Shown: piece after piece, positions 1 through 64,000 of the stretch
Position numbering within the stretch: the stretch's first letter is position 1
Layout: each line of letters begins with the position of its first letter
Source: Gemmatimonadota bacterium
GTDB lineage: Bacteria; Gemmatimonadota; Gemmatimonadetes; Gemmatimonadales; Gemmatimonadaceae
Direction: 5' to 3'
Length of the DNA stretch: 64,000 nt
Assembly: GCA_016871895.1 (NCBI GenBank)
Contig: VHBO01000009.1
Location: 1 to 64,000 of the forward strand
Notes under the pieces: model-generated
The model's database searches: none
What the model saw: the letters and a program-made list of their open reading frames with translations, nothing else
What the model was told of the DNA's origin: nothing
Translations under genes and position numbers: made by a program

Positions 1-2
1 TG

Positions 3-389
3 ATCGTCCGTCGGGGCGTGGAGGACGCGAAAGCCTTCGCGGCGGGCCGGAACAACGTCGCGACGGCGCGCGGCCTCGGCCGACTCCTCGCTGCCATCGA
101 GCGCGGCAACGCCGCCTCGGCCGCCGGCACCGCGCTGATGCGCACAACGCTCCTCGCCCAGGAGTTCAACGACGAGATCCCGGCGGGCCTCCCCCCGGGA
201 ACCCCCGTCGCGCACAAGACCGGATGGATCACCGGACAGACGCACGATGCGGCGATCGTCTACCCCCCGGGCCGCGCCCCCTTCGTCCTCGTCGTCCTCA
301 CCCGCGGGATCGCCGATCGCACGACGGCGCAACGGCTCATCGCCGACCTCGCCGCACTCACTTGGTCACGCGTCGTCGCGGGGCGCTGA
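3..389 (+). CDS. Class A beta-lactamase / serine hydrolase, C-terminal part (5' truncated by window edge)
   Basis: The reading frame is open from the left edge, so only the last ~129 residues are seen. The C-terminal half of a penicillin-interactive serine hydrolase is recognisable: the K-T-G triad occurs as HKTGWITG, followed by HDAAIVYPPGRAPFVLVVLT, the usual beta-strand and helix that close the class A fold, and an ending helix. Class A enzymes hydrolyse beta-lactams in the periplasm; many environmental homologues are of unknown substrate. The SxxK and SDN motifs and signal peptide would lie outside the window, so activity cannot be judged. The next gene is convergent, with about 105 bp between the two stop codons. 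Confidence 0.85.
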   Translation: MVRRGVEDAKAFAAGRNNVATARGLGRLLAAIERGNAASAAGTALMRTTLLAQEFNDEIPAGLPPGTPVAHKTGWITGQTHDAAIVYPPGRAPFVLVVLTRGIADRTTAQRLIADLAALTWSRVVAGR

Positions 390-494
390 GGGTGGATACA
401 ACTCTCAGCGCAGAAGGTCGTCTCCTTACGGAGAGTGGCCCATTCGGGGGCACCTGAAATCCTTCAGGGAATCCCTGACGCGTCCAGTCCCCCC
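390..494. other. Convergent intergenic spacer
   Basis: Spacer between the two convergent stops. It holds only weak inverted repeats: TCTCC/GGAGA around 429-442 and CCTGAA/TTCAGG around 462-477. Either could act in termination, but neither is followed by a T-run, so I do not call a terminator. Confidence 0.3.
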
Positions 495-2426
495 TTACGG
501 GTGGTGGTGGTGCTCCGCGTCGCGCGGGTTCCCGTCGCGATCGTACCGCATCACCATCCCGCGGGGCATCGCCGAGACCGGCAGCGCCGGGAGGAAGCCG
601 ACCGCGGGCCCACCCTGGTTCTCGACGCCCATATCGAGGGACATCTTCCGCCACCCCGCGACCGTCATCACCTCGGTCGTGTCGTCACGGAATGCATACG
701 CCGCCTTGATGATCAGGGAACGCTTGTCTGCGCGCGGCACCGCATCGTTCGCGAGGATATCGGAGATGACGTCGTGCATCGAATGCAGATTGTCGAAGAT
801 GATGGCGATCTCCGGATACCGCGTCGCGAAGGTGGGGGCGATCGCCGCCGTCATCGGCATCATCGGCGGATAGCCCTCGGGCGCCCCCGGGATCATCTGC
901 CGGAACCGCGCGACGGTGGCCATCACGCCAGCCTGCCGCTCTGCCGATGTCCGACCGACGATCAGCGGCTCATAGAGCCCCACCTGCAACCAGTGATACG
1001 CCCAAATGAGCCCGTTGAACTTCGGATAGGCTTGGCGGAACGCGAGGGAGTAGGGCTGCTCCTGCATCAACGACATGTTCTTCGGCACCTGACTGAACGC
1101 GAGGTCGGGCCGAGAACGGTAGTACGCGAGCAGCCGGCGCATCTCGGCATCCTTCGCGGCGTCATCGAGCCGCTCATCGGCAAGGATGTCGTACACCTGC
1201 CGATGCAGGAGATGGGCCCACTCGAACATCATCTTCGCCTCGGGCGCGAGGCGCGCGTAGTGCGGCTCGATCGCATCCTCGACGAGCGGGAGCCGGGGCG
1301 GCGCGTCGAGCACCTGCGTGGTGAGGCGGTCATACACTGCGCCCTCGAGTCGCTGCGGCGCCGCCGTCGGCTCCGTCCAGAGCAGCTCGTAGAGGATCGC
1401 GTGACCGTAGTCGAAGGCGTTGAAGAGCCGATCGGCGGCCGGATAGCGGCGCCGGAAGGTGAAGTTGTGCGGCGCCTGAAGGTAGAACTGCTCGTACGTC
1501 GTGATCCACGGCGAGGCCGCGGCTCGGGCGGACGCATCGATTCCGGCGCGACCGGCGCGGCTCGTCGACCCCGATGAGTCGGCGCCCCCGACCACGCGGC
1601 GGTCGGGGGCTCCAGCCGCCGCGGGTGCGCGCCACCCGCGCGCGAAGGCATACGCCCCCCCGAACGTGAATCCCCAGTTCGGGCCACCGGAGGCGAGCTG
1701 TCGGCGCATCCCGGCATCGACCGCGAGCCGCGGCGAGAGCTGGTGCCGCACCCCCACACCGGCCTCCCACTGCGTCGACGCGCCCGGCGTCATCGGCGTG
1801 CGCGCCACCACCTCAGCGCCCGTGAGGAGCGAGCGGAAGAAGAAGGTGTGATCCACCGCGAGCCCAGCCTCCCAGCGCGCGGCCTCATCCGCGCCGGGAT
1901 CGGTCGTCGCGAGCGCCTCACCGAGGGTGTACGCACCGTTCAGGTGGACGCGACCCCAGCCGAGGGTCCGCGTCGCCAGGGCGCGCACCGTCCCGAGCGA
2001 CCGGCTCGGCGCGAGCGCCCCGTTCCCGAGGTGCACCCCCGCCCCCACCGCGAATGCCGGAAGCGCTCGCGACTCGATGTTGAGCTGATGCAGCATCTCG
2101 AGCTCGGCACCAGCCAGCCCGCGGGACGGGCCGGGTTGCGAGAGGTCGTCGCGGGACTCCAATGGGAACCCGATCTCCAGCTGCGTCCGCGGGAGCAGCC
2201 CGAAGGCGATCGACGGCGCGATGCCGAGGCTGGAGATGCCGCGCCCAGCGCGCGACGCGGTCACGGGGACGGCCTGCAGCTCGATGGCGCGTCGCTCGAT
2301 GACGACCGCGTCCTCGGTGCGCAGGGGGCGTCCGCGATCGGTGTTGTAGAAGTCGGTCTGCGCAGCGACGGGAGTGGAGACAAACAACAGGAGCGGCGCC
2401 CACGAGGCGCGATGGAAGAGGGGCAT
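495..2426 (-). CDS. Exported protein: outer-membrane-barrel-like N-terminal half plus unrecognised helical C-terminal half
   Basis: 643 residues. The start is set by a signal peptide beginning MPLFHRASWAPLLLF and ending around AAQT; a longer upstream open frame is a shadow of the next gene. Residues ~20-330 alternate hydrophobic and polar residues with repeated glycine-rich strands (for example AGVGVRHQLSPRLAVDAG), like an outer-membrane beta-barrel of the transporter/channel type. Residues ~350-640 are a different, mostly helical region rich in Tyr, Met and His (YGHAILYELLW, YPPMMPM, LHSMHDVISDILAND), ending in four histidines. I do not recognise this half. It lies ~100 bp downstream of a small exported His/Met-rich protein in the same direction, so the two may form one unit. 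A role in metal handling is possible but is inference from composition only. Confidence 0.7.
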   Translation of the reverse strand: MPLFHRASWAPLLLFVSTPVAAQTDFYNTDRGRPLRTEDAVVIERRAIELQAVPVTASRAGRGISSLGIAPSIAFGLLPRTQLEIGFPLESRDDLSQPGPSRGLAGAELEMLHQLNIESRALPAFAVGAGVHLGNGALAPSRSLGTVRALATRTLGWGRVHLNGAYTLGEALATTDPGADEAARWEAGLAVDHTFFFRSLLTGAEVVARTPMTPGASTQWEAGVGVRHQLSPRLAVDAGMRRQLASGGPNWGFTFGGAYAFARGWRAPAAAGAPDRRVVGGADSSGSTSRAGRAGIDASARAAASPWITTYEQFYLQAPHNFTFRRRYPAADRLFNAFDYGHAILYELLWTEPTAAPQRLEGAVYDRLTTQVLDAPPRLPLVEDAIEPHYARLAPEAKMMFEWAHLLHRQVYDILADERLDDAAKDAEMRRLLAYYRSRPDLAFSQVPKNMSLMQEQPYSLAFRQAYPKFNGLIWAYHWLQVGLYEPLIVGRTSAERQAGVMATVARFRQMIPGAPEGYPPMMPMTAAIAPTFATRYPEIAIIFDNLHSMHDVISDILANDAVPRADKRSLIIKAAYAFRDDTTEVMTVAGWRKMSLDMGVENQGGPAVGFLPALPVSAMPRGMVMRYDRDGNPRDAEHHHHP

Positions 2427-2529
2427 CGGATCGTCCGGGAGATGCCACCAGTCCGACGGCTCGGTCGAGCCGACGGGGGCTGGTGGCACGTGATGTGAGG
2501 GAGGCCGCGTCAGACGCGGCCGCGGACGC

Positions 2530-2985
2530 TCAGACGCGCGGGGGCGGTGGCTCGACCGCGACGATCGGCGCCACCGGGGCGGTGGCGAGGCGGACCTGCG
2601 GAGCGAGCGGCGCGCCGGCAAGGCGGGCACGCGCGACCACCGCCGTCGGGAGGGCGACGACGGCACAGGTGGCGAGGTCGTCACAGGGCATCGATGCCGG
2701 CGCGTTGTGAGACGACTGCTCCGACGGCTCAGCGGCCGCGCTCGACGGTCCGACATGGCTGGCGTGCGCGGCGTGCGCGGTGCCTGCCACAGGCGCCGCA
2801 CCGCCCATCTGCAGGCCGTGTGCGGCGTGCGGCGATTCCGCCACCTCGACGGAGTGCGCCGCGACCTGACCCTCGCCGGCCCGGTCGTCAGCCATCTCGC
2901 ACGCGACCGTCGCCCGCAGCGGCGCGACGAGCAGCGCGACCGCGGCCAGCACGGATCCGGCACGATGAAGGAATCGAGGCAGCAT
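2530..2985 (-). CDS. Small exported His/Met/Cys-containing protein, function unknown
   Basis: 151 residues. The ATG at 2985 gives a classical signal peptide: MLPRFLHR, then a hydrophobic core up to ATVACEM. The mature part carries clustered His and Met (HAAHGLQM, HAAHASHV, SSHNAPASM) and two Cys in MPCDDLATC, then an Ala/Pro/Val-rich tail ending PPPPRV. Such short His/Met/Cys-rich exported proteins are often found with copper or other metal-resistance genes, but I see no named family. The ATG begins only 2 bases after the 3' end of the upstream tRNA-Lys gene, leaving no room for a conventional promoter or Shine-Dalgarno site. The downstream neighbour is the barrel-like protein. Confidence 0.6.
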   Translation of the reverse strand: MLPRFLHRAGSVLAAVALLVAPLRATVACEMADDRAGEGQVAAHSVEVAESPHAAHGLQMGGAAPVAGTAHAAHASHVGPSSAAAEPSEQSSHNAPASMPCDDLATCAVVALPTAVVARARLAGAPLAPQVRLATAPVAPIVAVEPPPPRV

Positions 2986-2987
2986 GA

Positions 2988-3060
2988 TGACCCGGGTGGG
3001 GCTCGAACCCACGACCTACGGCTTAAAAGGCCGCTGCTCTACCGGCTGAGCTACCGGGTC
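2988..3060 (-). tRNA. tRNA-Lys (anticodon UUU)
   Basis: 73 nt. Acceptor stem GACCCGG pairs fully with CCGGGTC. The D-arm is GCTC..GAGC. The anticodon stem CGGC/GCCG closes the loop CTTTTAA, so the anticodon is TTT. The T-arm is GTGGG-TTCGAGC-CCCAC. The discriminator base is A and no CCA is encoded. A TAGATT hexamer (3094-3099) lies 34 bp upstream as a candidate -10. The next gene starts 2 bases beyond the tRNA 3' end. Confidence 0.97.
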
Positions 3061-3093
3061 GGACCGGCTGGCCCCGACCGGGGGCCCCCCAGA

Positions 3094-3099
3094 AATCTA
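3094..3099 (-). promoter_or_regulatory. Candidate -10 element (TAGATT) for tRNA-Lys and the exported protein behind it
   Basis: On the minus strand the sequence CTAGATTTC lies upstream of the tRNA. The same TANNTT form recurs ahead of tRNA-Leu, rplS, lon and other genes in this window. A -35 element is not obvious. Confidence 0.4.
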
Positions 3100-3135
3100 G
3101 CGACCGGGCGTCCCGGACCAGCTCCCGGGGCACCC

Positions 3136-4710
3136 TCACCGCAGGAACAGCGGCGCCCCCGGCCCCGTCGCGAGCCCCACCCAGACCCACGCCACCAGCA
3201 TCGCCGTCCAGCAGACCGCATTCGCCAGCGAATACGGCAGCATCAGCGCCGTCAGCGTCCCGATCCCCGCCTTCTCGTCGTATCGCTGCAGGAACATCAG
3301 CACCAGCGGGAAGTTCGAGGCGAGCGGCGTAATGATGTTCGTGAGGCTGTCCCCCACCCGGTACGCCGTCTGCGTGAGCTCGGGCGAGTAGCCCAGCAGC
3401 ATGAACATTGGGACGAGCACCGGCGCGAGCATCGCCCACTTGGCGGAGGCGGAGCCGAGGATCAGGTCCACGGCCGCCGTCACGAACACCAGCATGATCA
3501 AGAGCGGGATTGGCCCGAGGTCGAGCGCGCGCAGGAACGCCGCCCCACGCACCCCCGCGACGATCGCGAGGTTCGACCACGAGAGCAACGCCACGAACTG
3601 GGCGATGAAGAACACCACCACGAGATACCCAGCGACCGTCTCCATACTCTGCTGCATCCCGCGATACACATCCGCGTCCCGTCGGATCGTCCCTGCCGCG
3701 ATGCCATACGCGACGCCGGGAAGCACGCCGAAGATGAAGAGCAGCGCCACGAGTCCACGCACCAGCACCGACCCGAGCACGCCCGGCTTCTCCGGGTCCC
3801 GGAGGAACCCGTCCGTCGGCGCCACACCCCAGACGACGAACAGGGCGAGCACGAGCACGACGAGACCGGCCGAGCGCAGCCCACGCCGCTCCTCCGCCGT
3901 CAGCGCGGCGCTTGCCGGCGCTTCGACGCGCCCCGTATACCGCCCGAGCCGCGGCTCGACCACCCGCTCGGTCACGACGGTCCCGACCAGCGTGACGAGC
4001 CCCACCGACGCCGCCAGGAACCAATAGCTCGCCGTCGGCGCCACCACATACGAGGCATCCACGAGCCTCGCCGACTCCTGTGTGAGCCCGGCGAGCACCA
4101 GGTCCGTCGGCGAGAGCAGCAGATTCGCCGCGAATCCGCCTGACACCCCGGCGAATGCCGCCGCGAGTCCCGCCACCGGATGACGCCCCACCCCGTGGAA
4201 CATCGCGGCCGCGAGCGGGAGGAGCAGCACGTAGCCGACATCCCCCGCCGTATGCGCATTGGCCCCGGCGAAGACGACCGCCATCGTCAGCAGTCTCGCC
4301 GGCGTGGTCTCGACGATCACCCGCACCACCGCACCCAATAACCCGCTCCGCTCCGCGACCGACAGGCCCAGTAGCGAGACGAGCACCGGCCCCAACGGCG
4401 CGAAGCCGGTGAAGTTCGGCACCACCTCGAACGCGAGCCGTCGCAACGATGCGGCGGAGAGGAGATTCACGACGGCGACGGGATCCCCGGTGCCAGGGTG
4501 GAGGACCGTCACACCGAGCCACGCTAGAATCGCCGAGAGGGCGACGACCAGCACCGAAAGCCCGATGAAAAGTGTGGCGGGGTGCGGCACCGCGTTCCCC
4601 ACCCGCTCGACCCCGTCGAGCAGCCGCCGCAGCACGCTGCGGGTCACGAGGGCTCCGCCGACCGCGGGTGTCTCATCAGCGCTCGACCCAGGAGGCGCTG
4701 CGTGGGTCAC
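3136..4710 (-). CDS. abgT: AbgT-family transporter
   Basis: 524 residues if started at the GTG at 4710, chosen because it overlaps the stop of the upstream gene as GTGA; an ATG 12 codons earlier would overlap that gene more. The protein is highly hydrophobic with about 11-13 membrane segments and family landmarks: HPATLFIGLSVLV near the N-terminus, GANAHTAGDVGYVLLLPL, GVSGGFAANLLLSPTD, and a C-terminal LTNIITPLASNFPLVLMF. AbgT proteins import p-aminobenzoyl-glutamate in E. coli; some homologues export sulfonamides. It is the last gene of an operon with an N-formylglutamate amidohydrolase-like enzyme and a second permease, which suggests an N-acyl-glutamate-like substrate. The actual substrate is not determined by the sequence. 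Confidence 0.9.
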   Translation of the reverse strand: MTHAAPPGSSADETPAVGGALVTRSVLRRLLDGVERVGNAVPHPATLFIGLSVLVVALSAILAWLGVTVLHPGTGDPVAVVNLLSAASLRRLAFEVVPNFTGFAPLGPVLVSLLGLSVAERSGLLGAVVRVIVETTPARLLTMAVVFAGANAHTAGDVGYVLLLPLAAAMFHGVGRHPVAGLAAAFAGVSGGFAANLLLSPTDLVLAGLTQESARLVDASYVVAPTASYWFLAASVGLVTLVGTVVTERVVEPRLGRYTGRVEAPASAALTAEERRGLRSAGLVVLVLALFVVWGVAPTDGFLRDPEKPGVLGSVLVRGLVALLFIFGVLPGVAYGIAAGTIRRDADVYRGMQQSMETVAGYLVVVFFIAQFVALLSWSNLAIVAGVRGAAFLRALDLGPIPLLIMLVFVTAAVDLILGSASAKWAMLAPVLVPMFMLLGYSPELTQTAYRVGDSLTNIITPLASNFPLVLMFLQRYDEKAGIGTLTALMLPYSLANAVCWTAMLVAWVWVGLATGPGAPLFLR

Positions 4711-5597
4711 GCACGCACCACGGCGTCCCGACGTTCGGCGGACCACTCGTCATGCCAAGCGGCCATCGCCGCGACGAGTGCCGTGCAATCGTCCCGCAGC
4801 GCCACGAACCCCTCGTGCGGCTCACAGGTGGCCTCGTCCATATATCGTGACCGGTTGAATTCGATCTGCACGCTCTGCACGCCGGAGGTGGGCGCGCCGA
4901 ACGTTCGCACGAGATCACCGCCCTGATATGGCTCGTTGACCTGCGTCCGGTACCCGCGCGCGGAGAACCACGCGGCGATCCGCGCCGTCAGCGCCGGATC
5001 CGCCGTCGTCCCACGCCGATCGCTCACCACCACGTCAGGGCGCGTCGCGCCGGCATCGACGTTCATCGCATTCCCCCGCGACTTCATCGAGTGGCAGTTC
5101 AGGTGCCACACCCCGCCGTGCCCGCGCTGCCCCGCGGCGATCACGCCCGCGAGCGCCGCACGATACGGCCGGTACCACCGATCGATCCGCGCCCGCACCG
5201 CCGCCGCCGACAACGGCGCCCCGTACATCGGCACGCCGGGGAGCGCGTCGCGCCGGATCAATCCCATCCCGCGCCGGGAGTAGTCGGTGGGTGCGAGCGG
5301 TCCATCCCAGGCGTCGGCGAGCAACGCCGCATCGAGATCGCCTTCCGCGCGGTTCACATCGATGTAACAGCGCGGGAAGGTCGCGGCGAGCAACGTGGCC
5401 CCCGCACTCGGCGCCCCACCCCAGAGCGCCTCCACGTGGGCATCCCAGGTGGTACGCAGTGCATCCAACGGCGCGGCGGGGGCGAAGTCCTCGGGGAAGC
5501 CGAAGCCACTGTGTGGCGAGTCCACAACGATCGCCGAAGGTGCGCCCGGTGACGGACGGACCTCCACCGCCGATACTGGCGCGGCGAGGCGCGTCAC
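4707..5597 (-). CDS. N-formylglutamate amidohydrolase family protein
   Basis: 296 residues. Family features are the N-terminal IVVDSPHSG motif, the DVNRAEGD stretch, WHLNCHSM with the putative metal-binding His, and a C-terminal VQIEFNRSRYMDE block. HutG-type enzymes deformylate N-formylglutamate in histidine breakdown, but no other hut gene is nearby. Here the gene sits between an ArsB/NhaD-like permease (ATGA overlap at 5594-5597) and an AbgT transporter (GTGA overlap at 4707-4710), all translationally coupled. A cytosolic amidase acting on an imported N-acyl-amino acid is therefore more likely than a histidine-pathway role; this is inference. Confidence 0.88.
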   Translation of the reverse strand: MTRLAAPVSAVEVRPSPGAPSAIVVDSPHSGFGFPEDFAPAAPLDALRTTWDAHVEALWGGAPSAGATLLAATFPRCYIDVNRAEGDLDAALLADAWDGPLAPTDYSRRGMGLIRRDALPGVPMYGAPLSAAAVRARIDRWYRPYRAALAGVIAAGQRGHGGVWHLNCHSMKSRGNAMNVDAGATRPDVVVSDRRGTTADPALTARIAAWFSARGYRTQVNEPYQGGDLVRTFGAPTSGVQSVQIEFNRSRYMDEATCEPHEGFVALRDDCTALVAAMAAWHDEWSAERRDAVVRA

Positions 5598-7084
5598 CCG
5601 TGCGCGCTCGCTTCGTACCGCCAGAGCGCGACGAACGCGAGCGCCAGCACCCCCGCACCGGCCACCGCGACCCGATCAGGGCCGAGCACCACATACCCCG
5701 CGAGGAAGGTCGACGACACAACAAGCGTGAACGCCGTGACTCGAGCCCCGACCGCGGCGAACTCCGAAAAGGTGATTCGGATCCCCTGCCGCTCCGCCAT
5801 CCCGAGCGTGGTGACGTTCGCCGAAGCGCCGATCGGCGAGCCGTTCCCACCGAGGCACGCCCCGAGGGAGAGGGCCCACCAGAGGACCGTGGCATCCCCG
5901 GGGAGCGCCGCGATCAGCGACCCGATGATGGGGATGCTCACGGCCACGAAGGGGATGTTGTCCATCAACGCCGAGAGGATTCCCGCGACCCAGCAGACCA
6001 GCAGCGCAGCGAAGATCAATGTGCCGCGCTCACCGAAGCCGAGCGCAGCACTCCCGTCGGTGATCGCTCGGCGCAGCCCACCGGCGAGCGTCTCGATGAG
6101 CCCCGTCCCGACCGCCGCCCCCACGAGGATGAAGAGGAAGGCGAAGAAGGTGAGCGTCGGCCACTCGATCTCCTTCTCGAGCACGTGCAGGATCCCGTGC
6201 TGCCGTTCCTCGTGCGTGGGCCGCGCGGCGCGGAGATAGCGCACGTCCTGCACCACGAGCGCGGCCGTCGCGCCGAGGAGTGCGGGGACCGCGGCGGGCA
6301 TATGGGTGATCCCGTGCGTGACGAACCCGACGAGCACGAAGAGACTGATTCCCCCGAGCCAGCGTAGCAGCCCCGGATCGGTGATGCGCGGACCGTATCC
6401 CGGCTCATCCGCCTGTGCGGGGGCGTCGGCGCGCGCGCCCATCGCCACCCGCAACTGCCGCGCGCCCCACCAATGCAGGCCGCACATCATGATCAGGACG
6501 GGGATCGTGAGTTCCTCGAGGAACTGCAGGAAGGTGAGCCCCGCGCCCGACCCGATCATGATGTTCGGGGGGTCACCGATCAGCGTCGCGGTGCCGCCGA
6601 TGTTCGCCGCCATGATCACCGGAAGGAGCACCTGACGGATCGGCGCACCGATGCGCTGCGCCGTCGCGAGCACGATCGGCGTCACGAAGATGACCGTCGT
6701 CACGTTGTCGAGGAACGCCGAGGCGATCGCGGTGAACCACCAGAGCAGCGTGATGGCCCGCACCGGTTGCCCGCCGAACCGCTCGAGGATCCGCTCCACC
6801 GCCCAGGCGAAGACCCCCGTCTCCTTGAGCACCCCGACCAGGGCCATCATCGCCGCCAGCAGCAGGAGCACGTTCACGTCGAGCGCCTGCGCCGTCGCCT
6901 CGAAGGTGAGGAGTTTGTACGGGGTCAGGTACGTGACCGCCCACATCACCGCCACCGCCGTCATCACGACGAGGACCCGGTGCGCCTTCTCCACCGCGAG
7001 CGTCGCGAAGAGCGCGACCAAGAGCGCGGCGACGATCCCCTGCGAGATGGGGTCGGTGGTGCTGCCGAGGAGGGTCTCGTGCAT
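5594..7084 (-). CDS. ArsB/NhaD-type ion or anion permease
   Basis: 496 residues from the ATG at 7084 (MHETLLGSTTDP); the longer frame upstream lacks plausible coding. There are about 11-12 membrane helices in two inverted halves. Family markers are FLDNVTTVIFVTPIVLA, GGTATLIGDPPNIMIGSG, the second-half counterpart SALMDNIPFVAVSIPIIG, and GGNGSPIGASANV. These place it in the ion-transporter superfamily with arsenical pump ArsB, Na+/H+ antiporter NhaD and the animal P protein. The substrate cannot be read from the sequence. It is the first gene of the three-gene operon with the amidohydrolase and AbgT transporter. Confidence 0.88.
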   Translation of the reverse strand: MHETLLGSTTDPISQGIVAALLVALFATLAVEKAHRVLVVMTAVAVMWAVTYLTPYKLLTFEATAQALDVNVLLLLAAMMALVGVLKETGVFAWAVERILERFGGQPVRAITLLWWFTAIASAFLDNVTTVIFVTPIVLATAQRIGAPIRQVLLPVIMAANIGGTATLIGDPPNIMIGSGAGLTFLQFLEELTIPVLIMMCGLHWWGARQLRVAMGARADAPAQADEPGYGPRITDPGLLRWLGGISLFVLVGFVTHGITHMPAAVPALLGATAALVVQDVRYLRAARPTHEERQHGILHVLEKEIEWPTLTFFAFLFILVGAAVGTGLIETLAGGLRRAITDGSAALGFGERGTLIFAALLVCWVAGILSALMDNIPFVAVSIPIIGSLIAALPGDATVLWWALSLGACLGGNGSPIGASANVTTLGMAERQGIRITFSEFAAVGARVTAFTLVVSSTFLAGYVVLGPDRVAVAGAGVLALAFVALWRYEASAHG

Positions 7085-7192
7085 CGGTCGGGGGGTGGGG
7101 GAAGACCGAAAGGTGGAACCGGGGCCGACGGGACGGCAGGGGGCGACGGAGTGTGGGGACCACCGCCGCCCGGGACACGACCCGCTCGGCAC

Positions 7193-7816
7193 TCAGAGCG
7201 CCAGCTGCCCTCCGAGCGCCGTACGGCAGAACTGCACCCGATGATGCGCGGTGATGCCCTGGGCGCGGAGCGCCGCCAGATGTACGGGGGTCCCATACCC
7301 CGCGTTGGCCTCCCATCCGTACGCCGGATGCCGCGTCGCGAGCCGCGCCATCAGCCGGTCGCGGACCACCTTCGCCACGATGCTCGCACAACCGATGCTG
7401 TAACAGGCGGCGTCCCCGCCCACGACCCCGCGGTGCGGCACGTCGAGGGTCTTCATCGGTTTCCCGTCGACGAGCACCTCGTCCGGGCGTACCGGGAGCG
7501 CGGCGAGCGCGCGTGCCATCGCGCGGACCGTCGCCTGCAGGATGTTGTGCCGCGCGATCTCCGCAACGGACGAGGCCCGGACGGCGATCGCGACGGCCTC
7601 GGCTTCGATCCGGGCGGCGAGTCGCTCGCGGTCCGCCGCCCGCAGTTGTTTGGAATCGGTGACACCGGGGATCGCGCGTTTGTCGGCCGGCATGATCACG
7701 GCACAAACGACGACGGGGCCCGCGAGGGGGCCCCGTCCGACTTCATCGACACCGGCGATGTGCGTGGCACCGGCCTTCCGGAGCGACCGCTCGAGCGCGC
7801 TCCAGCCGCCGGCCAC
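7193..7816 (-). CDS. rnhB: Ribonuclease HII
   Basis: 207 residues with a GTG start at 7816, 7 bp after the rplS stop; no suitable ATG exists before the first motif. The catalytic motifs are intact: GVDEVGRGPLAG (Asp-Glu pair), VTDSKQL, and the later Asp in ASIVAKVVRD. It cleaves the RNA strand of RNA-DNA hybrids and removes misincorporated ribonucleotides. rnhB as the last gene after rplS is a widely conserved arrangement, supporting the call. Confidence 0.95.
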   Translation of the reverse strand: MAGGWSALERSLRKAGATHIAGVDEVGRGPLAGPVVVCAVIMPADKRAIPGVTDSKQLRAADRERLAARIEAEAVAIAVRASSVAEIARHNILQATVRAMARALAALPVRPDEVLVDGKPMKTLDVPHRGVVGGDAACYSIGCASIVAKVVRDRLMARLATRHPAYGWEANAGYGTPVHLAALRAQGITAHHRVQFCRTALGGQLAL

Positions 7817-7823
7817 GACGCGC

Positions 7824-8201
7824 TTACGCCTCGGTGGTCCCGGTCGCGGGGACCTGCACGCGCACCTTCCGCTCGGTGATGCGGGCGGCCTTGCCGGTGA
7901 CGTTGCGGAGGTAGAAGAGCTTCGCGCGGCGCACGCGGCCCCGGCGGACGACCTTGATGTCGGCGAGCATCGGGGAGTGGAGCGGGAAGATGCGCTCGAC
8001 GCCGACGCCGTTGGAGATCTTGCGGACGGTGAAGGTCGCACCGACCTCGGTGCCGCGGCGCGCGATGCAGACGCCCTCGAAGGCCTGGAGACGCTCCTTC
8101 TCCCCTTCCTTGACGCGGACGTTCACGCGGAGCGTGTCGCCGGCGCGGAAATCGGGGACGGTCTTGAGGTAGGCCTTCTGGGTCTCAGTGAACGGATGCA
8201 T
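7824..8201 (-). CDS. rplS: 50S ribosomal protein L19
   Basis: 125 residues, starting [13 protein letters not shown]. Typical L19 blocks are present: [50 protein letters not shown] and [10 protein letters not shown], followed by a short C-terminal extension rich in Val and Thr. The upstream ORF extension is rejected because it lies in the untranslated leader. A candidate promoter (TAGCTT at 8255-8260) and a perfect 7-bp stem-loop (8211-8229) lie in the leader, so rplS can probably be expressed apart from trmD. Confidence 0.97.
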
Positions 8202-8210
8202 GGCGGGCTC

Positions 8211-8229
8211 CGGACCGAACGACGGTCCG
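8211..8229 (-). promoter_or_regulatory. Stem-loop in the rplS 5' leader
   Basis: CGGACCG and CGGTCCG form a perfect 7-bp inverted repeat with a 5-nt loop, ending 9 bp before the rplS start codon. L19 leader structures used for autoregulation are known in other bacteria; whether this hairpin does that is inference. Confidence 0.4.
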
Positions 8230-8254
8230 ATGAAAGTGTCTGGTCGAGCCTTGT

Positions 8255-8260
8255 AAGCTA
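8255..8260 (-). promoter_or_regulatory. Candidate -10 element (TAGCTT) for rplS
   Basis: It lies about 54 bp upstream of the rplS start, ahead of the leader stem-loop, and matches the TANNTT form seen elsewhere in the window. A TTGCGC hexamer about 20 bp further upstream could be the -35. Confidence 0.35.
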
Positions 8261-8310
8261 TGATGGCTATGAGGCTTGCGCAACCGGCACGGGGCGGCAT
8301 CCGCGAGGGG

Positions 8311-8401
8311 CCCCTAGCCCCTAGCCCCTAGCCCCTAGCCCCTAGCCCCTAGCCCCTAGCCCCTAGCCCCTGACCCCTGACCCCTCACCCCTGCCCCCTG
8401 C
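8311..8401. repeat. Heptanucleotide tandem array, 13 units of CCCCTNN
   Basis: Thirteen consecutive 7-bp units without interruption: eight CCCCTAG, two CCCCTGA, one CCCCTCA and two CCCCTGC. The array fills the trmD-rplS spacer and runs into trmD: the trmD stop codon and its last codons (GQG) are made by the final units. On the transcribed (minus) strand it reads as runs of four or five G every 7 nt, so the RNA could fold as a G-quadruplex. A related array with the same period lies at 9995-10036. Confidence 0.97.
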
Positions 8402-9044
8402 TCCTCGTGAGCCGCTCCCCCTCCTCCCGCCGCCACCGCTCGATCGCGGCGTGGTTCCCGCTCAACAGCACCTCCGGGACCCCGTGCCCGCGGTACTCCG
8501 CCGGCCGCGTGTAACTCGGCGCCGAGAGCCCTCGGTCGAAGAACGAGTCGGTCCGGGCGCTCTCGATGTCGCTCATCGCCCCCGGCAGCAGCCGCACCAC
8601 GGCGTCGACGATCGCCAACGCCGCCGGCTCCCCTCCCGAGAGGACGAAGTCGCCCAACGAGATCTCCTCCGTCGCCAGATGATCGGCGACGCGCTGATCG
8701 ACGTCCTTGTAATGCCCGCAGAGCAGGGTCAGCTCCGACCCCTCGGCGAACCGGACGGCGTCCGCGTGCCCGAAGACCTTGCCGCGCGGCGAGAGCAGGA
8801 CGATCGGCCGGGTGGCTCCCACCGACTCGACCGCCTCGAAGAAGGGCGCCGCCTTCATCACCATCCCCGGCCCCCCGCCGAACGGCGCGTCGTCGACCGT
8901 GTGGTGGCGATCATGGGTGAACGACCGCAGATCGATGCACCGGTACGTCACCAGCCCAGCCTCCGCCGCGCGCTTCGGGATGCTCAACCCGAGCGGCCCC
9001 GTGAAGAAGTCGGGGAAGATCGAGACGATGTTGATCGTCAGCAT
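8385..9044 (-). CDS. trmD: tRNA (guanine-N1)-methyltransferase
   Basis: 219 residues, slightly short at the C-terminus. Knot-fold SAM-binding motifs are present: VLLSPRGKVF, LLCGHYKDVDQRV and SLGDFVLSGGE, after the N-terminal INIVSIFPDFF and DDAPFGGGPGMV. It makes m1G37 in tRNAs reading CNN codons and prevents +1 frameshifting. Its ATG overlaps the rimM stop by one base (TGATG). The last codons lie within the heptad repeat array, so the C-terminal tail may have been set by repeat expansion. Confidence 0.97.
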   Translation of the reverse strand: MLTINIVSIFPDFFTGPLGLSIPKRAAEAGLVTYRCIDLRSFTHDRHHTVDDAPFGGGPGMVMKAAPFFEAVESVGATRPIVLLSPRGKVFGHADAVRFAEGSELTLLCGHYKDVDQRVADHLATEEISLGDFVLSGGEPAALAIVDAVVRLLPGAMSDIESARTDSFFDRGLSAPSYTRPAEYRGHGVPEVLLSGNHAAIERWRREEGERLTRSRGQG

Positions 9045-9595
9045 CAGGTCTCCAGCAGCCCGTCAGGAAGACGGACCCGCAGCGTCCGCGCCTCCCGGTC
9101 GACATCAAGGACGAAGGCATCGATGAAGGGGAGCTGATGCACGCCGTGCGCCCCTCGGAACTCGAGCAGCAGCCCCTGCGGGAGATCGTAGACCTCGATC
9201 ACCTCGCCGAGCGAGGCCTCGGAGGCGTCATCGACGATCGCCATCCCGATCAGCTCGTGCGTGAAGACCTCGTCCTCCTCGGGAGGCGAGAGTTCCTCCA
9301 CCGGGGCGAGGAGATGCCGACCGTGCCAGCGCTCCGCCTCGGTCCGGTCGGTGAGCTCCGCAAGCGTGAGGAGCCACCCATCCTTGGTCGGCCGCGCCTC
9401 GGTGACGTGCAGCGGGCGCGGGGCCCGCGTGGCAGGGTCGAGCCAGAGCGCCCCGTCGACGGTCCCCAGGAAAAGACGACGGCCGGACGCGAGGATCGCG
9501 TCCGGCTCGTCGGTCAACGATTCCACCGACAGCGCTCCCCGGACGCCGTGAGCCCGTCGCACGCGGGCGACGGAGGCGCAATCGGGAAGCGCCAC
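9044..9595 (-). CDS. rimM: Ribosome maturation factor RimM
   Basis: 183 residues. The N-terminal RimM domain has VARVRRAHGVRGALSV, and the C-terminal PRC-barrel domain has LIGMAIVDDASEASLGEV and QLPFIDAFVLDVD. RimM binds S19 and helps mature the 16S 3' domain. It lies 4 bp downstream of rpsP and is coupled to trmD, the standard gene order. Confidence 0.96.
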   Translation of the reverse strand: MALPDCASVARVRRAHGVRGALSVESLTDEPDAILASGRRLFLGTVDGALWLDPATRAPRPLHVTEARPTKDGWLLTLAELTDRTEAERWHGRHLLAPVEELSPPEEDEVFTHELIGMAIVDDASEASLGEVIEVYDLPQGLLLEFRGAHGVHQLPFIDAFVLDVDREARTLRVRLPDGLLET

Positions 9596-9599
9596 GGAC

Positions 9600-9905
9600 T
9601 CAGTCCTTCACCGGCACCGCACCCGCGGCGAGCTTGGCCGCGAGCCGCGACTCGTGACGCGCCTTGAGCACGCCCGCCTTGCGGAGGAGCGAGCGGACGG
9701 TGTCCGACGGCTGGGCGCCGCAATCGAGCCAGTAGTTCGCGCGCTCGGTGTTGAGCTGGAGCGCCTGATCCCCCGACCGCGGGGCGTACTGCCCGAGGGT
9801 CTCGATGAAGCGGCCGTCACGCGGCGACCGGCCGTCGGCGACGACGATACGATAGGTGGGCGCCTTGGTGCGGCCCTGACGACGGAGACGGATACGAACG
9901 GCCAT
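9600..9905 (-). CDS. rpsP: 30S ribosomal protein S16
   Basis: 101 residues, beginning AVRIRLRRQGRTKAPTYRIV, the S16 signature, then FIETLGQYAP and SDTVRSLLRKAGV. It is first in the rpsP-rimM-trmD-rplS-rnhB run, with ffh upstream. The Shine-Dalgarno-like GAGGATC lies inside a small palindromic hairpin (9911-9924), which could affect translation. Confidence 0.97.
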   Translation of the reverse strand: MAVRIRLRRQGRTKAPTYRIVVADGRSPRDGRFIETLGQYAPRSGDQALQLNTERANYWLDCGAQPSDTVRSLLRKAGVLKARHESRLAAKLAAGAVPVKD

Positions 9906-9910
9906 GCGGA

Positions 9911-9924
9911 GATCCTCGTGGATC
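9911..9924 (-). promoter_or_regulatory. Hairpin over the rpsP ribosome-binding site
   Basis: GATCC-ACGA-GGATC forms a 5-bp stem with a 4-nt loop about 6 bp before the ATG. The GAGGATC ribosome-binding site forms its 3' arm. Occlusion of the site is possible but untested. Confidence 0.3.
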
Positions 9925-9994
9925 GGGGTGTGGTCCTGCCCCTCGGCTCATCGCGTCACCGGGAGATCCGGCGCGCACCAAGGGTCCTACTCCA

Positions 9995-10036
9995 ACCTGA
10001 CACCTGACGCTTGATACCTGACACCTGACACCTGCC
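9995..10036. repeat. Second heptanucleotide array, six ACCTGAC-like units
   Basis: Six 7-bp units: ACCTGAC twice, GCTTGAT, ACCTGAC twice, ACCTGCC. The array ends exactly at the ffh stop codon. In the transcribed direction it reads GTCAGGT, close to the GTCAGGG units of the array after trmD. The two arrays share period, sense and position just behind a stop codon. Confidence 0.9.
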
Positions 10037-11347
10037 TCAGAACGGCCTCCGCCCTCCCGAGGCCATCTTCTTCATCATCTTCTGCATCTCGCGGAACTGC
10101 TCCAGGAAGCGGTTCACCTCGCTCACCGGACGCCCCGCCCCCTTCGCGACCCGCGCCCGGCGCGAGCCGTTCAGGAGCGACGGGTCCCGCCGCTCCGCCG
10201 GGGTCATCGAGAGGACGATCGCCTCGGCGTGCTTCAGACGCCGCGGATCGGCCTGACTCGCCTGCGCCATCATCTTCGCGTTCACGCCCGGGAGCATCTT
10301 GAGGATGCTCTGCATCGACCCGAGCCGCTGCACCTGCTTCATCGCGCCGAGGAAGTCCTGCAGGTCCATCCCGTCCTTGCGCACCTTCTTCTCGAGCTTC
10401 TTCGCCTCGTCCGCATCGAACGTGGCCTGTGCCTTCTCGACCAGCGTGAGGACGTCGCCCTGCTGGAGGATCCGCCCGGCCATACGGTCGGGATGGAACG
10501 GCTCCAGCGCGTCGGGCTTCTCCCCCACGCCGATGAACTTGATCGGCTTCTTCGTGACCCCGTAGATCGAGAGCGCTGCGCCACCGCGCGCATCGCCGTC
10601 CATCTTGGTGAGGACCACGCCGGTGACGCCGAGGGCGTCGTTGAACCCCTGCGCGATCCGCACCGCATCTTGGCCGGTCATCCCGTCGGCCACGAGCAGG
10701 ATCTCGTCGGGCTGCACCGCCTCCTTCACGCGGCGTAGCTCGTCCATCATCGACTCGTCGATCTGAAGCCGACCCGCGGTGTCGAGGATGACCACCCGGT
10801 CCCGCTCCTTCCGCGCCTGCTCGACACCGGCCTTCACGATCCGCACGACGTCCGTCGTCGAGCGGTCGGCGTAGACCGGGACATCGAGGGCGCGCCCGAG
10901 GGTCTCGAGCTGGTCGATCGCCGCCGGCCGATACACGTCCGCCGCGACGAGCCGCGTCGCCCGCCCCTCGCCCTTCAGCCGCCGCGCCAGCTTCGCCGCG
11001 GTGGTCGTCTTGCCGGAGCCCTGGAGCCCCACCATCAGGATCACGGTCGGCGGGAGGGTGGACATCTTGAGCCCTTCCGACCGCTCGCCCAGCATCACGG
11101 TGAGCTCGTCGTAGACGATCTTCACCAGCTGCTGCGCGGGCTGGATCGTCTTGAGCTGCGCGACACCGACGGCCCGCTTCTCGACCCGCTCCAGGAACTC
11201 CCGGGTCAGCTGGAAGGAGACGTCGGCTTCGAGCAGGACCCGACGCACCTCGCGCAGGCCCTCCTTGATGTCGGCGTCACTGAGGACCCCGCGGCCGCGA
11301 AGGCGCGCGAAGGTCGCTTCAAGCTTCTCGGACAGCTCTTGGAACAT
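10037..11347 (-). CDS. ffh: Signal recognition particle protein Ffh
   Basis: 436 residues from ATG 11347 (MFQELSEKLE, the usual start). It has an N-domain, a G-domain with GLQGSGKTTTAAKLA (G1), DTAGRLQID (G3), TKMDGDARGGAALS (G4) and GVGEKPDALEPF, then an M-domain rich in Met and basic residues ending MKKMASGGRR. It is the SRP54 GTPase that targets nascent membrane proteins to FtsY. An in-frame ATG 15 bp upstream (11362) is a tandem copy of the start region and could be used instead. ffh ahead of rpsP is a common order. Confidence 0.97.
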   Translation of the reverse strand: MFQELSEKLEATFARLRGRGVLSDADIKEGLREVRRVLLEADVSFQLTREFLERVEKRAVGVAQLKTIQPAQQLVKIVYDELTVMLGERSEGLKMSTLPPTVILMVGLQGSGKTTTAAKLARRLKGEGRATRLVAADVYRPAAIDQLETLGRALDVPVYADRSTTDVVRIVKAGVEQARKERDRVVILDTAGRLQIDESMMDELRRVKEAVQPDEILLVADGMTGQDAVRIAQGFNDALGVTGVVLTKMDGDARGGAALSIYGVTKKPIKFIGVGEKPDALEPFHPDRMAGRILQQGDVLTLVEKAQATFDADEAKKLEKKVRKDGMDLQDFLGAMKQVQRLGSMQSILKMLPGVNAKMMAQASQADPRRLKHAEAIVLSMTPAERRDPSLLNGSRRARVAKGAGRPVSEVNRFLEQFREMQKMMKKMASGGRRPF

Positions 11348-11413
11348 AGAGCCTTGAAACATAGGGACTTGGGAGCGCAGGGCCAAGGGTCCGGCGCCGC
11401 CTCCCGTGTGGCG

Positions 11414-12685
11414 CTAGTAGTTGATCTGCGCCTGCAGCCGGAGGAACCGGCCCGCCTGTCGGTTCCCCACCGACTTGGAGTCCTCGAAGAGCCGGTCCGC
11501 GGCGGTGTACTGGACCGTCAGCTCGAAGGCCGGGAACGGGAGCCACTCCACCCCGACCTCGGTCTCATCGACCACATAGCGCCGCGCATCGAGTTCCGCC
11601 TTCTTGCCGCCGGCGTAGTGTTGGACGCGGACGAATGGCTGGATGACCTGCCCGTCACGGCGCCACCGGTACATCGCTTGGACGAAGCCACCCGACAGCG
11701 ATCGCGAGGCGACCCGATTGGTCGCGGCGACGTACTGCGGGCCCACGCCGGTGTTGTACTCCGCGACCAGACCGAAGGGCTGTGCGTACCAGACGACGGA
11801 CACCGCCTGCCGCTGGTCGCGGTACTCCGGGTCGATGCCGACCCCGCTGCTCACGCTGGGGAGGACGAACCGCCCGGTGTACGCCTGTAGGGATGCCTCG
11901 ACGAACTGCCCCGACGGGAGCCGCCACGGGAAGGTGAGCCGGGCCACGGCGTGGGACGAGTTGTTCGCCTCTGGCCGATTCGCCGTCTGCCCATTGAAGA
12001 GGCCGACACCGAACACCCCGTAATCGCCCGACCCCTTGAGCCCACTGTCGACGAGCATCTTGAATCGATCGGCCGCGACCCGGGGCGTGTAGTAGTACAT
12101 CGTCCCGATGTCACGCTCGTTCGGGAGCGCGCTGTTCAGCGCGTCATTTCGGTCGAGCGGGAGGCGGTTGGAGCTCGACTGCAGGTTCTCGAAACCGAAT
12201 GGCACCTTGCTCTGCCCGAGCCGGACCCTATGGCCGCGCTGGTCGTCGAGCGCGACGTCGAAGTACGCGTCCCGCAGCTGCAGATAATGCAGTGTCCCCG
12301 CGGCGTCCGCCGCGTAATCCGGCTGGATGTAGATGCTCACCCGGGGATGCACGTTCCCACTCAGGATGAGCCGGCCGCGCCGGAGGAAGAAGCCGCCATT
12401 CGTGCCGATCGACCGATCGCACTGCGAGCAGACCAGAGTGGGATTCGTCTCGAACAGGCGGTTGTACCGGAACTGCGCGTAGCCCCGGAGCGACAGGCGC
12501 TCGTACCAGGGTCGCGGGGCCGCCGACGCCACCGGGCTCGGTCGCCGCGACGTATCCGCCGCTGCAGGCGCCGCGACCTGCGCCATTGCAGGTGCGGTGA
12601 GCACGCCCATCGCCACGAGCAACGCGGCGCCGACCGGCCATTGGCGGGACTGACGCCGCCGCATTGTCACGAGTGAAGTCACCAT
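11414..12685 (-). CDS. Phosphate-selective porin O/P family protein
   Basis: 423 residues from ATG 12685; ATG 12664 (MRRRQSRQW) also gives a good signal peptide ending APAMAQ. The mature protein is a beta-strand-rich outer-membrane barrel with GTNGGFFLRRGRLILSG, RLGQSKVPFGFENLQSSSNR, NERDIGTMYYYTP and a C-terminal strand FLRLQAQINY. Gly-Phe-Phe-Leu-Arg-Arg and Lys-Val-Pro-Phe-Gly motifs are typical of OprO/OprP homologues, which pass phosphate or polyphosphate. A degenerate copy of the predicted Pho operator lies 37 bp upstream. It is divergent from lon. Confidence 0.85.
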   Translation of the reverse strand: MVTSLVTMRRRQSRQWPVGAALLVAMGVLTAPAMAQVAAPAAADTSRRPSPVASAAPRPWYERLSLRGYAQFRYNRLFETNPTLVCSQCDRSIGTNGGFFLRRGRLILSGNVHPRVSIYIQPDYAADAAGTLHYLQLRDAYFDVALDDQRGHRVRLGQSKVPFGFENLQSSSNRLPLDRNDALNSALPNERDIGTMYYYTPRVAADRFKMLVDSGLKGSGDYGVFGVGLFNGQTANRPEANNSSHAVARLTFPWRLPSGQFVEASLQAYTGRFVLPSVSSGVGIDPEYRDQRQAVSVVWYAQPFGLVAEYNTGVGPQYVAATNRVASRSLSGGFVQAMYRWRRDGQVIQPFVRVQHYAGGKKAELDARRYVVDETEVGVEWLPFPAFELTVQYTAADRLFEDSKSVGNRQAGRFLRLQAQINY

Positions 12686-12721
12686 CAGGTCAAAACCTAC
12701 CCACGACGGCGCGATGCTTGC

Positions 12722-12737
12722 GTATCAGTCGTGTAAT
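12722..12737 (-). promoter_or_regulatory. Degenerate PhoB-box-like direct repeat upstream of the porin gene
   Basis: On the minus strand this reads ATTAC-N6-GATAC, three mismatches from the GTTAC-N6-GTGAC form seen at stronger sites. Its 11 interior-plus-pentamer identities to the site at 36211 and its place before a phosphate porin give it some weight. Alone it would not be convincing. Confidence 0.35.
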
Positions 12738-12794
12738 GGCGACGCCTCGGCCCGCTGGTGCGCCCCCGCGATGCGCATCGCGTCCGGCCCGTCG

Positions 12795-12800
12795 TACATT
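12795..12800 (+). promoter_or_regulatory. Candidate -10 element (TACATT) for lon
   Basis: It is followed by six bases and then the GTG start of lon, so transcription would begin at or next to the start codon, giving a leaderless mRNA. The same spacing is seen at 33004 and 60081. Confidence 0.4.
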
Positions 12801-12806
12801 TCCGCC

Positions 12807-15218
12807 GTGCCGGAACCCGTCGACTCGACTTCGAGCCCCCTGCTGCCGCTCCTCACCCTGCGGTCGACCGTCGTCTTCCCCGACGGCCGCATCGTGGTCC
12901 AGGTGGCCGGTGCGGAGAATCGTGGGGTCGTCGACGGCATCGGCCCCGACGGCGCGGAGATCGTCGCGGCCCTCCTGACCGACACCGGCGCGAGCCCGGT
13001 CGGCCGCATCGGCGTCCGGGCGCGCCTCTCCGGCCGCCGTGAGGCCGACGGTGGCCTCCTCGAGTGCACCCTCGAAGGTCGCGCCCGCGTCCGGATCACC
13101 GGCTCGCGGCTCCTCGACGGCGTCCCGCACGCCGCCACCGAGGCCGTCACGGAGCTCCGCCTCGACGACGACGCCACGCCGGCGATGACACGGGTGCTCG
13201 ACGCGGCCGAGACGCTCGCCGAGCGCGACCCGTCCTTCCCGGCGGAGCTCCCGGGGCTGCTGCGCCGCGAACGCCGCCGCGCGGGACGTGCCGCCGACCT
13301 CACCGCCGCCCGCGCCCGTTTCCGCCCCGCCGAGAAGGACGCCGTCCTGCAGGAACTCGACGTCGCCGCGCGCCTCGGCCGCGTCGCCGATCGACTCGAG
13401 CGCGAGGTGGCCCGGCTCAGTGTGGAGGACGAGGTCCGCGTCGAGACGGAGCGCCGCATCGACCGCCATCAACGCGAGTTCTTCCTGCGTCAGCAGCTGC
13501 AGGCGATCCGCACCGAACTCGGCGAAGCCGACCCTGCCGATGGGGAGTTGACCGAGCTCCGCCGGAAGGTGGAGGCCGCCGGCCTGCCCGACGCCATCGC
13601 CGCCGAGGCGCGACGCGAGCTCGACCGGCTCCGGCAGCTCACCCCCGCGTCGAGCGAGCATCAGGTGCTCCGGAATTACATCGACTGGGTGCTCGCCCTC
13701 CCGTGGCAGCGCCGGACATCGGAGCCCCCGATCACCCTCGACCGCGTGGAAGCGGCCCTCGATGGTCGGCATTACGGACTCCGCGAGGCGAAGGACCGCA
13801 TCCTCGAGTATCTCGCCGTCCGGCAGCTACGCGGCGATCGCGGGCGCGACCCGCAGGGCCCGATTCTCTGTTTCGTCGGTCCCCCGGGGACGGGGAAGAC
13901 GTCGCTCGGCGAGGCGATCGCCGCGAGCCTCGGCCGCGCGTTCTATCGCATCTCCGTCGGTGGCGTGCGCGACGAAGCGGAGATCCGCGGGCATCGGCGC
14001 ACCTACGTTGGCTCCCTCCCGGGCCTGTTCATTCAGGCGATGCGGCGGGTGCAGGTGGCCGACCCGGTCCTGATGATCGACGAGATCGACAAGATGGCCG
14101 CCGGCGGACCCGGCGGGGATCCGACCGCCGCGATGCTCGAGGTGCTCGATCCCGCGCAGAACCGGGGGTTCACCGATCACTATCTGAACCTCCCCTTCGA
14201 TCTCTCGTCGGTACTCTTCATCTGCACCGCGAACAACCTCTTCGACATCCCGCCGGCGCTGCGCGACCGCCTCGAGGTGATCCGCATCGCGGGCTACACG
14301 GTGGAGGAGAAGGTCGAGATCGCGTGGCGCTATCTCCTGCCGCGGCTCTTCGACGAGCACGGGATCACCGAGCACGATCTCCAATTCACCGACGAGACCC
14401 TCTCCTTGCTGGCGAACCGCTACGCCCGCGAGGCGGGCCTCCGCGCCTTCGAGCGCCAGCTCGCCGCGTTGATGCGCCGCCGCGCGCGTCGGAAGGCGGA
14501 GGGGGAGCGCGGCGCGTGGGTCGTGGACGGGGCACGGATGGAGGACGTCCTCGGCCCGCCCCGCTGGGCCGCCGAGCTCGCGGACCAGATGCCGGAGATC
14601 GGCACCGTGACCGGGCTCGCCTGGACGGCGAATGGGGGGGAGCTGATGACCATCGAGGCACTTCGGATGCCGGGCACGGGGCGACTCCTCGTCACCGGGC
14701 AGCTCGGAGAGGTGATGCGCGAATCGGTCGATGCCGCGAGTTCCTATGTGCGGTCACGCGCGCGGGAACTGCACCTCGTCGACCCCGAGCTGCGGACCAG
14801 CGATCTGCACGTGCACTTCCCCGCCGGCGCGGTCCCGAAGGACGGGCCGAGCGCCGGCATCGCCGTGACGCTCGCGATCGCGAGCGTGATGAGCCAGCGG
14901 GCGGTGCGTCGGGATGTCGCGGTGACCGGCGAGGTCACCCTGCGGGGACGCGTGCTGGAGATCGGCGGGGTGAAGGAGAAGGTCCTCGCAGCGTATCGGG
15001 CGGGGCTGCGCCGCGTGGTCCTCCCCGCGGCGAACGCGAAGGATCTGCGCGAGCTCCCGTCTGAGGTGCGCGGGGCGATCGAGTTCACCCTCGCCGCGAC
15101 GATGGACGATGTGGTGGCCGCCGCGCTCCTCCCACGCGACCACCGTGCGCTCAGCGGCGATCTCCCCACCTTCGACGAGGTCGCCGCCCACGCAGTCGAC
15201 CTCCCGCCTCCGGCCTGA
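12807..15218 (+). CDS. lon: ATP-dependent protease Lon
   Basis: 803 residues with GTG 12807 (VPEPVDSTSS); earlier in-frame ATGs (12714, 12771) would add sequence unlike Lon and overlap the promoter. Domain order is: N-terminal LON substrate-binding domain (LLPLLTLRSTVVFPDG), coiled-coil region, AAA+ domain with GPPGTGKTS and VLMIDEIDKM, sensor RDRLEVI, then the serine-lysine peptidase domain with KDGPSAGIAV (Ser) and GGVKEKVLAA (Lys). It degrades misfolded and regulatory proteins in the cytosol. The SET-domain gene begins one base after its stop, so the two are probably co-transcribed. It is not next to tig-clpPX, which sits at 56-59 kb. Confidence 0.96.
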   Translation: MPEPVDSTSSPLLPLLTLRSTVVFPDGRIVVQVAGAENRGVVDGIGPDGAEIVAALLTDTGASPVGRIGVRARLSGRREADGGLLECTLEGRARVRITGSRLLDGVPHAATEAVTELRLDDDATPAMTRVLDAAETLAERDPSFPAELPGLLRRERRRAGRAADLTAARARFRPAEKDAVLQELDVAARLGRVADRLEREVARLSVEDEVRVETERRIDRHQREFFLRQQLQAIRTELGEADPADGELTELRRKVEAAGLPDAIAAEARRELDRLRQLTPASSEHQVLRNYIDWVLALPWQRRTSEPPITLDRVEAALDGRHYGLREAKDRILEYLAVRQLRGDRGRDPQGPILCFVGPPGTGKTSLGEAIAASLGRAFYRISVGGVRDEAEIRGHRRTYVGSLPGLFIQAMRRVQVADPVLMIDEIDKMAAGGPGGDPTAAMLEVLDPAQNRGFTDHYLNLPFDLSSVLFICTANNLFDIPPALRDRLEVIRIAGYTVEEKVEIAWRYLLPRLFDEHGITEHDLQFTDETLSLLANRYAREAGLRAFERQLAALMRRRARRKAEGERGAWVVDGARMEDVLGPPRWAAELADQMPEIGTVTGLAWTANGGELMTIEALRMPGTGRLLVTGQLGEVMRESVDAASSYVRSRARELHLVDPELRTSDLHVHFPAGAVPKDGPSAGIAVTLAIASVMSQRAVRRDVAVTGEVTLRGRVLEIGGVKEKVLAAYRAGLRRVVLPAANAKDLRELPSEVRGAIEFTLAATMDDVVAAALLPRDHRALSGDLPTFDEVAAHAVDLPPPA

Positions 15219-15219
15219 G

Positions 15220-15741
15220 ATGCCGCGACGCCCGTGGGAAGTCCGCCGGTCGCCGCGACACGGCCGTGGCGTCTACGCGACGGCCCGAATCCCCGCCGGC
15301 ACCCGCATCATCGAATACACCGGGGAGCTGATCCCCGAGGTTGAGGGAGAGCGTCGCTACCCGACCCCGCCGGACGGGAGCGAGGAACCGGAGCACACCT
15401 ACCTGCTCACGTTGGACGCTGAGCGAGTGATCGACGCGAACGTCGGCGGCAACGCGGCGCGTTTCATCAATCACTCCTGCGAGCCGAACTGCGAGCCGAT
15501 CGCCTACGGCGACCGGATGTGGATCGTCGCGATCCGCGATATCCGCGTCGGCGAGGAACTCGCGTACGACTACGCGATCGAACTGGACGAACGGCACACG
15601 CCGGCGCGGAAGCGCCGCTTCCCGTGTCGCTGCGGCGCGCGGCGCTGCCGGGGCTCGATCCTCAAGCCGAAGGGCCAGCTCTTCCACCCGCTCGTGCGGG
15701 CGGCGATCAGGCGCTGGGGGCCAGGGCGCGCCTCAGGGTAG
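15220..15741 (+). CDS. SET-domain protein (predicted protein lysine methyltransferase)
   Basis: 173 residues. The SET hallmarks are in order: RSPRHGRGVYATARIPAGTRI, IEYTGELIP, NAARFINHSCEPNCEP (SAM and pseudoknot motif NHSCxPN) and GEELAYDYAI. A post-SET-like Cys cluster CRCGARRCRG follows and could bind zinc. SET enzymes methylate lysines, mainly histones in eukaryotes; bacterial copies are of mostly unknown target. The gene lies one base behind lon (TGAGATG) and overlaps the convergent phytase gene by 9 bp. Coupling to lon hints at a target in protein quality control or DNA-bound proteins, but this is speculation. Confidence 0.9.
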   Translation: MPRRPWEVRRSPRHGRGVYATARIPAGTRIIEYTGELIPEVEGERRYPTPPDGSEEPEHTYLLTLDAERVIDANVGGNAARFINHSCEPNCEPIAYGDRMWIVAIRDIRVGEELAYDYAIELDERHTPARKRRFPCRCGARRCRGSILKPKGQLFHPLVRAAIRRWGPGRASG

Positions 15742-16791
15742 CCGGAGCGCCGACAGCACTGCACCCCAGTCGAACGCCGCCACCGCCGCGTCATCATCCA
15801 CCGCGAGCAGGACACCGCGCGGAAAGCCCGGGAGCGGTGAGGCGTCGAGCCAGATGCCATCGGTATTCGCCGTGCGGGCGCCGTGAAAGCTCCCGACGTG
15901 GCGCCACGTCGTTCGGTCGAAGAGATGAAAGGTCGTACGGGCCTTCCCTTGGTCGGAGACCACCCAGTAGCCCGACCCGTCGGCGCGCGCATCGAGGGCG
16001 ATGCCCTCGACCTGGTGACGGAACACGGAATCACCAATCGTTCGGCCGGTGAAGCGACCCTCGAGGTCGTACACCTTCGCGTTCATCCCGCGCGCGGTAT
16101 CCTCATCGGCGATGAGCAGCGAGCCGGAGATCGAGTCCGCCCAGAGACTCTCCACGATGTGCAACACGCCCCGTCCCGCCGTGTCGCCGAAGGACCGGAC
16201 GGGAAGGGCGATGATCGAGTCGCCGTCCAGCCGTACATCGAACATCCAGACGCGGCGGTTCATCAGGAGCGTGTCGCGATTCGCCTCACCGCCGGCGTCG
16301 TAGCTGTCGGTCACATACACGCGTCGACCATCCGCCTCGGCAGGCGCGACCCAGAGTCCGTACGGCTTGACGAGCACCTCGGCGCCGAAGCTCCCGAGCG
16401 GCCGAAACGATGGAAGGGTGAAGAGCTGAACTCGGTGGTTGTCCCGCTCGACAACGAAGAGGAGCGAATCGCGGACAGCGATCCCGTTCGGTCGGTCAAA
16501 CGTGCCAAGTGCTGTCCCCGCGCGGCCCACCGGACCGACGACAGCACCGTCAGCGAGCGCGAGCCGATGCAGGCGGTCGCCCTGCTTGGCGGTCACGAGC
16601 ACCTCAGCCATCCCGGTCGCCTTATCACGCCACAAGCTCGGCGAGTCGAGGTCCTCACCGGGCATCGCCGTGGAGGTCCAACGCTCAGGGACCTCAACCG
16701 CTGCGGAGCCCCCCGCCGGAACGCGAGCCCCCCCCGCGCAGCCCGAGAGGGCCACGAGGAGGGGGAGGATCCAGCGGATGTTTCCGGGCAT
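15733..16791 (-). CDS. Beta-propeller phytase (3-phytase) lipoprotein
   Basis: 352 residues from ATG 16791; the start gives a lipoprotein signal MPGNIRWILPLLVALSGC. The rest is a six-blade propeller with phytase-family landmarks: DLDSPSLWRD near the N-terminus, FDRPNGIAVRDSLLFVVERDNHRVQLF, GYWVVSDQGKARTTFHLFDR and NTDGIWLDASPLPGFPRG. Such enzymes release phosphate from calcium phytate outside the cytoplasm. It lies 13 bp behind a TonB-dependent receptor, a pairing known from proteobacteria where the receptor is thought to take up phytate or its products. Confidence 0.87.
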   Translation of the reverse strand: MPGNIRWILPLLVALSGCAGGARVPAGGSAAVEVPERWTSTAMPGEDLDSPSLWRDKATGMAEVLVTAKQGDRLHRLALADGAVVGPVGRAGTALGTFDRPNGIAVRDSLLFVVERDNHRVQLFTLPSFRPLGSFGAEVLVKPYGLWVAPAEADGRRVYVTDSYDAGGEANRDTLLMNRRVWMFDVRLDGDSIIALPVRSFGDTAGRGVLHIVESLWADSISGSLLIADEDTARGMNAKVYDLEGRFTGRTIGDSVFRHQVEGIALDARADGSGYWVVSDQGKARTTFHLFDRTTWRHVGSFHGARTANTDGIWLDASPLPGFPRGVLLAVDDDAAVAAFDWGAVLSALRLP

Positions 16792-16804
16792 CCGCCGGAC
16801 CGCG

Positions 16805-19582
16805 TCAGAAGTCAAACTTGAAACCGGTCTGGAGACGGAAGCCGTAGTACTCATCCTGCATCATGCGTGACGGATCACCCTGATAGAAGCGCAGCGGTCG
16901 GTTGGTCAGGTTGTTCGCCTCGAGGAAGAAGCGGGCCTGCGGCGCCACCAGCACGCTGGCATTGAAGTCCACATCGGTCCGATCGGCCGCCCAGCGGTCG
17001 AAGAAGGCCTCCTCGTTGTAGCCGCCTTCCGATGCGTCGAGGGCCTCCGACTGGAAGTTCATCGCCAGACGCACCGTGGTCTTCGGCGTGTCGTAGGACA
17101 AGGAAAGATTCCCGCTGTGCTTCGAGGTACCCAGAAGGGGCAAAACCTCGTCCTCGCGGCTCGCGATGCCGAGCCCGGTCACGCGGGAATCGTTGAACGT
17201 GTAGTTCGTGTAGAGGCCAAGGTTGCGCAGGCGCCCGGGGAGGAAGTCGAGCTGCCGCTGGTACGCGACCTCGATCCCGGTCAGCACCGCCGACGGGCCA
17301 TTCTGCGGCTGGATGATCTGCAGGTACGTCTGGCCCGTCGTCGCATCGACGGCGTTGAAGCGGGCGAACTTGTAAACGAAATCCTTGATCTGCTTGTGGA
17401 AGATCCCGGCTGAGACCAGTCCGACCGACGGCAGGTAGCGCTCGATCGACAGATCAAGGTTCATCGCGCGGGTCGGCGAGAGATTCGGATTCCCCGTCTC
17501 GAGGATGCTGTCGCTCGGCACGACGGCCCGATACGGCACGAGGTCGTAGTAATTCGGACGGGCGATGCTGCTCGTCCACGCCGCACGAACGACGGTGGAC
17601 GCATCAAGGTCCCAGCGCACATTCACACTCGGCAGGATGTCCCCGTACGAGGTCGAGACCGGCGCGGTCGGCGACACCGCGTTCGCGTCCTCGTCGTACT
17701 CGAACCCGCTGTACTCGACCTGCGTGCCCTCGTACCGAACGCCCGCGATGTAGCGGAGTGCCCCCTGTCGCCCCTCGTACTGCAGATACCCGGCGCCGAT
17801 CCGTTCCGTGGCGTCGAAATTCGCCGCGCCGTACTCCGCCGGCTGGTCCTGGATGGTGAACTGCGCCGTGTCCCGAACGCGGAGGCTCCCGAGATAGGAC
17901 GGCGTCGAGAAGGTCCCGTACTCGTACGGACCGGCATAGTTCGGGAGCGTGAAGTCCGCGCTCCCGCGCAGCGCGAGGTTCGCGAAATCCGGCGGCGTCC
18001 GCGGCACGGCACGCGCGAAGCTGTTGTCCCGAAGCTTCGTCTTCTCACGGAGACGGACCCCAGCCTTCAGACGCGTCTCCTGCGCTAGGTCGCCGATGGG
18101 CAGGGAGAAATCAAGGCGTCCATTGCGATCCTCGTCCTTCGTGTAGCTCTCGAGCAAATCGATCCGGCGGAAGGTGAAGGCCGTCGGGGCGATCAACGCG
18201 GCGTTCGTCGCCGTGAACGTCGGGGCCTCGGCGTCTGAGAGGTCCGGGCGGAACGTCACATTCGTCTTCCGCCATTCGATGTACCGCTCGTCCGGGCGCG
18301 TCTCTGAGGCACGCGCGATGCTGGCGGACCACGTCACCCCGAGCCGTCCCAGCAGGTGCTCGCCGGAGAGCTGATGGCTCTGCGTCCGCTGATCCTCCAG
18401 CCGAGCGTCCTGCAGCCTCGGGCCGGCACCGCCGCCCTTCGTCTGACGGCGAACCTCCGCGCGCTGCAGCCCCGCCGTGTCAGGCGCCGAAAGGACGAGC
18501 CGCGTGCGGAAGCGATTCTCCCAGTCATCCCGCGAGTTGTAAATCGCGCGGTACATCACGGAGTTGGTCTCGTTGAACCGCCAATCGAAGGAGCTGGACA
18601 CCGAACGACGACGACGCTGCACGTCATACCGACGGACGTCGAACTCCTGAAGGTACGCCTGACCGGTCGCGGTCTGGCCCCACACTCCTTCCTTGTTATC
18701 CGACCCGTAGACCTGGTCGTAGTAAGACGCACTCACGATCGCGCCGAGGCGGTCGCCGAAGAAGCGGCGCCCGGCGACGAGGCTGCCGAGATAGAGCGGC
18801 TTCTGCCGCACCGCATTGTGCCCGGTCCCGATGGTGGTCGAGAAGCGGGGCGTGACGGGCGCGGCACGGGTCACGATGTTCACGGCACCGCCAATCGCAT
18901 CCGCGTCCATCTCAGCCGTCAACGACTTGTTCACCTCGATCGCCTGCACCATATCCGCCGGGATCAGATCGAGCTGCACCTCACGCACCTCCGCCTCGGC
19001 GGACGGCACACGCTCCCCGTTGACCATCACGGAGTTGAAGCGCGGCTCGGTACCACGGATGGAGCCGAATCGCGCCTCACCCTGATCGAGGCCGACCGTG
19101 ACGCCGGGGATGCGCTTGAGCGCATCGCCGATGTTGGCATCCGGGAACCGGCCGATCTGATCGGCCGCCACCACGTTCACCAGATTGCCGGCGTTCTGCT
19201 GCTGCGCGAGGGCCGCGGCCTGGCCGGCGCGCCCGACGACGACGACGGCACCCAACGTGGTCTCCGCAGCGCGGAGGGTGATCGTCACGGACGCCGTGGC
19301 ACCGGCGCGCACATTCACGGTCGCCGTCGCAGGAGCGTAGCCCAAATACCTGGTGCGCAGCGCATGCGGGCCAGCGGCGACACCGCTGACCACGAAGCGA
19401 CCGGCGCGATCCGTGAGGACCTCACGCCCGGTGGAGTCGAGACGGACCGCGACGCCGGTGAGGGCGAGCCCGGTGGTCCCTGAGACGACCGTGCCGCTGA
19501 TGGTTCCCTGCGCGAACGCCGCCGAAGGCGCAACGAGGAGCGCGGCAAGTGCAGCGAGACGCCTGACGAGAGTGGATGGCAT
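16805..19582 (-). CDS. TonB-dependent receptor paired with phytase
   Basis: 925 residues with a signal peptide ending AAFAQ. Residues ~26-110 form a carboxypeptidase-regulatory-like/CnaB extension (GTISGTVVSGTTG, RYLGYAPATATV). The plug follows: NIGDALKRIPGV, IRGTEPRFNSVMVNGERVPS and DADAIGGAVNIVTR. The remainder is a 22-strand barrel ending in aromatic FRLQTGFKFDF. It imports a ligand using TonB-ExbBD energy. It is followed by the beta-propeller phytase gene, and a strong Pho-box-like repeat lies 96 bp upstream of its start, so uptake of phytate or released phosphate compounds is the likely role. Confidence 0.92.
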   Translation of the reverse strand: MPSTLVRRLAALAALLVAPSAAFAQGTISGTVVSGTTGLALTGVAVRLDSTGREVLTDRAGRFVVSGVAAGPHALRTRYLGYAPATATVNVRAGATASVTITLRAAETTLGAVVVVGRAGQAAALAQQQNAGNLVNVVAADQIGRFPDANIGDALKRIPGVTVGLDQGEARFGSIRGTEPRFNSVMVNGERVPSAEAEVREVQLDLIPADMVQAIEVNKSLTAEMDADAIGGAVNIVTRAAPVTPRFSTTIGTGHNAVRQKPLYLGSLVAGRRFFGDRLGAIVSASYYDQVYGSDNKEGVWGQTATGQAYLQEFDVRRYDVQRRRRSVSSSFDWRFNETNSVMYRAIYNSRDDWENRFRTRLVLSAPDTAGLQRAEVRRQTKGGGAGPRLQDARLEDQRTQSHQLSGEHLLGRLGVTWSASIARASETRPDERYIEWRKTNVTFRPDLSDAEAPTFTATNAALIAPTAFTFRRIDLLESYTKDEDRNGRLDFSLPIGDLAQETRLKAGVRLREKTKLRDNSFARAVPRTPPDFANLALRGSADFTLPNYAGPYEYGTFSTPSYLGSLRVRDTAQFTIQDQPAEYGAANFDATERIGAGYLQYEGRQGALRYIAGVRYEGTQVEYSGFEYDEDANAVSPTAPVSTSYGDILPSVNVRWDLDASTVVRAAWTSSIARPNYYDLVPYRAVVPSDSILETGNPNLSPTRAMNLDLSIERYLPSVGLVSAGIFHKQIKDFVYKFARFNAVDATTGQTYLQIIQPQNGPSAVLTGIEVAYQRQLDFLPGRLRNLGLYTNYTFNDSRVTGLGIASREDEVLPLLGTSKHSGNLSLSYDTPKTTVRLAMNFQSEALDASEGGYNEEAFFDRWAADRTDVDFNASVLVAPQARFFLEANNLTNRPLRFYQGDPSRMMQDEYYGFRLQTGFKFDF

Positions 19583-19677
19583 TGGACTGGAAGTGGGGTG
19601 GATAACTGAGGTTCAACAGGCTGCTGGATGATCGACGGAAGAGTCACGAGTTCACGTCACACCACACTCAACACATT

Positions 19678-19693
19678 GTCACTGTCGCGTAAC
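19678..19693 (-). promoter_or_regulatory. Predicted PhoB operator upstream of TonB receptor-phytase operon
   Basis: On the minus strand this reads GTTAC-GCGACA-GTGAC followed by AAT. The two pentamers are 11 bp apart, one DNA turn, as expected for tandem binding of an OmpR/PhoB-family regulator. The same motif with the same direction precedes other phosphate genes here, at 36211, 39109 and 48040. Confidence 0.65.
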
Positions 19694-19738
19694 GAAGCCC
19701 CGCTTCGATTGCCCGAGTCAGAGAGCGAGTCCCTCAAG

Positions 19739-20239
19739 TCAGACGCCGTCGGCACGGATCCGCTGCCCGATCCGATCGTGCAGCCACCGGGCGGGCCGGA
19801 ATCGGATGTACGGCGGGAGCACATCATCGTGCCGCGTTCGCCACGTCAGGAAGACCACGCGATGCTCGAAGAGGTTCAGGGCAGCGCCGAGGTCCCAGAG
19901 CGGCGGGACGAGCACCGTCACGCGACGACCGACACGCTGGAGTTCGGCGAACATCGCCGCTGGATCGTCAACGTGTTCGAGGGTGTGGCTGCAGAGGACC
20001 GTGTCGAAGGCGCCCGAGGGATGCGGGAGCCGGGTCACATCGGTGACAAGTTCAAATCGTGGGACGTCGGCGTGCCGCACGATGTCGGCATTGATCCCGC
20101 CCCCGTCCGTGGTACCGCAGCAGATGTTGTAGTCCCACCGACGCTCGTCCATCACCCGGCGCTTGAGCACGCGATAGCTCAAATGATTGAGCGCCTTCAG
20201 GAGGACGACGAGGACGGCGAACCCCGCGAGGAGGATCAC
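19739..20239 (-). CDS. Class I SAM-dependent methyltransferase, membrane anchored
   Basis: 166 residues from GTG 20239, chosen because it overlaps the glycosyltransferase stop as GTGA. An N-terminal hydrophobic helix (ILLAGFAVLVVLLKAL) is followed by DYNICCGTTDGGG, then the Rossmann-like block LVTDVTRLPHPSGAFDTVLCSHTLEHVDDP with an EH after the acidic loop, typical of UbiE/Methyltransf_11 enzymes. The domain is short, and motif I (GxGxG) is poorly formed, so it may be a degenerate or specialised member. Coupling to a glycosyltransferase suggests the acceptor is a glycolipid or glycan. Confidence 0.75.
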   Translation of the reverse strand: MILLAGFAVLVVLLKALNHLSYRVLKRRVMDERRWDYNICCGTTDGGGINADIVRHADVPRFELVTDVTRLPHPSGAFDTVLCSHTLEHVDDPAAMFAELQRVGRRVTVLVPPLWDLGAALNLFEHRVVFLTWRTRHDDVLPPYIRFRPARWLHDRIGQRIRADGV

Positions 20240-21411
20240 GAGGCCGCCCGGCGTGTCGGTGGCGCCGACGCCAACACCTCGCGGTAGCTCGCATCCAGAC
20301 GGTCCAACTCCGCCCGCCACGACATCCGCTCTGCGGTCAGGCGAGCGCCGGTCCGCAGCTGCGCGCGCAATTCGGGCTCCATCAGCATCCGGCGCATCGC
20401 CGCCAGGCACGCCGTCTCATCGCCGGGCGAGAACGCGAGACCGTTCACACCGTGGCGGAGATGGTCCGCCACACCGCCGGCGGGCGCAGCGACGACCGGG
20501 AGCCCCGAGGCCATCGCCTCGAGCACGACCAACCCAAGGGTCTCCGTCTCGGACGCGAACAGGAACGCGTCCGCCGCCGCATAGAGCTCTGGCAGTTCAC
20601 GCTCGCGATCCAGCGTGCCCAGGAAGGTGACACCGGGCGTGGCCATCGCGCGGAGCCGGGGGAGGCTCGGTCCGGTCCCCGCGACGACCATTCGGACGCG
20701 TCCCGCCGGCAGGTCCGCCTCGAGCCGCGCGAAGGCGCGGAGCAGCAGCTCCACATTCTTCTCCGGGGCGAGGCGTCCCACGTGCAGGAAGGTGAAAGTC
20801 GTCTCATCGCCGAGGAACGCGCGCCGCCCTGACGCGCGTCGGCCGGGATGGAAGACTTCGTCGTCGACGCCCCGACCCCAGACCTCGACGTCGCGCAGGC
20901 CGAGCGTCAACAGATCGGCCCGCGCCGGCACGGACGGCGTGAAGGTCCGGGCGGCATCCGCATGGAAGGCGCGGATCCATCGTGTCACCGGGCCACGCAA
21001 CCAGGGCAGACCATACGCCTCGGTGTACTTCGCAAAATCCGTGTGGTAGGACGTGCAGAACGGGACACCGAGCCGCCGAGCCGCGTGCCGCCCGTGCCGA
21101 CCGATCACGAATTCTGTCGCCGCGTGCACGATGGCCGGGCGGAAGCGCCGCGCGAAGGCCCAGACCGACGGCGCGATCGGCGAGCAGAGCCGGATCTCCG
21201 GATAGGGTGGCAACGGCCACGAGGGGACGTCCACCCGATCGATGCCACGAATGTCGACGATCGTCGTGCCGGCCGCGCCGTCGGGATACGACGGGGCGAT
21301 GACCGCACACTCCCATCCGCGGGCTTGCAGGCCGCGGATGGTGAGGGCGGTGACGACACTGACGCCATTGACCTGCGGCGGGAAGGTGTCCGAGCAGAAG
21401 AGGATCCGCAT
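20236..21411 (-). CDS. GT4-family glycosyltransferase
   Basis: 391 residues from ATG 21411 (MRILFCSDTFPPQVNGVS). It has a GT-B fold: N-terminal FCSDTFPPQVNGV and TSYHTDFAKYTEAYG, C-terminal FLHVGRLAPEKNVELLLRA, VVAGTGPS and the E-x7-E motif region SETETLGLVVLEAMASGLPVVA. It resembles the group containing mannosyl- or glucuronosyl-diacylglycerol synthases and SqdX (the DTFPPQVNGV opening is typical), so a lipid acceptor is plausible. Its partner is the coupled methyltransferase; a second GT4 of the same type lies in the divergent operon. Confidence 0.87.
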   Translation of the reverse strand: MRILFCSDTFPPQVNGVSVVTALTIRGLQARGWECAVIAPSYPDGAAGTTIVDIRGIDRVDVPSWPLPPYPEIRLCSPIAPSVWAFARRFRPAIVHAATEFVIGRHGRHAARRLGVPFCTSYHTDFAKYTEAYGLPWLRGPVTRWIRAFHADAARTFTPSVPARADLLTLGLRDVEVWGRGVDDEVFHPGRRASGRRAFLGDETTFTFLHVGRLAPEKNVELLLRAFARLEADLPAGRVRMVVAGTGPSLPRLRAMATPGVTFLGTLDRERELPELYAAADAFLFASETETLGLVVLEAMASGLPVVAAPAGGVADHLRHGVNGLAFSPGDETACLAAMRRMLMEPELRAQLRTGARLTAERMSWRAELDRLDASYREVLASAPPTRRAAS

Positions 21412-21498
21412 CGCGGTAGGAACGCGCCGTTGGGTCACCACGCGATGACGAGCACGTCACGAACGCACCACGACGCCGAGCCCTCGGGCCCGATGTTC

Positions 21499-21514
21499 GT
21501 TACGCCGCCGCGAC
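21499..21514 (+). promoter_or_regulatory. Near-match Pho operator upstream of the lipid phosphatase/glycosyltransferase operon
   Basis: GTTAC-GCCGCC-GCGAC: first pentamer perfect, second with one mismatch to GTGAC, spacing 11 bp, 66 bp upstream of the first gene. The distance and orientation match the better sites in this window. Confidence 0.4.
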
Positions 21515-21580
21515 CGCGGCGTCCTCGCGCCGATACGAGGGCGTCCGATCATCCCTGCGTCCCCCAGCCCCGAGGATGCC

Positions 21581-22420
21581 ATGCCCGTGCGCCGCGTCGT
21601 GCTGATCGTGATGGATGGTCTCCGCCCCGATGCGATCCCGCGCTTCGATCTACGGGCGTGTCGGCGACTGGCGCGCCGTGGCGCGAGCACGTCGCTCGCG
21701 CGCACCGTCGAGCCGAGTCTCACCGCGACCTGTATGGCATCGCTCCTGACCGGCGCCGCGCCGGAGCGTCACGGGCTACAGGGCGGGCGCTTCTACCTCC
21801 CCCGGCCGCGCGGCGAGACCCACCCCCTCCCCCGTGTGCTGGCCGCGCACTCGCTGCCGAGCAGCGCGTACATCGCTCGGGTACCGATGCTGATGGTGGG
21901 CATCGCCCATCGCATCGGCAGTCACCTCGGCTTCACCCGGACCCGCTTCGAGGGGCACGGCGCGGCCGATATCTCGCGCGCGGCCATCCGCGAACTGGCG
22001 CAGCCGTGGCGCGGGCTGATGGTGATGCACTGGCCCGACGCCGACCGCGCGGGACACGCGGCGGGCTGGATGTCCGACCCGTACGCCCGCGCCGCCGAGA
22101 CGATGGATGCCGCCCTGGGGCAGGTGATGGACGTCCTCGACCTCGATGACCCCGAGACGCTCCTCGTCGTGATGGCAGACCACGGCGGGGGCGGCGCGGT
22201 CCCGGATCACCACGACAGCGCGCATCCGCTCGACCGGACGATCCCGATCCTGATGGCGGGGGGGCAGGTGCGTCCCGGCGAGATCCCGCAGGGCGCCTCG
22301 CTGCTCGACGTCCCGGCCACGATCCTCTGGGCGATGGGGATTCCCCGCCCGTCAAGCTACGCGGGCACCCCACTGACAACGGCGTTCCGGACCCCGACAC
22401 CGTTGGTGGTGGCCGCATGA
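21581..22420 (+). CDS. Alkaline-phosphatase-superfamily phosphodiesterase/pyrophosphatase
   Basis: 279 residues. The fold markers are LIVMDGLRPD (metal Asp), EPSLTATCMASLLTG (Thr nucleophile, as in nucleotide pyrophosphatase/phosphodiesterases), MHWPDADRAGHAAGW and VMADHGGGG with the metal Asp-His. There is no signal peptide, so it is probably cytosolic or peripherally attached. It heads an operon with a PAP2 lipid phosphatase (ATGA overlap) and a GT4 glycosyltransferase (GTGA overlap). A role in removing phospho-headgroups from lipids before glycosylation fits but is inference. Confidence 0.82.
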   Translation: MPVRRVVLIVMDGLRPDAIPRFDLRACRRLARRGASTSLARTVEPSLTATCMASLLTGAAPERHGLQGGRFYLPRPRGETHPLPRVLAAHSLPSSAYIARVPMLMVGIAHRIGSHLGFTRTRFEGHGAADISRAAIRELAQPWRGLMVMHWPDADRAGHAAGWMSDPYARAAETMDAALGQVMDVLDLDDPETLLVVMADHGGGGAVPDHHDSAHPLDRTIPILMAGGQVRPGEIPQGASLLDVPATILWAMGIPRPSSYAGTPLTTAFRTPTPLVVAA

Positions 22421-22953
22421 CACAGGCCCGCCTCTCCCTCTGGCAGCGACTCGACGCCCGCGACCGCGCGCTCTTCGTGCGGTGGGTGATCTCCGAGCTG
22501 ACGCCGGTCCGATCGACCCGACTCTGGCGCGCGCTCACCCACCTCGGTGGGCTGCGATGCTCCGTCGCCGGCGTCCTCCTCCCGCTCCTGATGACCGGCG
22601 GCGCGCTTCGGGCCGCGGCGCGGGAGGCGCTGATCGCCCTCGTCGTCTCGCACCTCGTAGTGCAGGTGGTCAAGCGCTCCGTGATGCGTCGGCGCCCCAC
22701 CGACGTCGAGCGGGCCGGGGCCTACGTCGAAGTGCCGGACTGCTTCTCGTTCCCCTCCGGCCACGCGTGCGCCAGCATGAGTGTGGCGTTCGCCTACGGC
22801 CTGCGCTTCCCGACGCTCGCCGTCCCGCTCGTCGCGCTCGCGAGCATCGTCGGGTTCTCCCGCGTGCGTCTCGGTGTGCACTACCCGGGCGACGTGATCG
22901 TCGGCCAGGCGATCGCCATCCTCACGGTCGCCGTCCTCGGATCGGCGGCGTGA
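22417..22953 (+). CDS. PAP2-family membrane phosphatase
   Basis: 178 residues with several membrane helices and the three PAP2 motifs: KRSVMRRRP, PSGHACASM and SRVRLGVHYPGDV, each with its catalytic Lys/Arg/His intact. Members dephosphorylate phosphatidic acid, phosphatidylglycerol phosphate or undecaprenyl pyrophosphate. In this operon, between a phosphodiesterase and a glycolipid-type glycosyltransferase, generation of diacylglycerol is the favoured guess; undecaprenyl pyrophosphate recycling is the alternative. Confidence 0.88.
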   Translation: MTQARLSLWQRLDARDRALFVRWVISELTPVRSTRLWRALTHLGGLRCSVAGVLLPLLMTGGALRAAAREALIALVVSHLVVQVVKRSVMRRRPTDVERAGAYVEVPDCFSFPSGHACASMSVAFAYGLRFPTLAVPLVALASIVGFSRVRLGVHYPGDVIVGQAIAILTVAVLGSAA

Positions 22954-24164
22954 CCCCGGACCCCTTCGCCCCCGCGGCGGGCCTCCGGCTCGCGATCTTC
23001 ACCGACACCTTCACCCCACAGGTGAACGGCGTCGCGCGAACGATCGAGCGGCTCGCGCGGGCGGTGGAGCAGCGGGGTGGGGCCGTCCACGTGGAAACGG
23101 TGAGCGATCCGGAGGCCGCACCGGACGCGGTGGTCCACCGTCACCGGAGCCGCCCGTTCTGGGCGTACCCGAGCCTTCGGATGGCCCTGCCCGCCGGCAG
23201 GGCCGCCGCGCGTCGACTCGCGCGCTTCGCGCCGACGCTCGTGCACGTGGCGACCCCGTTCGGCGTCGGCCTCGCAGGACGGGCGGCCGCCCGACGACTC
23301 GGCGTCCCCCTCGTGACGTCGTATCACACGACGTTCCCACAGTACCTCGCGCACTACGGCCTCGACGCCCTCGACCGCGTCGTCTGGCCGTACCTCCGTT
23401 GGTTCCATAACAGCGGCCTCCGGACCTTCGTCCCCTCCGCCACGGTGGAGCAGGAGCTGCACTGGCAGGGCTTCGCTGGGCTGCGCCTCTGGGGGCGAGG
23501 CGTGGACGCCGACCGCTTCTCGCCCGTGCACCGCTCGCTCGCGGTTCGTCGCGCCATCGGCGCGGTGGAGGGGGACTTCGTCATCGCCTACGTGGGACGG
23601 CTCGCCCCGGAGAAGCGGCTCGAGACGCTCCTCGATGCGGTCCGTCTGCTCCGCGCGCGCTTCGGTGACCGGATCCGCCTCGCGATCGCCGGAGATGGGC
23701 CGGCGGCGGCCGCCGTGCGCGCCGCCGCGCCGCCCGACACGCACTTCGCAGGGATGCTCTCGGGGGAGGCGCTCGCCACTTTCTACGCCTCGGCGGATTG
23801 CTTCGCCTTCCCGTCCGACAGCGAGACGTTCGGCAACGTCGTGCTCGAGGCGATGGCCTCCGGCCTCCCGGTCGTCGCTCCGGACCGCGGCGCGACGACG
23901 GAGATCGCGACACGGGCGTCCGCGTCGCTCTTCCGATGCGGGGATGCGGACGAGATGGCCAACGCCCTCGCACGACTCCTCGTGGACCCCGCGCTCCGGG
24001 TCAGCCTGAGCACCCACGGCCGACTCCTCGCGGAGAGCCGGAGCTGGGCCGCCATCTGGGACCGGTTGCTCCTCGACTATGACGAAGTGCGACTGCGTGT
24101 CCCACGCGACGTGCGTCGCGCCCCCAGCCCCGCCGGCGCGACCATCAGCGCGACGCGCGCCTGA
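22950..24164 (+). CDS. GT4-family glycosyltransferase, probable glycolipid synthase
   Basis: 404 residues from GTG 22950 overlapping the PAP2 stop (GTGA). The N-terminal IFTDTFTPQVNGVARTIERLA and TSYHTTFPQYLAHYGLD and C-terminal AYVGRLAPEKRLETLLDAV and SETFGNVVLEAMASGLPVV are close to the MgtA/SqdX group, which transfers mannose, glucuronate or sulfoquinovose to diacylglycerol. It ends 6 bp from the convergent metalloprotease gene. It is paralogous to the GT4 at 20236-21411, and both flank the lipid phosphatases. Confidence 0.87.
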   Translation: MTPDPFAPAAGLRLAIFTDTFTPQVNGVARTIERLARAVEQRGGAVHVETVSDPEAAPDAVVHRHRSRPFWAYPSLRMALPAGRAAARRLARFAPTLVHVATPFGVGLAGRAAARRLGVPLVTSYHTTFPQYLAHYGLDALDRVVWPYLRWFHNSGLRTFVPSATVEQELHWQGFAGLRLWGRGVDADRFSPVHRSLAVRRAIGAVEGDFVIAYVGRLAPEKRLETLLDAVRLLRARFGDRIRLAIAGDGPAAAAVRAAAPPDTHFAGMLSGEALATFYASADCFAFPSDSETFGNVVLEAMASGLPVVAPDRGATTEIATRASASLFRCGDADEMANALARLLVDPALRVSLSTHGRLLAESRSWAAIWDRLLLDYDEVRLRVPRDVRRAPSPAGATISATRA

Positions 24165-24170
24165 CCGTCG

Positions 24171-25400
24171 TCAGGGCGCGTCGAACGTGACGCGCGCCCG
24201 ATCGAGCAGTGGCCCTCCCGTCATCGCGGCGGGACGCTGCTCCGCCAGCACGACGGGCCGCCCCGCGAGCGTCGTCAACTCCACCACCCACCGTCGGCCG
24301 GCCGGCGCGACCACCCGCCCGAGCAACGACGCGAACTCCGCCGCCTCGGCCAGGTCGTCCCAGACGGTGAGCCAGCTGATCGCCTGGCCCCCGTCGACGG
24401 CGATCACCTGGTACCGATCGCCGTCCCATCCGGCGGCGCCACGCACCGCCACCGCCTCATCCCGAAGCTGCTGATACAGAAAGAGCCGCGTCTCGAATTC
24501 GCCGAGGTTGTCCTCGTGCACCACCGAGCCGCGCCGCGGCGCACCGAGCCGGATGCGCGTCGGACGGTCGGGGATGGAATCGAGGAACTTCTCGGGATGC
24601 AGGATCTGCTCCGTCGATTCCGCGAACGGCGAAAGGACGGAACGGCCGGCGCGAGCCGCCGCGAATCGACGGACGAACTCGGCGCCACTCAGGTACGGGA
24701 AGAGCAACGTCTCCTGCAGGAACATCGGCGCCGCCGCGAACTGCGGCATCCCCTCCTGCGACGACCGGATCGTCTCGCGCAACGCGCCCCAGCCGCCGGG
24801 GAGGCGCGACTCGATATCCCCTCCCGTCATCACCTGTAACTGCTCATACGTCGCCTGCCCTTCCACCACCGCCTGCATCGCGACCATCCGATCGTTGTCA
24901 CCCTGCAGCGTCTGGATGGAATCGAGCCGCACGTGCTGGTCCTGCAGCGCGTGCATCAACTCGTGCGTGATCGTGACGTCCCGCAGTTCGGCGGCCTCCC
25001 CCTCGACGACGTAGAGGACCTTCGTCTTGGGGTCGTAGTAGCCGGCTACCTGCTCGGTCAGGAGGTCGAGATAAAAGGCGCGGAGATCGAGCGTGTCGGG
25101 GAGGAGGCCGAGGAGCCGATAGGCCGCGGCGGTCCCGGCGAGCTGCAGCGGTGTCATCTGCGCCTGCATCTCGGCTTCGAGGAAGCCGCGTACCTCATCG
25201 CGTGTGCGGTCCTGCAGCACCGGCAATCGCCGGAAGGTGAGTCCCGACGCCTCCTCGAGCTTCGGGATCGCCGCGCGCACCTGACGACGATACGGTCCCT
25301 CGTACCCCGGCGGCTCAGCGGCACACCCGACGAGCAGCACCATCGAGAGGAGCGACGCGGCGGCGCGGCGATGCCGCTCGGCCGAGACGAACGATCGCAT
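24171..25400 (-). CDS. Lipoprotein zinc metalloprotease-like protein
   Basis: 409 residues from ATG 25400, giving a lipoprotein signal ending LSMVLLVGCAAE. A helical N-terminal part is followed by DPKTKVLYVVEG and the gluzincin motif ITHELMHALQDQH (HExxH), then a conserved-looking VVEGQATYEQLQV. The second half (from ~residue 230) has no motif I recognise. It is probably a membrane-anchored periplasmic protein; protease activity is inferred from HExxH alone. The downstream ATG-stop gap to the prepilin peptidase gene is 2 bp, so they are co-transcribed. Confidence 0.75.
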   Translation of the reverse strand: MRSFVSAERHRRAAASLLSMVLLVGCAAEPPGYEGPYRRQVRAAIPKLEEASGLTFRRLPVLQDRTRDEVRGFLEAEMQAQMTPLQLAGTAAAYRLLGLLPDTLDLRAFYLDLLTEQVAGYYDPKTKVLYVVEGEAAELRDVTITHELMHALQDQHVRLDSIQTLQGDNDRMVAMQAVVEGQATYEQLQVMTGGDIESRLPGGWGALRETIRSSQEGMPQFAAAPMFLQETLLFPYLSGAEFVRRFAAARAGRSVLSPFAESTEQILHPEKFLDSIPDRPTRIRLGAPRRGSVVHEDNLGEFETRLFLYQQLRDEAVAVRGAAGWDGDRYQVIAVDGGQAISWLTVWDDLAEAAEFASLLGRVVAPAGRRWVVELTTLAGRPVVLAEQRPAAMTGGPLLDRARVTFDAP

Positions 25401-25402
25401 CG

Positions 25403-26218
25403 TCAGACCGCGGGGAAGAAGGCGCCGACGTACCACGCGACGATCGCATCCCCCCACAACAGGGCCACCAGCCCCGCGGGGGCGAGGAAGACGCCGAACG
25501 GGACGAGCGGCAGCGCATACATCTCCCCGCGCCGCCGGGCGAGGAGCCACCCGACCGGAGCCACGAGCCCGAGGAAGACCACTGTCGCGAGGACGGCGGC
25601 GAGCATCACGGTGAGGATCGCGCGACCGGGTCCGACGAGCGCCCCGACGAACGCCATCAGCGTGACATCACCCTGCCCCATCGCCTCCTTCCCGAGGGCG
25701 ACCTCACCCAACCAACCGATGATGGCGATCAATCCGGCACCCGCGCAGGCGCCGACGAGCGCGTCCCACGGCCCGGCGAACGGTCCCGGCGTCCCCTGCA
25801 GGAAGGCGAGCACCGCGAACGCGAACGCGGTGAGGAACCCGGTGACGGTGAAGCCATCGGGGATCACGTAGTCCCGCAGGTCGGTGACGGCGATGCCGAG
25901 CAGGATCGTCCCGGCGACCGCGACGCGCACCGCCGTGAGCGTCGGCCCGAAGGCGGACCACGCGCCGAGCCAGAGGGCGGCGCTCGCGAGTTCGACGGCG
26001 GGATACAGTACGGCGATGGGCGCGGCGCAATGCCGGCACCGCGCGCGACGGAGTACCCAGCTCAGCACCGGGACGTTGTCGTACCACGCGATGGGATGCC
26101 CGCAGCCGGGGCATCGGGACCGCGGTCGGACGATCGACTCGTCCTTCGGCCAACGAACGATGCAGACGTTGAGGAACGAGCCGAGGATGGCGCCGAGCGC
26201 CGCAACGAAGGCCGTCAC
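25403..26218 (-). CDS. pilD: Prepilin peptidase / N-methyltransferase (A24 family)
   Basis: 271 residues from GTG 26218, overlapping the upstream stop as GTGA. It shows the N-terminal methyltransferase region GSFLNVCIVRWP with a four-Cys zinc site (CPGCGH..CRHC), then membrane helices with the two catalytic Asp in TDLRDYVIPDG and GQGDVTLMAF. It processes type IV pilin-like leader peptides at the inner membrane. Its likely ATPase partner, a PilB/GspE-type protein, lies far off at 61-63 kb. Confidence 0.93.
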   Translation of the reverse strand: MTAFVAALGAILGSFLNVCIVRWPKDESIVRPRSRCPGCGHPIAWYDNVPVLSWVLRRARCRHCAAPIAVLYPAVELASAALWLGAWSAFGPTLTAVRVAVAGTILLGIAVTDLRDYVIPDGFTVTGFLTAFAFAVLAFLQGTPGPFAGPWDALVGACAGAGLIAIIGWLGEVALGKEAMGQGDVTLMAFVGALVGPGRAILTVMLAAVLATVVFLGLVAPVGWLLARRRGEMYALPLVPFGVFLAPAGLVALLWGDAIVAWYVGAFFPAV

Positions 26219-26979
26219 GACGGGGGCCGGAGCAGGTAGAGCGCGATCCCTGCCGCGACCGCGACGTTCAACGACTCCGCTCCCGGCGCCATCGCGAGCG
26301 CCACGCGCTCCGCACAGGCGGCAGCGACCGACGCCGAAAGCCCGGCGCCCTCGTTCCCGACCACGAGCGCGAGCCGTGCGGGGTTCCCCGCCTCCTCGAT
26401 TGGACACCCCCCGATGTCGGCCCCCCAGAGCGGGAGGCCACCTTCCGTGAGCAGCGCCAGCAGCGGGGCGAGCTCGCAGTCGACGGTCGGATGGCGGAAC
26501 TGGATGCCGACCGCCGACCGCACCACCTTCGCGTTCCACGGATCCACCGTCCCCGGGAGCACACACGTGGCATCGACCCCGAGCGCCGCCGCCGTCCGTA
26601 GCAACGTCCCGACGTTCCCGGGGTCCTGGATGCCGTCGAGGACCAACAGACGTCGGGGTGCCCGCGTCGCGAGCCACGCCAGCGAATGCGCGGGTCGCTC
26701 CGCGACCGCGAGGATCCCTTGCGGCTGTTCGGTGTCACAAGCGGAGAGGAACTCGCGCTCCGAGACCCGGAGCACGGGGACGTCCCGGGCGTGGAGCTGC
26801 GCCGCCAGCGCCGCGCCGCGGGGCGAGCGGTCGAGCAGGTCGCAGGTGAGCGCGCCGACGATCGGGAGTGGGGACGCGACCAGCTCCTCGACGACGCGGA
26901 TCCCCTCGGCGACGAAGCGGCCGCTCCGCTCCCTCGCCTTGCGGCGCGTCAGGTCCCTCGCTACGGTCAGAAGTCCCAT
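26215..26979 (-). CDS. SpoU/TrmH-family RNA 2'-O-methyltransferase
   Basis: 254 residues from ATG 26979. An N-terminal RNA-binding substrate domain (RKARERSGRFVAEGIRVVEELV) is followed by the SPOUT domain with LVLDGIQDPGNVGTLLRTA, LALVVGNEGAGLS and AESLNVAVAAGIALY. It methylates ribose in rRNA or tRNA; the exact site is not clear from the sequence. Its start codon overlaps the start codon of the divergent M48 gene within one CATG, so a longer N-terminus (ATG 27033) would lie inside that gene. Confidence 0.92.
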   Translation of the reverse strand: MGLLTVARDLTRRKARERSGRFVAEGIRVVEELVASPLPIVGALTCDLLDRSPRGAALAAQLHARDVPVLRVSEREFLSACDTEQPQGILAVAERPAHSLAWLATRAPRRLLVLDGIQDPGNVGTLLRTAAALGVDATCVLPGTVDPWNAKVVRSAVGIQFRHPTVDCELAPLLALLTEGGLPLWGADIGGCPIEEAGNPARLALVVGNEGAGLSASVAAACAERVALAMAPGAESLNVAVAAGIALYLLRPPS

Positions 26980-27769
26980 GCGTCGAATCGCCCTCGTCCT
27001 CGTCCTCGCCCTCTCGGGCTGCGCCGTCTCCACCCGTCAGGAGGTGGAGATGGGCGCGTCGTATGCCCAGCAGATCGAGCGGGAGCTCCCGGTCATCTCC
27101 GACCCCGAGCTCACGCGCTACATCAACGTACTCGGGGACTCGATCGCCCGCATCGCGGACGCCCGGAACCTCGACTGGCGGTTCTCGATCGTCGACAGCC
27201 CCGACGTGAACGCCTTCGCGGTCCCCGGGGGCTTCATCTACATCAATCGCGGGCTGATCGAACGCGCCGAGACGATGGCGCAGGTGGCCAGCGTGCTCGG
27301 GCACGAGATCGGCCACGTCACGATGCGCCACTCGATCCAGCAGATGCAGAAGGCGCAGGGCGCCAACATCGGCATCACCGCGGTCTGCGTGCTGACGAGC
27401 ATCTGCAACAGTGAGGCGAGTCAGGCCGCGATCAACATCGGCGCGAACGCGGCGTTCGCGAGCTTCTCCCGCGCCGACGAGGACCAGGCCGACGAGGTCG
27501 CGATCCCCTACCTCGTGCAGGCCGGGATCGACCCGAACGGGATCCCGGAGATGTTCCGCATCCTCCTCGACGAGCGCACGCGGAAGCCCGGCGCGCTCGA
27601 CGCGTGGTTCCGCTCGCATCCCCTCGAGGAGGACCGCATCCAGGCGGCGCAGGCGCGCATCGGCGCCCTCCCGGCGGAGTCGCTCCGGGGGCTGACGAAG
27701 GACACGCCGAACTTCCAGGCGTTCAAGCGTCGACTCGCCGCCCTGCCGCCCTCGCCGCCACCGCGCTGA
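26978..27769 (+). CDS. M48-family periplasmic metalloprotease lipoprotein
   Basis: 263 residues with a lipoprotein signal MRRIALVLVLALSGC. The domain has FAVPGGFIYINRGLI, the zinc motif GHEIGHVTMRH and the downstream third-ligand region FSRADEDQADEVA (ExxxD). It resembles Oma1/BepA/YcaL-type proteases acting on outer-membrane protein quality. It is shorter than BepA and lacks the TPR tail. An 8-bp hairpin at 27790-27808 follows it. Confidence 0.92.
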   Translation: MRRIALVLVLALSGCAVSTRQEVEMGASYAQQIERELPVISDPELTRYINVLGDSIARIADARNLDWRFSIVDSPDVNAFAVPGGFIYINRGLIERAETMAQVASVLGHEIGHVTMRHSIQQMQKAQGANIGITAVCVLTSICNSEASQAAINIGANAAFASFSRADEDQADEVAIPYLVQAGIDPNGIPEMFRILLDERTRKPGALDAWFRSHPLEEDRIQAAQARIGALPAESLRGLTKDTPNFQAFKRRLAALPPSPPPR

Positions 27770-27789
27770 CCGCGCGCGCCGCCCATCGC

Positions 27790-27808
27790 CGCCTCGCCCC
27801 GCGAGGCG
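27790..27808. terminator. Possible bidirectional terminator hairpin
   Basis: CGCCTCGC-CCC-GCGAGGCG is a perfect 8-bp stem with a 3-nt loop between two convergent genes. No T-tract follows on either strand, so intrinsic termination is uncertain. Confidence 0.4.
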
Positions 27809-27823
27809 AGCGACCGCGGCGCC

Positions 27824-28657
27824 CTACAGCTGGCTGACGTAGCGCTCGACGAGTCGCCCGAAGGCGTCGGCCGCGCGGGCGCCCTCCTCCATCACCTCGA
27901 CGTGATTGAGCGGGGTCGCCGAGATGCCGGCCCCCGGGTTCGTGATGAGCGAGATCCCCGCGACCTCCATCCCGCAAGCGGCAGCGACGATGACCTCGGC
28001 GACGGTGCTCATCCCGACCGCGTCGGCCCCCATCCGCTCCAACATCCGCACCTCACTCGGCGTCTCGAAGTTCGGCCCGAGGAGACCGGCGTAGACCCCA
28101 CGTGCGAGCGGGATCCCGAGCGCCTGCGCACTCGCCACGAGAAGCTCACGGAGCCGCGGGTGGTAGGCCGCGCTCATATCCGGGAATCGTGTCTCGCCCG
28201 ACTCCACCGGCCCCGTCAGCGGATTCTGTCCGGTGAGGTTGAGGTGATCGACGATGAGCATCAGCTCGCCGGCGGCGAAGCTCCGGCGCACCCCACCCGC
28301 CGCGTTCGAGACGAAGAGCCGTGGGACGCCGAGCGCGTGCAGCACGCGGACAGGGAAGGCGGCGACGCGGGCGGTGTACCCCTCGTACATATGGAACCGA
28401 CCGGCGAGGAGGATCACCTCGCGGCCGCCGAGGCGGCCACCGATCATCTCCCCGCGATGCCCTTCGACCTTCGGCGCGTGAAAGCCGGGAATCTCCCCAT
28501 ACGGGACGCGGCGGGCCCCCTCCACGCGATCGGCGAGGGTGCCAAGGCCGGAGCCGAGGATGATACCGGTGACCGGGGCGGTGACGCCGAGGCGGTCGCG
28601 GACGGCATCGGCGGCGCGGCGCGCATCGATGGTGCCGTGGGACTCCGATCCAGTCAT
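27824..28657 (-). CDS. punA: Purine nucleoside phosphorylase (PNP, trimeric type)
   Basis: 277 residues. Motifs of the PNP/MTAP family are GIILGSGLGTLAD (phosphate loop), GRFHMYEGY, VSNAAGGVR, GPNFETPSEVRML and LITNPGAGIS. The Asn in SLITNPG favours guanine/hypoxanthine nucleosides. It is the last gene of an operon in which nucleotides are stripped to nucleosides, adenosine deaminated and inosine/guanosine phosphorolysed. The ATG overlaps the add stop (ATGA). Confidence 0.95.
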   Translation of the reverse strand: MTGSESHGTIDARRAADAVRDRLGVTAPVTGIILGSGLGTLADRVEGARRVPYGEIPGFHAPKVEGHRGEMIGGRLGGREVILLAGRFHMYEGYTARVAAFPVRVLHALGVPRLFVSNAAGGVRRSFAAGELMLIVDHLNLTGQNPLTGPVESGETRFPDMSAAYHPRLRELLVASAQALGIPLARGVYAGLLGPNFETPSEVRMLERMGADAVGMSTVAEVIVAAACGMEVAGISLITNPGAGISATPLNHVEVMEEGARAADAFGRLVERYVSQL

Positions 28658-29700
28658 CGAGCGACCTCCTGCCGCAGCGCGGCGATCTCGTCATCCACCC
28701 GGGCTAGGAGCGCGGCGCGCGCCGGCTCCGGGAGGAAGGCGTTCACGAACCCCTGCCGCGCGAGCGCGGCGAGCTCATCGAAGCTGAAGTCCAGATGGCG
28801 CGCCGCCAAGCCGTACTCGGTGACGAGGTCGGTCCCGCTCATCAGGCGATTATCGGTGTTGAGCGAGACCGCGACGCCGGCCTCGACCAGCGTGCGCAGC
28901 GGGTGCGCGTCGATCGACGGGATCGTGTGCGTCTGTACGTTGCTCGTCAGACAGCACTCGATGGCGATGCCACGGTCCCGCACCTCACGGAGCAGCACGG
29001 GGTCCTCCACCAGCCGCGTCCCGTGCCCGATGCGGGTCGCGTGGCAGACGTGGATCGCCTCCGCAATCGAGCCGGCCCCGGCGCCCTCGCCGGCGTGGCA
29101 GGTGCAGGCGAGCCCGTGCGCCTCGCAATGGGCGAACGCGGCCTGATGCGCCGCGGCGGGATGCCCCGCCTCGCCGCCGGCGAGGTCGAAGCCGACCACG
29201 CCCGCCGCCTGGAAGTCCACCGCCGTCCACGCAGCCTCCAGCGAGGTCGCGGCCGGCATGTTCCGGATGGCGCAGACGATGACGCGCGCGACGATGCCAT
29301 ACTCCCGCTCCGCGCGCGCGAGGCCGCGCAACGGCGCCTCGACCGCCTGCGCCATCGTGAGGCCACCGCGCGTGTTCAGCACCGGCGCGTACCGCACCTC
29401 GAGGTAGCGGATCCCCTCGCGCGCCGCGTCCTCCGCCAGCTCGTAGGCGATCCGCTCCATCCCCTCGGCCTGCTGCATCACGGAGAGCGTGACGGCGAAT
29501 CGCTCGAGGTATTCCTCGAGGCTCCGCGCGTCCTTCACGAGCATATAGTCGCGCAGCGCCTCCGCGTCGTCGCGCGGCATCGCGACGTGCACGTCCCGCG
29601 CGAGCTCGAGCATCGTGCTCGGACGCACCGAGCCGTCGAGATGGCAGTGCAGCTCCGCCTTCGGCAGGCGGCGAAGGAGGTCGCTGGTGACGACGGTCAC
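28654..29700 (-). CDS. add: Adenosine deaminase
   Basis: 348 residues with a GTG start overlapping the upstream stop (GTGA). Zinc-site and catalytic motifs are present: KAELHCHLDGSVRP, CHAGEG (catalytic Glu), RIGHGTRL and VSLNTDNRLMS (Asp-Asp type site as NTDN). It converts adenosine to inosine, the substrate of the coupled downstream phosphorylase. Confidence 0.94.
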   Translation of the reverse strand: MTVVTSDLLRRLPKAELHCHLDGSVRPSTMLELARDVHVAMPRDDAEALRDYMLVKDARSLEEYLERFAVTLSVMQQAEGMERIAYELAEDAAREGIRYLEVRYAPVLNTRGGLTMAQAVEAPLRGLARAEREYGIVARVIVCAIRNMPAATSLEAAWTAVDFQAAGVVGFDLAGGEAGHPAAAHQAAFAHCEAHGLACTCHAGEGAGAGSIAEAIHVCHATRIGHGTRLVEDPVLLREVRDRGIAIECCLTSNVQTHTIPSIDAHPLRTLVEAGVAVSLNTDNRLMSGTDLVTEYGLAARHLDFSFDELAALARQGFVNAFLPEPARAALLARVDDEIAALRQEVAR

Positions 29701-29927
29701 GCCCCGTCCGCCAGCTGGCGCGCGGAGACGAGTCGCATCACGAAGCCGCCGGTGAGCGGCGTCGCGGGATCGACGACGATGCCGCGGCTGTCCGCGACGG
29801 CCCGGGTGCCTCCGCGCACCTCATCGGCGGCAGCCGCATCGTGTGCAGCGACGGCGTCAAGCACGGTTGAAGCAGAGGGGAGGCGCACGGTCGCGCCGTT
29901 CACGAAGACGACGAGCGAATCGGTCAT
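29697..29927 (-). CDS. Small conserved-looking protein, function unknown (ThiS/MoaD-like size)
   Basis: 76 residues. It starts with a beta-strand-like LVVFVNGATVRLPSASTVLDAVAAHD, which resembles the opening of ubiquitin-like ThiS/MoaD proteins, and ends VMRLVSARQLADGA without the terminal Gly-Gly needed for sulfur transfer. It overlaps its neighbours by 4 bp on both sides (ATGA with the nucleotidase, GTGA with add), so it is surely translated as part of the salvage operon. A beta-grasp fold is a guess. Confidence 0.65.
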   Translation of the reverse strand: MTDSLVVFVNGATVRLPSASTVLDAVAAHDAAAADEVRGGTRAVADSRGIVVDPATPLTGGFVMRLVSARQLADGA

Positions 29928-32900
29928 GGGAGGGGTCGGATGCGTGCCGCCCGCTGCGAGTCGGTGGGCGTCAGGAGCCCGCCGCGCAGCGCACGGAGGT
30001 GATTGACGAGGACGTCGAGGTCGATCACGCCGAGTTCCTCGACCACAGCCTCCGGGCCGAGCGCGGCGCCGTCGCCGCCGGCGACGAGGAAGTCGGTCAT
30101 CACCAGGCGATAACGTCGCCGGTCATCGAGCGTGCGGCCATCGTTCAACCGGATCTCGCGCAGGCGAGACCCCGACGGCGCCGCCGGGTCGAAGGTCAGA
30201 CTCACCCCGGAGATGTGGTAGCGGATCCCGCGGCCGGCGACGAGCGCCTCGAGGTAGCTCCGAAGCGCCCGACCGGGGAGCGTCACGACGACGAGGCGAT
30301 TGGCGAACGGCTGCACCTCGTACACATCGCCCCAGGTGATCGGCCCCGCGCGGAGGTCGGTGCGGATGCCGCCGTTGTTCATCACGGCCACGTCGCCGGC
30401 CCCTGCGGCGCGCTGCGCGTCAGCGATGAGGTTCCCGAGCGCGTACTGGTCCCCGCGACGCGGGAGCGCCTCGGTCGCCTGCGCCACGATCGCCCCGACC
30501 CGAGCTGCGACCGCCGACTCCGCCGCCTCGACGAGGGCGTCGACCGCCGGGTCCTTCGGCAGGCTGTCGCTGACCACGGCGCGGACCTCCGGCAGTACGC
30601 CGGCGCCGTCGGCGGGGAGGTCGATGATCCCGATCGCCCAGCCGCTCGAGCGCGCCTGCACGATCGGGATCCCGTTCACGATGGTCGACACCGCGGAATG
30701 CGTGTGCCCGCTCACGATGGCGTCGACGGCGCCGCGGTCGAGGCGGTTCGCGACGTCGATGATCTCGCCGGTGCACCGTCCGTTCGTGCAGAAGGCGCCC
30801 ATATGCGCGACGACCACCACCCGCTCCGCCCCGCGGGCCCGCAGCGCGCGCGCCCGCGCCTGCACCACGGGCACCGGGTCGGCGAAGCGGAGGTCCGCGA
30901 CCTGCGTGGGCATCGTCGTCCGCGGCGTGGCCGGATCCGCGATGCCGATCACACCGACGCGCATCCCGTCGACGACGAGCAGCGTGTCATCGGGGATCCA
31001 CGGCACGTCGCGGCCGTCCGCATAGGTCACGTTCGCGCCGAGGATCGGCGCCGCGAATTCGCGCATCCGAGCGCGGAGGGTGTCCTGCCCCCAGTCGAAC
31101 TCGTGGTTTCCCAGCGCGCCGGCCTGTACGTCGAGCGCTTCGAGCACCGGGACCACCGTCCGTCCGTAGGCGAGGTTCGACGCCGCGGTCCCTTGGAAGA
31201 GATCGCCGCCGTGCAGCACGAGCGGCACGCAGCTCGGCGCGCACTCCGCGGCGGCCCGGGTGAGTGCGGTCGCGAGCTCCGCCGCACCGCCGCGGTTCCC
31301 GACGTTGCCGTCCGGCCGTGCGGTGAAGGCGCCGTGGAAGTCGTTGATGGTGAGCACCCGGAGCCCGCGACGCGGCGCGCGCAGCGTCCAATTCACCTCG
31401 CCAATCTCCGTCGGCCGGAGCACGCCCCGACGGCGAACTTCCGCGATGAGGAGGTCACGGATCTCAGTCGGCGACTCGAACACCACGGGCGCGCCGCGCA
31501 GCATCGCGTAGCCGCCCCCGCCCGACGCGCGGTAGTTGTTCACCGCGACGGTGAACGAATCGGTGTCCGCGACGGGTCGGCCGCGGACCTCGAGCCGCGT
31601 GATGCGATGCCCCATCGGTCGCCCGAGATCCATCTCGTACGTCGCGCCGGCGAGGAGATCGAAGTTGTAGCCGGGGATCCGCGGGTCCGGGACGGCGCGG
31701 AGCCCGCCGGCGCCATCGCGTTCCACCAGCCAATAGCGCGCGCTGTGCTCAAGGAAGGCGCGGACCTGCGCCCCGGAGAGTCGAAGGGCACGCAGCGTGT
31801 TCTCGTACGGGTAGAGCTGGGCGATCTGCGCGACGGTCACCGGCCCCGCCGGGATCGTCGCGTCCAGCGTGAAGGCGGAGGCGATGCTCAGCTCGGCGCC
31901 GGAGGCCCGGAGCTGGGTCTCCTGGATGAGGTCGATGAGCGGGAGGTCCCGTACCCGAGCCGAATCGGTGCGGAACTCCCCGTCGGCGCGGCCGATCACG
32001 GCGGTCGAGTGGGCGATCGCCGCGCGATGCGCCCGCTCCACGGCACGGACGACCGCCGCCTGCTCCGCGTGCCCGCGCGCTTGGACGAGGGTGCCGCGCT
32101 TCGTCGTCACCTGCCAGCGCCCATCGCGCCGCGCGAGCGCGACCGTGGCGACCGCGACGCTCGTCGCCCAGTTGCGCGGCTGCACGACGAGGACGCCGTT
32201 GATGGTCGTGTCGGCGACCTCGCGATGCGAATGGCCGATGACCAGCACGTCGATCCCCGGCACCTCCCGGGCGACGCGTGCCATCGGATTCTCCGACGGC
32301 ACGCCGGTGGAGACGGAATCGTACGACGCCTCACCATCGAGCCCCGCGTGCGCGACGACCACGACGAGATCGGCGCCCGCCGCCCGGACCCGCGGGATCT
32401 CCGCGGCGACCGCCGCGGCGATGTCACGGACCGTGACGCGCCCCCGGAGGTGGTCGCGGTCCCAGACCATCGCGCCGGGGTTCGTGACGCCGATGATGGC
32501 GATGGTGACGCCCGCCCGCGTGACGATGGCGGACCCCGGGAACGCCTTCCCCGAATCGAGACGGTCGGCGTTCACGGCGAGGAACGGGAAGCGCGCCTGC
32601 GCCCGCGCGCGGTCGAGCGTCGCGACGCCGTAATTGAACTCGTGGTTCCCGACCGCCGCCGCGTCGTACCCCATCGCGTTCATCGCCGCGACGACCGGGC
32701 TCGGCGCGAGCGAATCGACCCGCGCGGCGACGTACGTCATCGGGTTCCCCTGCAGGAGGTCCCCTGCGTCGACGAGGACCACCCGGCCAGGCGCGGCGCG
32801 GCGGAGCGAGTCGACGATGGTGGCCGCGCGCGCGAGGCCGCGCACCGGGTCGGCGGCGTTCGCGTAATAGTCCCAGCCGCGCAGTCGGCCGTGAACGTCG

Positions 32901-32998
32901 GTGGTGGCAGCGATCGCGAGCTCGACGGTGCCCTGGGCACCGAGCGGCACGGCGAAGGAGAGGGCGGCGGCCAGCGCCGACAACCGGACGCGAGTCAT
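29924..32998 (-). CDS. Tandem 2',3'-cyclic phosphodiesterase/5'-nucleotidase (YfkN-like)
   Basis: 1024 residues, signal peptide ending VPLGAQ. Two complete UshA/CpdB-type modules lie in tandem. Module 1 (~25-520): TTDVHGRL, DAGDLLQG, GNHEFNYG, VAHAG, GHSHRE, then a 5'-nucleotidase C domain with YPYENTLRALRLSG and NYRASGGGGYAML. Module 2 (~540-1010): NDFHGAF, HGGDLFQG, GNHEFDWG, VAHMG, SGHTHS, then NNGGIRTDLRAGPITWGDVYEVQPF. Metal ligands are intact in both. The first module looks like the cyclic-phosphodiesterase type, the second like the 5'-nucleotidase type, as in Bacillus YfkN. It releases phosphate and nucleosides outside the cytoplasm. It is the first gene of the salvage operon. Confidence 0.93.
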   Translation of the reverse strand: MTRVRLSALAAALSFAVPLGAQGTVELAIAATTDVHGRLRGWDYYANAADPVRGLARAATIVDSLRRAAPGRVVLVDAGDLLQGNPMTYVAARVDSLAPSPVVAAMNAMGYDAAAVGNHEFNYGVATLDRARAQARFPFLAVNADRLDSGKAFPGSAIVTRAGVTIAIIGVTNPGAMVWDRDHLRGRVTVRDIAAAVAAEIPRVRAAGADLVVVVAHAGLDGEASYDSVSTGVPSENPMARVAREVPGIDVLVIGHSHREVADTTINGVLVVQPRNWATSVAVATVALARRDGRWQVTTKRGTLVQARGHAEQAAVVRAVERAHRAAIAHSTAVIGRADGEFRTDSARVRDLPLIDLIQETQLRASGAELSIASAFTLDATIPAGPVTVAQIAQLYPYENTLRALRLSGAQVRAFLEHSARYWLVERDGAGGLRAVPDPRIPGYNFDLLAGATYEMDLGRPMGHRITRLEVRGRPVADTDSFTVAVNNYRASGGGGYAMLRGAPVVFESPTEIRDLLIAEVRRRGVLRPTEIGEVNWTLRAPRRGLRVLTINDFHGAFTARPDGNVGNRGGAAELATALTRAAAECAPSCVPLVLHGGDLFQGTAASNLAYGRTVVPVLEALDVQAGALGNHEFDWGQDTLRARMREFAAPILGANVTYADGRDVPWIPDDTLLVVDGMRVGVIGIADPATPRTTMPTQVADLRFADPVPVVQARARALRARGAERVVVVAHMGAFCTNGRCTGEIIDVANRLDRGAVDAIVSGHTHSAVSTIVNGIPIVQARSSGWAIGIIDLPADGAGVLPEVRAVVSDSLPKDPAVDALVEAAESAVAARVGAIVAQATEALPRRGDQYALGNLIADAQRAAGAGDVAVMNNGGIRTDLRAGPITWGDVYEVQPFANRLVVVTLPGRALRSYLEALVAGRGIRYHISGVSLTFDPAAPSGSRLREIRLNDGRTLDDRRRYRLVMTDFLVAGGDGAALGPEAVVEELGVIDLDVLVNHLRALRGGLLTPTDSQRAARIRPLP

Positions 32999-33003
32999 AC
33001 AGA

Positions 33004-33009
33004 AAGGTA
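33004..33009 (-). promoter_or_regulatory. Candidate -10 element (TACCTT) for the nucleotidase operon
   Basis: On the minus strand CTACCTT is followed by five bases and the ATG at 32998. Transcription would start at or next to the ATG, predicting a leaderless mRNA. Confidence 0.4.
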
Positions 33010-33079
33010 GCGGCCCCCCGGCGGACGCCGGGAGGCCGCGTTGCCCGATGCGACGGGGGGTGCCAGCTTGCGAGTGGCC

Positions 33080-33095
33080 GATACAGGACCGTGAC
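33080..33095 (+). promoter_or_regulatory. Near-match Pho operator upstream of udk-phoB-phoR
   Basis: GATAC-AGGACC-GTGAC: second pentamer perfect, first one mismatch from GTTAC, spacing 11 bp, 61 bp before the udk ATG and oriented toward it. Autoregulation of phoBR by PhoB is common in other bacteria, which supports the reading. Confidence 0.45.
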
Positions 33096-33156
33096 GCGCC
33101 CCCCCTCCGACCGCGGCGCCGGCCATCCCATCTTTCTCCGCAGACGTGAACTCACG

Positions 33157-33783
33157 ATGACCCCTCTCATCATCGGCATCGCCGGCGGCAGCGGCTCCGG
33201 GAAGTCCACCGTGGCGCGACAGATCGCTGCCTCCCTCTCCGGGGCGCGGGTCGCGTTCCTGGACATGGACGCGTACTACCGCGACCATCCGCATCACTCG
33301 ATGGACGAGCGGCGACATATCAACTGGGACCATCCCGACGCCTTCGACCTCGGGTTACTCGCGGATCACCTCGCGGCGCTCGGCCGTGGCGAGGCCATCG
33401 CCAAGCCCGTCTATGATTTCGTCGCGCATCGGCGCGCGGCGGAGTCGCTCCCGATCGAACCGGCGGACGTCATCGTCATCGACGGGATCCTGCTGTTCGT
33501 CGACCCGCGCGTCCGCGAGGCGTGCGCCATCAAGGTCTACGTCGACACCGACCCGGACATCCGCCTCGTGCGCCGTATCCGCCGCGACATGGCGATCCGC
33601 GGCCGACCGCTCGAGGAGATCCTCGACCAGTATCTCACGACGGTGCAGCCGATGCACCTGCAGTTCGTCGAGCCGAGCAAACGCTACGCTGACCTGATCA
33701 TCCCACACGGCGGCGAGAACGCCATCGCGATCGACCTCCTCCTCGGATCGATCCACCGGCGGCTCGCAGGAGCGCGGGGGTGA
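33157..33783 (+). CDS. udk: Uridine kinase
   Basis: 208 residues from ATG 33157 (MTPLIIGIAGGSGSGKST); the in-frame GTG upstream overlaps the regulatory region. The P-loop GIAGGSGSGKST, LDMDAYYRD, NWDHPDAFD and RRIRRDMAIRGRPLEEIL are those of the uridine kinase/phosphoribulokinase family, of usual length for Udk. It phosphorylates uridine/cytidine with NTP in the cytosol. The stop overlaps the phoB start (GTGA), tying nucleoside salvage to the phosphate regulators, and the divergent operon is also nucleotide salvage. Confidence 0.93.
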   Translation: MTPLIIGIAGGSGSGKSTVARQIAASLSGARVAFLDMDAYYRDHPHHSMDERRHINWDHPDAFDLGLLADHLAALGRGEAIAKPVYDFVAHRRAAESLPIEPADVIVIDGILLFVDPRVREACAIKVYVDTDPDIRLVRRIRRDMAIRGRPLEEILDQYLTTVQPMHLQFVEPSKRYADLIIPHGGENAIAIDLLLGSIHRRLAGARG

Positions 33784-34487
33784 CGAAGGCGGCGACCGAG
33801 GCTGACCGGATCCTGGTCGTCGACGATGAGCCCGACATCGTCGCCTTGGTCGCGTATCACCTGGCCAAGGCGAAGTATCGGGTGGCGACCGCGTCCACCG
33901 GCCCCGATGCGCTGGCGATGGCGGCCCGTGAGCGGCCTTCGCTCATCGTCCTCGACGAGATGCTCCCCGGCCTCTCGGGGTTCGACGTGTTGGCGCGCCT
34001 CCGCGCTGACCGAGAGACGGCGAGCGTCGGCGTGCTGATGCTCACCGCCCGGAAGGAGGAAGCTGACCGGATCCGCGGACTCGAGCTCGGCGCGGACGAT
34101 TACCTGACGAAACCGTTCAGCCCGCAGGAACTCGTCCTACGCGTCGGCGCCATCCTGCGGCGCGGCCAGACGAAATCGGAAGGGAACGACACGCTCCGGA
34201 TCGGCCCCATCACGATCCAGCGCGCGGCGCACCGCGTGGCGGTCAACGGACACGAGGTCGAATTGACCCCGACGGAGTTCAAGCTCCTCCTGACGCTCGC
34301 CGAGCGGCGTGGTCGGGTTCAAGCTCGCGCCCATCTCCTGGAAACGGTGTGGGAAGCGGCCCCCGACATCCAGACGCGGACGGTGGATATGCACGTCCAG
34401 CGACTCCGCACGAAGCTCCATCCGGCCGGCGACCTCATCGAGACCGTGCGTGGCTTCGGGTATCGCCTCGCGGCGAAGGACGGGTAA
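33780..34487 (+). CDS. phoB: Response regulator of PhoB/OmpR family
   Basis: 235 residues from GTG 33780. The receiver domain has ILVVDDEPD, the phospho-Asp in LIVLDEMLPG, LMLTARKEE and DYLTKPFSP. The C-terminal winged helix has VELTPTEFKLLLTLAERRGRVQ, TVDMHVQRLRTKL and VRGFGYRL. Subfamily PhoB is supported by the coupled PhoR-type kinase and the surrounding phosphate genes. It is predicted to bind the 11-bp-period GTTAC/GTGAC repeats reported here. Confidence 0.9.
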   Translation: MTKAATEADRILVVDDEPDIVALVAYHLAKAKYRVATASTGPDALAMAARERPSLIVLDEMLPGLSGFDVLARLRADRETASVGVLMLTARKEEADRIRGLELGADDYLTKPFSPQELVLRVGAILRRGQTKSEGNDTLRIGPITIQRAAHRVAVNGHEVELTPTEFKLLLTLAERRGRVQARAHLLETVWEAAPDIQTRTVDMHVQRLRTKLHPAGDLIETVRGFGYRLAAKDG

Positions 34488-34493
34488 TCGGCC

Positions 34494-36206
34494 GTGCGGC
34501 TGACGCAGCGACTCCTGCTCGGTGCCCTGCTCGTCGTCGGATTCCTCGCCGCGCTCATCGTGACGGTCGTCGACCGACAGTTCACCGCACGGCTGAGCGA
34601 GGACGCGACGACCTTTCTCGCGCGCGAAGCCCGGCTGGTCGGTGAGCTCTGGGAGCGCGAGCCTGAGGACCCGGATGCGCTCGCGGACCGCACTGGCGCG
34701 GCGCTCGGCCGGCGTGTCACGCTCGTCGACAGCGAGGGCCGGGTCGTCGGCGATTCAGAATTCGACGACGAGCCGTTGTCGGCGTTGCAAAACCACGCCA
34801 CCCGCCCGGAGATCGTGGCCGCGAACCGCACCGGCACTGGGATGGCGCGCCGCGCCTCGCCCTCGACCGGTGCCGAGGAGCTCTACGTGGCGGTCGTGAT
34901 CCCGGCCCGTGGAGTCGCCCGCGTCTCGCTGCCGACGGCCAGCCTCGATCAGGTCATCCGGTCCGCGCGACGCGATATCGCGACGGCCGCCCTCCTCGCG
35001 CTCCTTGGTGCGCTGGCGATCGCCCTCGTCTTCTCGCGCTCCGTCTCGCGCCCGGTCGAGGAGCTGCGCGACGTCGCACAGGCGCTGGCCGACGGCGACC
35101 TGGAGCGACGTCCCTCGCTGCGGGCACCCGGCGAAGTCGGCGACCTCGCGGTCGCGCTCCGCCGACTCGCCGAGCAGCTCTCCGCACGGCTTCGTGCCCT
35201 GCAGGCCGATGAGTCCTTGCTCGTCCAACTGACCGAGTCCCTCAACGAGGGTGTACTCGCGATCGGGACCGGCGGCTCCGTCGTCCGGATCAATGAGACC
35301 GCGCGACGCCTGCTCGGCGTCCAAGCCAGGCTTCCGTTCTCGGTCGACCTCCTCCCACGGGAGGTCACGCTTCGGGAGGCGGTCACCGCCGCGTTCGCGG
35401 GGGAGACGACCGATGGCGCCGAGGTCATCATCGCCGGGCGCACTCTAAACGTCACGGCGCGCCCCCTCGCCGACGGTGGCGCGGTGCTCGCGCTCTTCGA
35501 CCTAACGCGGGTCCGCCGGCTCGAGGCGGTCCGACGCGACTTCGTGGCGAACGTCTCGCACGAGCTCCGCACGCCGCTGACGATCGTCGGCGGGTTCGCC
35601 GAGACCCTCGCCGAGGGGGATGTCCCGTCCGAGGTGCGGCAGCAGTTCGCTGACCGAATCCTCGGGAACACGCGCCGGATGCAACGCATCGTCGATGACC
35701 TGCTCGACCTCTCCCGGATCGAATCGGGCGGGTGGGTACCGAATCCGGTCCCCGTGGATCTCTCCGGCGTGACGAGCGAGGTGATCGCCTCCGCGCGGGA
35801 TGCCGCCACCGCGAAAGGGATCGATCTACTGGTACACATCGCAGCCGACGCGGCGGTCGCGCACGCGGACCCCACCGCACTGCGCCAGGTCCTCGGCAAC
35901 CTCGTCGACAATGCCGTGCGGCACACGGCGACGGGGACCGTGACGCTCTTTTCGCGCGCGCACGAGGCGGGCATCGAGGTCGGGGTCCGCGACACCGGGA
36001 TCGGAATCGGCGCGTCCCACCTGCCGCGCATCTTCGAACGCTTCTATCGCGTGGACCCCGCGCGCTCACGGGAAGCCGGTGGCACCGGCCTCGGGCTCGC
36101 CATCGTGAGGCACCTCGTCGAAGCCCATGGCGGGCGCGTGCGCGCGGAGAGCACGGAAGGGGTGGGAACGACGATCGTGGCTCGCTTCCCTCACGCGCGC
36201 GCGTAG
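34494..36206 (+). CDS. phoR: Sensor histidine kinase, PhoR type
   Basis: 570 residues from GTG 34494, 6 bp after phoB. An N-terminal membrane helix, a periplasmic region (~30-155), a second helix (ALLALLGALAIALVFSRSV) and a HAMP segment are followed by a PAS-like region (LLVQLTESLNEGVLAI), a HisKA domain with the phospho-His in FVANVSHELRTPLTIVGG, and a HATPase domain with NLVDNAVRHT, DTGIGIG and GGTGLGLAIVRH. The extended periplasmic region is larger than in E. coli PhoR and may sense something directly. Its natural partner is the PhoB next to it. Confidence 0.9.
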   Translation: MRLTQRLLLGALLVVGFLAALIVTVVDRQFTARLSEDATTFLAREARLVGELWEREPEDPDALADRTGAALGRRVTLVDSEGRVVGDSEFDDEPLSALQNHATRPEIVAANRTGTGMARRASPSTGAEELYVAVVIPARGVARVSLPTASLDQVIRSARRDIATAALLALLGALAIALVFSRSVSRPVEELRDVAQALADGDLERRPSLRAPGEVGDLAVALRRLAEQLSARLRALQADESLLVQLTESLNEGVLAIGTGGSVVRINETARRLLGVQARLPFSVDLLPREVTLREAVTAAFAGETTDGAEVIIAGRTLNVTARPLADGGAVLALFDLTRVRRLEAVRRDFVANVSHELRTPLTIVGGFAETLAEGDVPSEVRQQFADRILGNTRRMQRIVDDLLDLSRIESGGWVPNPVPVDLSGVTSEVIASARDAATAKGIDLLVHIAADAAVAHADPTALRQVLGNLVDNAVRHTATGTVTLFSRAHEAGIEVGVRDTGIGIGASHLPRIFERFYRVDPARSREAGGTGLGLAIVRHLVEAHGGRVRAESTEGVGTTIVARFPHARA

Positions 36207-36210
36207 GGTC

Positions 36211-36226
36211 GTTACACGGCCGTGAC
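36211..36226 (+). promoter_or_regulatory. Predicted PhoB operator upstream of the second TonB receptor
   Basis: GTTAC-ACGGCC-GTGAC, a perfect match to the form at 19678, lying 92 bp before the ATG and oriented toward it. It begins only 5 bp after the phoR stop codon. Confidence 0.65.
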
Positions 36227-36317
36227 GGCTCCGTCGGGGAGCCGAGACGGGACCGAGGGACGTTTCGGGTGCGGTGCCAATGCCGCCTTTCCACTCGCCC
36301 CGATCCACGAGCCGCCG

Positions 36318-39089
36318 ATGCGCCGTGTCTTAGTAGCCGTCCGACTCCTCATCCTGAGCGCGCTGGCCGTGCGCGCCGCCCTCGCCCAGACACCGACCTC
36401 GGGTCGCATCGTCGGCCGAGTGATCGACGCCGCCACCGGCGCCGGCCTTAGTGACGCCGGCATCCAGGTGGTCGGGACCACGCTCGGCACGATGTCAGGC
36501 GTCGAGGGGCGGTTCACCCTCGGTGCCGTCCCCGCCGGCACAGTCACATTGCAGGTCCGCCGCATCGGGTACGCCCCGAAGACGATCACCGGAATCTTCC
36601 TCGACGCCGGGAAGACGGTGCAGCAGGACGTCTCGCTGAGCGCCGCGAACGTGCAGCTCGCGGCGCAGGTGGTCACCGCCTCCGCCGAGCGGGGCTCCGT
36701 GAACGACGCGCTCGACGCCCAGCGCACCTCGACCAACGTCGTCAGCAGCATCACCGCCGAGCAGATGGCGAAGAGCCCGGACGGCGATGCCGCGCAGGCC
36801 GTCGGCCGTGTCTCCGGCGTCAGCGTGCAGGATGGCCGGTATGTCTTCGTGCGCGGCCTCGGCGACCGCTACACCCAGACCTCGCTTAACGGCGCGCGCA
36901 TCCCGAGCCCTGAGCCCGAGAAGAAGGTGGTCCCGCTCGACCTGTTCCCGGCGGGGCTCCTGCAGACCATCACGACGATCAAGACCTTCACGCCGGACCA
37001 GCCCGGCGACTTCTCGGGCGCGCAGGTCGACATCCAGACGCGCGAATTCCCGACGCAGCGGACCTGGGCCTTCAGCTCCAGCACCGGCGGATCCGACGCC
37101 GTCGTGGGCCGCTCGATGCTGATGCCGGGCCGCGCGCGGGGCGACCTGCTCGCCCTAGGGTCGGAGCCCCGGGCCCGCCCCGGCTTCATCGCCGGTTTCG
37201 GAAACTTCTCGCAGACGCGACCCGGACAGGCGGATTTCAACCGGATGGTGTCGGAGTTCCGGAACGCCTGGACCCCGCAGCAGCAGGAAGGAGCGCTGAA
37301 CGGCTCGACCTCGCTCTCGGTCGGCGGCAGCGACCCCGTCTTCGGCCAGACCGTCGGCTACCTCGTCTCCGGGACGTACTCGTACGCACAGGAGGCGAAG
37401 GTCGACCAGGTGCGCGCCCTCGCGCTCGCGCAGGGCGGGAGCACCCCGTCCGAGGTCGATCGCTATGAGGGGTCGACCGGACGGTCGAGTGTGCTCTGGG
37501 GTGGTCTCGCGAATTTCAGCACGCTCGTCGGCACGCGGACGCGGATCGCCCTCAACAACACGTACAATCGGACGATGGACTCCGAGGCGCGGCAGGAGCG
37601 CGGCCTCTCGGAGAACCTCGGCATCCCGTTCACGATCACGCGACAGAAGTACGTCGAGCGGAGCATCCGTTCGACGCAGCTCCTCGTGCAGGCCGACCCG
37701 ACCGCTTCGCAGAAGCTCGAGCTCTCGCTCTCGACGTCGGGGGTGACGCGCGTGGAACCCGATCGGTCGGAGTTCGTGCAGGCCACCTTTGCCGATCCGG
37801 CGACCGGGGCGACGATGGCCCCGCAGTGGTTCGCGGCGTCGAACGAGGGGGCGGTGCGCACCTTCAGCGACCTCTCGGAGCGGGCGTACGAGGCCCGCGG
37901 CTTCTGGCGCCTGCAGCTGGGCGAGGTGGGGCGATCGACGGCGATCAAGGTTGGCGGCCTCGGCCGGCGCGCGATCCGCGATGCCTCGAGCACCGCGTAC
38001 AGCATCAGCGGGAGCGGGCTCACAGCGACGGACCGCGAGCAGCAGGCGGAGCAGCTCTTCGCCCGGTTCACCGGGGCCGGCGACCGCGTCTGGAACGTGA
38101 CGCCGATCGGCGTCGGCGGCACGTACGACGCCTCGGATTACACAGTCTCGGGCTTCGCGATGATCGAGCGCGAGTTCAGCCCGACCTGGCAGCTGATCAC
38201 CGGCGCCCGCGTCGAGTACTCGAACGTCCTCGTCCGGGCCGAACCGACGGTCGGCGCCCGCTCGAGCACCAATCCGATCTTCACCGATGTGCTGCCGGCG
38301 CTCGCCTTGACCTGGCGCCCGACCGACGCGACGAACCTCCGGCTCTCCGCGTCGCAGACCGTCTCGCGTCCCGAGTACCGTGAGCTCGCGCCGATCATGT
38401 ACCGCGAGGTCATCGGCTTCGACAACGTCTTCGGCAACCCGAACCTCAAGCGGGCGCTGATCCAGAACCTTGACCTCCGCTGGGAGCACTATCCGAATGC
38501 CGGCGAAGTGCTGAGTGTCGCCCTCTTCGCGAAGCGCTTCACGAATCCGATCGAGCGGGTGTATCAGGGCTCGTCCGGAACGCGCATCATCACCTTCCTG
38601 AACGCCGACGGCGCGGACAACTACGGGGTGGAACTCGAGGCGCGGAAGTCGCTCGGGATGCTCGCCGAGGCGCTGACGAACGTGACGCTCTCCACGAACG
38701 CGACGGTGATGGCGAGCAGCATCCGCCTCGCGCCGGGCGCGAGTGCGGTGACGAACACCCGCCGCGCGATGGTGGGCCAGGCGCCCTATATGTTCAATAC
38801 CGGGCTCACCTGGACCTCGAACAGCGGCCAGAGCAGCGCGACGCTCCTCTACAACGTCGTCGGGGCGCGCATCACGGAGGCGGGCGAGCTCCCGCTGCCT
38901 GACGTGAAGGAGCTCGAGCGCCATATCGTGGACTTCTCCCTGCGCGTGCCGGTCTCGGACCGCCTCTCGCTCCGCGCCGATGCGAAGAACCTCCTCGACG
39001 CCCCGTACCGCTTCGTGCAGGGACCGGTGACCCGGGAGTCGTACCGGATGGGCCGGGGCTTCACGCTGGGGCTCAGCTGGAAGCCGTGA
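36318..39089 (+). CDS. TonB-dependent receptor in the phosphate cluster
   Basis: 923 residues from ATG 36318, signal peptide ending ALAQTPTS. A carboxypeptidase-regulatory-like domain (GRIVGRVIDAATGAGLSDAG, RRIGYAPKTITG) precedes the plug (VVSSITAEQMAKS, AQAVGRVSGVSVQDGRYVFVRGLGDRYTQT, LFPAGLLQTITTIKTFTPD) and the barrel ending MGRGFTLGLSWKP. The VFVRGLGDRY motif is typical of a class of receptors with unknown ligands. It follows phoBR, carries a perfect Pho box, and is followed by two lipoproteins and pstS. An organophosphate or phosphate-complex ligand is therefore the best guess. Confidence 0.92.
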   Translation: MRRVLVAVRLLILSALAVRAALAQTPTSGRIVGRVIDAATGAGLSDAGIQVVGTTLGTMSGVEGRFTLGAVPAGTVTLQVRRIGYAPKTITGIFLDAGKTVQQDVSLSAANVQLAAQVVTASAERGSVNDALDAQRTSTNVVSSITAEQMAKSPDGDAAQAVGRVSGVSVQDGRYVFVRGLGDRYTQTSLNGARIPSPEPEKKVVPLDLFPAGLLQTITTIKTFTPDQPGDFSGAQVDIQTREFPTQRTWAFSSSTGGSDAVVGRSMLMPGRARGDLLALGSEPRARPGFIAGFGNFSQTRPGQADFNRMVSEFRNAWTPQQQEGALNGSTSLSVGGSDPVFGQTVGYLVSGTYSYAQEAKVDQVRALALAQGGSTPSEVDRYEGSTGRSSVLWGGLANFSTLVGTRTRIALNNTYNRTMDSEARQERGLSENLGIPFTITRQKYVERSIRSTQLLVQADPTASQKLELSLSTSGVTRVEPDRSEFVQATFADPATGATMAPQWFAASNEGAVRTFSDLSERAYEARGFWRLQLGEVGRSTAIKVGGLGRRAIRDASSTAYSISGSGLTATDREQQAEQLFARFTGAGDRVWNVTPIGVGGTYDASDYTVSGFAMIEREFSPTWQLITGARVEYSNVLVRAEPTVGARSSTNPIFTDVLPALALTWRPTDATNLRLSASQTVSRPEYRELAPIMYREVIGFDNVFGNPNLKRALIQNLDLRWEHYPNAGEVLSVALFAKRFTNPIERVYQGSSGTRIITFLNADGADNYGVELEARKSLGMLAEALTNVTLSTNATVMASSIRLAPGASAVTNTRRAMVGQAPYMFNTGLTWTSNSGQSSATLLYNVVGARITEAGELPLPDVKELERHIVDFSLRVPVSDRLSLRADAKNLLDAPYRFVQGPVTRESYRMGRGFTLGLSWKP

Positions 39090-39108
39090 GCGGCCGCCCG
39101 CCTCGGGC

Positions 39109-39124
39109 GTGACGGGCTCGTGAC
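39109..39124 (+). promoter_or_regulatory. Predicted PhoB operator upstream of the lipoprotein gene
   Basis: GTGAC-GGGCTC-GTGAC, two identical pentamers 11 bp apart, 88 bp before the ATG. It abuts a strong hairpin that starts at its last base. Confidence 0.6.
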
Positions 39125-39161
39125 GAAAGCGCCGCCGTGCAGAGACACGGCGGCGCTTTCG
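39124..39161 (+). terminator. Strong hairpin after the TonB receptor gene
   Basis: A perfect 16-bp inverted repeat (arms 39124-39139 and 39146-39161) with a 6-nt loop and a GC-rich base that includes CTTTC. It lies 35 bp behind the receptor stop codon and probably terminates its transcript. It also sits between the Pho box and the next gene, so a new transcript starting at the box would meet it in its leader. Confidence 0.65.
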
Positions 39162-39212
39162 TTCCAGCAGGACGTCACGTCCTCTCGTCTCCCTCACCCT
39201 GGTACTGACCCC

Positions 39213-40625
39213 ATGCGAACCCTGCCCTGGCGCGTATCCGGCCTCGCGGCCCTCCTCTTCGTCGCCGCCTGCGATCAGAGCGAGACCACGACCGAGCCGG
39301 AGATCCCGACCGGTGCGGCCGTGATCTCCTCCGACATCACGATCAACCGGACGCTGTTCAAGGACACCACGTACACCCTCTCGGGCTTCATCAAGGTCAC
39401 GAACGGCGCGACCCTGACGATCCAGCCAGGCACAGTCATCAAGGGGGACTACAACATCGTCGGCTCGTCGCTCTTCATCACGCGCGGCGCGAAGATCCAG
39501 GCCGCCGGCACGGCGGCGGCACCGATTGTCTTCACCTCCTCGCAGCCGGCCGGCCAGCGGCTCGCGGGCGATTGGGGCGGCGTGATCATCATCGGCAATG
39601 GCATCATCAACCGCGCGGACCCGGTCATCCTCGAGGGGACGGGCACCGGCACGAACAACCCGCAGCAGGTCTACAGCGCGGGGACGAACAACGCCGACAA
39701 CAGCGGCACCCTCAAGTACGTCCGTATCGAGTTCGCCGGCTATGCGACCGCGACGGACCAGGAGCTCAACACCCTCACGCTCGCCGCGGTTGGCAGCGGT
39801 ACCACCGTCGAGTATGTCCAGTCCCTCTATGGGCTCGACGACTCCTTCGAGTGGTTCGGCGGCGCGGTCGACGCCAAGTACCTTGTCTCGTACGAGAGCG
39901 GCGATGACCACTTCGATATGTCGGAAGGGTACCAGGGCCGCCTCCAATACCTGATCTCGTACCAGTCGGCGAAGCCGTCGATCCGCCCGGGCGCCGGCAA
40001 CGCGTCCTCGGACCCGCAGGCGATCGAGAACGACGGATGCAGCGGCACCGGGTGCACCGCCGGCCAGAACTCGACCCCGTTCACGACCCCCGTCGTCGCG
40101 AACTTCACCCTCGTCGGCCCGGGCACCGGCACGGACATCGACGCGACCAGCGGCGGCTACGGGATGATCCTCCGTCGCGGCACCGGCGGCTACTACGTGA
40201 ACGGCGTCCTCGCGCGCTTCCCGAAGGGCGCGATGGGGCTCCGGGACACGCTCTCGACCCGCGTGCGCCTCACCGACGGCCTCCTCGACATCCGCCATCT
40301 CTTCATCGCCGAGACGCCGTCCATCTTCACCTCGGCCTCGGGCGGCTTCGTGCTCGCCGACTCCGTGGCGCGCAACATCGTCCGCGACGCGGCGGTGACC
40401 ACGGCCTCGCTCTTCACGACCCTCACCCTCCCGGCCACGACCACCGCGTCGTTCGACTGGACGCCGGCGGCGACGGCGGCGATCGCGACGGGCGGGCTGC
40501 AGACCTTCTCTGGGAATCTCGCCACCGCGGCTGGGACGGCGGTGACCGGGACGGCGTTCCGTGGGGCCGCGGCCCCGGGCGGCGCCAAGTGGTGGGCGGG
40601 GTGGACCGCCTACGCGAAGAACTGA
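39213..40625 (+). CDS. Lipoprotein with repetitive beta-solenoid-like sequence, function unknown
   Basis: 470 residues from ATG 39213 with a lipoprotein signal ending LLFVAACDQS. The mature part contains glycine- and threonine-rich repeats typical of a right-handed beta-helix: GFIKVTNGATLTIQPGTVI, GDWGGVIIIGNGIIN, GTLKYVRIEFAGY, VEYVQSLYGLDDSFEWFGGAV. Similar surface lipoproteins occur near TonB receptors in Bacteroidetes-like genomes but have no clear function. The last third is a Thr/Ala-rich domain. It has its own Pho-box-like site, so a surface role in phosphate uptake is likely but unproven. Confidence 0.8.
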   Translation: MRTLPWRVSGLAALLFVAACDQSETTTEPEIPTGAAVISSDITINRTLFKDTTYTLSGFIKVTNGATLTIQPGTVIKGDYNIVGSSLFITRGAKIQAAGTAAAPIVFTSSQPAGQRLAGDWGGVIIIGNGIINRADPVILEGTGTGTNNPQQVYSAGTNNADNSGTLKYVRIEFAGYATATDQELNTLTLAAVGSGTTVEYVQSLYGLDDSFEWFGGAVDAKYLVSYESGDDHFDMSEGYQGRLQYLISYQSAKPSIRPGAGNASSDPQAIENDGCSGTGCTAGQNSTPFTTPVVANFTLVGPGTGTDIDATSGGYGMILRRGTGGYYVNGVLARFPKGAMGLRDTLSTRVRLTDGLLDIRHLFIAETPSIFTSASGGFVLADSVARNIVRDAAVTTASLFTTLTLPATTTASFDWTPAATAAIATGGLQTFSGNLATAAGTAVTGTAFRGAAAPGGAKWWAGWTAYAKN

Positions 40626-40640
40626 CGGTACGTTCCTCGG

Positions 40641-40687
40641 CGAGCGGCCGGTGCCCGGACCGGGTGTCGGCCGCTCGTCGTTTCTTC
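40641..40687 (+). terminator. Terminator after the lipoprotein gene
   Basis: CGAGCGGCCG (40641-40650) pairs with CGGCCGCTCG (40668-40677); the 17-nt loop holds a further CCCGG/CCGGG pairing. The stem is followed by TCGTTTCTTCC, a broken T-tract. It lies 16 bp behind the stop codon. Confidence 0.7.
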
Positions 40688-40691
40688 CCTC

Positions 40692-40707
40692 GTGACCCGA
40701 CTGTGAT
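40692..40707 (+). promoter_or_regulatory. Near-match Pho operator before the second lipoprotein gene
   Basis: GTGAC-CCGACT-GTGAT, one mismatch, 11-bp spacing. Its 3' end overlaps the ATG at 40706. If it is a real operator, the coding start must lie further downstream. Confidence 0.4.
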
Positions 40708-41371
40708 GCGACGTCCGCTCCTCTTCCTCCGACTCCCACGCGCGATCGCGACCGTGGTGTCGCGTGCGTACGGGATCGGGATGTTCTACCTCGCCGGCAC
40801 GGTGTTCGTCACCGCCTGTGACGCCCGGTCCGCCGCCGAGACCGGCGCCGCCGATGCGCCCGCCGGCGTCATCGACAGCGCGCTGCCGATCCCGGTGCTC
40901 CTCGAGCGCTTCCGCGCCACCACGACCGACACCCCGAGCGTGCTCCGCGGCGGCGCCGAACGCCCCGAGGTGCTGGTCCGCGCCCTCCTTGCCGCCGTCA
41001 GCGCCCGCGATACGGCGACGCTCCGAGCGCTGGTGATGACGCGCGCCGAGTTCGCCTGGCTCTACTATCCGTTTACGAAGTTCGTCTCCCGGCCGTACGA
41101 ACTCGGTCCGGAGCTCGTCTGGCTCCAGCACGTCGCCGGGAGCGAGACGGGCGCCGTGCGGCTGCTTGAGCGGTACGGTGGCGCGCGGCTCCGCTTCGAG
41201 GCGCTCCTCTGTGCGGACAGCGTGCTCGTCGAGGGGCCGAACCGGATCACCCCGGGGTGTCGCGTGCGGTTCGCCGCCGCCGATTCCGCGCCGCGGACGA
41301 TGCAGCTCTTCGCCGGTTTGCTCGCGCGCGACGGTCGCTACAAGTTCCTCTCGTACGCCAACGACCTCTGA
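40706..41371 (+). CDS. Small lipoprotein-like exported protein, function unknown
   Basis: 221 residues from ATG 40706; a GTG at 40757 or ATG at 40781 would give a shorter leader and leave space for the Pho-box-like site. A hydrophobic stretch GMFYLAGTVFVTACDAR ends in a likely lipobox Cys. The mature protein is about 180 residues, with a helical region and LYYPFTKFVSRPYELGPELVWLQ and FEALLCADSVLVEG. I do not recognise it. It lies between a Pho-regulated lipoprotein and pstS (10 bp gap to pstS), so it is probably part of the same uptake system. Confidence 0.6.
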   Translation: MRRPLLFLRLPRAIATVVSRAYGIGMFYLAGTVFVTACDARSAAETGAADAPAGVIDSALPIPVLLERFRATTTDTPSVLRGGAERPEVLVRALLAAVSARDTATLRALVMTRAEFAWLYYPFTKFVSRPYELGPELVWLQHVAGSETGAVRLLERYGGARLRFEALLCADSVLVEGPNRITPGCRVRFAAADSAPRTMQLFAGLLARDGRYKFLSYANDL

Positions 41372-41381
41372 CCGAGGTGCC

Positions 41382-42476
41382 GTGCTCCGTCGCCTGCCCC
41401 CTTCGCTCAGCTGGTTGCGCGCGCTCCTGATCCTCTGGATCGGGGCGCTGGCGGGATTCAGCGCGGGTGCCGAATGGATCCGCCGACGTCCGGCGCCATT
41501 GCCGCCCCCGTCGGGTGGTATCGATCTGACCGGCGCCGGCGCGACCTTCCCCTTCCCGCTCTACCGGAAGTGGTTTGTGGGCTATGCCGCCGCGACCGGT
41601 GTCCGCATCAACTACTACTCCGTCGGCTCGACCCCTGGGCTCTCGCTGATGCTCGCCGACGGCGTGGATTTCGGCGCGAGCGACCGGCCCCTGACCACCG
41701 CAGAGCTCAGACAGGCTCCCTGCCGACCCCTCGACATACCGACGGCGGTCGGTGGGGTCGCGATCATCGTGCATTTGCCGGCATTCGGTGACGCGCTTCG
41801 ACTGGACGCCGAGGTCCTTGCCGAGATCTTCGCCGGCACGATCCGGCGGTGGGACGATCCGAAGGTGCTCGCCTTGAACCCGGGTGCCTCTCTTCCCGCG
41901 CGCGCGATCCATCCGGTGCATCGTGGTCGCGGGAGTGGGAGCGGAACGGTCGCGATGGTCGAGGCGTACCTCCAGCAATCGCCGCGCCAGTCCGCGGCGG
42001 GTTCGCACTGGGCCGTGGGTGACAGCGTCGACGGCAACGAGGGGGTCGCCGCACAGGTGCAGGCCGTGCCCGGCAGCATCGGATTCGTCGAAGCGTCCTA
42101 CGCCGATCATCCCCGGCTGCGGGTGGTCGCGCTCAGGACCAGGGCGGGCTCCTTCGTGCGCCCCGACGCCGGGACCCTGTCGCGTGCCGCGGATGTAGGG
42201 CTCACGGGCGCCGACATCGATACCGTGCGGTTCCTCGACGGAGGACAAGACCCGAGGGCCTATCCGATCACCGGCGTGACGCGCCTCGTCGCATCCGGCG
42301 CGCTCCGGGATTCGATCCGCGCCCGTCACTTCATCGCCTTCGCCCGGTGGGCGCTCCGGGAGGGGGCACCGACGGCAACGGCACTCGGCTTCGTACCCTT
42401 GCCGCGCGCCGCACAGGCGCGCCTCGCCCGACGGCTTGATGCGGTCGTCCCCGGCCGCTGTGAGACGCGCTCGTGA
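41382..42476 (+). CDS. pstS: Phosphate-binding protein PstS-like
   Basis: 364 residues from GTG 41382. An N-terminal membrane/signal segment (LRALLILWIGALAGFSAGAEW) precedes the PBP-like domain with IDLTGAGATFPFPLYRKWF, VGSTPGLSLMLADGVDFGASDRPL, AEIFAGTIRRWDDPKV, HRGRGSGSGTVAMVEAYL and GSIGFVEASYA. GAGATFPFPLY and the GSG phosphate loop are diagnostic of PstS. It captures Pi in the periplasm. No pstC, pstA or pstB follows in this window; ppx overlaps its stop (GTGA). Confidence 0.9.
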   Translation: MLRRLPPSLSWLRALLILWIGALAGFSAGAEWIRRRPAPLPPPSGGIDLTGAGATFPFPLYRKWFVGYAAATGVRINYYSVGSTPGLSLMLADGVDFGASDRPLTTAELRQAPCRPLDIPTAVGGVAIIVHLPAFGDALRLDAEVLAEIFAGTIRRWDDPKVLALNPGASLPARAIHPVHRGRGSGSGTVAMVEAYLQQSPRQSAAGSHWAVGDSVDGNEGVAAQVQAVPGSIGFVEASYADHPRLRVVALRTRAGSFVRPDAGTLSRAADVGLTGADIDTVRFLDGGQDPRAYPITGVTRLVASGALRDSIRARHFIAFARWALREGAPTATALGFVPLPRAAQARLARRLDAVVPGRCETRS

Positions 42477-44116
42477 CGCACCCCCGACCCATCCGGATGC
42501 CCGATGCACGTCGAGCGATTCCATCCGCCGATGGCGGCGAGGCGGTGCCGATGGGTGGCCCCTCGTCGGCGCAGCGCATCGCGGCGATCGACATCGGCTC
42601 CAACTCGATCCGTCAGATCGTGGCCGATGTCTCCCCCGACGGCACCATCCGGGTGATCGACGAGATGAAGGCGGCACCGCGCCTCGGGCGTGGCGTGACC
42701 GTGACCCACCGGCTCGACGACGCGGCGATGGAGGAGGCGGTCGATGCGCTCACGCGGATGGCGACGCTCGCGCGCACGTTGGGCGCCGCACGGATCGCCG
42801 TCGTCGCGACGAGCGCGGTGCGGGATGCGGAGAACGGGGCGGCGTTCCTCTCCCGGGTCCGGCGCGAGACCGGCCTGCGTCCGCAGCTACTCGACGGGGA
42901 GGCGGAGGCGCGGCTCGCCTTCCGGTCGGCGCTGGCGCACTTCGAGCTCGGACGTGGCCGTGCGGTCGTGATGGATATCGGCGGCGGTTCCCTCGAGCTG
43001 GCGCTCTCCGCTGAGGGGGTCCTCGAGCGCCTGGAGAGCTTTCCCTTCGGCGCGATCCGGCTCTCGGAGGAGTTTCTCGAGGGCCGCGCGCCGGGCAAGG
43101 GCATCAAGAAGCTGCGACGGCACGTGCGTCAGGCCATCAAGAAGGTGCTCCCCGTGCGCGACTGGCGTGGGGCGGAGGTGATCGGATCCGGTGGGACCTT
43201 CACGAACCTCGCCGGGATGCACTTGGCGCGGCAGGGCGTCCAGATCCGGGGGGTGCACGGGACGCGCATCCCTCGGCACGAGGTGGAGCTCCTCCTCGAG
43301 CGTCTCGCCGTCATGCCCGTGGCGGACCGGCTCCTCGTGCCCGGACTGAACGCCGGTCGAGCGGACATCATCGTGGCCGGGCTCGCGGTGGCGGCGGAAG
43401 TCCTCGCGCGTGTCGAGCCACGGGAGCTGACCGCCTCGGCGTACGGGATCCGTGAAGGCCTCCTCCTCGAGTCCGCGCGGGTGACACCCCTGGTGGCGGA
43501 TCCGGGCGAAGCCCGAGCGCGGGCGGTCCACGCGTTCGCCGAGCGGTGTCACGCGGAACTGCCCCACGCCCGGCAGGTACGGGAGATGGCGCTTCAGCTC
43601 TTCGACGCGATCGGCCATCGGATCGGTTGCACTCCGGAGGATCGGCAGACGCTCGCCGACGCCGCCCTGCTCCACGACGTCGGCTATCACATCAACTACG
43701 AGCAGCACCATAAGCACTCGTTCCACCTGATCCTCCACGCGGACCTCCTCGGCATCGCGCCCGATGAGCAGCAGGTGATCGCGCACGTGGCGCGCTATCA
43801 CCGGGGGAAGCCGCCGCGGCGGCAACACGCGGCGTGGTGGGCGCTGGGGCGCGCCGCGCGGGAGCGCATCGCGCGGCTCGCCGCGCTGCTTCGCATCGCG
43901 GATGGGCTCGACCGCGGCCACGCGGGGGCCGTCGAGCGCGTGAAGGTGCGGTGGCTCGAGCGGGCGCTGCGAATCACGCCGGTGCCTCGACGGGGGAGCG
44001 ACCCACTCCGTCTCGAAGTCTGGGGTGCCGCCCGCAAGTCCGGGCTCCTGTCAGCGGTCGCTGGGCTCCCGGTCGAACTCGTCGCGCCGGACGGCGCGGT
44101 CCTGCGCGACGACTGA
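42473..44116 (+). CDS. ppx: Exopolyphosphatase / pppGpp phosphohydrolase with HD domain
   Basis: 547 residues from GTG 42473 (GTGA overlap with pstS); M at 42551 is an alternative start just ahead of the first motif. The two-lobed actin-like domain has AAIDIGSNSIRQIV, AVVATSAVRDAENG, VVMDIGGGSLELAL and EVIGSGGTFTNLA. A C-terminal HD domain (LHDVGYHINYEQHHKHS) follows, as in Ppx/GppA of many bacteria. It hydrolyses terminal phosphates of polyphosphate. It converges with ppk, the two stop codons being 2 bp apart. Confidence 0.92.
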   Translation: MTHPRPIRMPDARRAIPSADGGEAVPMGGPSSAQRIAAIDIGSNSIRQIVADVSPDGTIRVIDEMKAAPRLGRGVTVTHRLDDAAMEEAVDALTRMATLARTLGAARIAVVATSAVRDAENGAAFLSRVRRETGLRPQLLDGEAEARLAFRSALAHFELGRGRAVVMDIGGGSLELALSAEGVLERLESFPFGAIRLSEEFLEGRAPGKGIKKLRRHVRQAIKKVLPVRDWRGAEVIGSGGTFTNLAGMHLARQGVQIRGVHGTRIPRHEVELLLERLAVMPVADRLLVPGLNAGRADIIVAGLAVAAEVLARVEPRELTASAYGIREGLLLESARVTPLVADPGEARARAVHAFAERCHAELPHARQVREMALQLFDAIGHRIGCTPEDRQTLADAALLHDVGYHINYEQHHKHSFHLILHADLLGIAPDEQQVIAHVARYHRGKPPRRQHAAWWALGRAARERIARLAALLRIADGLDRGHAGAVERVKVRWLERALRITPVPRRGSDPLRLEVWGAARKSGLLSAVAGLPVELVAPDGAVLRDD

Positions 44117-44118
44117 CC

Positions 44119-46299
44119 TCAGTCCTCGCGGACGACCGGGAAGGCCGCACTGGAGGAGGGCGGCCGGTTCGGCAGGCGCCCCCGCTCCAGCGGGCTCGAC
44201 GGGATGACGAACGCCCCGCTCTCCCGGCTGCCGCCCCAAGCATCGCGGAGCAGGAGCCGATGGACGCTCCGCTCCCCACGCACCCTGGGCTCGCGCTGCC
44301 GGTACGTGCCGTCGGGCAGGAGATCCCAGGCCTGGCGGTTATCGCTCAGGTAGACCTCGAGGAGCGAGCGGAGGCGGGCCTGGAACACCGGGTCCGCGAT
44401 CGGCGTGACCACCTCGACCCGGCGATCGAAGTTCCGTGGCATCCAGTCGGCTGAACCGAAGAAGAGCTCGGCGGCCCCATCATTCGCGACCCACCAGATC
44501 CGCGAGTGTTCGAGGAACCGTCCGACGATACTGACGACGCGGATGCGTTCGGAGAGGCCCGGAACCCCAGGTCGCAGGCAGCAGATGCCGCGGATGATGA
44601 GATCGACCTCGACGCCCGCCGCTGACGCACGATAGAGCGCCGCGATGACGGCCGGGTCGACGAGGGCGTTCATCTTCGCGACGATGCGACCCGGCCGGCC
44701 GGCGAGGGCAAGGCCGGTCTCCCGCTCGATCAATGCCATCACGCGGCTCCGGAGATTCACCGGCGCGACGAGCAGCCGACGATAGCTCACGTTGCGCGCA
44801 TACCCCGTCAGCGCGTTGAAGAGGTCGCTGATGTCGGCGCCGATCTCCTCGTCGCAGGTGAGGAGGCTCAGGTCGGTGTAGATCCGCGCCGTCCGCGTGT
44901 TGTAGTTGCCCGTGCCGATGTGGACATAGCGGCGGATGCCGTCGGGCTCCCGGCGGACGACGAGCGCGGTCTTGGTGTGGGTCTTGAGCCCGGGTACGCC
45001 ATAGACCACGTGGACGCCGAACGATTCCAGCGTGCGAGCCCACGCGATGTTGTTCACCTCGTCGAAGCGGGCCTGCAGCTCGACGAGGACCGCGACCTGT
45101 TTGCCACGCTGCGCCGCCTCGGTGAGCGCCTGAACGATCGCCCCGTCCCCCGAGGTGCGGTACAGCGTCATCTTGATGGCGAGCACCTGCTCGTCCCTGG
45201 CGGCGGACTCGATGAACGTCTCTACCGACGCGCCGAAGGACTCGAAGGGATGGTGCAGGAGGACGGGACGCTCGCGGATCACATCAAAGATCGACCGACG
45301 GGCGTCGCGCAGTTCCGGCGGCACGGACGCGACGAGCGGTGGGTCGCGATGCTCAGGGAGGTCGAGTCCGCTGAGCGCGATGAGATCCCCCACGTCGAGC
45401 AGCGGCCCAGGCCGGTGCACCTCCCGGGGCGACAGCGGGGCCATCTCCGGCGGCTCGCTCGCCCGAAGTTCATCGAGGAGGAGCGTCTCGAGGTGCGCCG
45501 GGGTGCCGGCTTCGACCTCGAGACGCACCACCTCGCCAAACCGACGCTGAAAGAGTTGTTCCTCGATGGTCGCGAGCAGGTCCTCCGGCTCCTCGCTCGT
45601 GGAGAGGTCGAGGTCGGAATGGCGCGTCAGACGGAAGACGTGTGCGCCCGAGACCTCCATCCCGGGAAAGAGGGTCGGGAGATGCGACCGGATGAGCTCC
45701 TCCAGCGGGACATAGCTGGAGGGGCGCCCAGTCGGCACCCAGCGCGGGATGCTCTTCGGGACCTTCACACGCGCGAACCGCTCCTCGCCGCTCGCCGGGT
45801 CCCGCAGATCGACGGCCAGCGAGAGCGAGAGATTCGAGATGTACGGGAACGGATGTCCAGGGTCGACGGCGAGCGGGGTCAGGACGGGGTAGACCTGTGC
45901 GTCGAAGAACGCGTCGACCCGTGCCCGCTCGTGCGGGTCGAGCTCATCCACTCGCAGGAGCCGGACGCCGACCTCCCGCAGTCGCGGCAGGACCACCGCG
46001 TGCAGCGCGCGACTCGCCCGGTCAATCAAGGGACGGACCGTCTGGTCGATCCGGTCGAGCTGTTCCGCGGGGGACATCCCATCCGCCCCCCCCTGCTGGA
46101 CCCCGGCGGCGAGCTGGCGCCGGAGGCCGGCGACCCGGACCATGAAGAACTCGTCCAGATTCGAGTGGAAGATCGCGAGGAACTTCAGCCGCTCGAGGAG
46201 CGGCGTCCGGTCATCCTCCGCCTCGTGCAAGACCCGGGCGTTGAACGCGAGCCACGATAGCTCGCGGTTCAGGAAGGCCGCACGGTCCTCAGGACGCAC
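44119..46299 (-). CDS. ppk1: Polyphosphate kinase 1
   Basis: 726 residues. Domain order N, H, C1, C2: RAAFLNRELSWLAFNARVL, LHHPFESF, VLAIKMTLYRTSGD, the phospho-His region GLKTHTKTALVV and YVHIGTGNYN, and C-terminal FFGSADWMPRNFDRRVEV. It makes polyphosphate from ATP at the membrane/cytosol. It is the last gene of the phoU-like/pit/ppk operon (10 bp behind pit) under the predicted Pho box at 48040. Confidence 0.96.
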   Translation of the reverse strand: MRPEDRAAFLNRELSWLAFNARVLHEAEDDRTPLLERLKFLAIFHSNLDEFFMVRVAGLRRQLAAGVQQGGADGMSPAEQLDRIDQTVRPLIDRASRALHAVVLPRLREVGVRLLRVDELDPHERARVDAFFDAQVYPVLTPLAVDPGHPFPYISNLSLSLAVDLRDPASGEERFARVKVPKSIPRWVPTGRPSSYVPLEELIRSHLPTLFPGMEVSGAHVFRLTRHSDLDLSTSEEPEDLLATIEEQLFQRRFGEVVRLEVEAGTPAHLETLLLDELRASEPPEMAPLSPREVHRPGPLLDVGDLIALSGLDLPEHRDPPLVASVPPELRDARRSIFDVIRERPVLLHHPFESFGASVETFIESAARDEQVLAIKMTLYRTSGDGAIVQALTEAAQRGKQVAVLVELQARFDEVNNIAWARTLESFGVHVVYGVPGLKTHTKTALVVRREPDGIRRYVHIGTGNYNTRTARIYTDLSLLTCDEEIGADISDLFNALTGYARNVSYRRLLVAPVNLRSRVMALIERETGLALAGRPGRIVAKMNALVDPAVIAALYRASAAGVEVDLIIRGICCLRPGVPGLSERIRVVSIVGRFLEHSRIWWVANDGAAELFFGSADWMPRNFDRRVEVVTPIADPVFQARLRSLLEVYLSDNRQAWDLLPDGTYRQREPRVRGERSVHRLLLRDAWGGSRESGAFVIPSSPLERGRLPNRPPSSSAAFPVVRED

Positions 46300-46309
46300 G
46301 GCCGCCGAT

Positions 46310-47341
46310 TCAGCCGCGGAGCGCGGAGACGATCAGGTACGAAAGCGCGGCGACCGCGGCGGAGGCAGGGATGGTGATGACCCACGCCCAGATCATCCGA
46401 CCGGCGACGCCCCACCGGACGGCGGAGAGTCGGTGCGTGGCGCCCACCCCGACGATCGCGCCGGAGATGGTGTGCGTCGTGCTCACGGGCACCCCGAGGG
46501 CGGTCGCGAGGAAGATCGCCGACGCGCCCCCGGTCTCGGCACAGAACCCGCCGAGGGGACGGAGCTTGGTGACCCGCGACCCGAGGGTGTGGACGATGCG
46601 CCAGCCCCCCATCAAGGTCCCGAGGGCGATCGCGAGATGCGCCCCGAGCTTGATCCAGAAGGGGATGGTCTCCCCCGACTCGATGTAGAAGTGACGCAGG
46701 AAGCCCGTCTCGTCCACGAAGTACGCCTGCGAGGCGACGAGGAGCGAGACGATGATCCCCATCGTCTTCTGCGCATCGTTCGCGCCGTGCGAGAGGGAGA
46801 AGAGGGCCGAGCTGGTGATCTGCATCCCGCGGAGCAGGGGGTCGATCGCGGCGGGCCGCGCCTTCCGGAAAGCCCAGGTGCTTGCGACCATCAACGTCCA
46901 CCCAGCCGCCATCCCGACCATCGGAGAGAGGACGATGAAGACGAGCGTCTTCGTCCACCCGGCCGGGATCAACGCGGCGAACCCCGCCTTCGTCACCGCC
47001 GCCCCGGCGTACCCACCGATCAGGGCGTGCGACGAACTCGACGGAATCCCATACCACCAGGTGATGAGGTTCCACGTGATCGCGCCGAGCAGCCCCGCGA
47101 GAATCACATCGGGGTTGACGACGGCGATGTCGATCATCCCCTTCCCGATCGTCTTCGCGACGCCGGTGTCGAACAGGAAGAGGGCGAGGAAGTTGAACGT
47201 CGCGGCCCACGCGACCGCGGTGAACGGACTGAGCACCCGCGTCCCCACGATCGTGGCAATGGAGTTCGCCGAGTCGTGGAAGCCGTTGATGTAGTCGAAG
47301 ATGAACGCGACCAGGACGATCGCGAGGATGTACCAGACCAC
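46310..47341 (-). CDS. pit: PiT-family inorganic phosphate transporter
   Basis: 343 residues from GTG 47341, 2 bp behind the phoU-like stop. It is hydrophobic, with about ten helices and the duplicated PiT signature GFHDSANSIATIV and SHGANDAQKTMGII, plus PVSTTHTISGAIVGVG and SSSHALIGGYAG. It imports metal-phosphate or Na+/Pi at the inner membrane. Next to a DUF47 PhoU-like protein is the usual setting for a pit-type system. Confidence 0.94.
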   Translation of the reverse strand: MVWYILAIVLVAFIFDYINGFHDSANSIATIVGTRVLSPFTAVAWAATFNFLALFLFDTGVAKTIGKGMIDIAVVNPDVILAGLLGAITWNLITWWYGIPSSSSHALIGGYAGAAVTKAGFAALIPAGWTKTLVFIVLSPMVGMAAGWTLMVASTWAFRKARPAAIDPLLRGMQITSSALFSLSHGANDAQKTMGIIVSLLVASQAYFVDETGFLRHFYIESGETIPFWIKLGAHLAIALGTLMGGWRIVHTLGSRVTKLRPLGGFCAETGGASAIFLATALGVPVSTTHTISGAIVGVGATHRLSAVRWGVAGRMIWAWVITIPASAAVAALSYLIVSALRG

Positions 47342-47343
47342 GG

Positions 47344-47955
47344 TCAGGAGTTCTTGAGGGAGATGCTCTCGAGCACGTTCGCGACGTCCTCGCACTCATC
47401 GACCGCGTGCTCGAGGTTGTCGTAGATCTCCTTCCACTTGATCACCTGGATCGCATCGGGCGTGCCGGAGAAGAGTTCCTCGATCGCGGCCGAATAGATC
47501 GCATCGGCCTTCTCCTCAAGCGCCTTCACTTCCCGGGCGATCTTGTGCACCTCGGCCGGCTTCCGGATCTGCTGCACCGCCTGCGCGATCACGCCGGTGC
47601 AAGCGACCAGCACCTCGGTCAGGGCGGAGGCCGCCACGCGCTTCTCGGTGATGTGATACATCGTCGCCCGGCGCGCCGTGCCGTCCATCAGGTCGACGAC
47701 GTTATCGAGGCGATTCGCCAGGAGGTGGATGTCCTCGCGATCCAGCGGGGTCACGAAGCTCCGGTCGATCCGCTGCATCACCTCATAGGTGAGCTGATCC
47801 GCCGCATGCTCCTCCTCTTTGATCCGAGCCGTCAATTCCGCGCGGCGCGCCGGGTCGGAGAAGAGCTCGTGGAGCAGACGCGACGACGAGGTAAGGCGAG
47901 CGCTGAGTCGATCGAAGAGGTCGAAGAAACCTTCGTCCTTGGGGAGGAAGCGCAC
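47344..47955 (-). CDS. PhoU-like phosphate transport regulator (DUF47)
   Basis: 203 residues from GTG 47955 (VRFLPKDEGFFDLFDRLSA, the usual DUF47 opening). The protein is all helical with two PhoU-like three-helix halves: IKEEEHAADQLTYEVMQRIDRSFVTPLDREDIHLLANRLDNVVD and ALEEKADAIYSAAIEELFS. Such proteins accompany PiT transporters and are thought to control them. It heads the pit-ppk operon. Confidence 0.92.
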   Translation of the reverse strand: MRFLPKDEGFFDLFDRLSARLTSSSRLLHELFSDPARRAELTARIKEEEHAADQLTYEVMQRIDRSFVTPLDREDIHLLANRLDNVVDLMDGTARRATMYHITEKRVAASALTEVLVACTGVIAQAVQQIRKPAEVHKIAREVKALEEKADAIYSAAIEELFSGTPDAIQVIKWKEIYDNLEHAVDECEDVANVLESISLKNS

Positions 47956-48039
47956 GGTGGTGTCTGGCGTTGGAGGTGAGTCGAAGTTCCTTTGGAAGCT
48001 ACGCCTTCCCGGTCGGAGGCCGCAAACCACCGGGGCATT

Positions 48040-48055
48040 GTCACGGAATCGTTAC
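48040..48055 (-). promoter_or_regulatory. Predicted PhoB operator upstream of phoU-like/pit/ppk
   Basis: On the minus strand GTAAC-GATTCC-GTGAC followed by AAT, 85 bp before the GTG start and in the same orientation as the other sites. The tail GTGACAAT is shared with the site at 19678. Confidence 0.65.
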
Positions 48056-48074
48056 GTGCCCCAACCGCACACCC

Positions 48075-48836
48075 TCACAACCCCCCACGCTGCAACAGGA
48101 TAGCCTCCCGTTCCGCCACCAGCCTCGGGTGCTGGAACCACCGGATGAGCCCGACCCCCGCCACGAACCCACCGATATGGGCCCAGACCGCGACCCCACC
48201 GGCGAGGTCCCCGAACCCCGCGAGCTGCGGCAGGCCCGCGAGGAACTGGAGCGCGAGCCACCAGAGGAGCACCGCCCAAGCCGGAATCGGGATCACCCGG
48301 AAGAAGATGCCGAAGATGAACAGCATCCGGACCCGGACACGCGGGAAGAGTATCAGGTACGCCCCCATCACGCCGGAGATCGCCCCGGAGGCCCCGACGG
48401 TCGGGATGATCGAGGTCGGATCGACGAGCACGTGGAGCCCCGCCGCGGCGAGCCCGCACAGGAGATAGAACACGACGAAGCGCGCTCCCCCCATCACATC
48501 CTCGACGTTGTTCCCGAACACCCAGAGGAAGAGCGCGTTGCCGAGGAGGTGGCCCCACCCCCCGTGCAGGAACATCGAGAGCACTGGTGTCAGATCGTTG
48601 ATCCCCTCCCGGTCCACGACACAGGCGAGCCCCTCCGTGAGCGGGACGCCGGCACCCACCGGGGCCATCCGGGTCAGCTCCCCGGGGACCATCCCAAGGT
48701 TGCAGACACTGCGGATCAGGCGTTCGTCGAAACCGGCGCCCTGGACCACGACCCAGACGGCCGCGAGTCCGGCGAGGAGGAGCCAGGTCACGACGGCGGG
48801 TCGGACGGTCGGGTTCTCGTCACTGAGCGGGATCAT
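48075..48836 (-). CDS. Rhomboid-family intramembrane serine protease
   Basis: 253 residues, six or more helices. It has the N-terminal FLHGGWGHLLGNALFLWVFG loop, the catalytic Ser in VGASGAISGVMG and the catalytic His in WAHIGGFVAG. It cuts substrate transmembrane helices within the inner membrane. It is divergent from dnaK. The short hydrophilic tail after the last helix is unremarkable. Confidence 0.94.
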   Translation of the reverse strand: MIPLSDENPTVRPAVVTWLLLAGLAAVWVVVQGAGFDERLIRSVCNLGMVPGELTRMAPVGAGVPLTEGLACVVDREGINDLTPVLSMFLHGGWGHLLGNALFLWVFGNNVEDVMGGARFVVFYLLCGLAAAGLHVLVDPTSIIPTVGASGAISGVMGAYLILFPRVRVRMLFIFGIFFRVIPIPAWAVLLWWLALQFLAGLPQLAGFGDLAGGVAVWAHIGGFVAGVGLIRWFQHPRLVAEREAILLQRGGL

Positions 48837-48901
48837 GGCAGCTCGATGTCATCGTGTCACAACGACTTGCGGGATTCCCTGTCAATTCGGCGCACTTTTC
48901 T

Positions 48902-48943
48902 GGCCCCGCTCTTGCCACTTCACTGAGCAAGCATCGCGGGGCC
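48902..48943 (+). promoter_or_regulatory. Long inverted repeat in the dnaK upstream region
   Basis: GGCCCCGC (48902-48909) and GCGGGGCC (48936-48943) form an 8-bp outer stem. Inside it CTTGC and GCAAG form a second, shorter stem. It lies 53 bp before the dnaK start. It does not match the CIRCE operator, so if regulatory it is of another type. Confidence 0.4.
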
Positions 48944-48995
48944 GCCGGCCACGTGAAACACCCTGACCTACGCAAGATACCCCGGAGAGGATTCC

Positions 48996-50915
48996 ATGGC
49001 GGACAAAGTCATCGGCATCGACCTCGGCACGACCAACTCGGTCGTCGCCGTCATCGAGGGAGGCGACCCGGTCGTCATCCCGAACGCGGAAGGGGGCCGC
49101 ACCACCCCGTCGGTGGTGGGCTTCAGCAAGGACGGCGAGCGCCTCGTCGGCCAGATCGCCAAGCGCCAGGCCGTCACCAATCCGCAGAACACGATCTTCT
49201 CGATCAAGCGGTTCATGGGCGGGAAGATGTCCGAGGTCTCGACCGAGACGTCGCGCGTCCCGTACAAGATCGTGAAGGGACAGAACGACCTCGCCGCGGT
49301 CGAGGTGCAGGGGAAGGCGTACACGCCCCCCGAGATCTCAGCGATGATCCTCCAGAAGATGAAGCAGACCGCCGAGGACTACCTCGGGCACGCCGTCACG
49401 AAGGCGGTCGTGACCGTCCCGGCGTACTTCAACGACTCGCAACGCCAGGCGACGAAGGACGCCGGGAAGATCGCGGGCCTGGATGTGCTCCGCATCGTGA
49501 ACGAGCCGACGGCGGCGGCGCTCGCCTACGGCCTCGACAAGAGCAAGACGACGGACGAGAAGGTCGCGGTCTTCGACCTCGGCGGCGGCACCTACGACAT
49601 CTCCATCCTCGAACTCTATGAGGTGGAGGGGACGCGCCAGTTCGAGGTGAAGTCCACCAACGGCGACACCCACCTCGGCGGGGACGACTTCGACCAGAAG
49701 GTGATCGACTGGCTCGTGGCGGAGTTCAAGCGCGACCAGGGGATCGACCTCTCCAAGGACCCGATGGCGCTCCAGCGGCTGAAGGAGGCCGCGGAGAAGG
49801 CGAAGGTCGAGCTCTCCGGCACCACGAGCACCGACATCAACCTGCCGTTCATCACGGCGGATCAGACGGGGCCGAAGCACCTCAACTACCAGCTCACCCG
49901 CGCGAAGTTCGAGCAGCTCGTGGACGACCTCGTCCGCCGGACGATCCCGCCGATGGAGAAGGCGTTGAAGGACGCCGGCCTCAGCGTGGGGGAGATCGAT
50001 GAGGTGATCCTCGTCGGCGGGTCGACGCGGATGCCGCGGATCCAGGAGGTCGTGAAGGAGTTCTTCAAGAAGGAGCCGAACCGCGGCGTGAACCCGGACG
50101 AGGTCGTGGCGGTGGGCGCCGCGATCCAGGGCGCGGTCCTCACCGGCGAGCAGAAGGACGTCCTCCTGCTCGACGTGACCCCGCTCTCCCTCGGCATCGA
50201 GACGCTGGGCGGCGTGACCACGGTGCTCATCCCGCGGAACACGACGATCCCCACGAAGAAGTCGGAGACCTTCTCGACGGCCGACGACAACCAGACGCAG
50301 GTGGAGATCCACGTGCTGCAGGGGGAGCGCGAGCTCGCGCTGCACAACAAGACGATCGGCAAGTTCACGCTCACGGGGATCCCGCCGGCCCCGCGCGGTC
50401 AGCCGCAGGTGGAGGTCACCTTCGACATCGACGCGAACGGCATCCTGCACGTCGCGGCGAAGGACAAGGCGACCGGGAAGGAGCAGAAGATCCGCATCGA
50501 GGCCTCGAGCGGGCTCTCGGACGCGGAGATCGACCGGATGGTGAAGGACGCGGAGGCGAACGCCGCCGATGACAAGCGGAAGCGCGAGGAGATCGACACG
50601 CGCAACCGGCTCGACACGCTCGCCTATCAGGTGGAGAAGGAGTCGAAGGAGTGGGGGGACAAGCTCCCGGCCGAGGTGAAGAGCCGCCTCGACGCCGCGG
50701 TGGAGCGCGCCCGGAAGGCGCATCGCGGCGAGGATATGGCCGAGGTCACCGCGGCGCTGACCGAGCTGACGGAGGCCTTCTCGGCGGCGGGTCAGGCCGT
50801 CTACGCCGCGCAGGGGGCGGCGGGGGCCGAGGCGCCGGCGGCCGGTGAGGCGGCCGGGAAGGAGGAGGTCGTCGAGGCCGACTACGAAATCGTCGACGAC
50901 GCCAAGAAGTCCTAA
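48996..50915 (+). CDS. dnaK: Chaperone DnaK (Hsp70)
   Basis: 639 residues with a good ribosome-binding site (GGAGAGG). Nucleotide-binding motifs are [26 protein letters not shown] and [12 protein letters not shown]; the linker is [16 protein letters not shown] substrate domain and a C-terminal Gly/Ala/Glu-rich tail ending EADYEIVDD follow. No grpE or dnaJ lies alongside. A cell may have several DnaK copies; the context of HtrA protease next door suggests envelope or general stress. Confidence 0.97.
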
Positions 50916-50987
50916 TCGCTTGACGGAACCCGGGGGCTCCCGCACGGTATGTGCAGGCAGTCCCCGACACTTTCTCAGGTCCCAACC

Positions 50988-52514
50988 ATGCCCGTGACCC
51001 GTACCAAGATCGTCGCCTTCGCCTCGCTCGCCTTCGCGGGCGGGGTCTTCTTCGCCTCCTCGATGGACTGGACATCGCGTCTCTTCGCTCAGGGCGGCGC
51101 GCGGCCGGCCGCGAGCGAGGGGCGCACCCTGGTGGACGCCAGCAACGCCTTCGTCGCCATCTCCGAGCACATCACGCCGGCCGTGGTCTCCGTGCAGGCG
51201 GAGCGCGTGAGCCGCCCGTCGGCCCGGGGCCGGATGCAGGTCCCGCCGGGGTTCGAGGAGTTCTTCCGGCAGTTCGACGGCCAGCAGCCGCAGCCGCGGA
51301 CGCAGGAGTCGAGCGGATCCGGCTTCATCGTCTCGAAGGACGGCTACATCCTCACGAACAATCACGTGGTGGAGGACGCCGACAAGCTCCGCGTCGCGAT
51401 GCAGGATCGCCGGATCTACGATGCCCGCGTGGTGGGGCGCGACCCGACGACTGACGTGGCCGTCCTCAAGATCGACGCCACCGACCTGACGACCGTGACC
51501 TTCGGAGACGATGAGCAACTCCGCATCGGCGAGTGGGTCCTCGCGGTCGGGAATCCCCTCGGCCTCGACTTCACCGTGACGGCGGGGATCGTGAGCGCCA
51601 AGGGGCGCGGGCTGCAGGGGCTCCAGCGCTCGCAGTACGACATCAGCGACTTCATCCAGACCGACGCGGCAATCAATCCCGGCAACTCGGGCGGGCCGCT
51701 CGTGAACGCCCGCGGCGAGGTGGTGGGGATCAACTCCGCGATCGCGAGTCAGACCGGGTTCTACTCAGGGTACGGCTTCGCGATCCCGATCACCCTCGCG
51801 AAGCAGGTGATGGACGACCTGATCGCGCACGGTGAGGTGCGGCGGGCGGTGATCGGCGTCTCGATCAGCGAGGTGACGCCTGAGGACGCGGCGGTCGCCG
51901 GCCTCGAGGAGATCGCGGGGGTGAGGGTGGGCGGGTACTCGGGGGATAACTCCCCCGCCCTGCGCGCCGGTATCGAGCCCGGGGACATCCTGGTGAAGGC
52001 CGACGGGAAGCCGGTCGACCGGGTGAGTGCGCTGCAGCGGGTGATCCGCGGCCACAAGCCGGGGGACGTGGTGGCGGTGGAGGCGATGCGCTACGGCAGC
52101 CGGAAGACCTTCCAGGTGCGCCTCGGCGCGGCGCCGCGTGAGAGCGCGACAGTCGCCGATGCGGCGCCGGCCCCTGCGGCGGCGGTCCCGACGTCGAATG
52201 CGCGTCTCGGCATCTCGGTGGAACCGGTGACGGCCGAGGTCGCGAAGCTCGCGCGGATCCCGGAGCAGTATCGCGGCGTGCGTGTAAGCCAGGTGGAGGC
52301 GGGCGGGCCGGCCGAGGGGCGGCTCGCCGTGGGGGACGTGCTCACCGAGGTCCTCCCGGCGAAGCGGAAGATCGGGACGACCGCGGAGCTGCAGCGCGCG
52401 ATCGAAGGGGTCCGTGGCGCGCAGGTGATCAGCTTCCTCGTCTACCGGCCGGCGCCGCAGGGCGCGGCGGGGCAGACCACGGTGGTGAACCTGCGCCTCC
52501 GCGACGGTCGCTGA
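50988..52514 (+). CDS. degP: HtrA/DegP-family serine protease
   Basis: 508 residues from ATG 50988. An N-terminal signal/anchor (KIVAFASLAFAGGVFF) precedes the trypsin-like domain with His in TNNHVVED, Asp in TTDVAVLKID and Ser in NPGNSGGPLV, then two PDZ domains (VRVGGYSGDNSPALRAG..GDILVKADGKPVD; GVRVSQVEAGGPAEGR). It degrades or chaperones misfolded periplasmic proteins. A strong hairpin follows the gene. Confidence 0.95.
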   Translation: MPVTRTKIVAFASLAFAGGVFFASSMDWTSRLFAQGGARPAASEGRTLVDASNAFVAISEHITPAVVSVQAERVSRPSARGRMQVPPGFEEFFRQFDGQQPQPRTQESSGSGFIVSKDGYILTNNHVVEDADKLRVAMQDRRIYDARVVGRDPTTDVAVLKIDATDLTTVTFGDDEQLRIGEWVLAVGNPLGLDFTVTAGIVSAKGRGLQGLQRSQYDISDFIQTDAAINPGNSGGPLVNARGEVVGINSAIASQTGFYSGYGFAIPITLAKQVMDDLIAHGEVRRAVIGVSISEVTPEDAAVAGLEEIAGVRVGGYSGDNSPALRAGIEPGDILVKADGKPVDRVSALQRVIRGHKPGDVVAVEAMRYGSRKTFQVRLGAAPRESATVADAAPAPAAAVPTSNARLGISVEPVTAEVAKLARIPEQYRGVRVSQVEAGGPAEGRLAVGDVLTEVLPAKRKIGTTAELQRAIEGVRGAQVISFLVYRPAPQGAAGQTTVVNLRLRDGR

Positions 52515-52585
52515 ACCGACGGGGCCGGACGGCCCCACGGTCGACGGCGCGGCCACGGCGGCCGCCGACCCCCCCCCGCGAGCGG

Positions 52586-52627
52586 ACGACGCCCGCCCGG
52601 CCCCTCGTGGCGCCGGGCGGGCGTCGT
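52586..52627 (+). terminator. Terminator-like hairpin after the HtrA gene
   Basis: A perfect 16-bp inverted repeat (52586-52601 and 52612-52627) with a 10-nt loop, very GC-rich. No T-run follows. It separates the protease gene from the tRNA-Leu promoter. Confidence 0.6.
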
Positions 52628-52637
52628 GGCCCTGGGG

Positions 52638-52643
52638 TAGGTT
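52638..52643 (+). promoter_or_regulatory. Candidate -10 element (TAGGTT) for tRNA-Leu
   Basis: It lies 17 bp before the mature tRNA 5' end, in GGGTAGGTTTC. This leaves a leader of about 10 nt for RNase P removal. Confidence 0.45.
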
Positions 52644-52659
52644 TCGGGGTCGGTCTCGC

Positions 52660-52741
52660 GCGGGAGTGGCGAAATTGGTAGACGCGCAGGACTTAGGATC
52701 CTGTGCCGCAAGGCGTGTGGGTTCGAGTCCCACCTCTCGCA
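52660..52741 (+). tRNA. tRNA-Leu (anticodon UAG)
   Basis: 82 nt, class II. Acceptor GCGGGAG pairs with CTCTCGC (one G-U). The anticodon stem CAGGA/TCCTG closes loop CTTAGGA, anticodon TAG. A variable arm (TGCCGCAAGGCGT) is present, then the T-arm GTGGG-TTCGAGT-CCCAC. The discriminator is A; no CCA is encoded. The crtI start is 46 bp downstream. Confidence 0.97.
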
Positions 52742-52786
52742 TCGCAGGGTGGCAACCAAACGGCGGGGTCGGAGCGTTCAATCAGG

Positions 52787-54259
52787 ATGCGCATTCTCGT
52801 CATCGGCAGTGGATTCGGGGGACTCGCGGCGGCCATCCGCCTCCGCGCGCAGGGGCACGAGGTCACCATCCTCGAGCAGCGAGATCAACCCGGCGGCCGC
52901 GCCTACGTGTATCGGCAGGACGGATTCACCTTCGATGGTGGGCCGACGATCATCACGGCGCCGTGGCTGATCGACGAGGTCTTCGCAGCCGCGGGGAAGC
53001 GCACCGCCGACTACGTCTCCATCGTCCCGATCGACCCCTTCTACCAGATCCGATTCGAGGACGGCACCGTCTTCCGGTACAACGGGGACCGGGAGGCGAT
53101 CATCCGACAGATCGAGGCGCTCAACCCGAGCGACGTCGCCGGCTACCGGCGCTTCGTGCGTGAGGCGGAGCGGGTCTTCTCGACGGGGATGGGGCTCATC
53201 GACAAGCCCTTCACGAGCCTCCTCGATATGGTGAAGGTGCTCCCCGACCTGATCCGCCTCCGCGCCGACCGCTCCGTGGCGGGGCTCACGAACAAGCACA
53301 TCCGCGACGAGCGGCTGCGGCAGGTCTTCTCCTTCCATCCCCTCCTCGTGGGGGGGAACCCGTTCGAGACGACCTCGATCTACACCCTGATCCACCACCT
53401 CGAGCAGAAGTGGGGGGTCTGGTTCGCGATGGGCGGGACCGGTGCCCTGGTGGACGGCTTCGTGCGCTGCTTCTCGGACCTCGGCGGCGAGCTGCGGCTC
53501 GGCACGACGGTCGAGGAGATCACCGTCGATGAGCGCACCGGGAAGGCGAACGGGGTGCGGCTCGCGGGGGGCGAGACGCTCACGGCCGATGCGGTGGTGA
53601 GCAACGGCGACGTCGCGTTCACGTATCAGCGCCTCATCGCGCCGCGGTGGCGTCGGAAGTACACCGACCGGAAGATCGACCGGATGAAGTACTCGATGTC
53701 GCTGATGGTCATCTACTTCGGCACGGATCGGACGTACGAGGACATCGCGCACCACGAGATCCTGATGGGCCCGCGCTACCGCGGGCTCCTCGACGAGGTC
53801 TTCGGGACGAAGACGCTCGCGCAGGACTTCTCGCTCTATCTGCACCGCCCCACGGCGACCGACCCCTCGCTCGCCCCGCCCGGGTGCGACGCCTTCTACG
53901 TCCTCTCGCCGGTCCCGCACCTCGGCGGCCCGACGGATTGGCGCACGATGTCGGGGCCGTATCGCGACCGGATCATGCAGTACCTCGAGGACCGGTATAT
54001 GCCGGGGCTCTCGAAGCACATCGTGACCGAGCACAAGATTGACCCGCTCCACTTCCGGGACACGCTCTCAAGCCACCTCGGGAGCGCCTTCTCGGTGCAG
54101 CCGGTGCTCGAGCAGTCGGCGTGGTTCCGACCGCACAACCGAAGCGAGGACATCCCGAACCTCTACTTCGCGGGTGCCGGCACGCACCCGGGCGCCGGGC
54201 TCCCGGGCGTGATCAGCTCGGGGAAGATCGTCGCCGACCTCATCGAGGCCGACGCGTGA
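52787..54259 (+). CDS. crtI: Phytoene desaturase (CrtI-type carotenoid dehydrogenase)
   Basis: 490 residues from ATG 52787. It has the FAD-binding VIGSGFGGLAAAIRL with EQRDQPGGRAYVY, GFTFDGGPTIITAP, the central KYSMSLMVIYFG and the C-terminal YFAGAGTHPGAGLPGVISSGK. It introduces double bonds into phytoene to give lycopene or a near product. crtB follows with a GTGA overlap. Confidence 0.95.
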   Translation: MRILVIGSGFGGLAAAIRLRAQGHEVTILEQRDQPGGRAYVYRQDGFTFDGGPTIITAPWLIDEVFAAAGKRTADYVSIVPIDPFYQIRFEDGTVFRYNGDREAIIRQIEALNPSDVAGYRRFVREAERVFSTGMGLIDKPFTSLLDMVKVLPDLIRLRADRSVAGLTNKHIRDERLRQVFSFHPLLVGGNPFETTSIYTLIHHLEQKWGVWFAMGGTGALVDGFVRCFSDLGGELRLGTTVEEITVDERTGKANGVRLAGGETLTADAVVSNGDVAFTYQRLIAPRWRRKYTDRKIDRMKYSMSLMVIYFGTDRTYEDIAHHEILMGPRYRGLLDEVFGTKTLAQDFSLYLHRPTATDPSLAPPGCDAFYVLSPVPHLGGPTDWRTMSGPYRDRIMQYLEDRYMPGLSKHIVTEHKIDPLHFRDTLSSHLGSAFSVQPVLEQSAWFRPHNRSEDIPNLYFAGAGTHPGAGLPGVISSGKIVADLIEADA

Positions 54260-55254
54260 GCCTGCTCCCCGGCTTCCTGAAGGAGACGGAGGCCGACCTC
54301 GCGCGCGCCGACGCGCTGCATTGCGAGGGGATCACACGCACGTACGCGCGCACCTTCGCGCTGGCGAGCGCCTTCCTGCCGCCGCGGAAGCGCCGCGGCG
54401 CCTTCGCGGTCTACGCGTTCTGCCGGCTCGCGGACGACATCGTCGACCGCGTCGCGGGGCAGGACCCGGTGCGCCTCAAGCGCGAGCTCGACCAGTACCG
54501 CGAGGGGGTGGCGGAGGCGATCGCCGGGCGCCCCGACGGTCCGGTCTTCCGCGAGCTCTGGCGGGCGCACCGGGACTTCGGCGTGCCGGCCGAGGTGCTC
54601 GAGGAGCTGCTCAACGGGGTGGCGTGCGACCTGCACCCGACGCATTACGACTCGTGGGCCGAGCTGACGAGCTACTGCGAGGGGGTCGCCTCCTCCGTGG
54701 GGTCGATGTGCACCTACATCTTCGGGGTCGATGGCGACGAGGCGGTCCGCGGCCGGGCGATGCGCTATGCGCGTACGCTCGGGGTCGCGATGCAGCTCAC
54801 CAACATCCTCCGTGATGTCGGGGAGGACGCCGGCCGCGGTCGCTGCTACCTCCCGGTCGATGTGCTCGCCGCCTTCGGCCTGAGCGCCGAGCGGGTGTTG
54901 CACGACCCGACGCTCAAGGACGACCCACGATGGGGGGCGCTGATGCGCCACGAGATCGCCCGGGCACGCGCGCTCTACCGCGCGGCGGCACCGGGGATCC
55001 AACTCCTCGCCCCTGACGCGCGGCGCTGCGCGATCGCCTGCGCCGACGGGTACGCCGCGATCCTCGGCGCGATCGAGCGGAACGGGTACGATGCGTTCTC
55101 AACGCGCGCGCGCGTGGGCCATTGGCGGCGCGCGGGGCTTCTGTGGAGCGTCTGGCGCGGGAGCGGTCCCCTCCCCGCCCCGACGCAGGAACCGGTGATC
55201 GAGTGGGGGACGGGGACCGTCTCCCGCCCGGAGGAGATGGCCCTGTGCGGCTGA
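54256..55254 (+). CDS. crtB: Phytoene synthase
   Basis: 332 residues from GTG 54256. The squalene/phytoene synthase fold has the two Asp-rich motifs in FCRLADDIVDRVAG and LTNILRDVGEDAGRGRCYLP, with FALASAFLPPRKR near the N-terminus. It condenses two geranylgeranyl diphosphates. It overlaps the next gene by 10 bp. Confidence 0.95.
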   Translation: MSLLPGFLKETEADLARADALHCEGITRTYARTFALASAFLPPRKRRGAFAVYAFCRLADDIVDRVAGQDPVRLKRELDQYREGVAEAIAGRPDGPVFRELWRAHRDFGVPAEVLEELLNGVACDLHPTHYDSWAELTSYCEGVASSVGSMCTYIFGVDGDEAVRGRAMRYARTLGVAMQLTNILRDVGEDAGRGRCYLPVDVLAAFGLSAERVLHDPTLKDDPRWGALMRHEIARARALYRAAAPGIQLLAPDARRCAIACADGYAAILGAIERNGYDAFSTRARVGHWRRAGLLWSVWRGSGPLPAPTQEPVIEWGTGTVSRPEEMALCG

Positions 55255-56171
55255 CCACGGACGCCGATCGTCGACTCGACCGGATCGCCCACGGCCTCCT
55301 GGCGGGCCACGTGGGGCTAATCGTCTTCTCCACCTTCGCGATGGTGACGGTGCTGGTCGCCTTCAACGACCCCGCCGCCGCGAGCGCGACGATGGGGAAG
55401 ATCCTCGCCTCGCCGTACTTCCAGACCGTCTATGACCTCGGGTGGCGCTACTCGGGGCAGATCTACATCCTGCTCGGGATGGCGGCGGCGCTCGCCCACT
55501 CGGCGCCGCGCATCGGCACCGGTCGCGCGCTCGTGGTGATGCTCCTCGCCTCCGGCCTCGCCCTCGCGTCGGAGCTCGGGGGGACCAATATCGGATTCCC
55601 ATTCGGCCCGTATCGGTACACCGAGATGCTCGGGTACCGGGTGTTGCACGACGTCCCGTACGCGATCCCAATCAGCTGGTACTACATGCTGTACGGCTCG
55701 CTGGCGATCTGCGCCCGGACGATGGCGGCCGAGGACTCCGGGGCCAGTCGGTGGCGGTGGGCCCTCGTCGGCGGCGCCATCCTGACCGCGTGGGACGTGG
55801 CGATGGAGGTCCAGATGACCCACGTGAAGCCGATCCACTGGTTCTGGGAGATGGACCGACTCCCCAGCTGGATGCCCGCTTGGACCCACGACACCCTCTT
55901 CTGGCGCGGCTTCTACGATATGCCGCTCTCGAACTGGGTGGGGTGGTATGTGACCGGGGTGCTGATCAGCCGGTTGATGCTCGCGCTGGTGCCGCCGACG
56001 ATGTGGCGAGATCGGATCGCCCCGACCTGGCTCCCGCTCGCCCTGTACGCGACGAACGGGCTGATGCCGATCGCGGTGACGGCACGCTACGGCTACACCT
56101 GGGCCGCCCTCGGCGGGCTCGTCGCGATGGGCCTGCCGCTCTGGCTGGCCCGGCGGCCGCGCACTCCTTAA
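55245..56171 (+). CDS. cruF: Carotenoid 1,2-hydratase-type membrane protein (CruF-like)
   Basis: 308 residues from GTG 55245, inside the last codons of crtB in another frame. There are about seven membrane helices with GGTNIGFPFGPYRYTEMLGY, VPYAIPISWYYMLYG and DVAMEVQMTH, the pattern of CruF (DUF422). CruF hydrates the psi-ends of carotenes in C30-C50 acyclic carotenoid pathways and is known in Gemmatimonas. The usual partner CruG glycosyltransferase is not in this window. Confidence 0.88.
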   Translation: MRLTTDADRRLDRIAHGLLAGHVGLIVFSTFAMVTVLVAFNDPAAASATMGKILASPYFQTVYDLGWRYSGQIYILLGMAAALAHSAPRIGTGRALVVMLLASGLALASELGGTNIGFPFGPYRYTEMLGYRVLHDVPYAIPISWYYMLYGSLAICARTMAAEDSGASRWRWALVGGAILTAWDVAMEVQMTHVKPIHWFWEMDRLPSWMPAWTHDTLFWRGFYDMPLSNWVGWYVTGVLISRLMLALVPPTMWRDRIAPTWLPLALYATNGLMPIAVTARYGYTWAALGGLVAMGLPLWLARRPRTP

Positions 56172-56191
56172 TCTTCAAGGGACGGTCACCC

Positions 56192-56225
56192 CCCCGCCGC
56201 CGGCTCCCGGTGGCGGGGCTCTTTG
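56192..56225 (+). terminator. Terminator after the carotenoid operon
   Basis: CCCCGCCGCCGG and CGGTGGCGGGG form an 11-bp stem with a short loop, followed by CTCTTTG. It lies 20 bp behind the cruF stop codon and 50 bp before tig. Confidence 0.65.
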
Positions 56226-56274
56226 TCCCGTGACCCGCTGACCTTCCCGACTCTCCACCACCGCAGACTTCTTT

Positions 56275-57519
56275 ATGGATATTCAGATCACCGCCACCAA
56301 GTCGGAGGGCGCCGAGCGCCGTCTCCGGGTGGCCGTTCCGCCCGCCCGCGTCGCCGACGCCCGCGCGAAGGCCGTCTCCCGCGTCGCCAAGCAGGCCCGC
56401 ATCCCGGGCTTCCGGCCGGGCAAGGCACCGGCCGCGATGATCCGCAAGCAGTACGCCTCCGTCATCGACCAGGAAGCGGTGGAGCTCCTGCTCCGCGAGG
56501 CCTTCGAGGCGGTCGTCACGCAGGAGAAGCTGGAGCTCGTGACGCAGCCACACGCGCACGACGTGCAGTTCGGGGACGACCAGGGCCTGAGCTTCGAGCT
56601 GCGCTGCGAGGTGCGGCCGGAGATCGTGCTCGCGCGGACCGAGGGCTTCTCGGTGATGCGGCCAGCCGACGCGGTGACGGACGAGCAGGTGCAGGAGCAG
56701 CTCGATCGGCTCCGAGACCAGCGCGGGAGCTGGGCCCCCGTCGAGGGGAAGGCGTCGGAGGGGGATATGGTCACGGTGCTCCTCGCGACGGCCGATGAGG
56801 ACGGGACGATGCCCGAGGGGCGCGAGTACCGACTGGTGATGGGCGCCGGTCAGGCGATCCCGGGCATCGAGGAGCTCGTGATGACGCTCGAGCCGGGAGC
56901 GACGGTGGAACAGCCGGTGAGCTGGCCGGCGGATTTCCCCGACGCGGCGCAGGCGGGCCAGACGAAGGCCGTCCGCGCGACGCTCACCGAGGTGAAGCGG
57001 AAGGCGTTGCCCGCGCTGGACGACGCGTTCGCGCGGGAGATGGGGGATTTCGAGTCGCTGGCGGCGTTCACCGCGGTGGTGCGCGACGATTTGACGGCGG
57101 CGGCGGTGCGTGAGGCGGATGCCGCGGCGCGGACGCAGCTCCTCGACGAGGTGATCAACGCAAACCCCTTCGACATCCCGCCGAGCTGGGTGCAGCAGAT
57201 GCTGCGCGCCTACGCCGAGGCGTATCGGATCCCGGAGGCGGAGCTGGTGAAGTTCGGCGACGAGTTCCGCGGGATGGCTGAGCGGCAGGTGCGGCGGGAC
57301 CTCGTGATCGAGACGCTCGCGACCCGCGAGGGGCTCACGGCGACCGAACAGGACCTCGACGAGAAGGTCGCGGAGCTGGCGACGGCGCGCGGTCAGGAGC
57401 CTGGCGCGGTCTACGCGAGCTTGCAGAAGGCGGGGCGGCTCCGCGAGCTTGAGCGGAGCCTGACGGAGGAGCGGGTGTTCTCCTGGCTCCTCGGCAGGAA
57501 CACCATCGTACAAGGTTGA
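56275..57519 (+). CDS. tig: Trigger factor
   Basis: 414 residues, starting [20 protein letters not shown]. The ribosome-binding motif appears as GFRPGKAP, followed by the FKBP-like domain ([18 protein letters not shown]) and a helical C-terminal chaperone domain. It binds nascent chains at the exit tunnel. tig-clpP-clpX is a widely conserved order. Confidence 0.96.
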
Positions 57520-57530
57520 GGACACCGGAC

Positions 57531-58154
57531 ATGGCGATCATCCCGAATCCGTACGTCATCGAGCGGTCGAGCCGCGGCGAGCGCAGCTACGACGTGTACA
57601 GCCGGCTCCTGATGGACCGGATCATCTTCCTGGGCACGCCGATCAACGACGACGTGGCCAACATGATCATCGCGCAGATGCTCTTCCTCGAGGCGGACAA
57701 CCCGGGGCGGGACATCCATCTGTACATCAACTCGCCGGGTGGGAGCGTGTCGGCGGGACTCGCGATCTACGACACGATGCAGTTCCTCAAGTCGCCGGTG
57801 AACACGATCTGCATGGGCTTGGCCGCCTCGATGGGCGCCTTCCTGCTGGCGGCGGGCCGGAACGGCAAGCGCTCCGCGCTCCCGCACTCGCGCATCATGA
57901 TCCACCAGCCCTCGGGCGGCGCGCAGGGCACCGCGGCCGACATCGAGATCCAGGCGCGGGAGATCATCTATCTCCGCGCAAAGATGAACGAGCTGATGGC
58001 CAAGCACACCGGCCGGCCGCTCGAGGAGATCGAGCGGGACGTGGACCGCGACCGGTTCATGAGCGCCGAGGAGGCGAAGACCTACGGGATGATCGACCAG
58101 GTCGTGACGAGCCGTGAGGAGACGTCGTCTCCTGCATTGACGGCGACGAAGTGA
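57531..58154 (+). CDS. clpP: ATP-dependent Clp protease proteolytic subunit
   Basis: 207 residues from ATG 57531; a TTG 15 bp upstream is in frame but the GAGGA ribosome-binding site fits the ATG. The catalytic triad is present: Ser in [12 protein letters not shown], His in [10 protein letters not shown] and Asp in the [12 protein letters not shown] region. [19 protein letters not shown] is diagnostic. It forms the tetradecameric protease with ClpX encoded next. Confidence 0.97.
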
Positions 58155-58188
58155 CCGCGCGCTGACCCGGCCCACGCCCCCCCTCCTG

Positions 58189-59429
<1,241 letters not shown>

Positions 59430-59433
<4 letters not shown>

Positions 59434-60083
59434 GCGACCTCCCGGGCGCCCCGACCGGGACGCCGGACCCGCTCGTCATCCGGTCCCTCGAGTTCCTCGG
59501 TCCGCAGGCCACCGCCGGGGGCTGGCGGCCGGAGTCCACGCTCCCCGAGGTCGCCTTCGCCGGACGCTCGAACGTCGGGAAGTCCTCGCTGCTCAACGCC
59601 CTGGTGCGTCGGAAGGCGTTCGCCCGCGTGAGCCGTACGCCGGGCCGGACGCGCGAGATCAACTTCTTCTCGGTCAACGGGGCCTTCGTCCTGGCCGACC
59701 TCCCGGGCTACGGCTATGCGCGCATCGCGAAGAGCCGGCAGGCCGAGTGGCGTCCGCTGATCGAGGGGTATCTCCGCCACGCACCGACGCTGCGCGGGGT
59801 GGTGCTCCTCCTCGACGTCCGTCGCGATCCGACCGACGAGGATCAGGTGATGCTCGAGCTGCTCACCGAGACCGGGATCCCCACCCTCATCTGCGTGACG
59901 AAGGTCGACAAGGTGGGGCGTGGCGAGGTGGCCGCACGGACGGCGGCGATCGCGCAGGCGATCGGCTTCGCCCCCGAGGACCTGATTCCGTTCAGCACCG
60001 TCGACGGCCGCGGGCGGGACGACCTCGCGGCGGCGATCGGTCAGCTGGTGGCGGAGAGCCCGGCCGTGGACGCGCCGGGGTAA
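59430..60083 (+). CDS. engB: Ribosome biogenesis GTP-binding protein EngB
   Basis: 217 residues from GTG 59430 (GTGA overlap with clpX). G motifs are [16 protein letters not shown] (G1), [11 protein letters not shown] (G2), [10 protein letters not shown] (G3) and CVTKVDK (G4). It is a YihA/YsxC GTPase involved in 50S assembly. Confidence 0.97.
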
Positions 60084-60086
60084 GTT
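60081..60086 (+). promoter_or_regulatory. Candidate -10 element (TAAGTT) for the acyltransferase gene
   Basis: It overlaps the engB stop codon and is followed by six bases and the ATG at 60093, predicting a leaderless start. Confidence 0.35.
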
Positions 60087-60092
60087 CCCCGC

Positions 60093-60941
60093 ATGCCGCG
60101 GATCCCTCTCGCCCCACTCCCTGCCTCGCCGAGCGAGGCGCTGACCACGCGCTGGCTCGGTGCGCTCGACGAGCGCCTGCAGGACCCTGCGACCGACCGC
60201 GCCAACCTCTGCCGTGACACGCTCCTCGAGCTCGCGCACCCGACGTATGCGGGGCGCTGGGCGGAGGCCGTGGCGGATGAGCGCGTGCCGCTCGGGACCC
60301 GACTCGCGCTCTCGGCGCTCGACCCGCGGCACGTGACGCTCGAGCCGGAGTACTACGGCGACTGCGACCAGGTCCGATTCCAGCGGGTGAAGCCGCTGCT
60401 CTGGCTCTGGTATTCCTTCGACCGGCTCCCGATCGGTGGACAAGCGGTGTCCCTCGGTGTGCGGCTCCGACAGACGCTCGCGCCGCACATCTTCCGCTCG
60501 GTCGGCCGCAACTTCAAGTGCTTCCAGCACGTGGAGTTCTCGTTCGGCTACAATCTCGCGGTCGGTGACGACGTGGTGGTGCACCGGCACGTGCTGCTCG
60601 ACGACCGCGGCGGCATCCGACTCGGGCACCGCGTCTCCATCAGCGATTACGCGAACATCTACTCACACACGCACAGTATCGTCGAGCAGGTGGACGTCAC
60701 GAACGCGCGGACCGTGCTCGCGGACGACGTACGGGTGACGTATCACGCGACGGTGCTCGCCGGCGTGCACGTGGGGGAGAACGGGATGGTCGGGGCAATG
60801 GCGGTCGCGACGAAGGACGTGCGGCCCTACCACGTGAACGTGGGGATCCCGGCGAAGAGCGTGCGGGTGAAACCGAACGCGCCCGCGGGGGCGGAGGATC
60901 GGCTCAGGACGGCGTCGGACCGGGGCCGCGCGGACAGCTGA
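60093..60941 (+). CDS. Left-handed beta-helix (hexapeptide-repeat) acyltransferase
   Basis: 282 residues. An N-terminal helical domain (~1-130) precedes hexapeptide repeats from about residue 140 (LAVGDDVVVHRHVLLDDRGGIRLGHRV, VLAGVHVGENGMVGAMAVATKDV) and the usual ending VNVGIPAKSVRVKP. The His in THTHSI may be catalytic. Members acylate sugars or Ser/Cys precursors; the N-terminal half resembles none I can name, so the acceptor is unknown. It overlaps the convergent NUDIX gene by 38 bp. Confidence 0.88.
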   Translation: MPRIPLAPLPASPSEALTTRWLGALDERLQDPATDRANLCRDTLLELAHPTYAGRWAEAVADERVPLGTRLALSALDPRHVTLEPEYYGDCDQVRFQRVKPLLWLWYSFDRLPIGGQAVSLGVRLRQTLAPHIFRSVGRNFKCFQHVEFSFGYNLAVGDDVVVHRHVLLDDRGGIRLGHRVSISDYANIYSHTHSIVEQVDVTNARTVLADDVRVTYHATVLAGVHVGENGMVGAMAVATKDVRPYHVNVGIPAKSVRVKPNAPAGAEDRLRTASDRGRADS

Positions 60942-61392
60942 GGACGTCCCACACCGCGGGCGTCGCAAGGAGGAGTCGCGCATCGTCGACGAACCGTCGC
61001 TCGTGGGGCCAGCTGAACCGGCGCCGGGCCTGCGACGGTGTCAGCCAGACGTGGCGGTGATGCTCCGGACCGAGTCGGACGGGCGCCGCTGGAGCGACGA
61101 CGGCGGCGAAGACCGCGGCGAGCTCGACGCGCCCAGCCGGGACGAGGTAGAACGGATGCATCGTGACGGAGAGGAGACGATCGGCCTCGAGCCCGGTCTC
61201 CTCGCGGAGTTCACGCCGCGCCGCCTCCTCGAGCCGTTCCCCGGGCTCCACTTTGCCGTGGACCATCTCCCACGATCCGGGGCACCGCGTCCCCAGCGCC
61301 CGTTGGAGTACGAGCACTTGCCAGCCCCTGATCACCGGCCGCCAGACGAGGACGTCGACGACGCCCACCGTGGTGGGAACCGGCGTGCTCAC
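60904..61392 (-). CDS. NUDIX hydrolase
   Basis: 162 residues with a GTG start overlapping the pilus ATPase stop (GTGA). The NUDIX box is intact (GKVEPGE, then RELREETGLE). The N-terminal domain (VDVLVWRPVIRGWQVLVLQR) is typical of the MutT-like group; substrate unknown. The 3' end overlaps the acyltransferase gene by 38 bp on the opposite strand. Confidence 0.92.
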   Translation of the reverse strand: MSTPVPTTVGVVDVLVWRPVIRGWQVLVLQRALGTRCPGSWEMVHGKVEPGERLEEAARRELREETGLEADRLLSVTMHPFYLVPAGRVELAAVFAAVVAPAAPVRLGPEHHRHVWLTPSQARRRFSWPHERRFVDDARLLLATPAVWDVLSCPRGPGPTPS

Positions 61393-63752
61393 GCCCCCCT
61401 CCCGACCGCTCGCTCGAGCATGGCGTTGATCCGGGCGGAGAGGGCGCGGACGCGGAAGGGCTTGGTGAGATAGTCGGTCGCGCCGACCTCGAAGGCGCGC
61501 ACCTCACTCTCTTCGTCGCCCTTGGCGGTCAGGACGATGACCGGAAGCTTCGCGGTGGCGGGCCGGGCACGGAGGTGCGAGAGCACGCCGTAGCCGTCGA
61601 GGCGCGGCAGCTTCAGGTCGAGAACCATCAGGTCCGGCGCGTGGCGATCGAGCTCCTCGAGGGCGGCGACGCCGTCCGCTGCCTCAACCACACGGAACCC
61701 TTCCCGTTCCAGCAGCTCCTTCATCACGCGGCGGAGATTTGCTTCATCCTCGACGACCAGCAGGGTGCGCGCGGTGCGCGGTGCGGTACTGCGATCGTCG
61801 AGGAGGTCGAAGGCATCGCCCGTGAAGCCGGTCGGGTGCGAATGGCGAGTGCCAGCCAGACGGCCCGTGGGACCGGAGATGGACGGGCTCTCCTGCCTCT
61901 CGATGGCGAGCCCGCGTGCCAGGGTCAGGGATTGCGTCGGCCCGAGCCCCGGCGTGGGCGGCGGCAGTGTCACGGCCCTGGACGTCGGTCCTGATGTCCC
62001 CGTGTCCTGCGGTCCGGCGGTCGGGGCGGAACCCGCCTCGGCGGCCGCCCTCGACGGCGACACCTCGGAGGGCGCCTCGAGGACGCGGAGCAGCTCCACC
62101 AGCGAGCTCTCACCGCGCCGAACGTGCTCCACCCCGGACTCCCAGAGCGTGAGCAGGCCCGCCTCGCGAGCCGCCTCCGCGATTCGGTCGAGTGACTGCG
62201 CCGACCCGATCCGCTTCGCGACCTCCTCGCTGGCCGTGAGCACCTCCTCGATGGCGAGGCGCCCACGATATCCCGTCATCGCGCATTCTCCGCACCCGAC
62301 GGCCCGACGGACGCGCGACGGGTCCGGGAAGAACCGACGCAGGCGGTCGGGGATGTCGTCCGGCGCCAGCTCGCTGCACACCGGACAGAGCCGACGTAGC
62401 AGGCGCTGCGCCACCACGCCCTTCAAGGCCGCGGCGATCTTGTACGACTCCACCCCGATGTCGACGAGGCGCGTGACCGCGCTCACCGCATCATTCGTGT
62501 GAAGCGTGCTCAGCACGAGGTGGCCGGTGAGCGAAGCCTGCACCGCGATCGTCGCTGTCTCGTGGTCGCGGATCTCGCCGACGAGGATGACGTCGGGGTC
62601 CTGTCGGAGAATCGACCGGAGCGCGGAGGGAAAGGTGAGCCCGGCCCTCTCGTTCACCTGCACCTGCACGATCCCCTGCAGGCGGTACTCAACGGGGTCT
62701 TCGACCGTCACGATGTTGACACCGCGCGCCTGCACGGCGCGCAACATCGAGTAGAGCGTCGTCGTCTTCCCCGAGCCGGTCGGACCGGTCACGAGCACGA
62801 TCCCCTCTCGGGCGTCGAGGAGCGCGTCGATCCGAGAGCGCTCGTCGTCGAGGAGGCCGAGGCTGTCCGTTGAGAGGACTGTGGAGCGTTGGTCTAGAAT
62901 ACGGATGACGACCTTCTCGCCCTGTGCGGCGGGAAGGGTGGAGACGCGGAGGTCGACGCGGTTCCCACCGACCGCGACCCGGGCGCGTCCGTCCTGCGGG
63001 CGCAACCGGTCTGCGATGTCGAGCTGCGCCATGATCTTGATGCGCGACGCGAGCGGCACCTTCGCCGCCTTCGGCAGCACCATCACCTGCCGCAGCACGC
63101 CGTCGATGCGATACCGGACGGCGACGCCCGTCTCCTCGGGCTCGAGGTGGATGTCCGACGCGCGCGACCGTATCCCCTCGGCGATGATGCGATCGACGAG
63201 CTGGATGACCGGGCGGTCCCCCGAGCGGTCGATCCCGATGTCGAGTTCCGAGTCCTCCGCCGCCTCATCGATCGCCTGGACCTCGTAGCTCCCAGTCATA
63301 CTGGAGACGATCTCCTCCAGTACATCGCGCTCGCGATACAGCGTCTCGAGACGCTTGGCAATCTCGCGGGGGGAGGCGATCTGCATCCGGACCTGTCGCC
63401 CGAGCGCGAAGGCGATCGCGCGCTCCGCATCGAGGTCGAGCGGATCGGCCGTGGCGATGTCGACGGCGGAATCCGTGACGGCGAGCGGGATGACCTGATA
63501 CTTCCGGGCCAGCCCTTCGGGGAGGAAGTCCTTCGCGCGAGGGTCGATCGAGAAGAGGTCGTTCCGCTTCAACCGGTAGCGCGCGGCGACCGCCTCGGCG
63601 ATCTCCTCGTCCGCGAGCCACTTCCGCTCGAGGACGGCTTCCCAAAGGCTCGGAGCGGCGGCCCGCAATTCCCTTGCCTGATCGGCGGTCAGCCGGTCGG
63701 CAAGCGCGCCGAGAACCCATTCATCACGTGCCGGGGGCCGCGCACTCGCCAT
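61389..63752 (-). CDS. PilB/GspE-type secretion ATPase fused to a C-terminal response-regulator receiver domain
   Basis: 787 residues. Order: MshEN-like N-terminal domain (~30-180: AVAARYRLKRNDLFSIDP), GspE ATPase core (~190-560) with Walker A GPTGSGKTTTLYS, Asp box, VGEIRDHETATIA and zinc site CPVCSEL..CGECAMTGYRGR, then a linker rich in Thr/Pro/Ser (~570-660), then a receiver domain (~665-787) with LLVVEDEANLRR, phospho-Asp in DLMVLDLKLPRLDG, VLTAKGDEESE and YLTKPFRV. It likely powers a type IV pilus or type II-like machine, with phosphorylation input. A fused receiver on this ATPase is unusual. Confidence 0.92.
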   Translation of the reverse strand: MASARPPARDEWVLGALADRLTADQARELRAAAPSLWEAVLERKWLADEEIAEAVAARYRLKRNDLFSIDPRAKDFLPEGLARKYQVIPLAVTDSAVDIATADPLDLDAERAIAFALGRQVRMQIASPREIAKRLETLYRERDVLEEIVSSMTGSYEVQAIDEAAEDSELDIGIDRSGDRPVIQLVDRIIAEGIRSRASDIHLEPEETGVAVRYRIDGVLRQVMVLPKAAKVPLASRIKIMAQLDIADRLRPQDGRARVAVGGNRVDLRVSTLPAAQGEKVVIRILDQRSTVLSTDSLGLLDDERSRIDALLDAREGIVLVTGPTGSGKTTTLYSMLRAVQARGVNIVTVEDPVEYRLQGIVQVQVNERAGLTFPSALRSILRQDPDVILVGEIRDHETATIAVQASLTGHLVLSTLHTNDAVSAVTRLVDIGVESYKIAAALKGVVAQRLLRRLCPVCSELAPDDIPDRLRRFFPDPSRVRRAVGCGECAMTGYRGRLAIEEVLTASEEVAKRIGSAQSLDRIAEAAREAGLLTLWESGVEHVRRGESSLVELLRVLEAPSEVSPSRAAAEAGSAPTAGPQDTGTSGPTSRAVTLPPPTPGLGPTQSLTLARGLAIERQESPSISGPTGRLAGTRHSHPTGFTGDAFDLLDDRSTAPRTARTLLVVEDEANLRRVMKELLEREGFRVVEAADGVAALEELDRHAPDLMVLDLKLPRLDGYGVLSHLRARPATAKLPVIVLTAKGDEESEVRAFEVGATDYLTKPFRVRALSARINAMLERAVGRGA

Positions 63753-63785
63753 CGTCCCGTGCTCTCCACCTGTAAGTCGACGCCC

Positions 63786-63791
63786 AATCTA
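63786..63791 (-). promoter_or_regulatory. Candidate -10 element (TAGATT) for the ATPase-receiver gene
   Basis: It lies 34 bp upstream of the ATG at 63752, in AGGTAGATTGG on the minus strand; a ribosome-binding site (GGAGAG) lies between. Confidence 0.4.
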
Positions 63792-63828
63792 CCTCCGCAC
63801 GCGGGGGACGGACCAGACGCTGGGCGAC

Positions 63829-64000
63829 TCAGAGCACGGGCCAGAGGTCGCGCCGAAGGTCGATGCTGAGGCGCCACGGCCCACCGCGCAGCGGCCGGGC
63901 GACGTCGAGCCGGAGCAGATCGAAGAGCCCGATGACGCCGAGTCCGACCGCCGGTTCCTGCCGCCACCCGCGTCGATCCGCGTCGAGCACCCCGACCCCG
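63829..64000 (-). CDS. C-terminal end of an outer-membrane-barrel-like protein (truncated by window edge)
   Basis: The reverse strand is open from the right edge to TGA at 63829-63831, giving ~56 residues. It ends with alternating strands GVIGLFDLLRLDVARPL, PWRLSIDLRRDLWPVL, which resemble the last two strands of an outer-membrane barrel or surface-antigen-like protein. The family cannot be fixed from so little sequence. Confidence 0.5.
   Translation of the reverse strand, partial: GVGVLDADRRGWRQEPAVGLGVIGLFDLLRLDVARPLRGGPWRLSIDLRRDLWPVL

Follow-up and report, generated by a model that had tools for sequence, protein, structure and literature searches.

Gene Content and Conserved Order

The analysed window of 64,000 nucleotides from a Gemmatimonadaceae genome contains a dense set of phosphate-related genes (Table 1), in which a phoBR-like regulatory pair is followed by genes for a TonB-dependent receptor, a beta-solenoid lipoprotein, a small lipoprotein, and a PstS-like protein. 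These four genes had been proposed in a first-pass annotation as an undescribed outer-membrane uptake module, and their presence behind phoBR and the conservation of their order were confirmed.

Table 1: Features of the phosphate locus and their positions in the window.
Feature	Position	Strand	Basis or detail
Double 5'-nucleotidase/phosphoesterase, periplasmic, 1024 aa	29924..32998	-	Pfam PF02872 and PF00149, two stretches each (two Metallophos + 5_nucleotid_C units)
Uridine-kinase-family protein	33157..33783	+	PF00485, 155 bits; order conserved; 4-bp overlap with phoB
phoB-like response regulator	33780..34487	+	Top match TIGR02154, 246.8 bits (cut-off of 296.2 not reached)
phoR/pnpS-like histidine kinase, possible extracytoplasmic sensor domain	34494..36206	+	Family match TIGR02966
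Pho-box-like repeat before receptor gene	36209..36226	+	TCGTTAC-ACGG-CCGTGAC
TonB-dependent receptor, solenoid-partner group	36318..39089	+	Pfam CarboxypepD_reg, Plug, and barrel
Pho-box-like repeat before solenoid gene	39107..39124	+	GCGTGAC-GGGC-TCGTGAC
Terminator-like hairpin, receptor-solenoid gap	39122..39163	+	18-bp stem; abuts Pho box; stem of at least 10 bp in 16/19 relatives
Beta-solenoid lipoprotein, ElpS/F-form type, predicted surface	39213..40625	+	Lipobox, predicted fold, homologues
Hairpin with TTTCTT, solenoid-small lipoprotein gap (terminator or attenuator)	40638..40680	+	20-bp stem
Third Pho-box-like site, before small lipoprotein gene	40691..40708	+	Not conserved
Second (small) lipoprotein, 221 aa	40706..41371	+	
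PstS-like phosphate-binding protein	41382..42476	+	TIGR00975; hydrophobic N-terminal segment, no lipobox
ppx-type exopolyphosphatase	42473..44116	+	PF02541, 191 bits; 4-bp overlap with pstS
ppk1 polyphosphate kinase	44119..46299	-	TIGR03705, 816 bits
Pit-type phosphate permease (PHO4)	46310..47395	-	PF01384, 297 bits
PitR/DUF47 PhoU-like regulator	47344..48030	-	PF01865, 87 bits; ORF overlaps pit
Candidate Pho box before pitR	48040-48056		Window and L069/L070 only (3/7)

For the PhoB/PhoR-like pair (33780-36206) TIGR02154 and TIGR02966 are among the best families, both matching well yet under their equivalog cut-offs, and a weak sCache_like match at residues 41-136 of the kinase is likewise below its cut-off. 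In the locus comparison the 5'-nucleotidase gene is the divergent neighbour kept in most loci of the genus. The window also holds a PHO4 permease with an adjoining DUF47 (PF01865) protein, which we take to be PitR.

Most of 17 genus-mates carry the receptor, solenoid lipoprotein, and small lipoprotein genes behind phoBR, and the module order is conserved across the Gemmatimonadaceae, so the arrangement is not unique to this genome. A full form is seen in the relative L082, where phoBR, the receptor, both lipoproteins, pstS, pstC, pstA, phoU, and ppx constitute one cluster. The dN/dS ratios of the module genes other than pstS are also below 1.

Pho-Box-Like Repeats and Intergenic Hairpins

The repeats were scored as a 7+4+7 direct repeat (NYGTKRC-N4-NYGTKRC), with the expectation taken from shuffles. 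The site before the receptor gene was found in 16 of 16 genomes (0.02 expected) and the site before the solenoid gene in 16 of 19 (0.05 expected), while the third site, before the small lipoprotein gene, was rejected because none of 18 relatives keeps it. Thus, of the three Pho-box-bearing transcription units initially claimed, the pattern of conservation supports two. The same repeat was not found before pstS in any of 12 genomes, and a Pho box was looked for and not found upstream of phoB, ppk, pit, ppx, and the 5'-nucleotidase gene; a genome-wide run of the pattern gave few sites, mostly unconvincing. A single site before udk was seen in L082. The conserved repeats indicate that the outer-membrane module of receptor and solenoid lipoprotein is likely to be under PhoB control, as had been suggested earlier. 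Hairpins occupy the gaps on both sides of the solenoid gene, and in the gap before the small lipoprotein gene a stem of at least 10 bp is present in 15 of 18 genomes versus 2% of shuffles.

Receptor and Solenoid Lipoprotein Pair

The solenoid lipoprotein carries a VAAC lipobox ending at residue 20, with a similar motif in nearly all relatives, and its AF2 model is a parallel beta-helix (pLDDT 86, pTM 0.88). The gene adjoins a receptor gene in 70 of 76 loci, mostly from Gemmatimonadota and Bacteroidota, and the pairing is therefore a cross-phylum one. In the tree the partner receptors cluster together and are separated from other sequences (SH-aLRT 98; 0/500 shuffles), which is a rough test, as row L001 is probably no receptor and other rows are long-branched. 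Identity of the solenoid protein is 36% to an Indioceanicola and 32% to a Sphingomonas protein, and the loci of both have a solenoid-receptor-gspC/D/E order matching the published elpS-cc0171-gsp layout. Two of the solenoid homologues bear T9SS tails. Membership in the SusCD/PusCD systems was rejected, since neither lipoprotein has any Pfam match, the SusD-type PF07980 and PF14322 included, and the receptor scores 35.8 bits with TIGR04056 against a cut-off of 368. A leucine-rich-repeat likeness of the solenoid protein, seen as one weak match in a sequence search of solved structures, was judged to be chance. A literature search on Pho, beta-helix, and TonB in combination gave nothing further of use.

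Small Lipoprotein and Orphan PstS

The 221-aa lipoprotein had no match in Pfam and NCBIfam and is a new family, with matches in 149 of 395 Gemmatimonadota. Its predicted fold consists of helices followed by a beta-sheet, and according to this model it is possibly NTF2-like.

The PstS-like protein scores 238 bits with TIGR00975 (cut-off 205) and E 9.6e-56 with a solved PstS, and keeps the binding-site motifs, except for a substitution of the Asp that lies two positions after the binding Arg. A GFAIGIEWIRSRP-like N-terminal motif is kept in most genus copies. In other genera the module PstS has a lipobox, instead of which a conserved hydrophobic N-terminus is present in this genus. By the tree the protein belongs to a divergent, fast-evolving clade (support 100/99) with longer branches than those of PstS from Pst operons.

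The first-pass annotation implied an uptake line ending in the Pst transporter, which was not borne out. In this genome PstC and PstA gave no match at E 0.001, and the one-contig genus-mate G011 had sub-cut-off matches only (at most 28 bits). PstA exceeds its cut-off in just 3 of the 17 genus members and pstC was not found in most of the genus, while no match to PhoU (PF01895) was found in this genome or in 12 of the 17 members. Because of these absences the PstS here is without a known permease partner, and the Pst transporter was rejected as the inner-membrane step for this genome. In the relatives L082, L208, and L213 pstC and pstA directly follow the module pstS. PstS is kept by 10 of the 14 genus members lacking PstA; the other four have no PstS at all, and the orphan protein is thus dispensable.

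Alternative and Preferred Readings

The receptor-solenoid pair might import another need of Pi scarcity, such as a siderophore, a metal, or a glycan, PhoB control then being a response to stress. In Foldseek the solenoid protein has polysaccharide lyases, glycosidases, and phage tailspikes as its neighbours (none significant), the F-form lipoprotein was described by the Flavobacterium authors as resembling a polygalacturonase (PMC8115612), and no phosphate genes were found around most Bacteroidota copies. However, in this family the pair is densely surrounded by phosphate genes (phoBR, pstS, ppx, ppk, pit, pitR, and the 5'-nucleotidase gene), and in F. johnsoniae low-Pi loci that are uncharacterised were reported to be under tight repression when N and Fe are limiting, so that a non-phosphorus cargo, while worth keeping in mind, appears rather unlikely.

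It seems quite improbable that the pair carries Pi itself over the outer membrane and that the PstS-like protein passes it to Pit, despite the Pi-binding motifs kept by the orphan PstS and the position of the Pit and PitR genes in the same cluster, 4 kb further downstream. The usual route of Pi across outer membranes is through porins, which would make its energised uptake unusual, and we know of no PstS-Pit hand-over. As for the orphan PstS, its absence from the usual place in the module of some genus-mates (L056, L058, L069, L070), the longer branches, and the replaced Asp would fit a decaying relic without present function; but the dN/dS of 0.15-0.26 in three genus pairs, together with the conserved binding and N-terminal motifs, argues against decay, and we consider this explanation unlikely.

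The preferred reading, which we hold to be probable, is a module of the ElpS/CC0171 kind, under PhoB control, that captures a phosphorus compound at the surface and imports it through the TonB receptor, with entry through Pit and a repurposed PstS. In cells starved of Pi, PhoB would activate the receptor gene and, through the second Pho box, the solenoid lipoprotein, which may bind a phosphorus-bearing ligand on the cell surface and pass it to the partner receptor. Periplasmic phosphoesterases, for example the neighbouring double 5'-nucleotidase, would free Pi, which could enter through Pit, under its regulator PitR, and be stored as polyphosphate (ppk1/ppx); the nearby Pit/PitR pair is the more likely inner-membrane step. 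The small lipoprotein may be an accessory envelope protein made in smaller amounts from transcripts that read through the hairpin.

The PstS-like protein would be a remnant of the full module-pstSCAB-phoU-ppx cluster still present in relatives: in this genus the permease may have been lost, the N-terminus changed, and the protein kept by selection as a Pi binder for another job, either to pass Pi on to Pit or to signal to PhoR. A bolder version is a probably membrane-anchored periplasmic Pi sensor or relay to PhoR or Pit left after the loss of PstCAB-PhoU, with sensing and uptake running without an ABC transporter and supplied by the ElpS-type module; this we regard as speculative and doubtful.

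Comparison with Known Systems

In Caulobacter crescentus the ElpS lipoprotein (CC0170) and the TonB receptor CC0171 are adjacent and lead into a type II secretion cluster (PMC2996285). Induction of ElpS by Pi starvation has been published, while CC0171 was reported to be expressed in rich and poor medium alike and deletion of elpS to leave phosphatase activity unchanged. The Gemmatimonadaceae pair shares the adjoining lipoprotein and receptor genes, a probable Pi-starvation link, and alphaproteobacterial family members with the solenoid-receptor-gsp layout, but it stands behind phoBR and leads into the small lipoprotein and pstS, and its receptor gene comes first with a conserved Pho box of its own. 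The solenoid protein can be assigned to the ElpS/F-form type, the link to ElpS being made through synteny and published homology.

In Flavobacterium johnsoniae PUSIII and PUSIV (Fjoh_3856/3857 and the cluster containing phoBR) include F-form lipoproteins and a receptor, are induced by Pi depletion, and are reported to be ElpS-related (PMC8115612). Receptor and lipoprotein occur in both systems and the kinship of the solenoid pair to the F-form follows from publication, whereas neither PstS nor a small lipoprotein of the Gemmatimonadaceae kind is reported in the Flavobacterium clusters. Plant-associated Bacteroidetes are described as having no PstSABC at all (PMC8115612).

The likeness to PstSCAB-PhoU lies in PstS itself, with its family score and binding-site motifs, and the difference in the PstC, PstA, and PhoU not found in this genome and in the hydrophobic N-terminus without lipobox. 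According to a 2023 survey, Gemmatimonadota take up Pi mainly through PstSCAB (PMC10581226); for this genus pstS counts alone could overstate that route. In Staphylococcus aureus PitR of the PitA-PitR pair was shown to govern PhoPR (PMC13170248), which would allow PhoR to work without PstSCAB-PhoU. A Pit permease with an adjoining PhoU-like regulator is common to both, though in Gemmatimonadaceae the function is deduced solely from protein families and gene adjacency. This genus combines PhoB/PhoR-like regulators and a PstS with no detectable Pst permease or PhoU, and offers a natural test of phosphate sensing by PhoR in their absence.

Hence the module is not undescribed as a whole: the receptor-solenoid pair has the ElpS/CC0171 layout and published F-form kin, while the small lipoprotein is new. 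A receptor-lipoprotein pair of this kind is known from Caulobacter and Flavobacterium; its joining to the small lipoprotein and to a PstS without its ABC transporter is new. The poorly understood ElpS-type pair, which is common among Bacteroidota and also occurs in Proteobacteria, is linked here to a complete phosphate cluster, and this gives a clear setting for finding its cargo.

Gene content and conservation of the locus

The TonB receptor, the solenoid lipoprotein, the small lipoprotein and the PstS-like protein, which the first-pass annotation had grouped, are all present in the window, and their order is kept in relatives. The same order was sought and found in other Gemmatimonadota, hence it is not unique to this genome. 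The two lipoproteins, listed there as unknown, indeed lack any Pfam or NCBIfam match.

Features of the phoBR region in the window (source assembly G000, 2.28 Mb, 96% complete)
Feature	Positions	Strand	Remark
Double 5'-nucleotidase	29924-32998	-	1024 aa; two complete 5'-nucleotidase units in tandem
Uridine-kinase-family gene	starts 33157	+	upstream of phoB; 4-bp overlap with phoB
PhoB-like and PhoR-like pair	33780-36206	+	
TonB-dependent receptor	36318-39089	+	
Solenoid lipoprotein	39213-40625	+	no Pfam or NCBIfam match
Small lipoprotein	40706-41371	+	221 residues; no Pfam or NCBIfam match
PstS-like protein	41382-42476	+	
ppx	42473-44116	+	
ppk1, then Pit permease, then DUF47/PitR protein	downstream of ppx	-	
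Pho-box-like repeat	48040-48056	-	just 5' of pitR

The solenoid lipoprotein is present in 20 and the small lipoprotein in 19 of 41 related genomes; in nearly all loci read in detail their genes are adjacent and lie 3' of the receptor gene, and the set of three is mostly placed directly downstream of phoBR. With the small lipoprotein profile, 149 of 395 Gemmatimonadota genomes gave matches; these cover 61 of 138 genera, the strong ones being spread over several families. In its predicted structure helices come first and a beta-sheet after them (pLDDT 83, pTM 0.70), with weak, insignificant likeness to NTF2-like folds. Across the five genus pairs examined, the module genes gave dN/dS values of about 0.07-0.42.

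The double 5'-nucleotidase is a conserved divergent neighbour of udk-phoB-phoR in most loci of the genus, and the overlap of the uridine-kinase gene with phoB (33157-34487) suggests one transcript for nucleoside salvage and the Pho regulator.

Control region

Scored as the direct repeat NYGTKRC-N4-NYGTKRC with an 11-bp pitch, a Pho-box-like site was found upstream of the receptor gene in 16/16 genomes, where first-order Markov shuffles predict 0.02, and upstream of the solenoid gene in 16/19, where they predict 0.05, counts which are not independent trials because the genomes are related. The repeat was not found upstream of the small lipoprotein gene (0/18 genomes) or of pstS (0/12), and of the three Pho-box units initially claimed the receptor and solenoid ones stand; conservation does not support the third. 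Hairpins with a stem of at least 10 bp occupy the receptor-solenoid gap in 16 of 19 genomes (6% of shuffles) and the solenoid-small lipoprotein gap in 15 of 18 (2% of shuffles); in both gaps the stems are strong and their sequences vary between genomes. In the window the hairpin of the second gap is followed by TTTCTT. Judged from sequence, the simplest reading is that of two putative PhoB-driven starts, at the receptor and solenoid genes, while the small lipoprotein, pstS and ppx would be reached at a lower level via read-through.

The repeat near pitR occurs in 3 of 7 comparable loci (the window and L069 and L070 of relatives).

Pst permease and the orphan PstS

The proposed uptake line leads into pstS. 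PstC, PstA and PhoU were not found in G000. PstA is above cut-off in only 3 of the 17 genus members, PhoU was not found in 12 of 17 (G000 included), and in the one-contig genome G011 the permease matches are weak and all below cut-off. The order phoBR-receptor-solenoid-small lipoprotein-pstS-pstC-pstA-phoU-ppx-ppk of locus L082 represents a full cluster of other Gemmatimonadota that is likely the ancestral state, and L084 (pstS-phoU-ppx) and L081 (pstS-ppx) show intermediate states. In genome G014 the module PstS coexists with a Pst operon. An alternative cluster order is seen in a Gemmatimonas MAG (L085:9466-16877), where receptor, solenoid and small lipoprotein precede phoB, phoR and pstC/pstA-like genes.

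Ten of the 14 genus members without PstA still carry one PstS, which sits in the module at every locus inspected, and four have neither. These orphan proteins score 217-267 bits, versus mostly 340-411 for PstS of Pst operons, and form one clade with one other Gemmatimonadota sequence (support 100/99). At the N-terminus, where module PstS of other genera has a lipobox, most possess a hydrophobic segment that contains a conserved GFAIGIEWIRSRP-like motif; this segment may undergo AxG-type cleavage or be retained as an anchor. The binding-site motifs GAGATFP, SVGS/T, DFGAxD and RxxxS/TGT are kept in nearly all copies, unlike the Asp at the second position past the binding Arg, with residue roles taken as in E. 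coli PstS. The orphan PstS may be a Pi relay to Pit, an informant of PhoR, or a relic.

Proposed mechanism

Most likely, PhoB switches on the receptor and solenoid lipoprotein genes, the solenoid lipoprotein takes a phosphorus compound at the cell surface, the TonB-energised receptor brings it in, periplasmic phosphoesterases release Pi, and Pit carries it inward. In S. aureus PitR governs PhoPR (PMC13170248), and by analogy PitR would be the best candidate for reporting Pi to PhoR where Pst-PhoU is absent. The genes next door, for the double 5'-nucleotidase and the uridine kinase, lead to the guess that nucleotides are one phosphorus source. The original interpretation is retained in part, as a likely PhoB-controlled receptor-solenoid module; onward passage through a Pst transporter is not supported, and the core pair has described relatives.

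The solenoid lipoprotein and its known relatives

The solenoid lipoprotein is confidently modelled as a parallel beta-helix (pLDDT 86, pTM 0.88); its nearest matches among solved folds, none of them significant, are beta-helix lyases, hydrolases and phage tailspikes. Its family is large, and among the best 80 loci of a longer list (one genome per species), top scorers that lean towards Gemmatimonadota and Bacteroidota, a TonB receptor adjoins the solenoid gene in 70 of the 76 with room to judge. Partner receptors of several phyla cluster together, separate from the other sequences (SH-aLRT 98, 0/500 shuffles), in a tree that is a rough test because part of the comparison rows have long branches or are doubtful.

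Solenoid paralogues in two relatives (L053:7301-9529 of G002 and L055:7944-10019 of G016) have a long N-terminal extension that by eye resembles cohesin- and dockerin-type repeats; 4.5 kb upstream of the L053 copy is a diverged receptor. The solenoid lipoproteins of more distant relatives (L064, L065, L066, L068, L069, L070) bear an extra N-terminal fibronectin-III-like stretch, which the window protein lacks. On a Pseudoalteromonas plasmid (L073:1824-12001) a dedicated ExbB-ExbD-TonB set is directly followed by the solenoid-receptor pair.

The module had been called undescribed; however, its receptor-solenoid core pair has published relatives. In Indioceanicola and Sphingomonas the gene order is solenoid, receptor, gspC/N, gspD, gspE, which is the published layout of elpS-cc0171 in Caulobacter and in Sphingomonas alaskensis (PMC2996285), a likeness of gene layout. 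ElpS is a surface-anchored lipoprotein that is induced by Pi starvation and later released. The F-form lipoproteins of Flavobacterium johnsoniae, including Fjoh_3856, are related to ElpS through published homology: they are reported to share 31-36% identity with it across roughly half of their length. Their genes belong to those that respond most strongly to Pi depletion in that species, and one of them adjoins a receptor while another lies within the phoBR cluster (PMC8115612).
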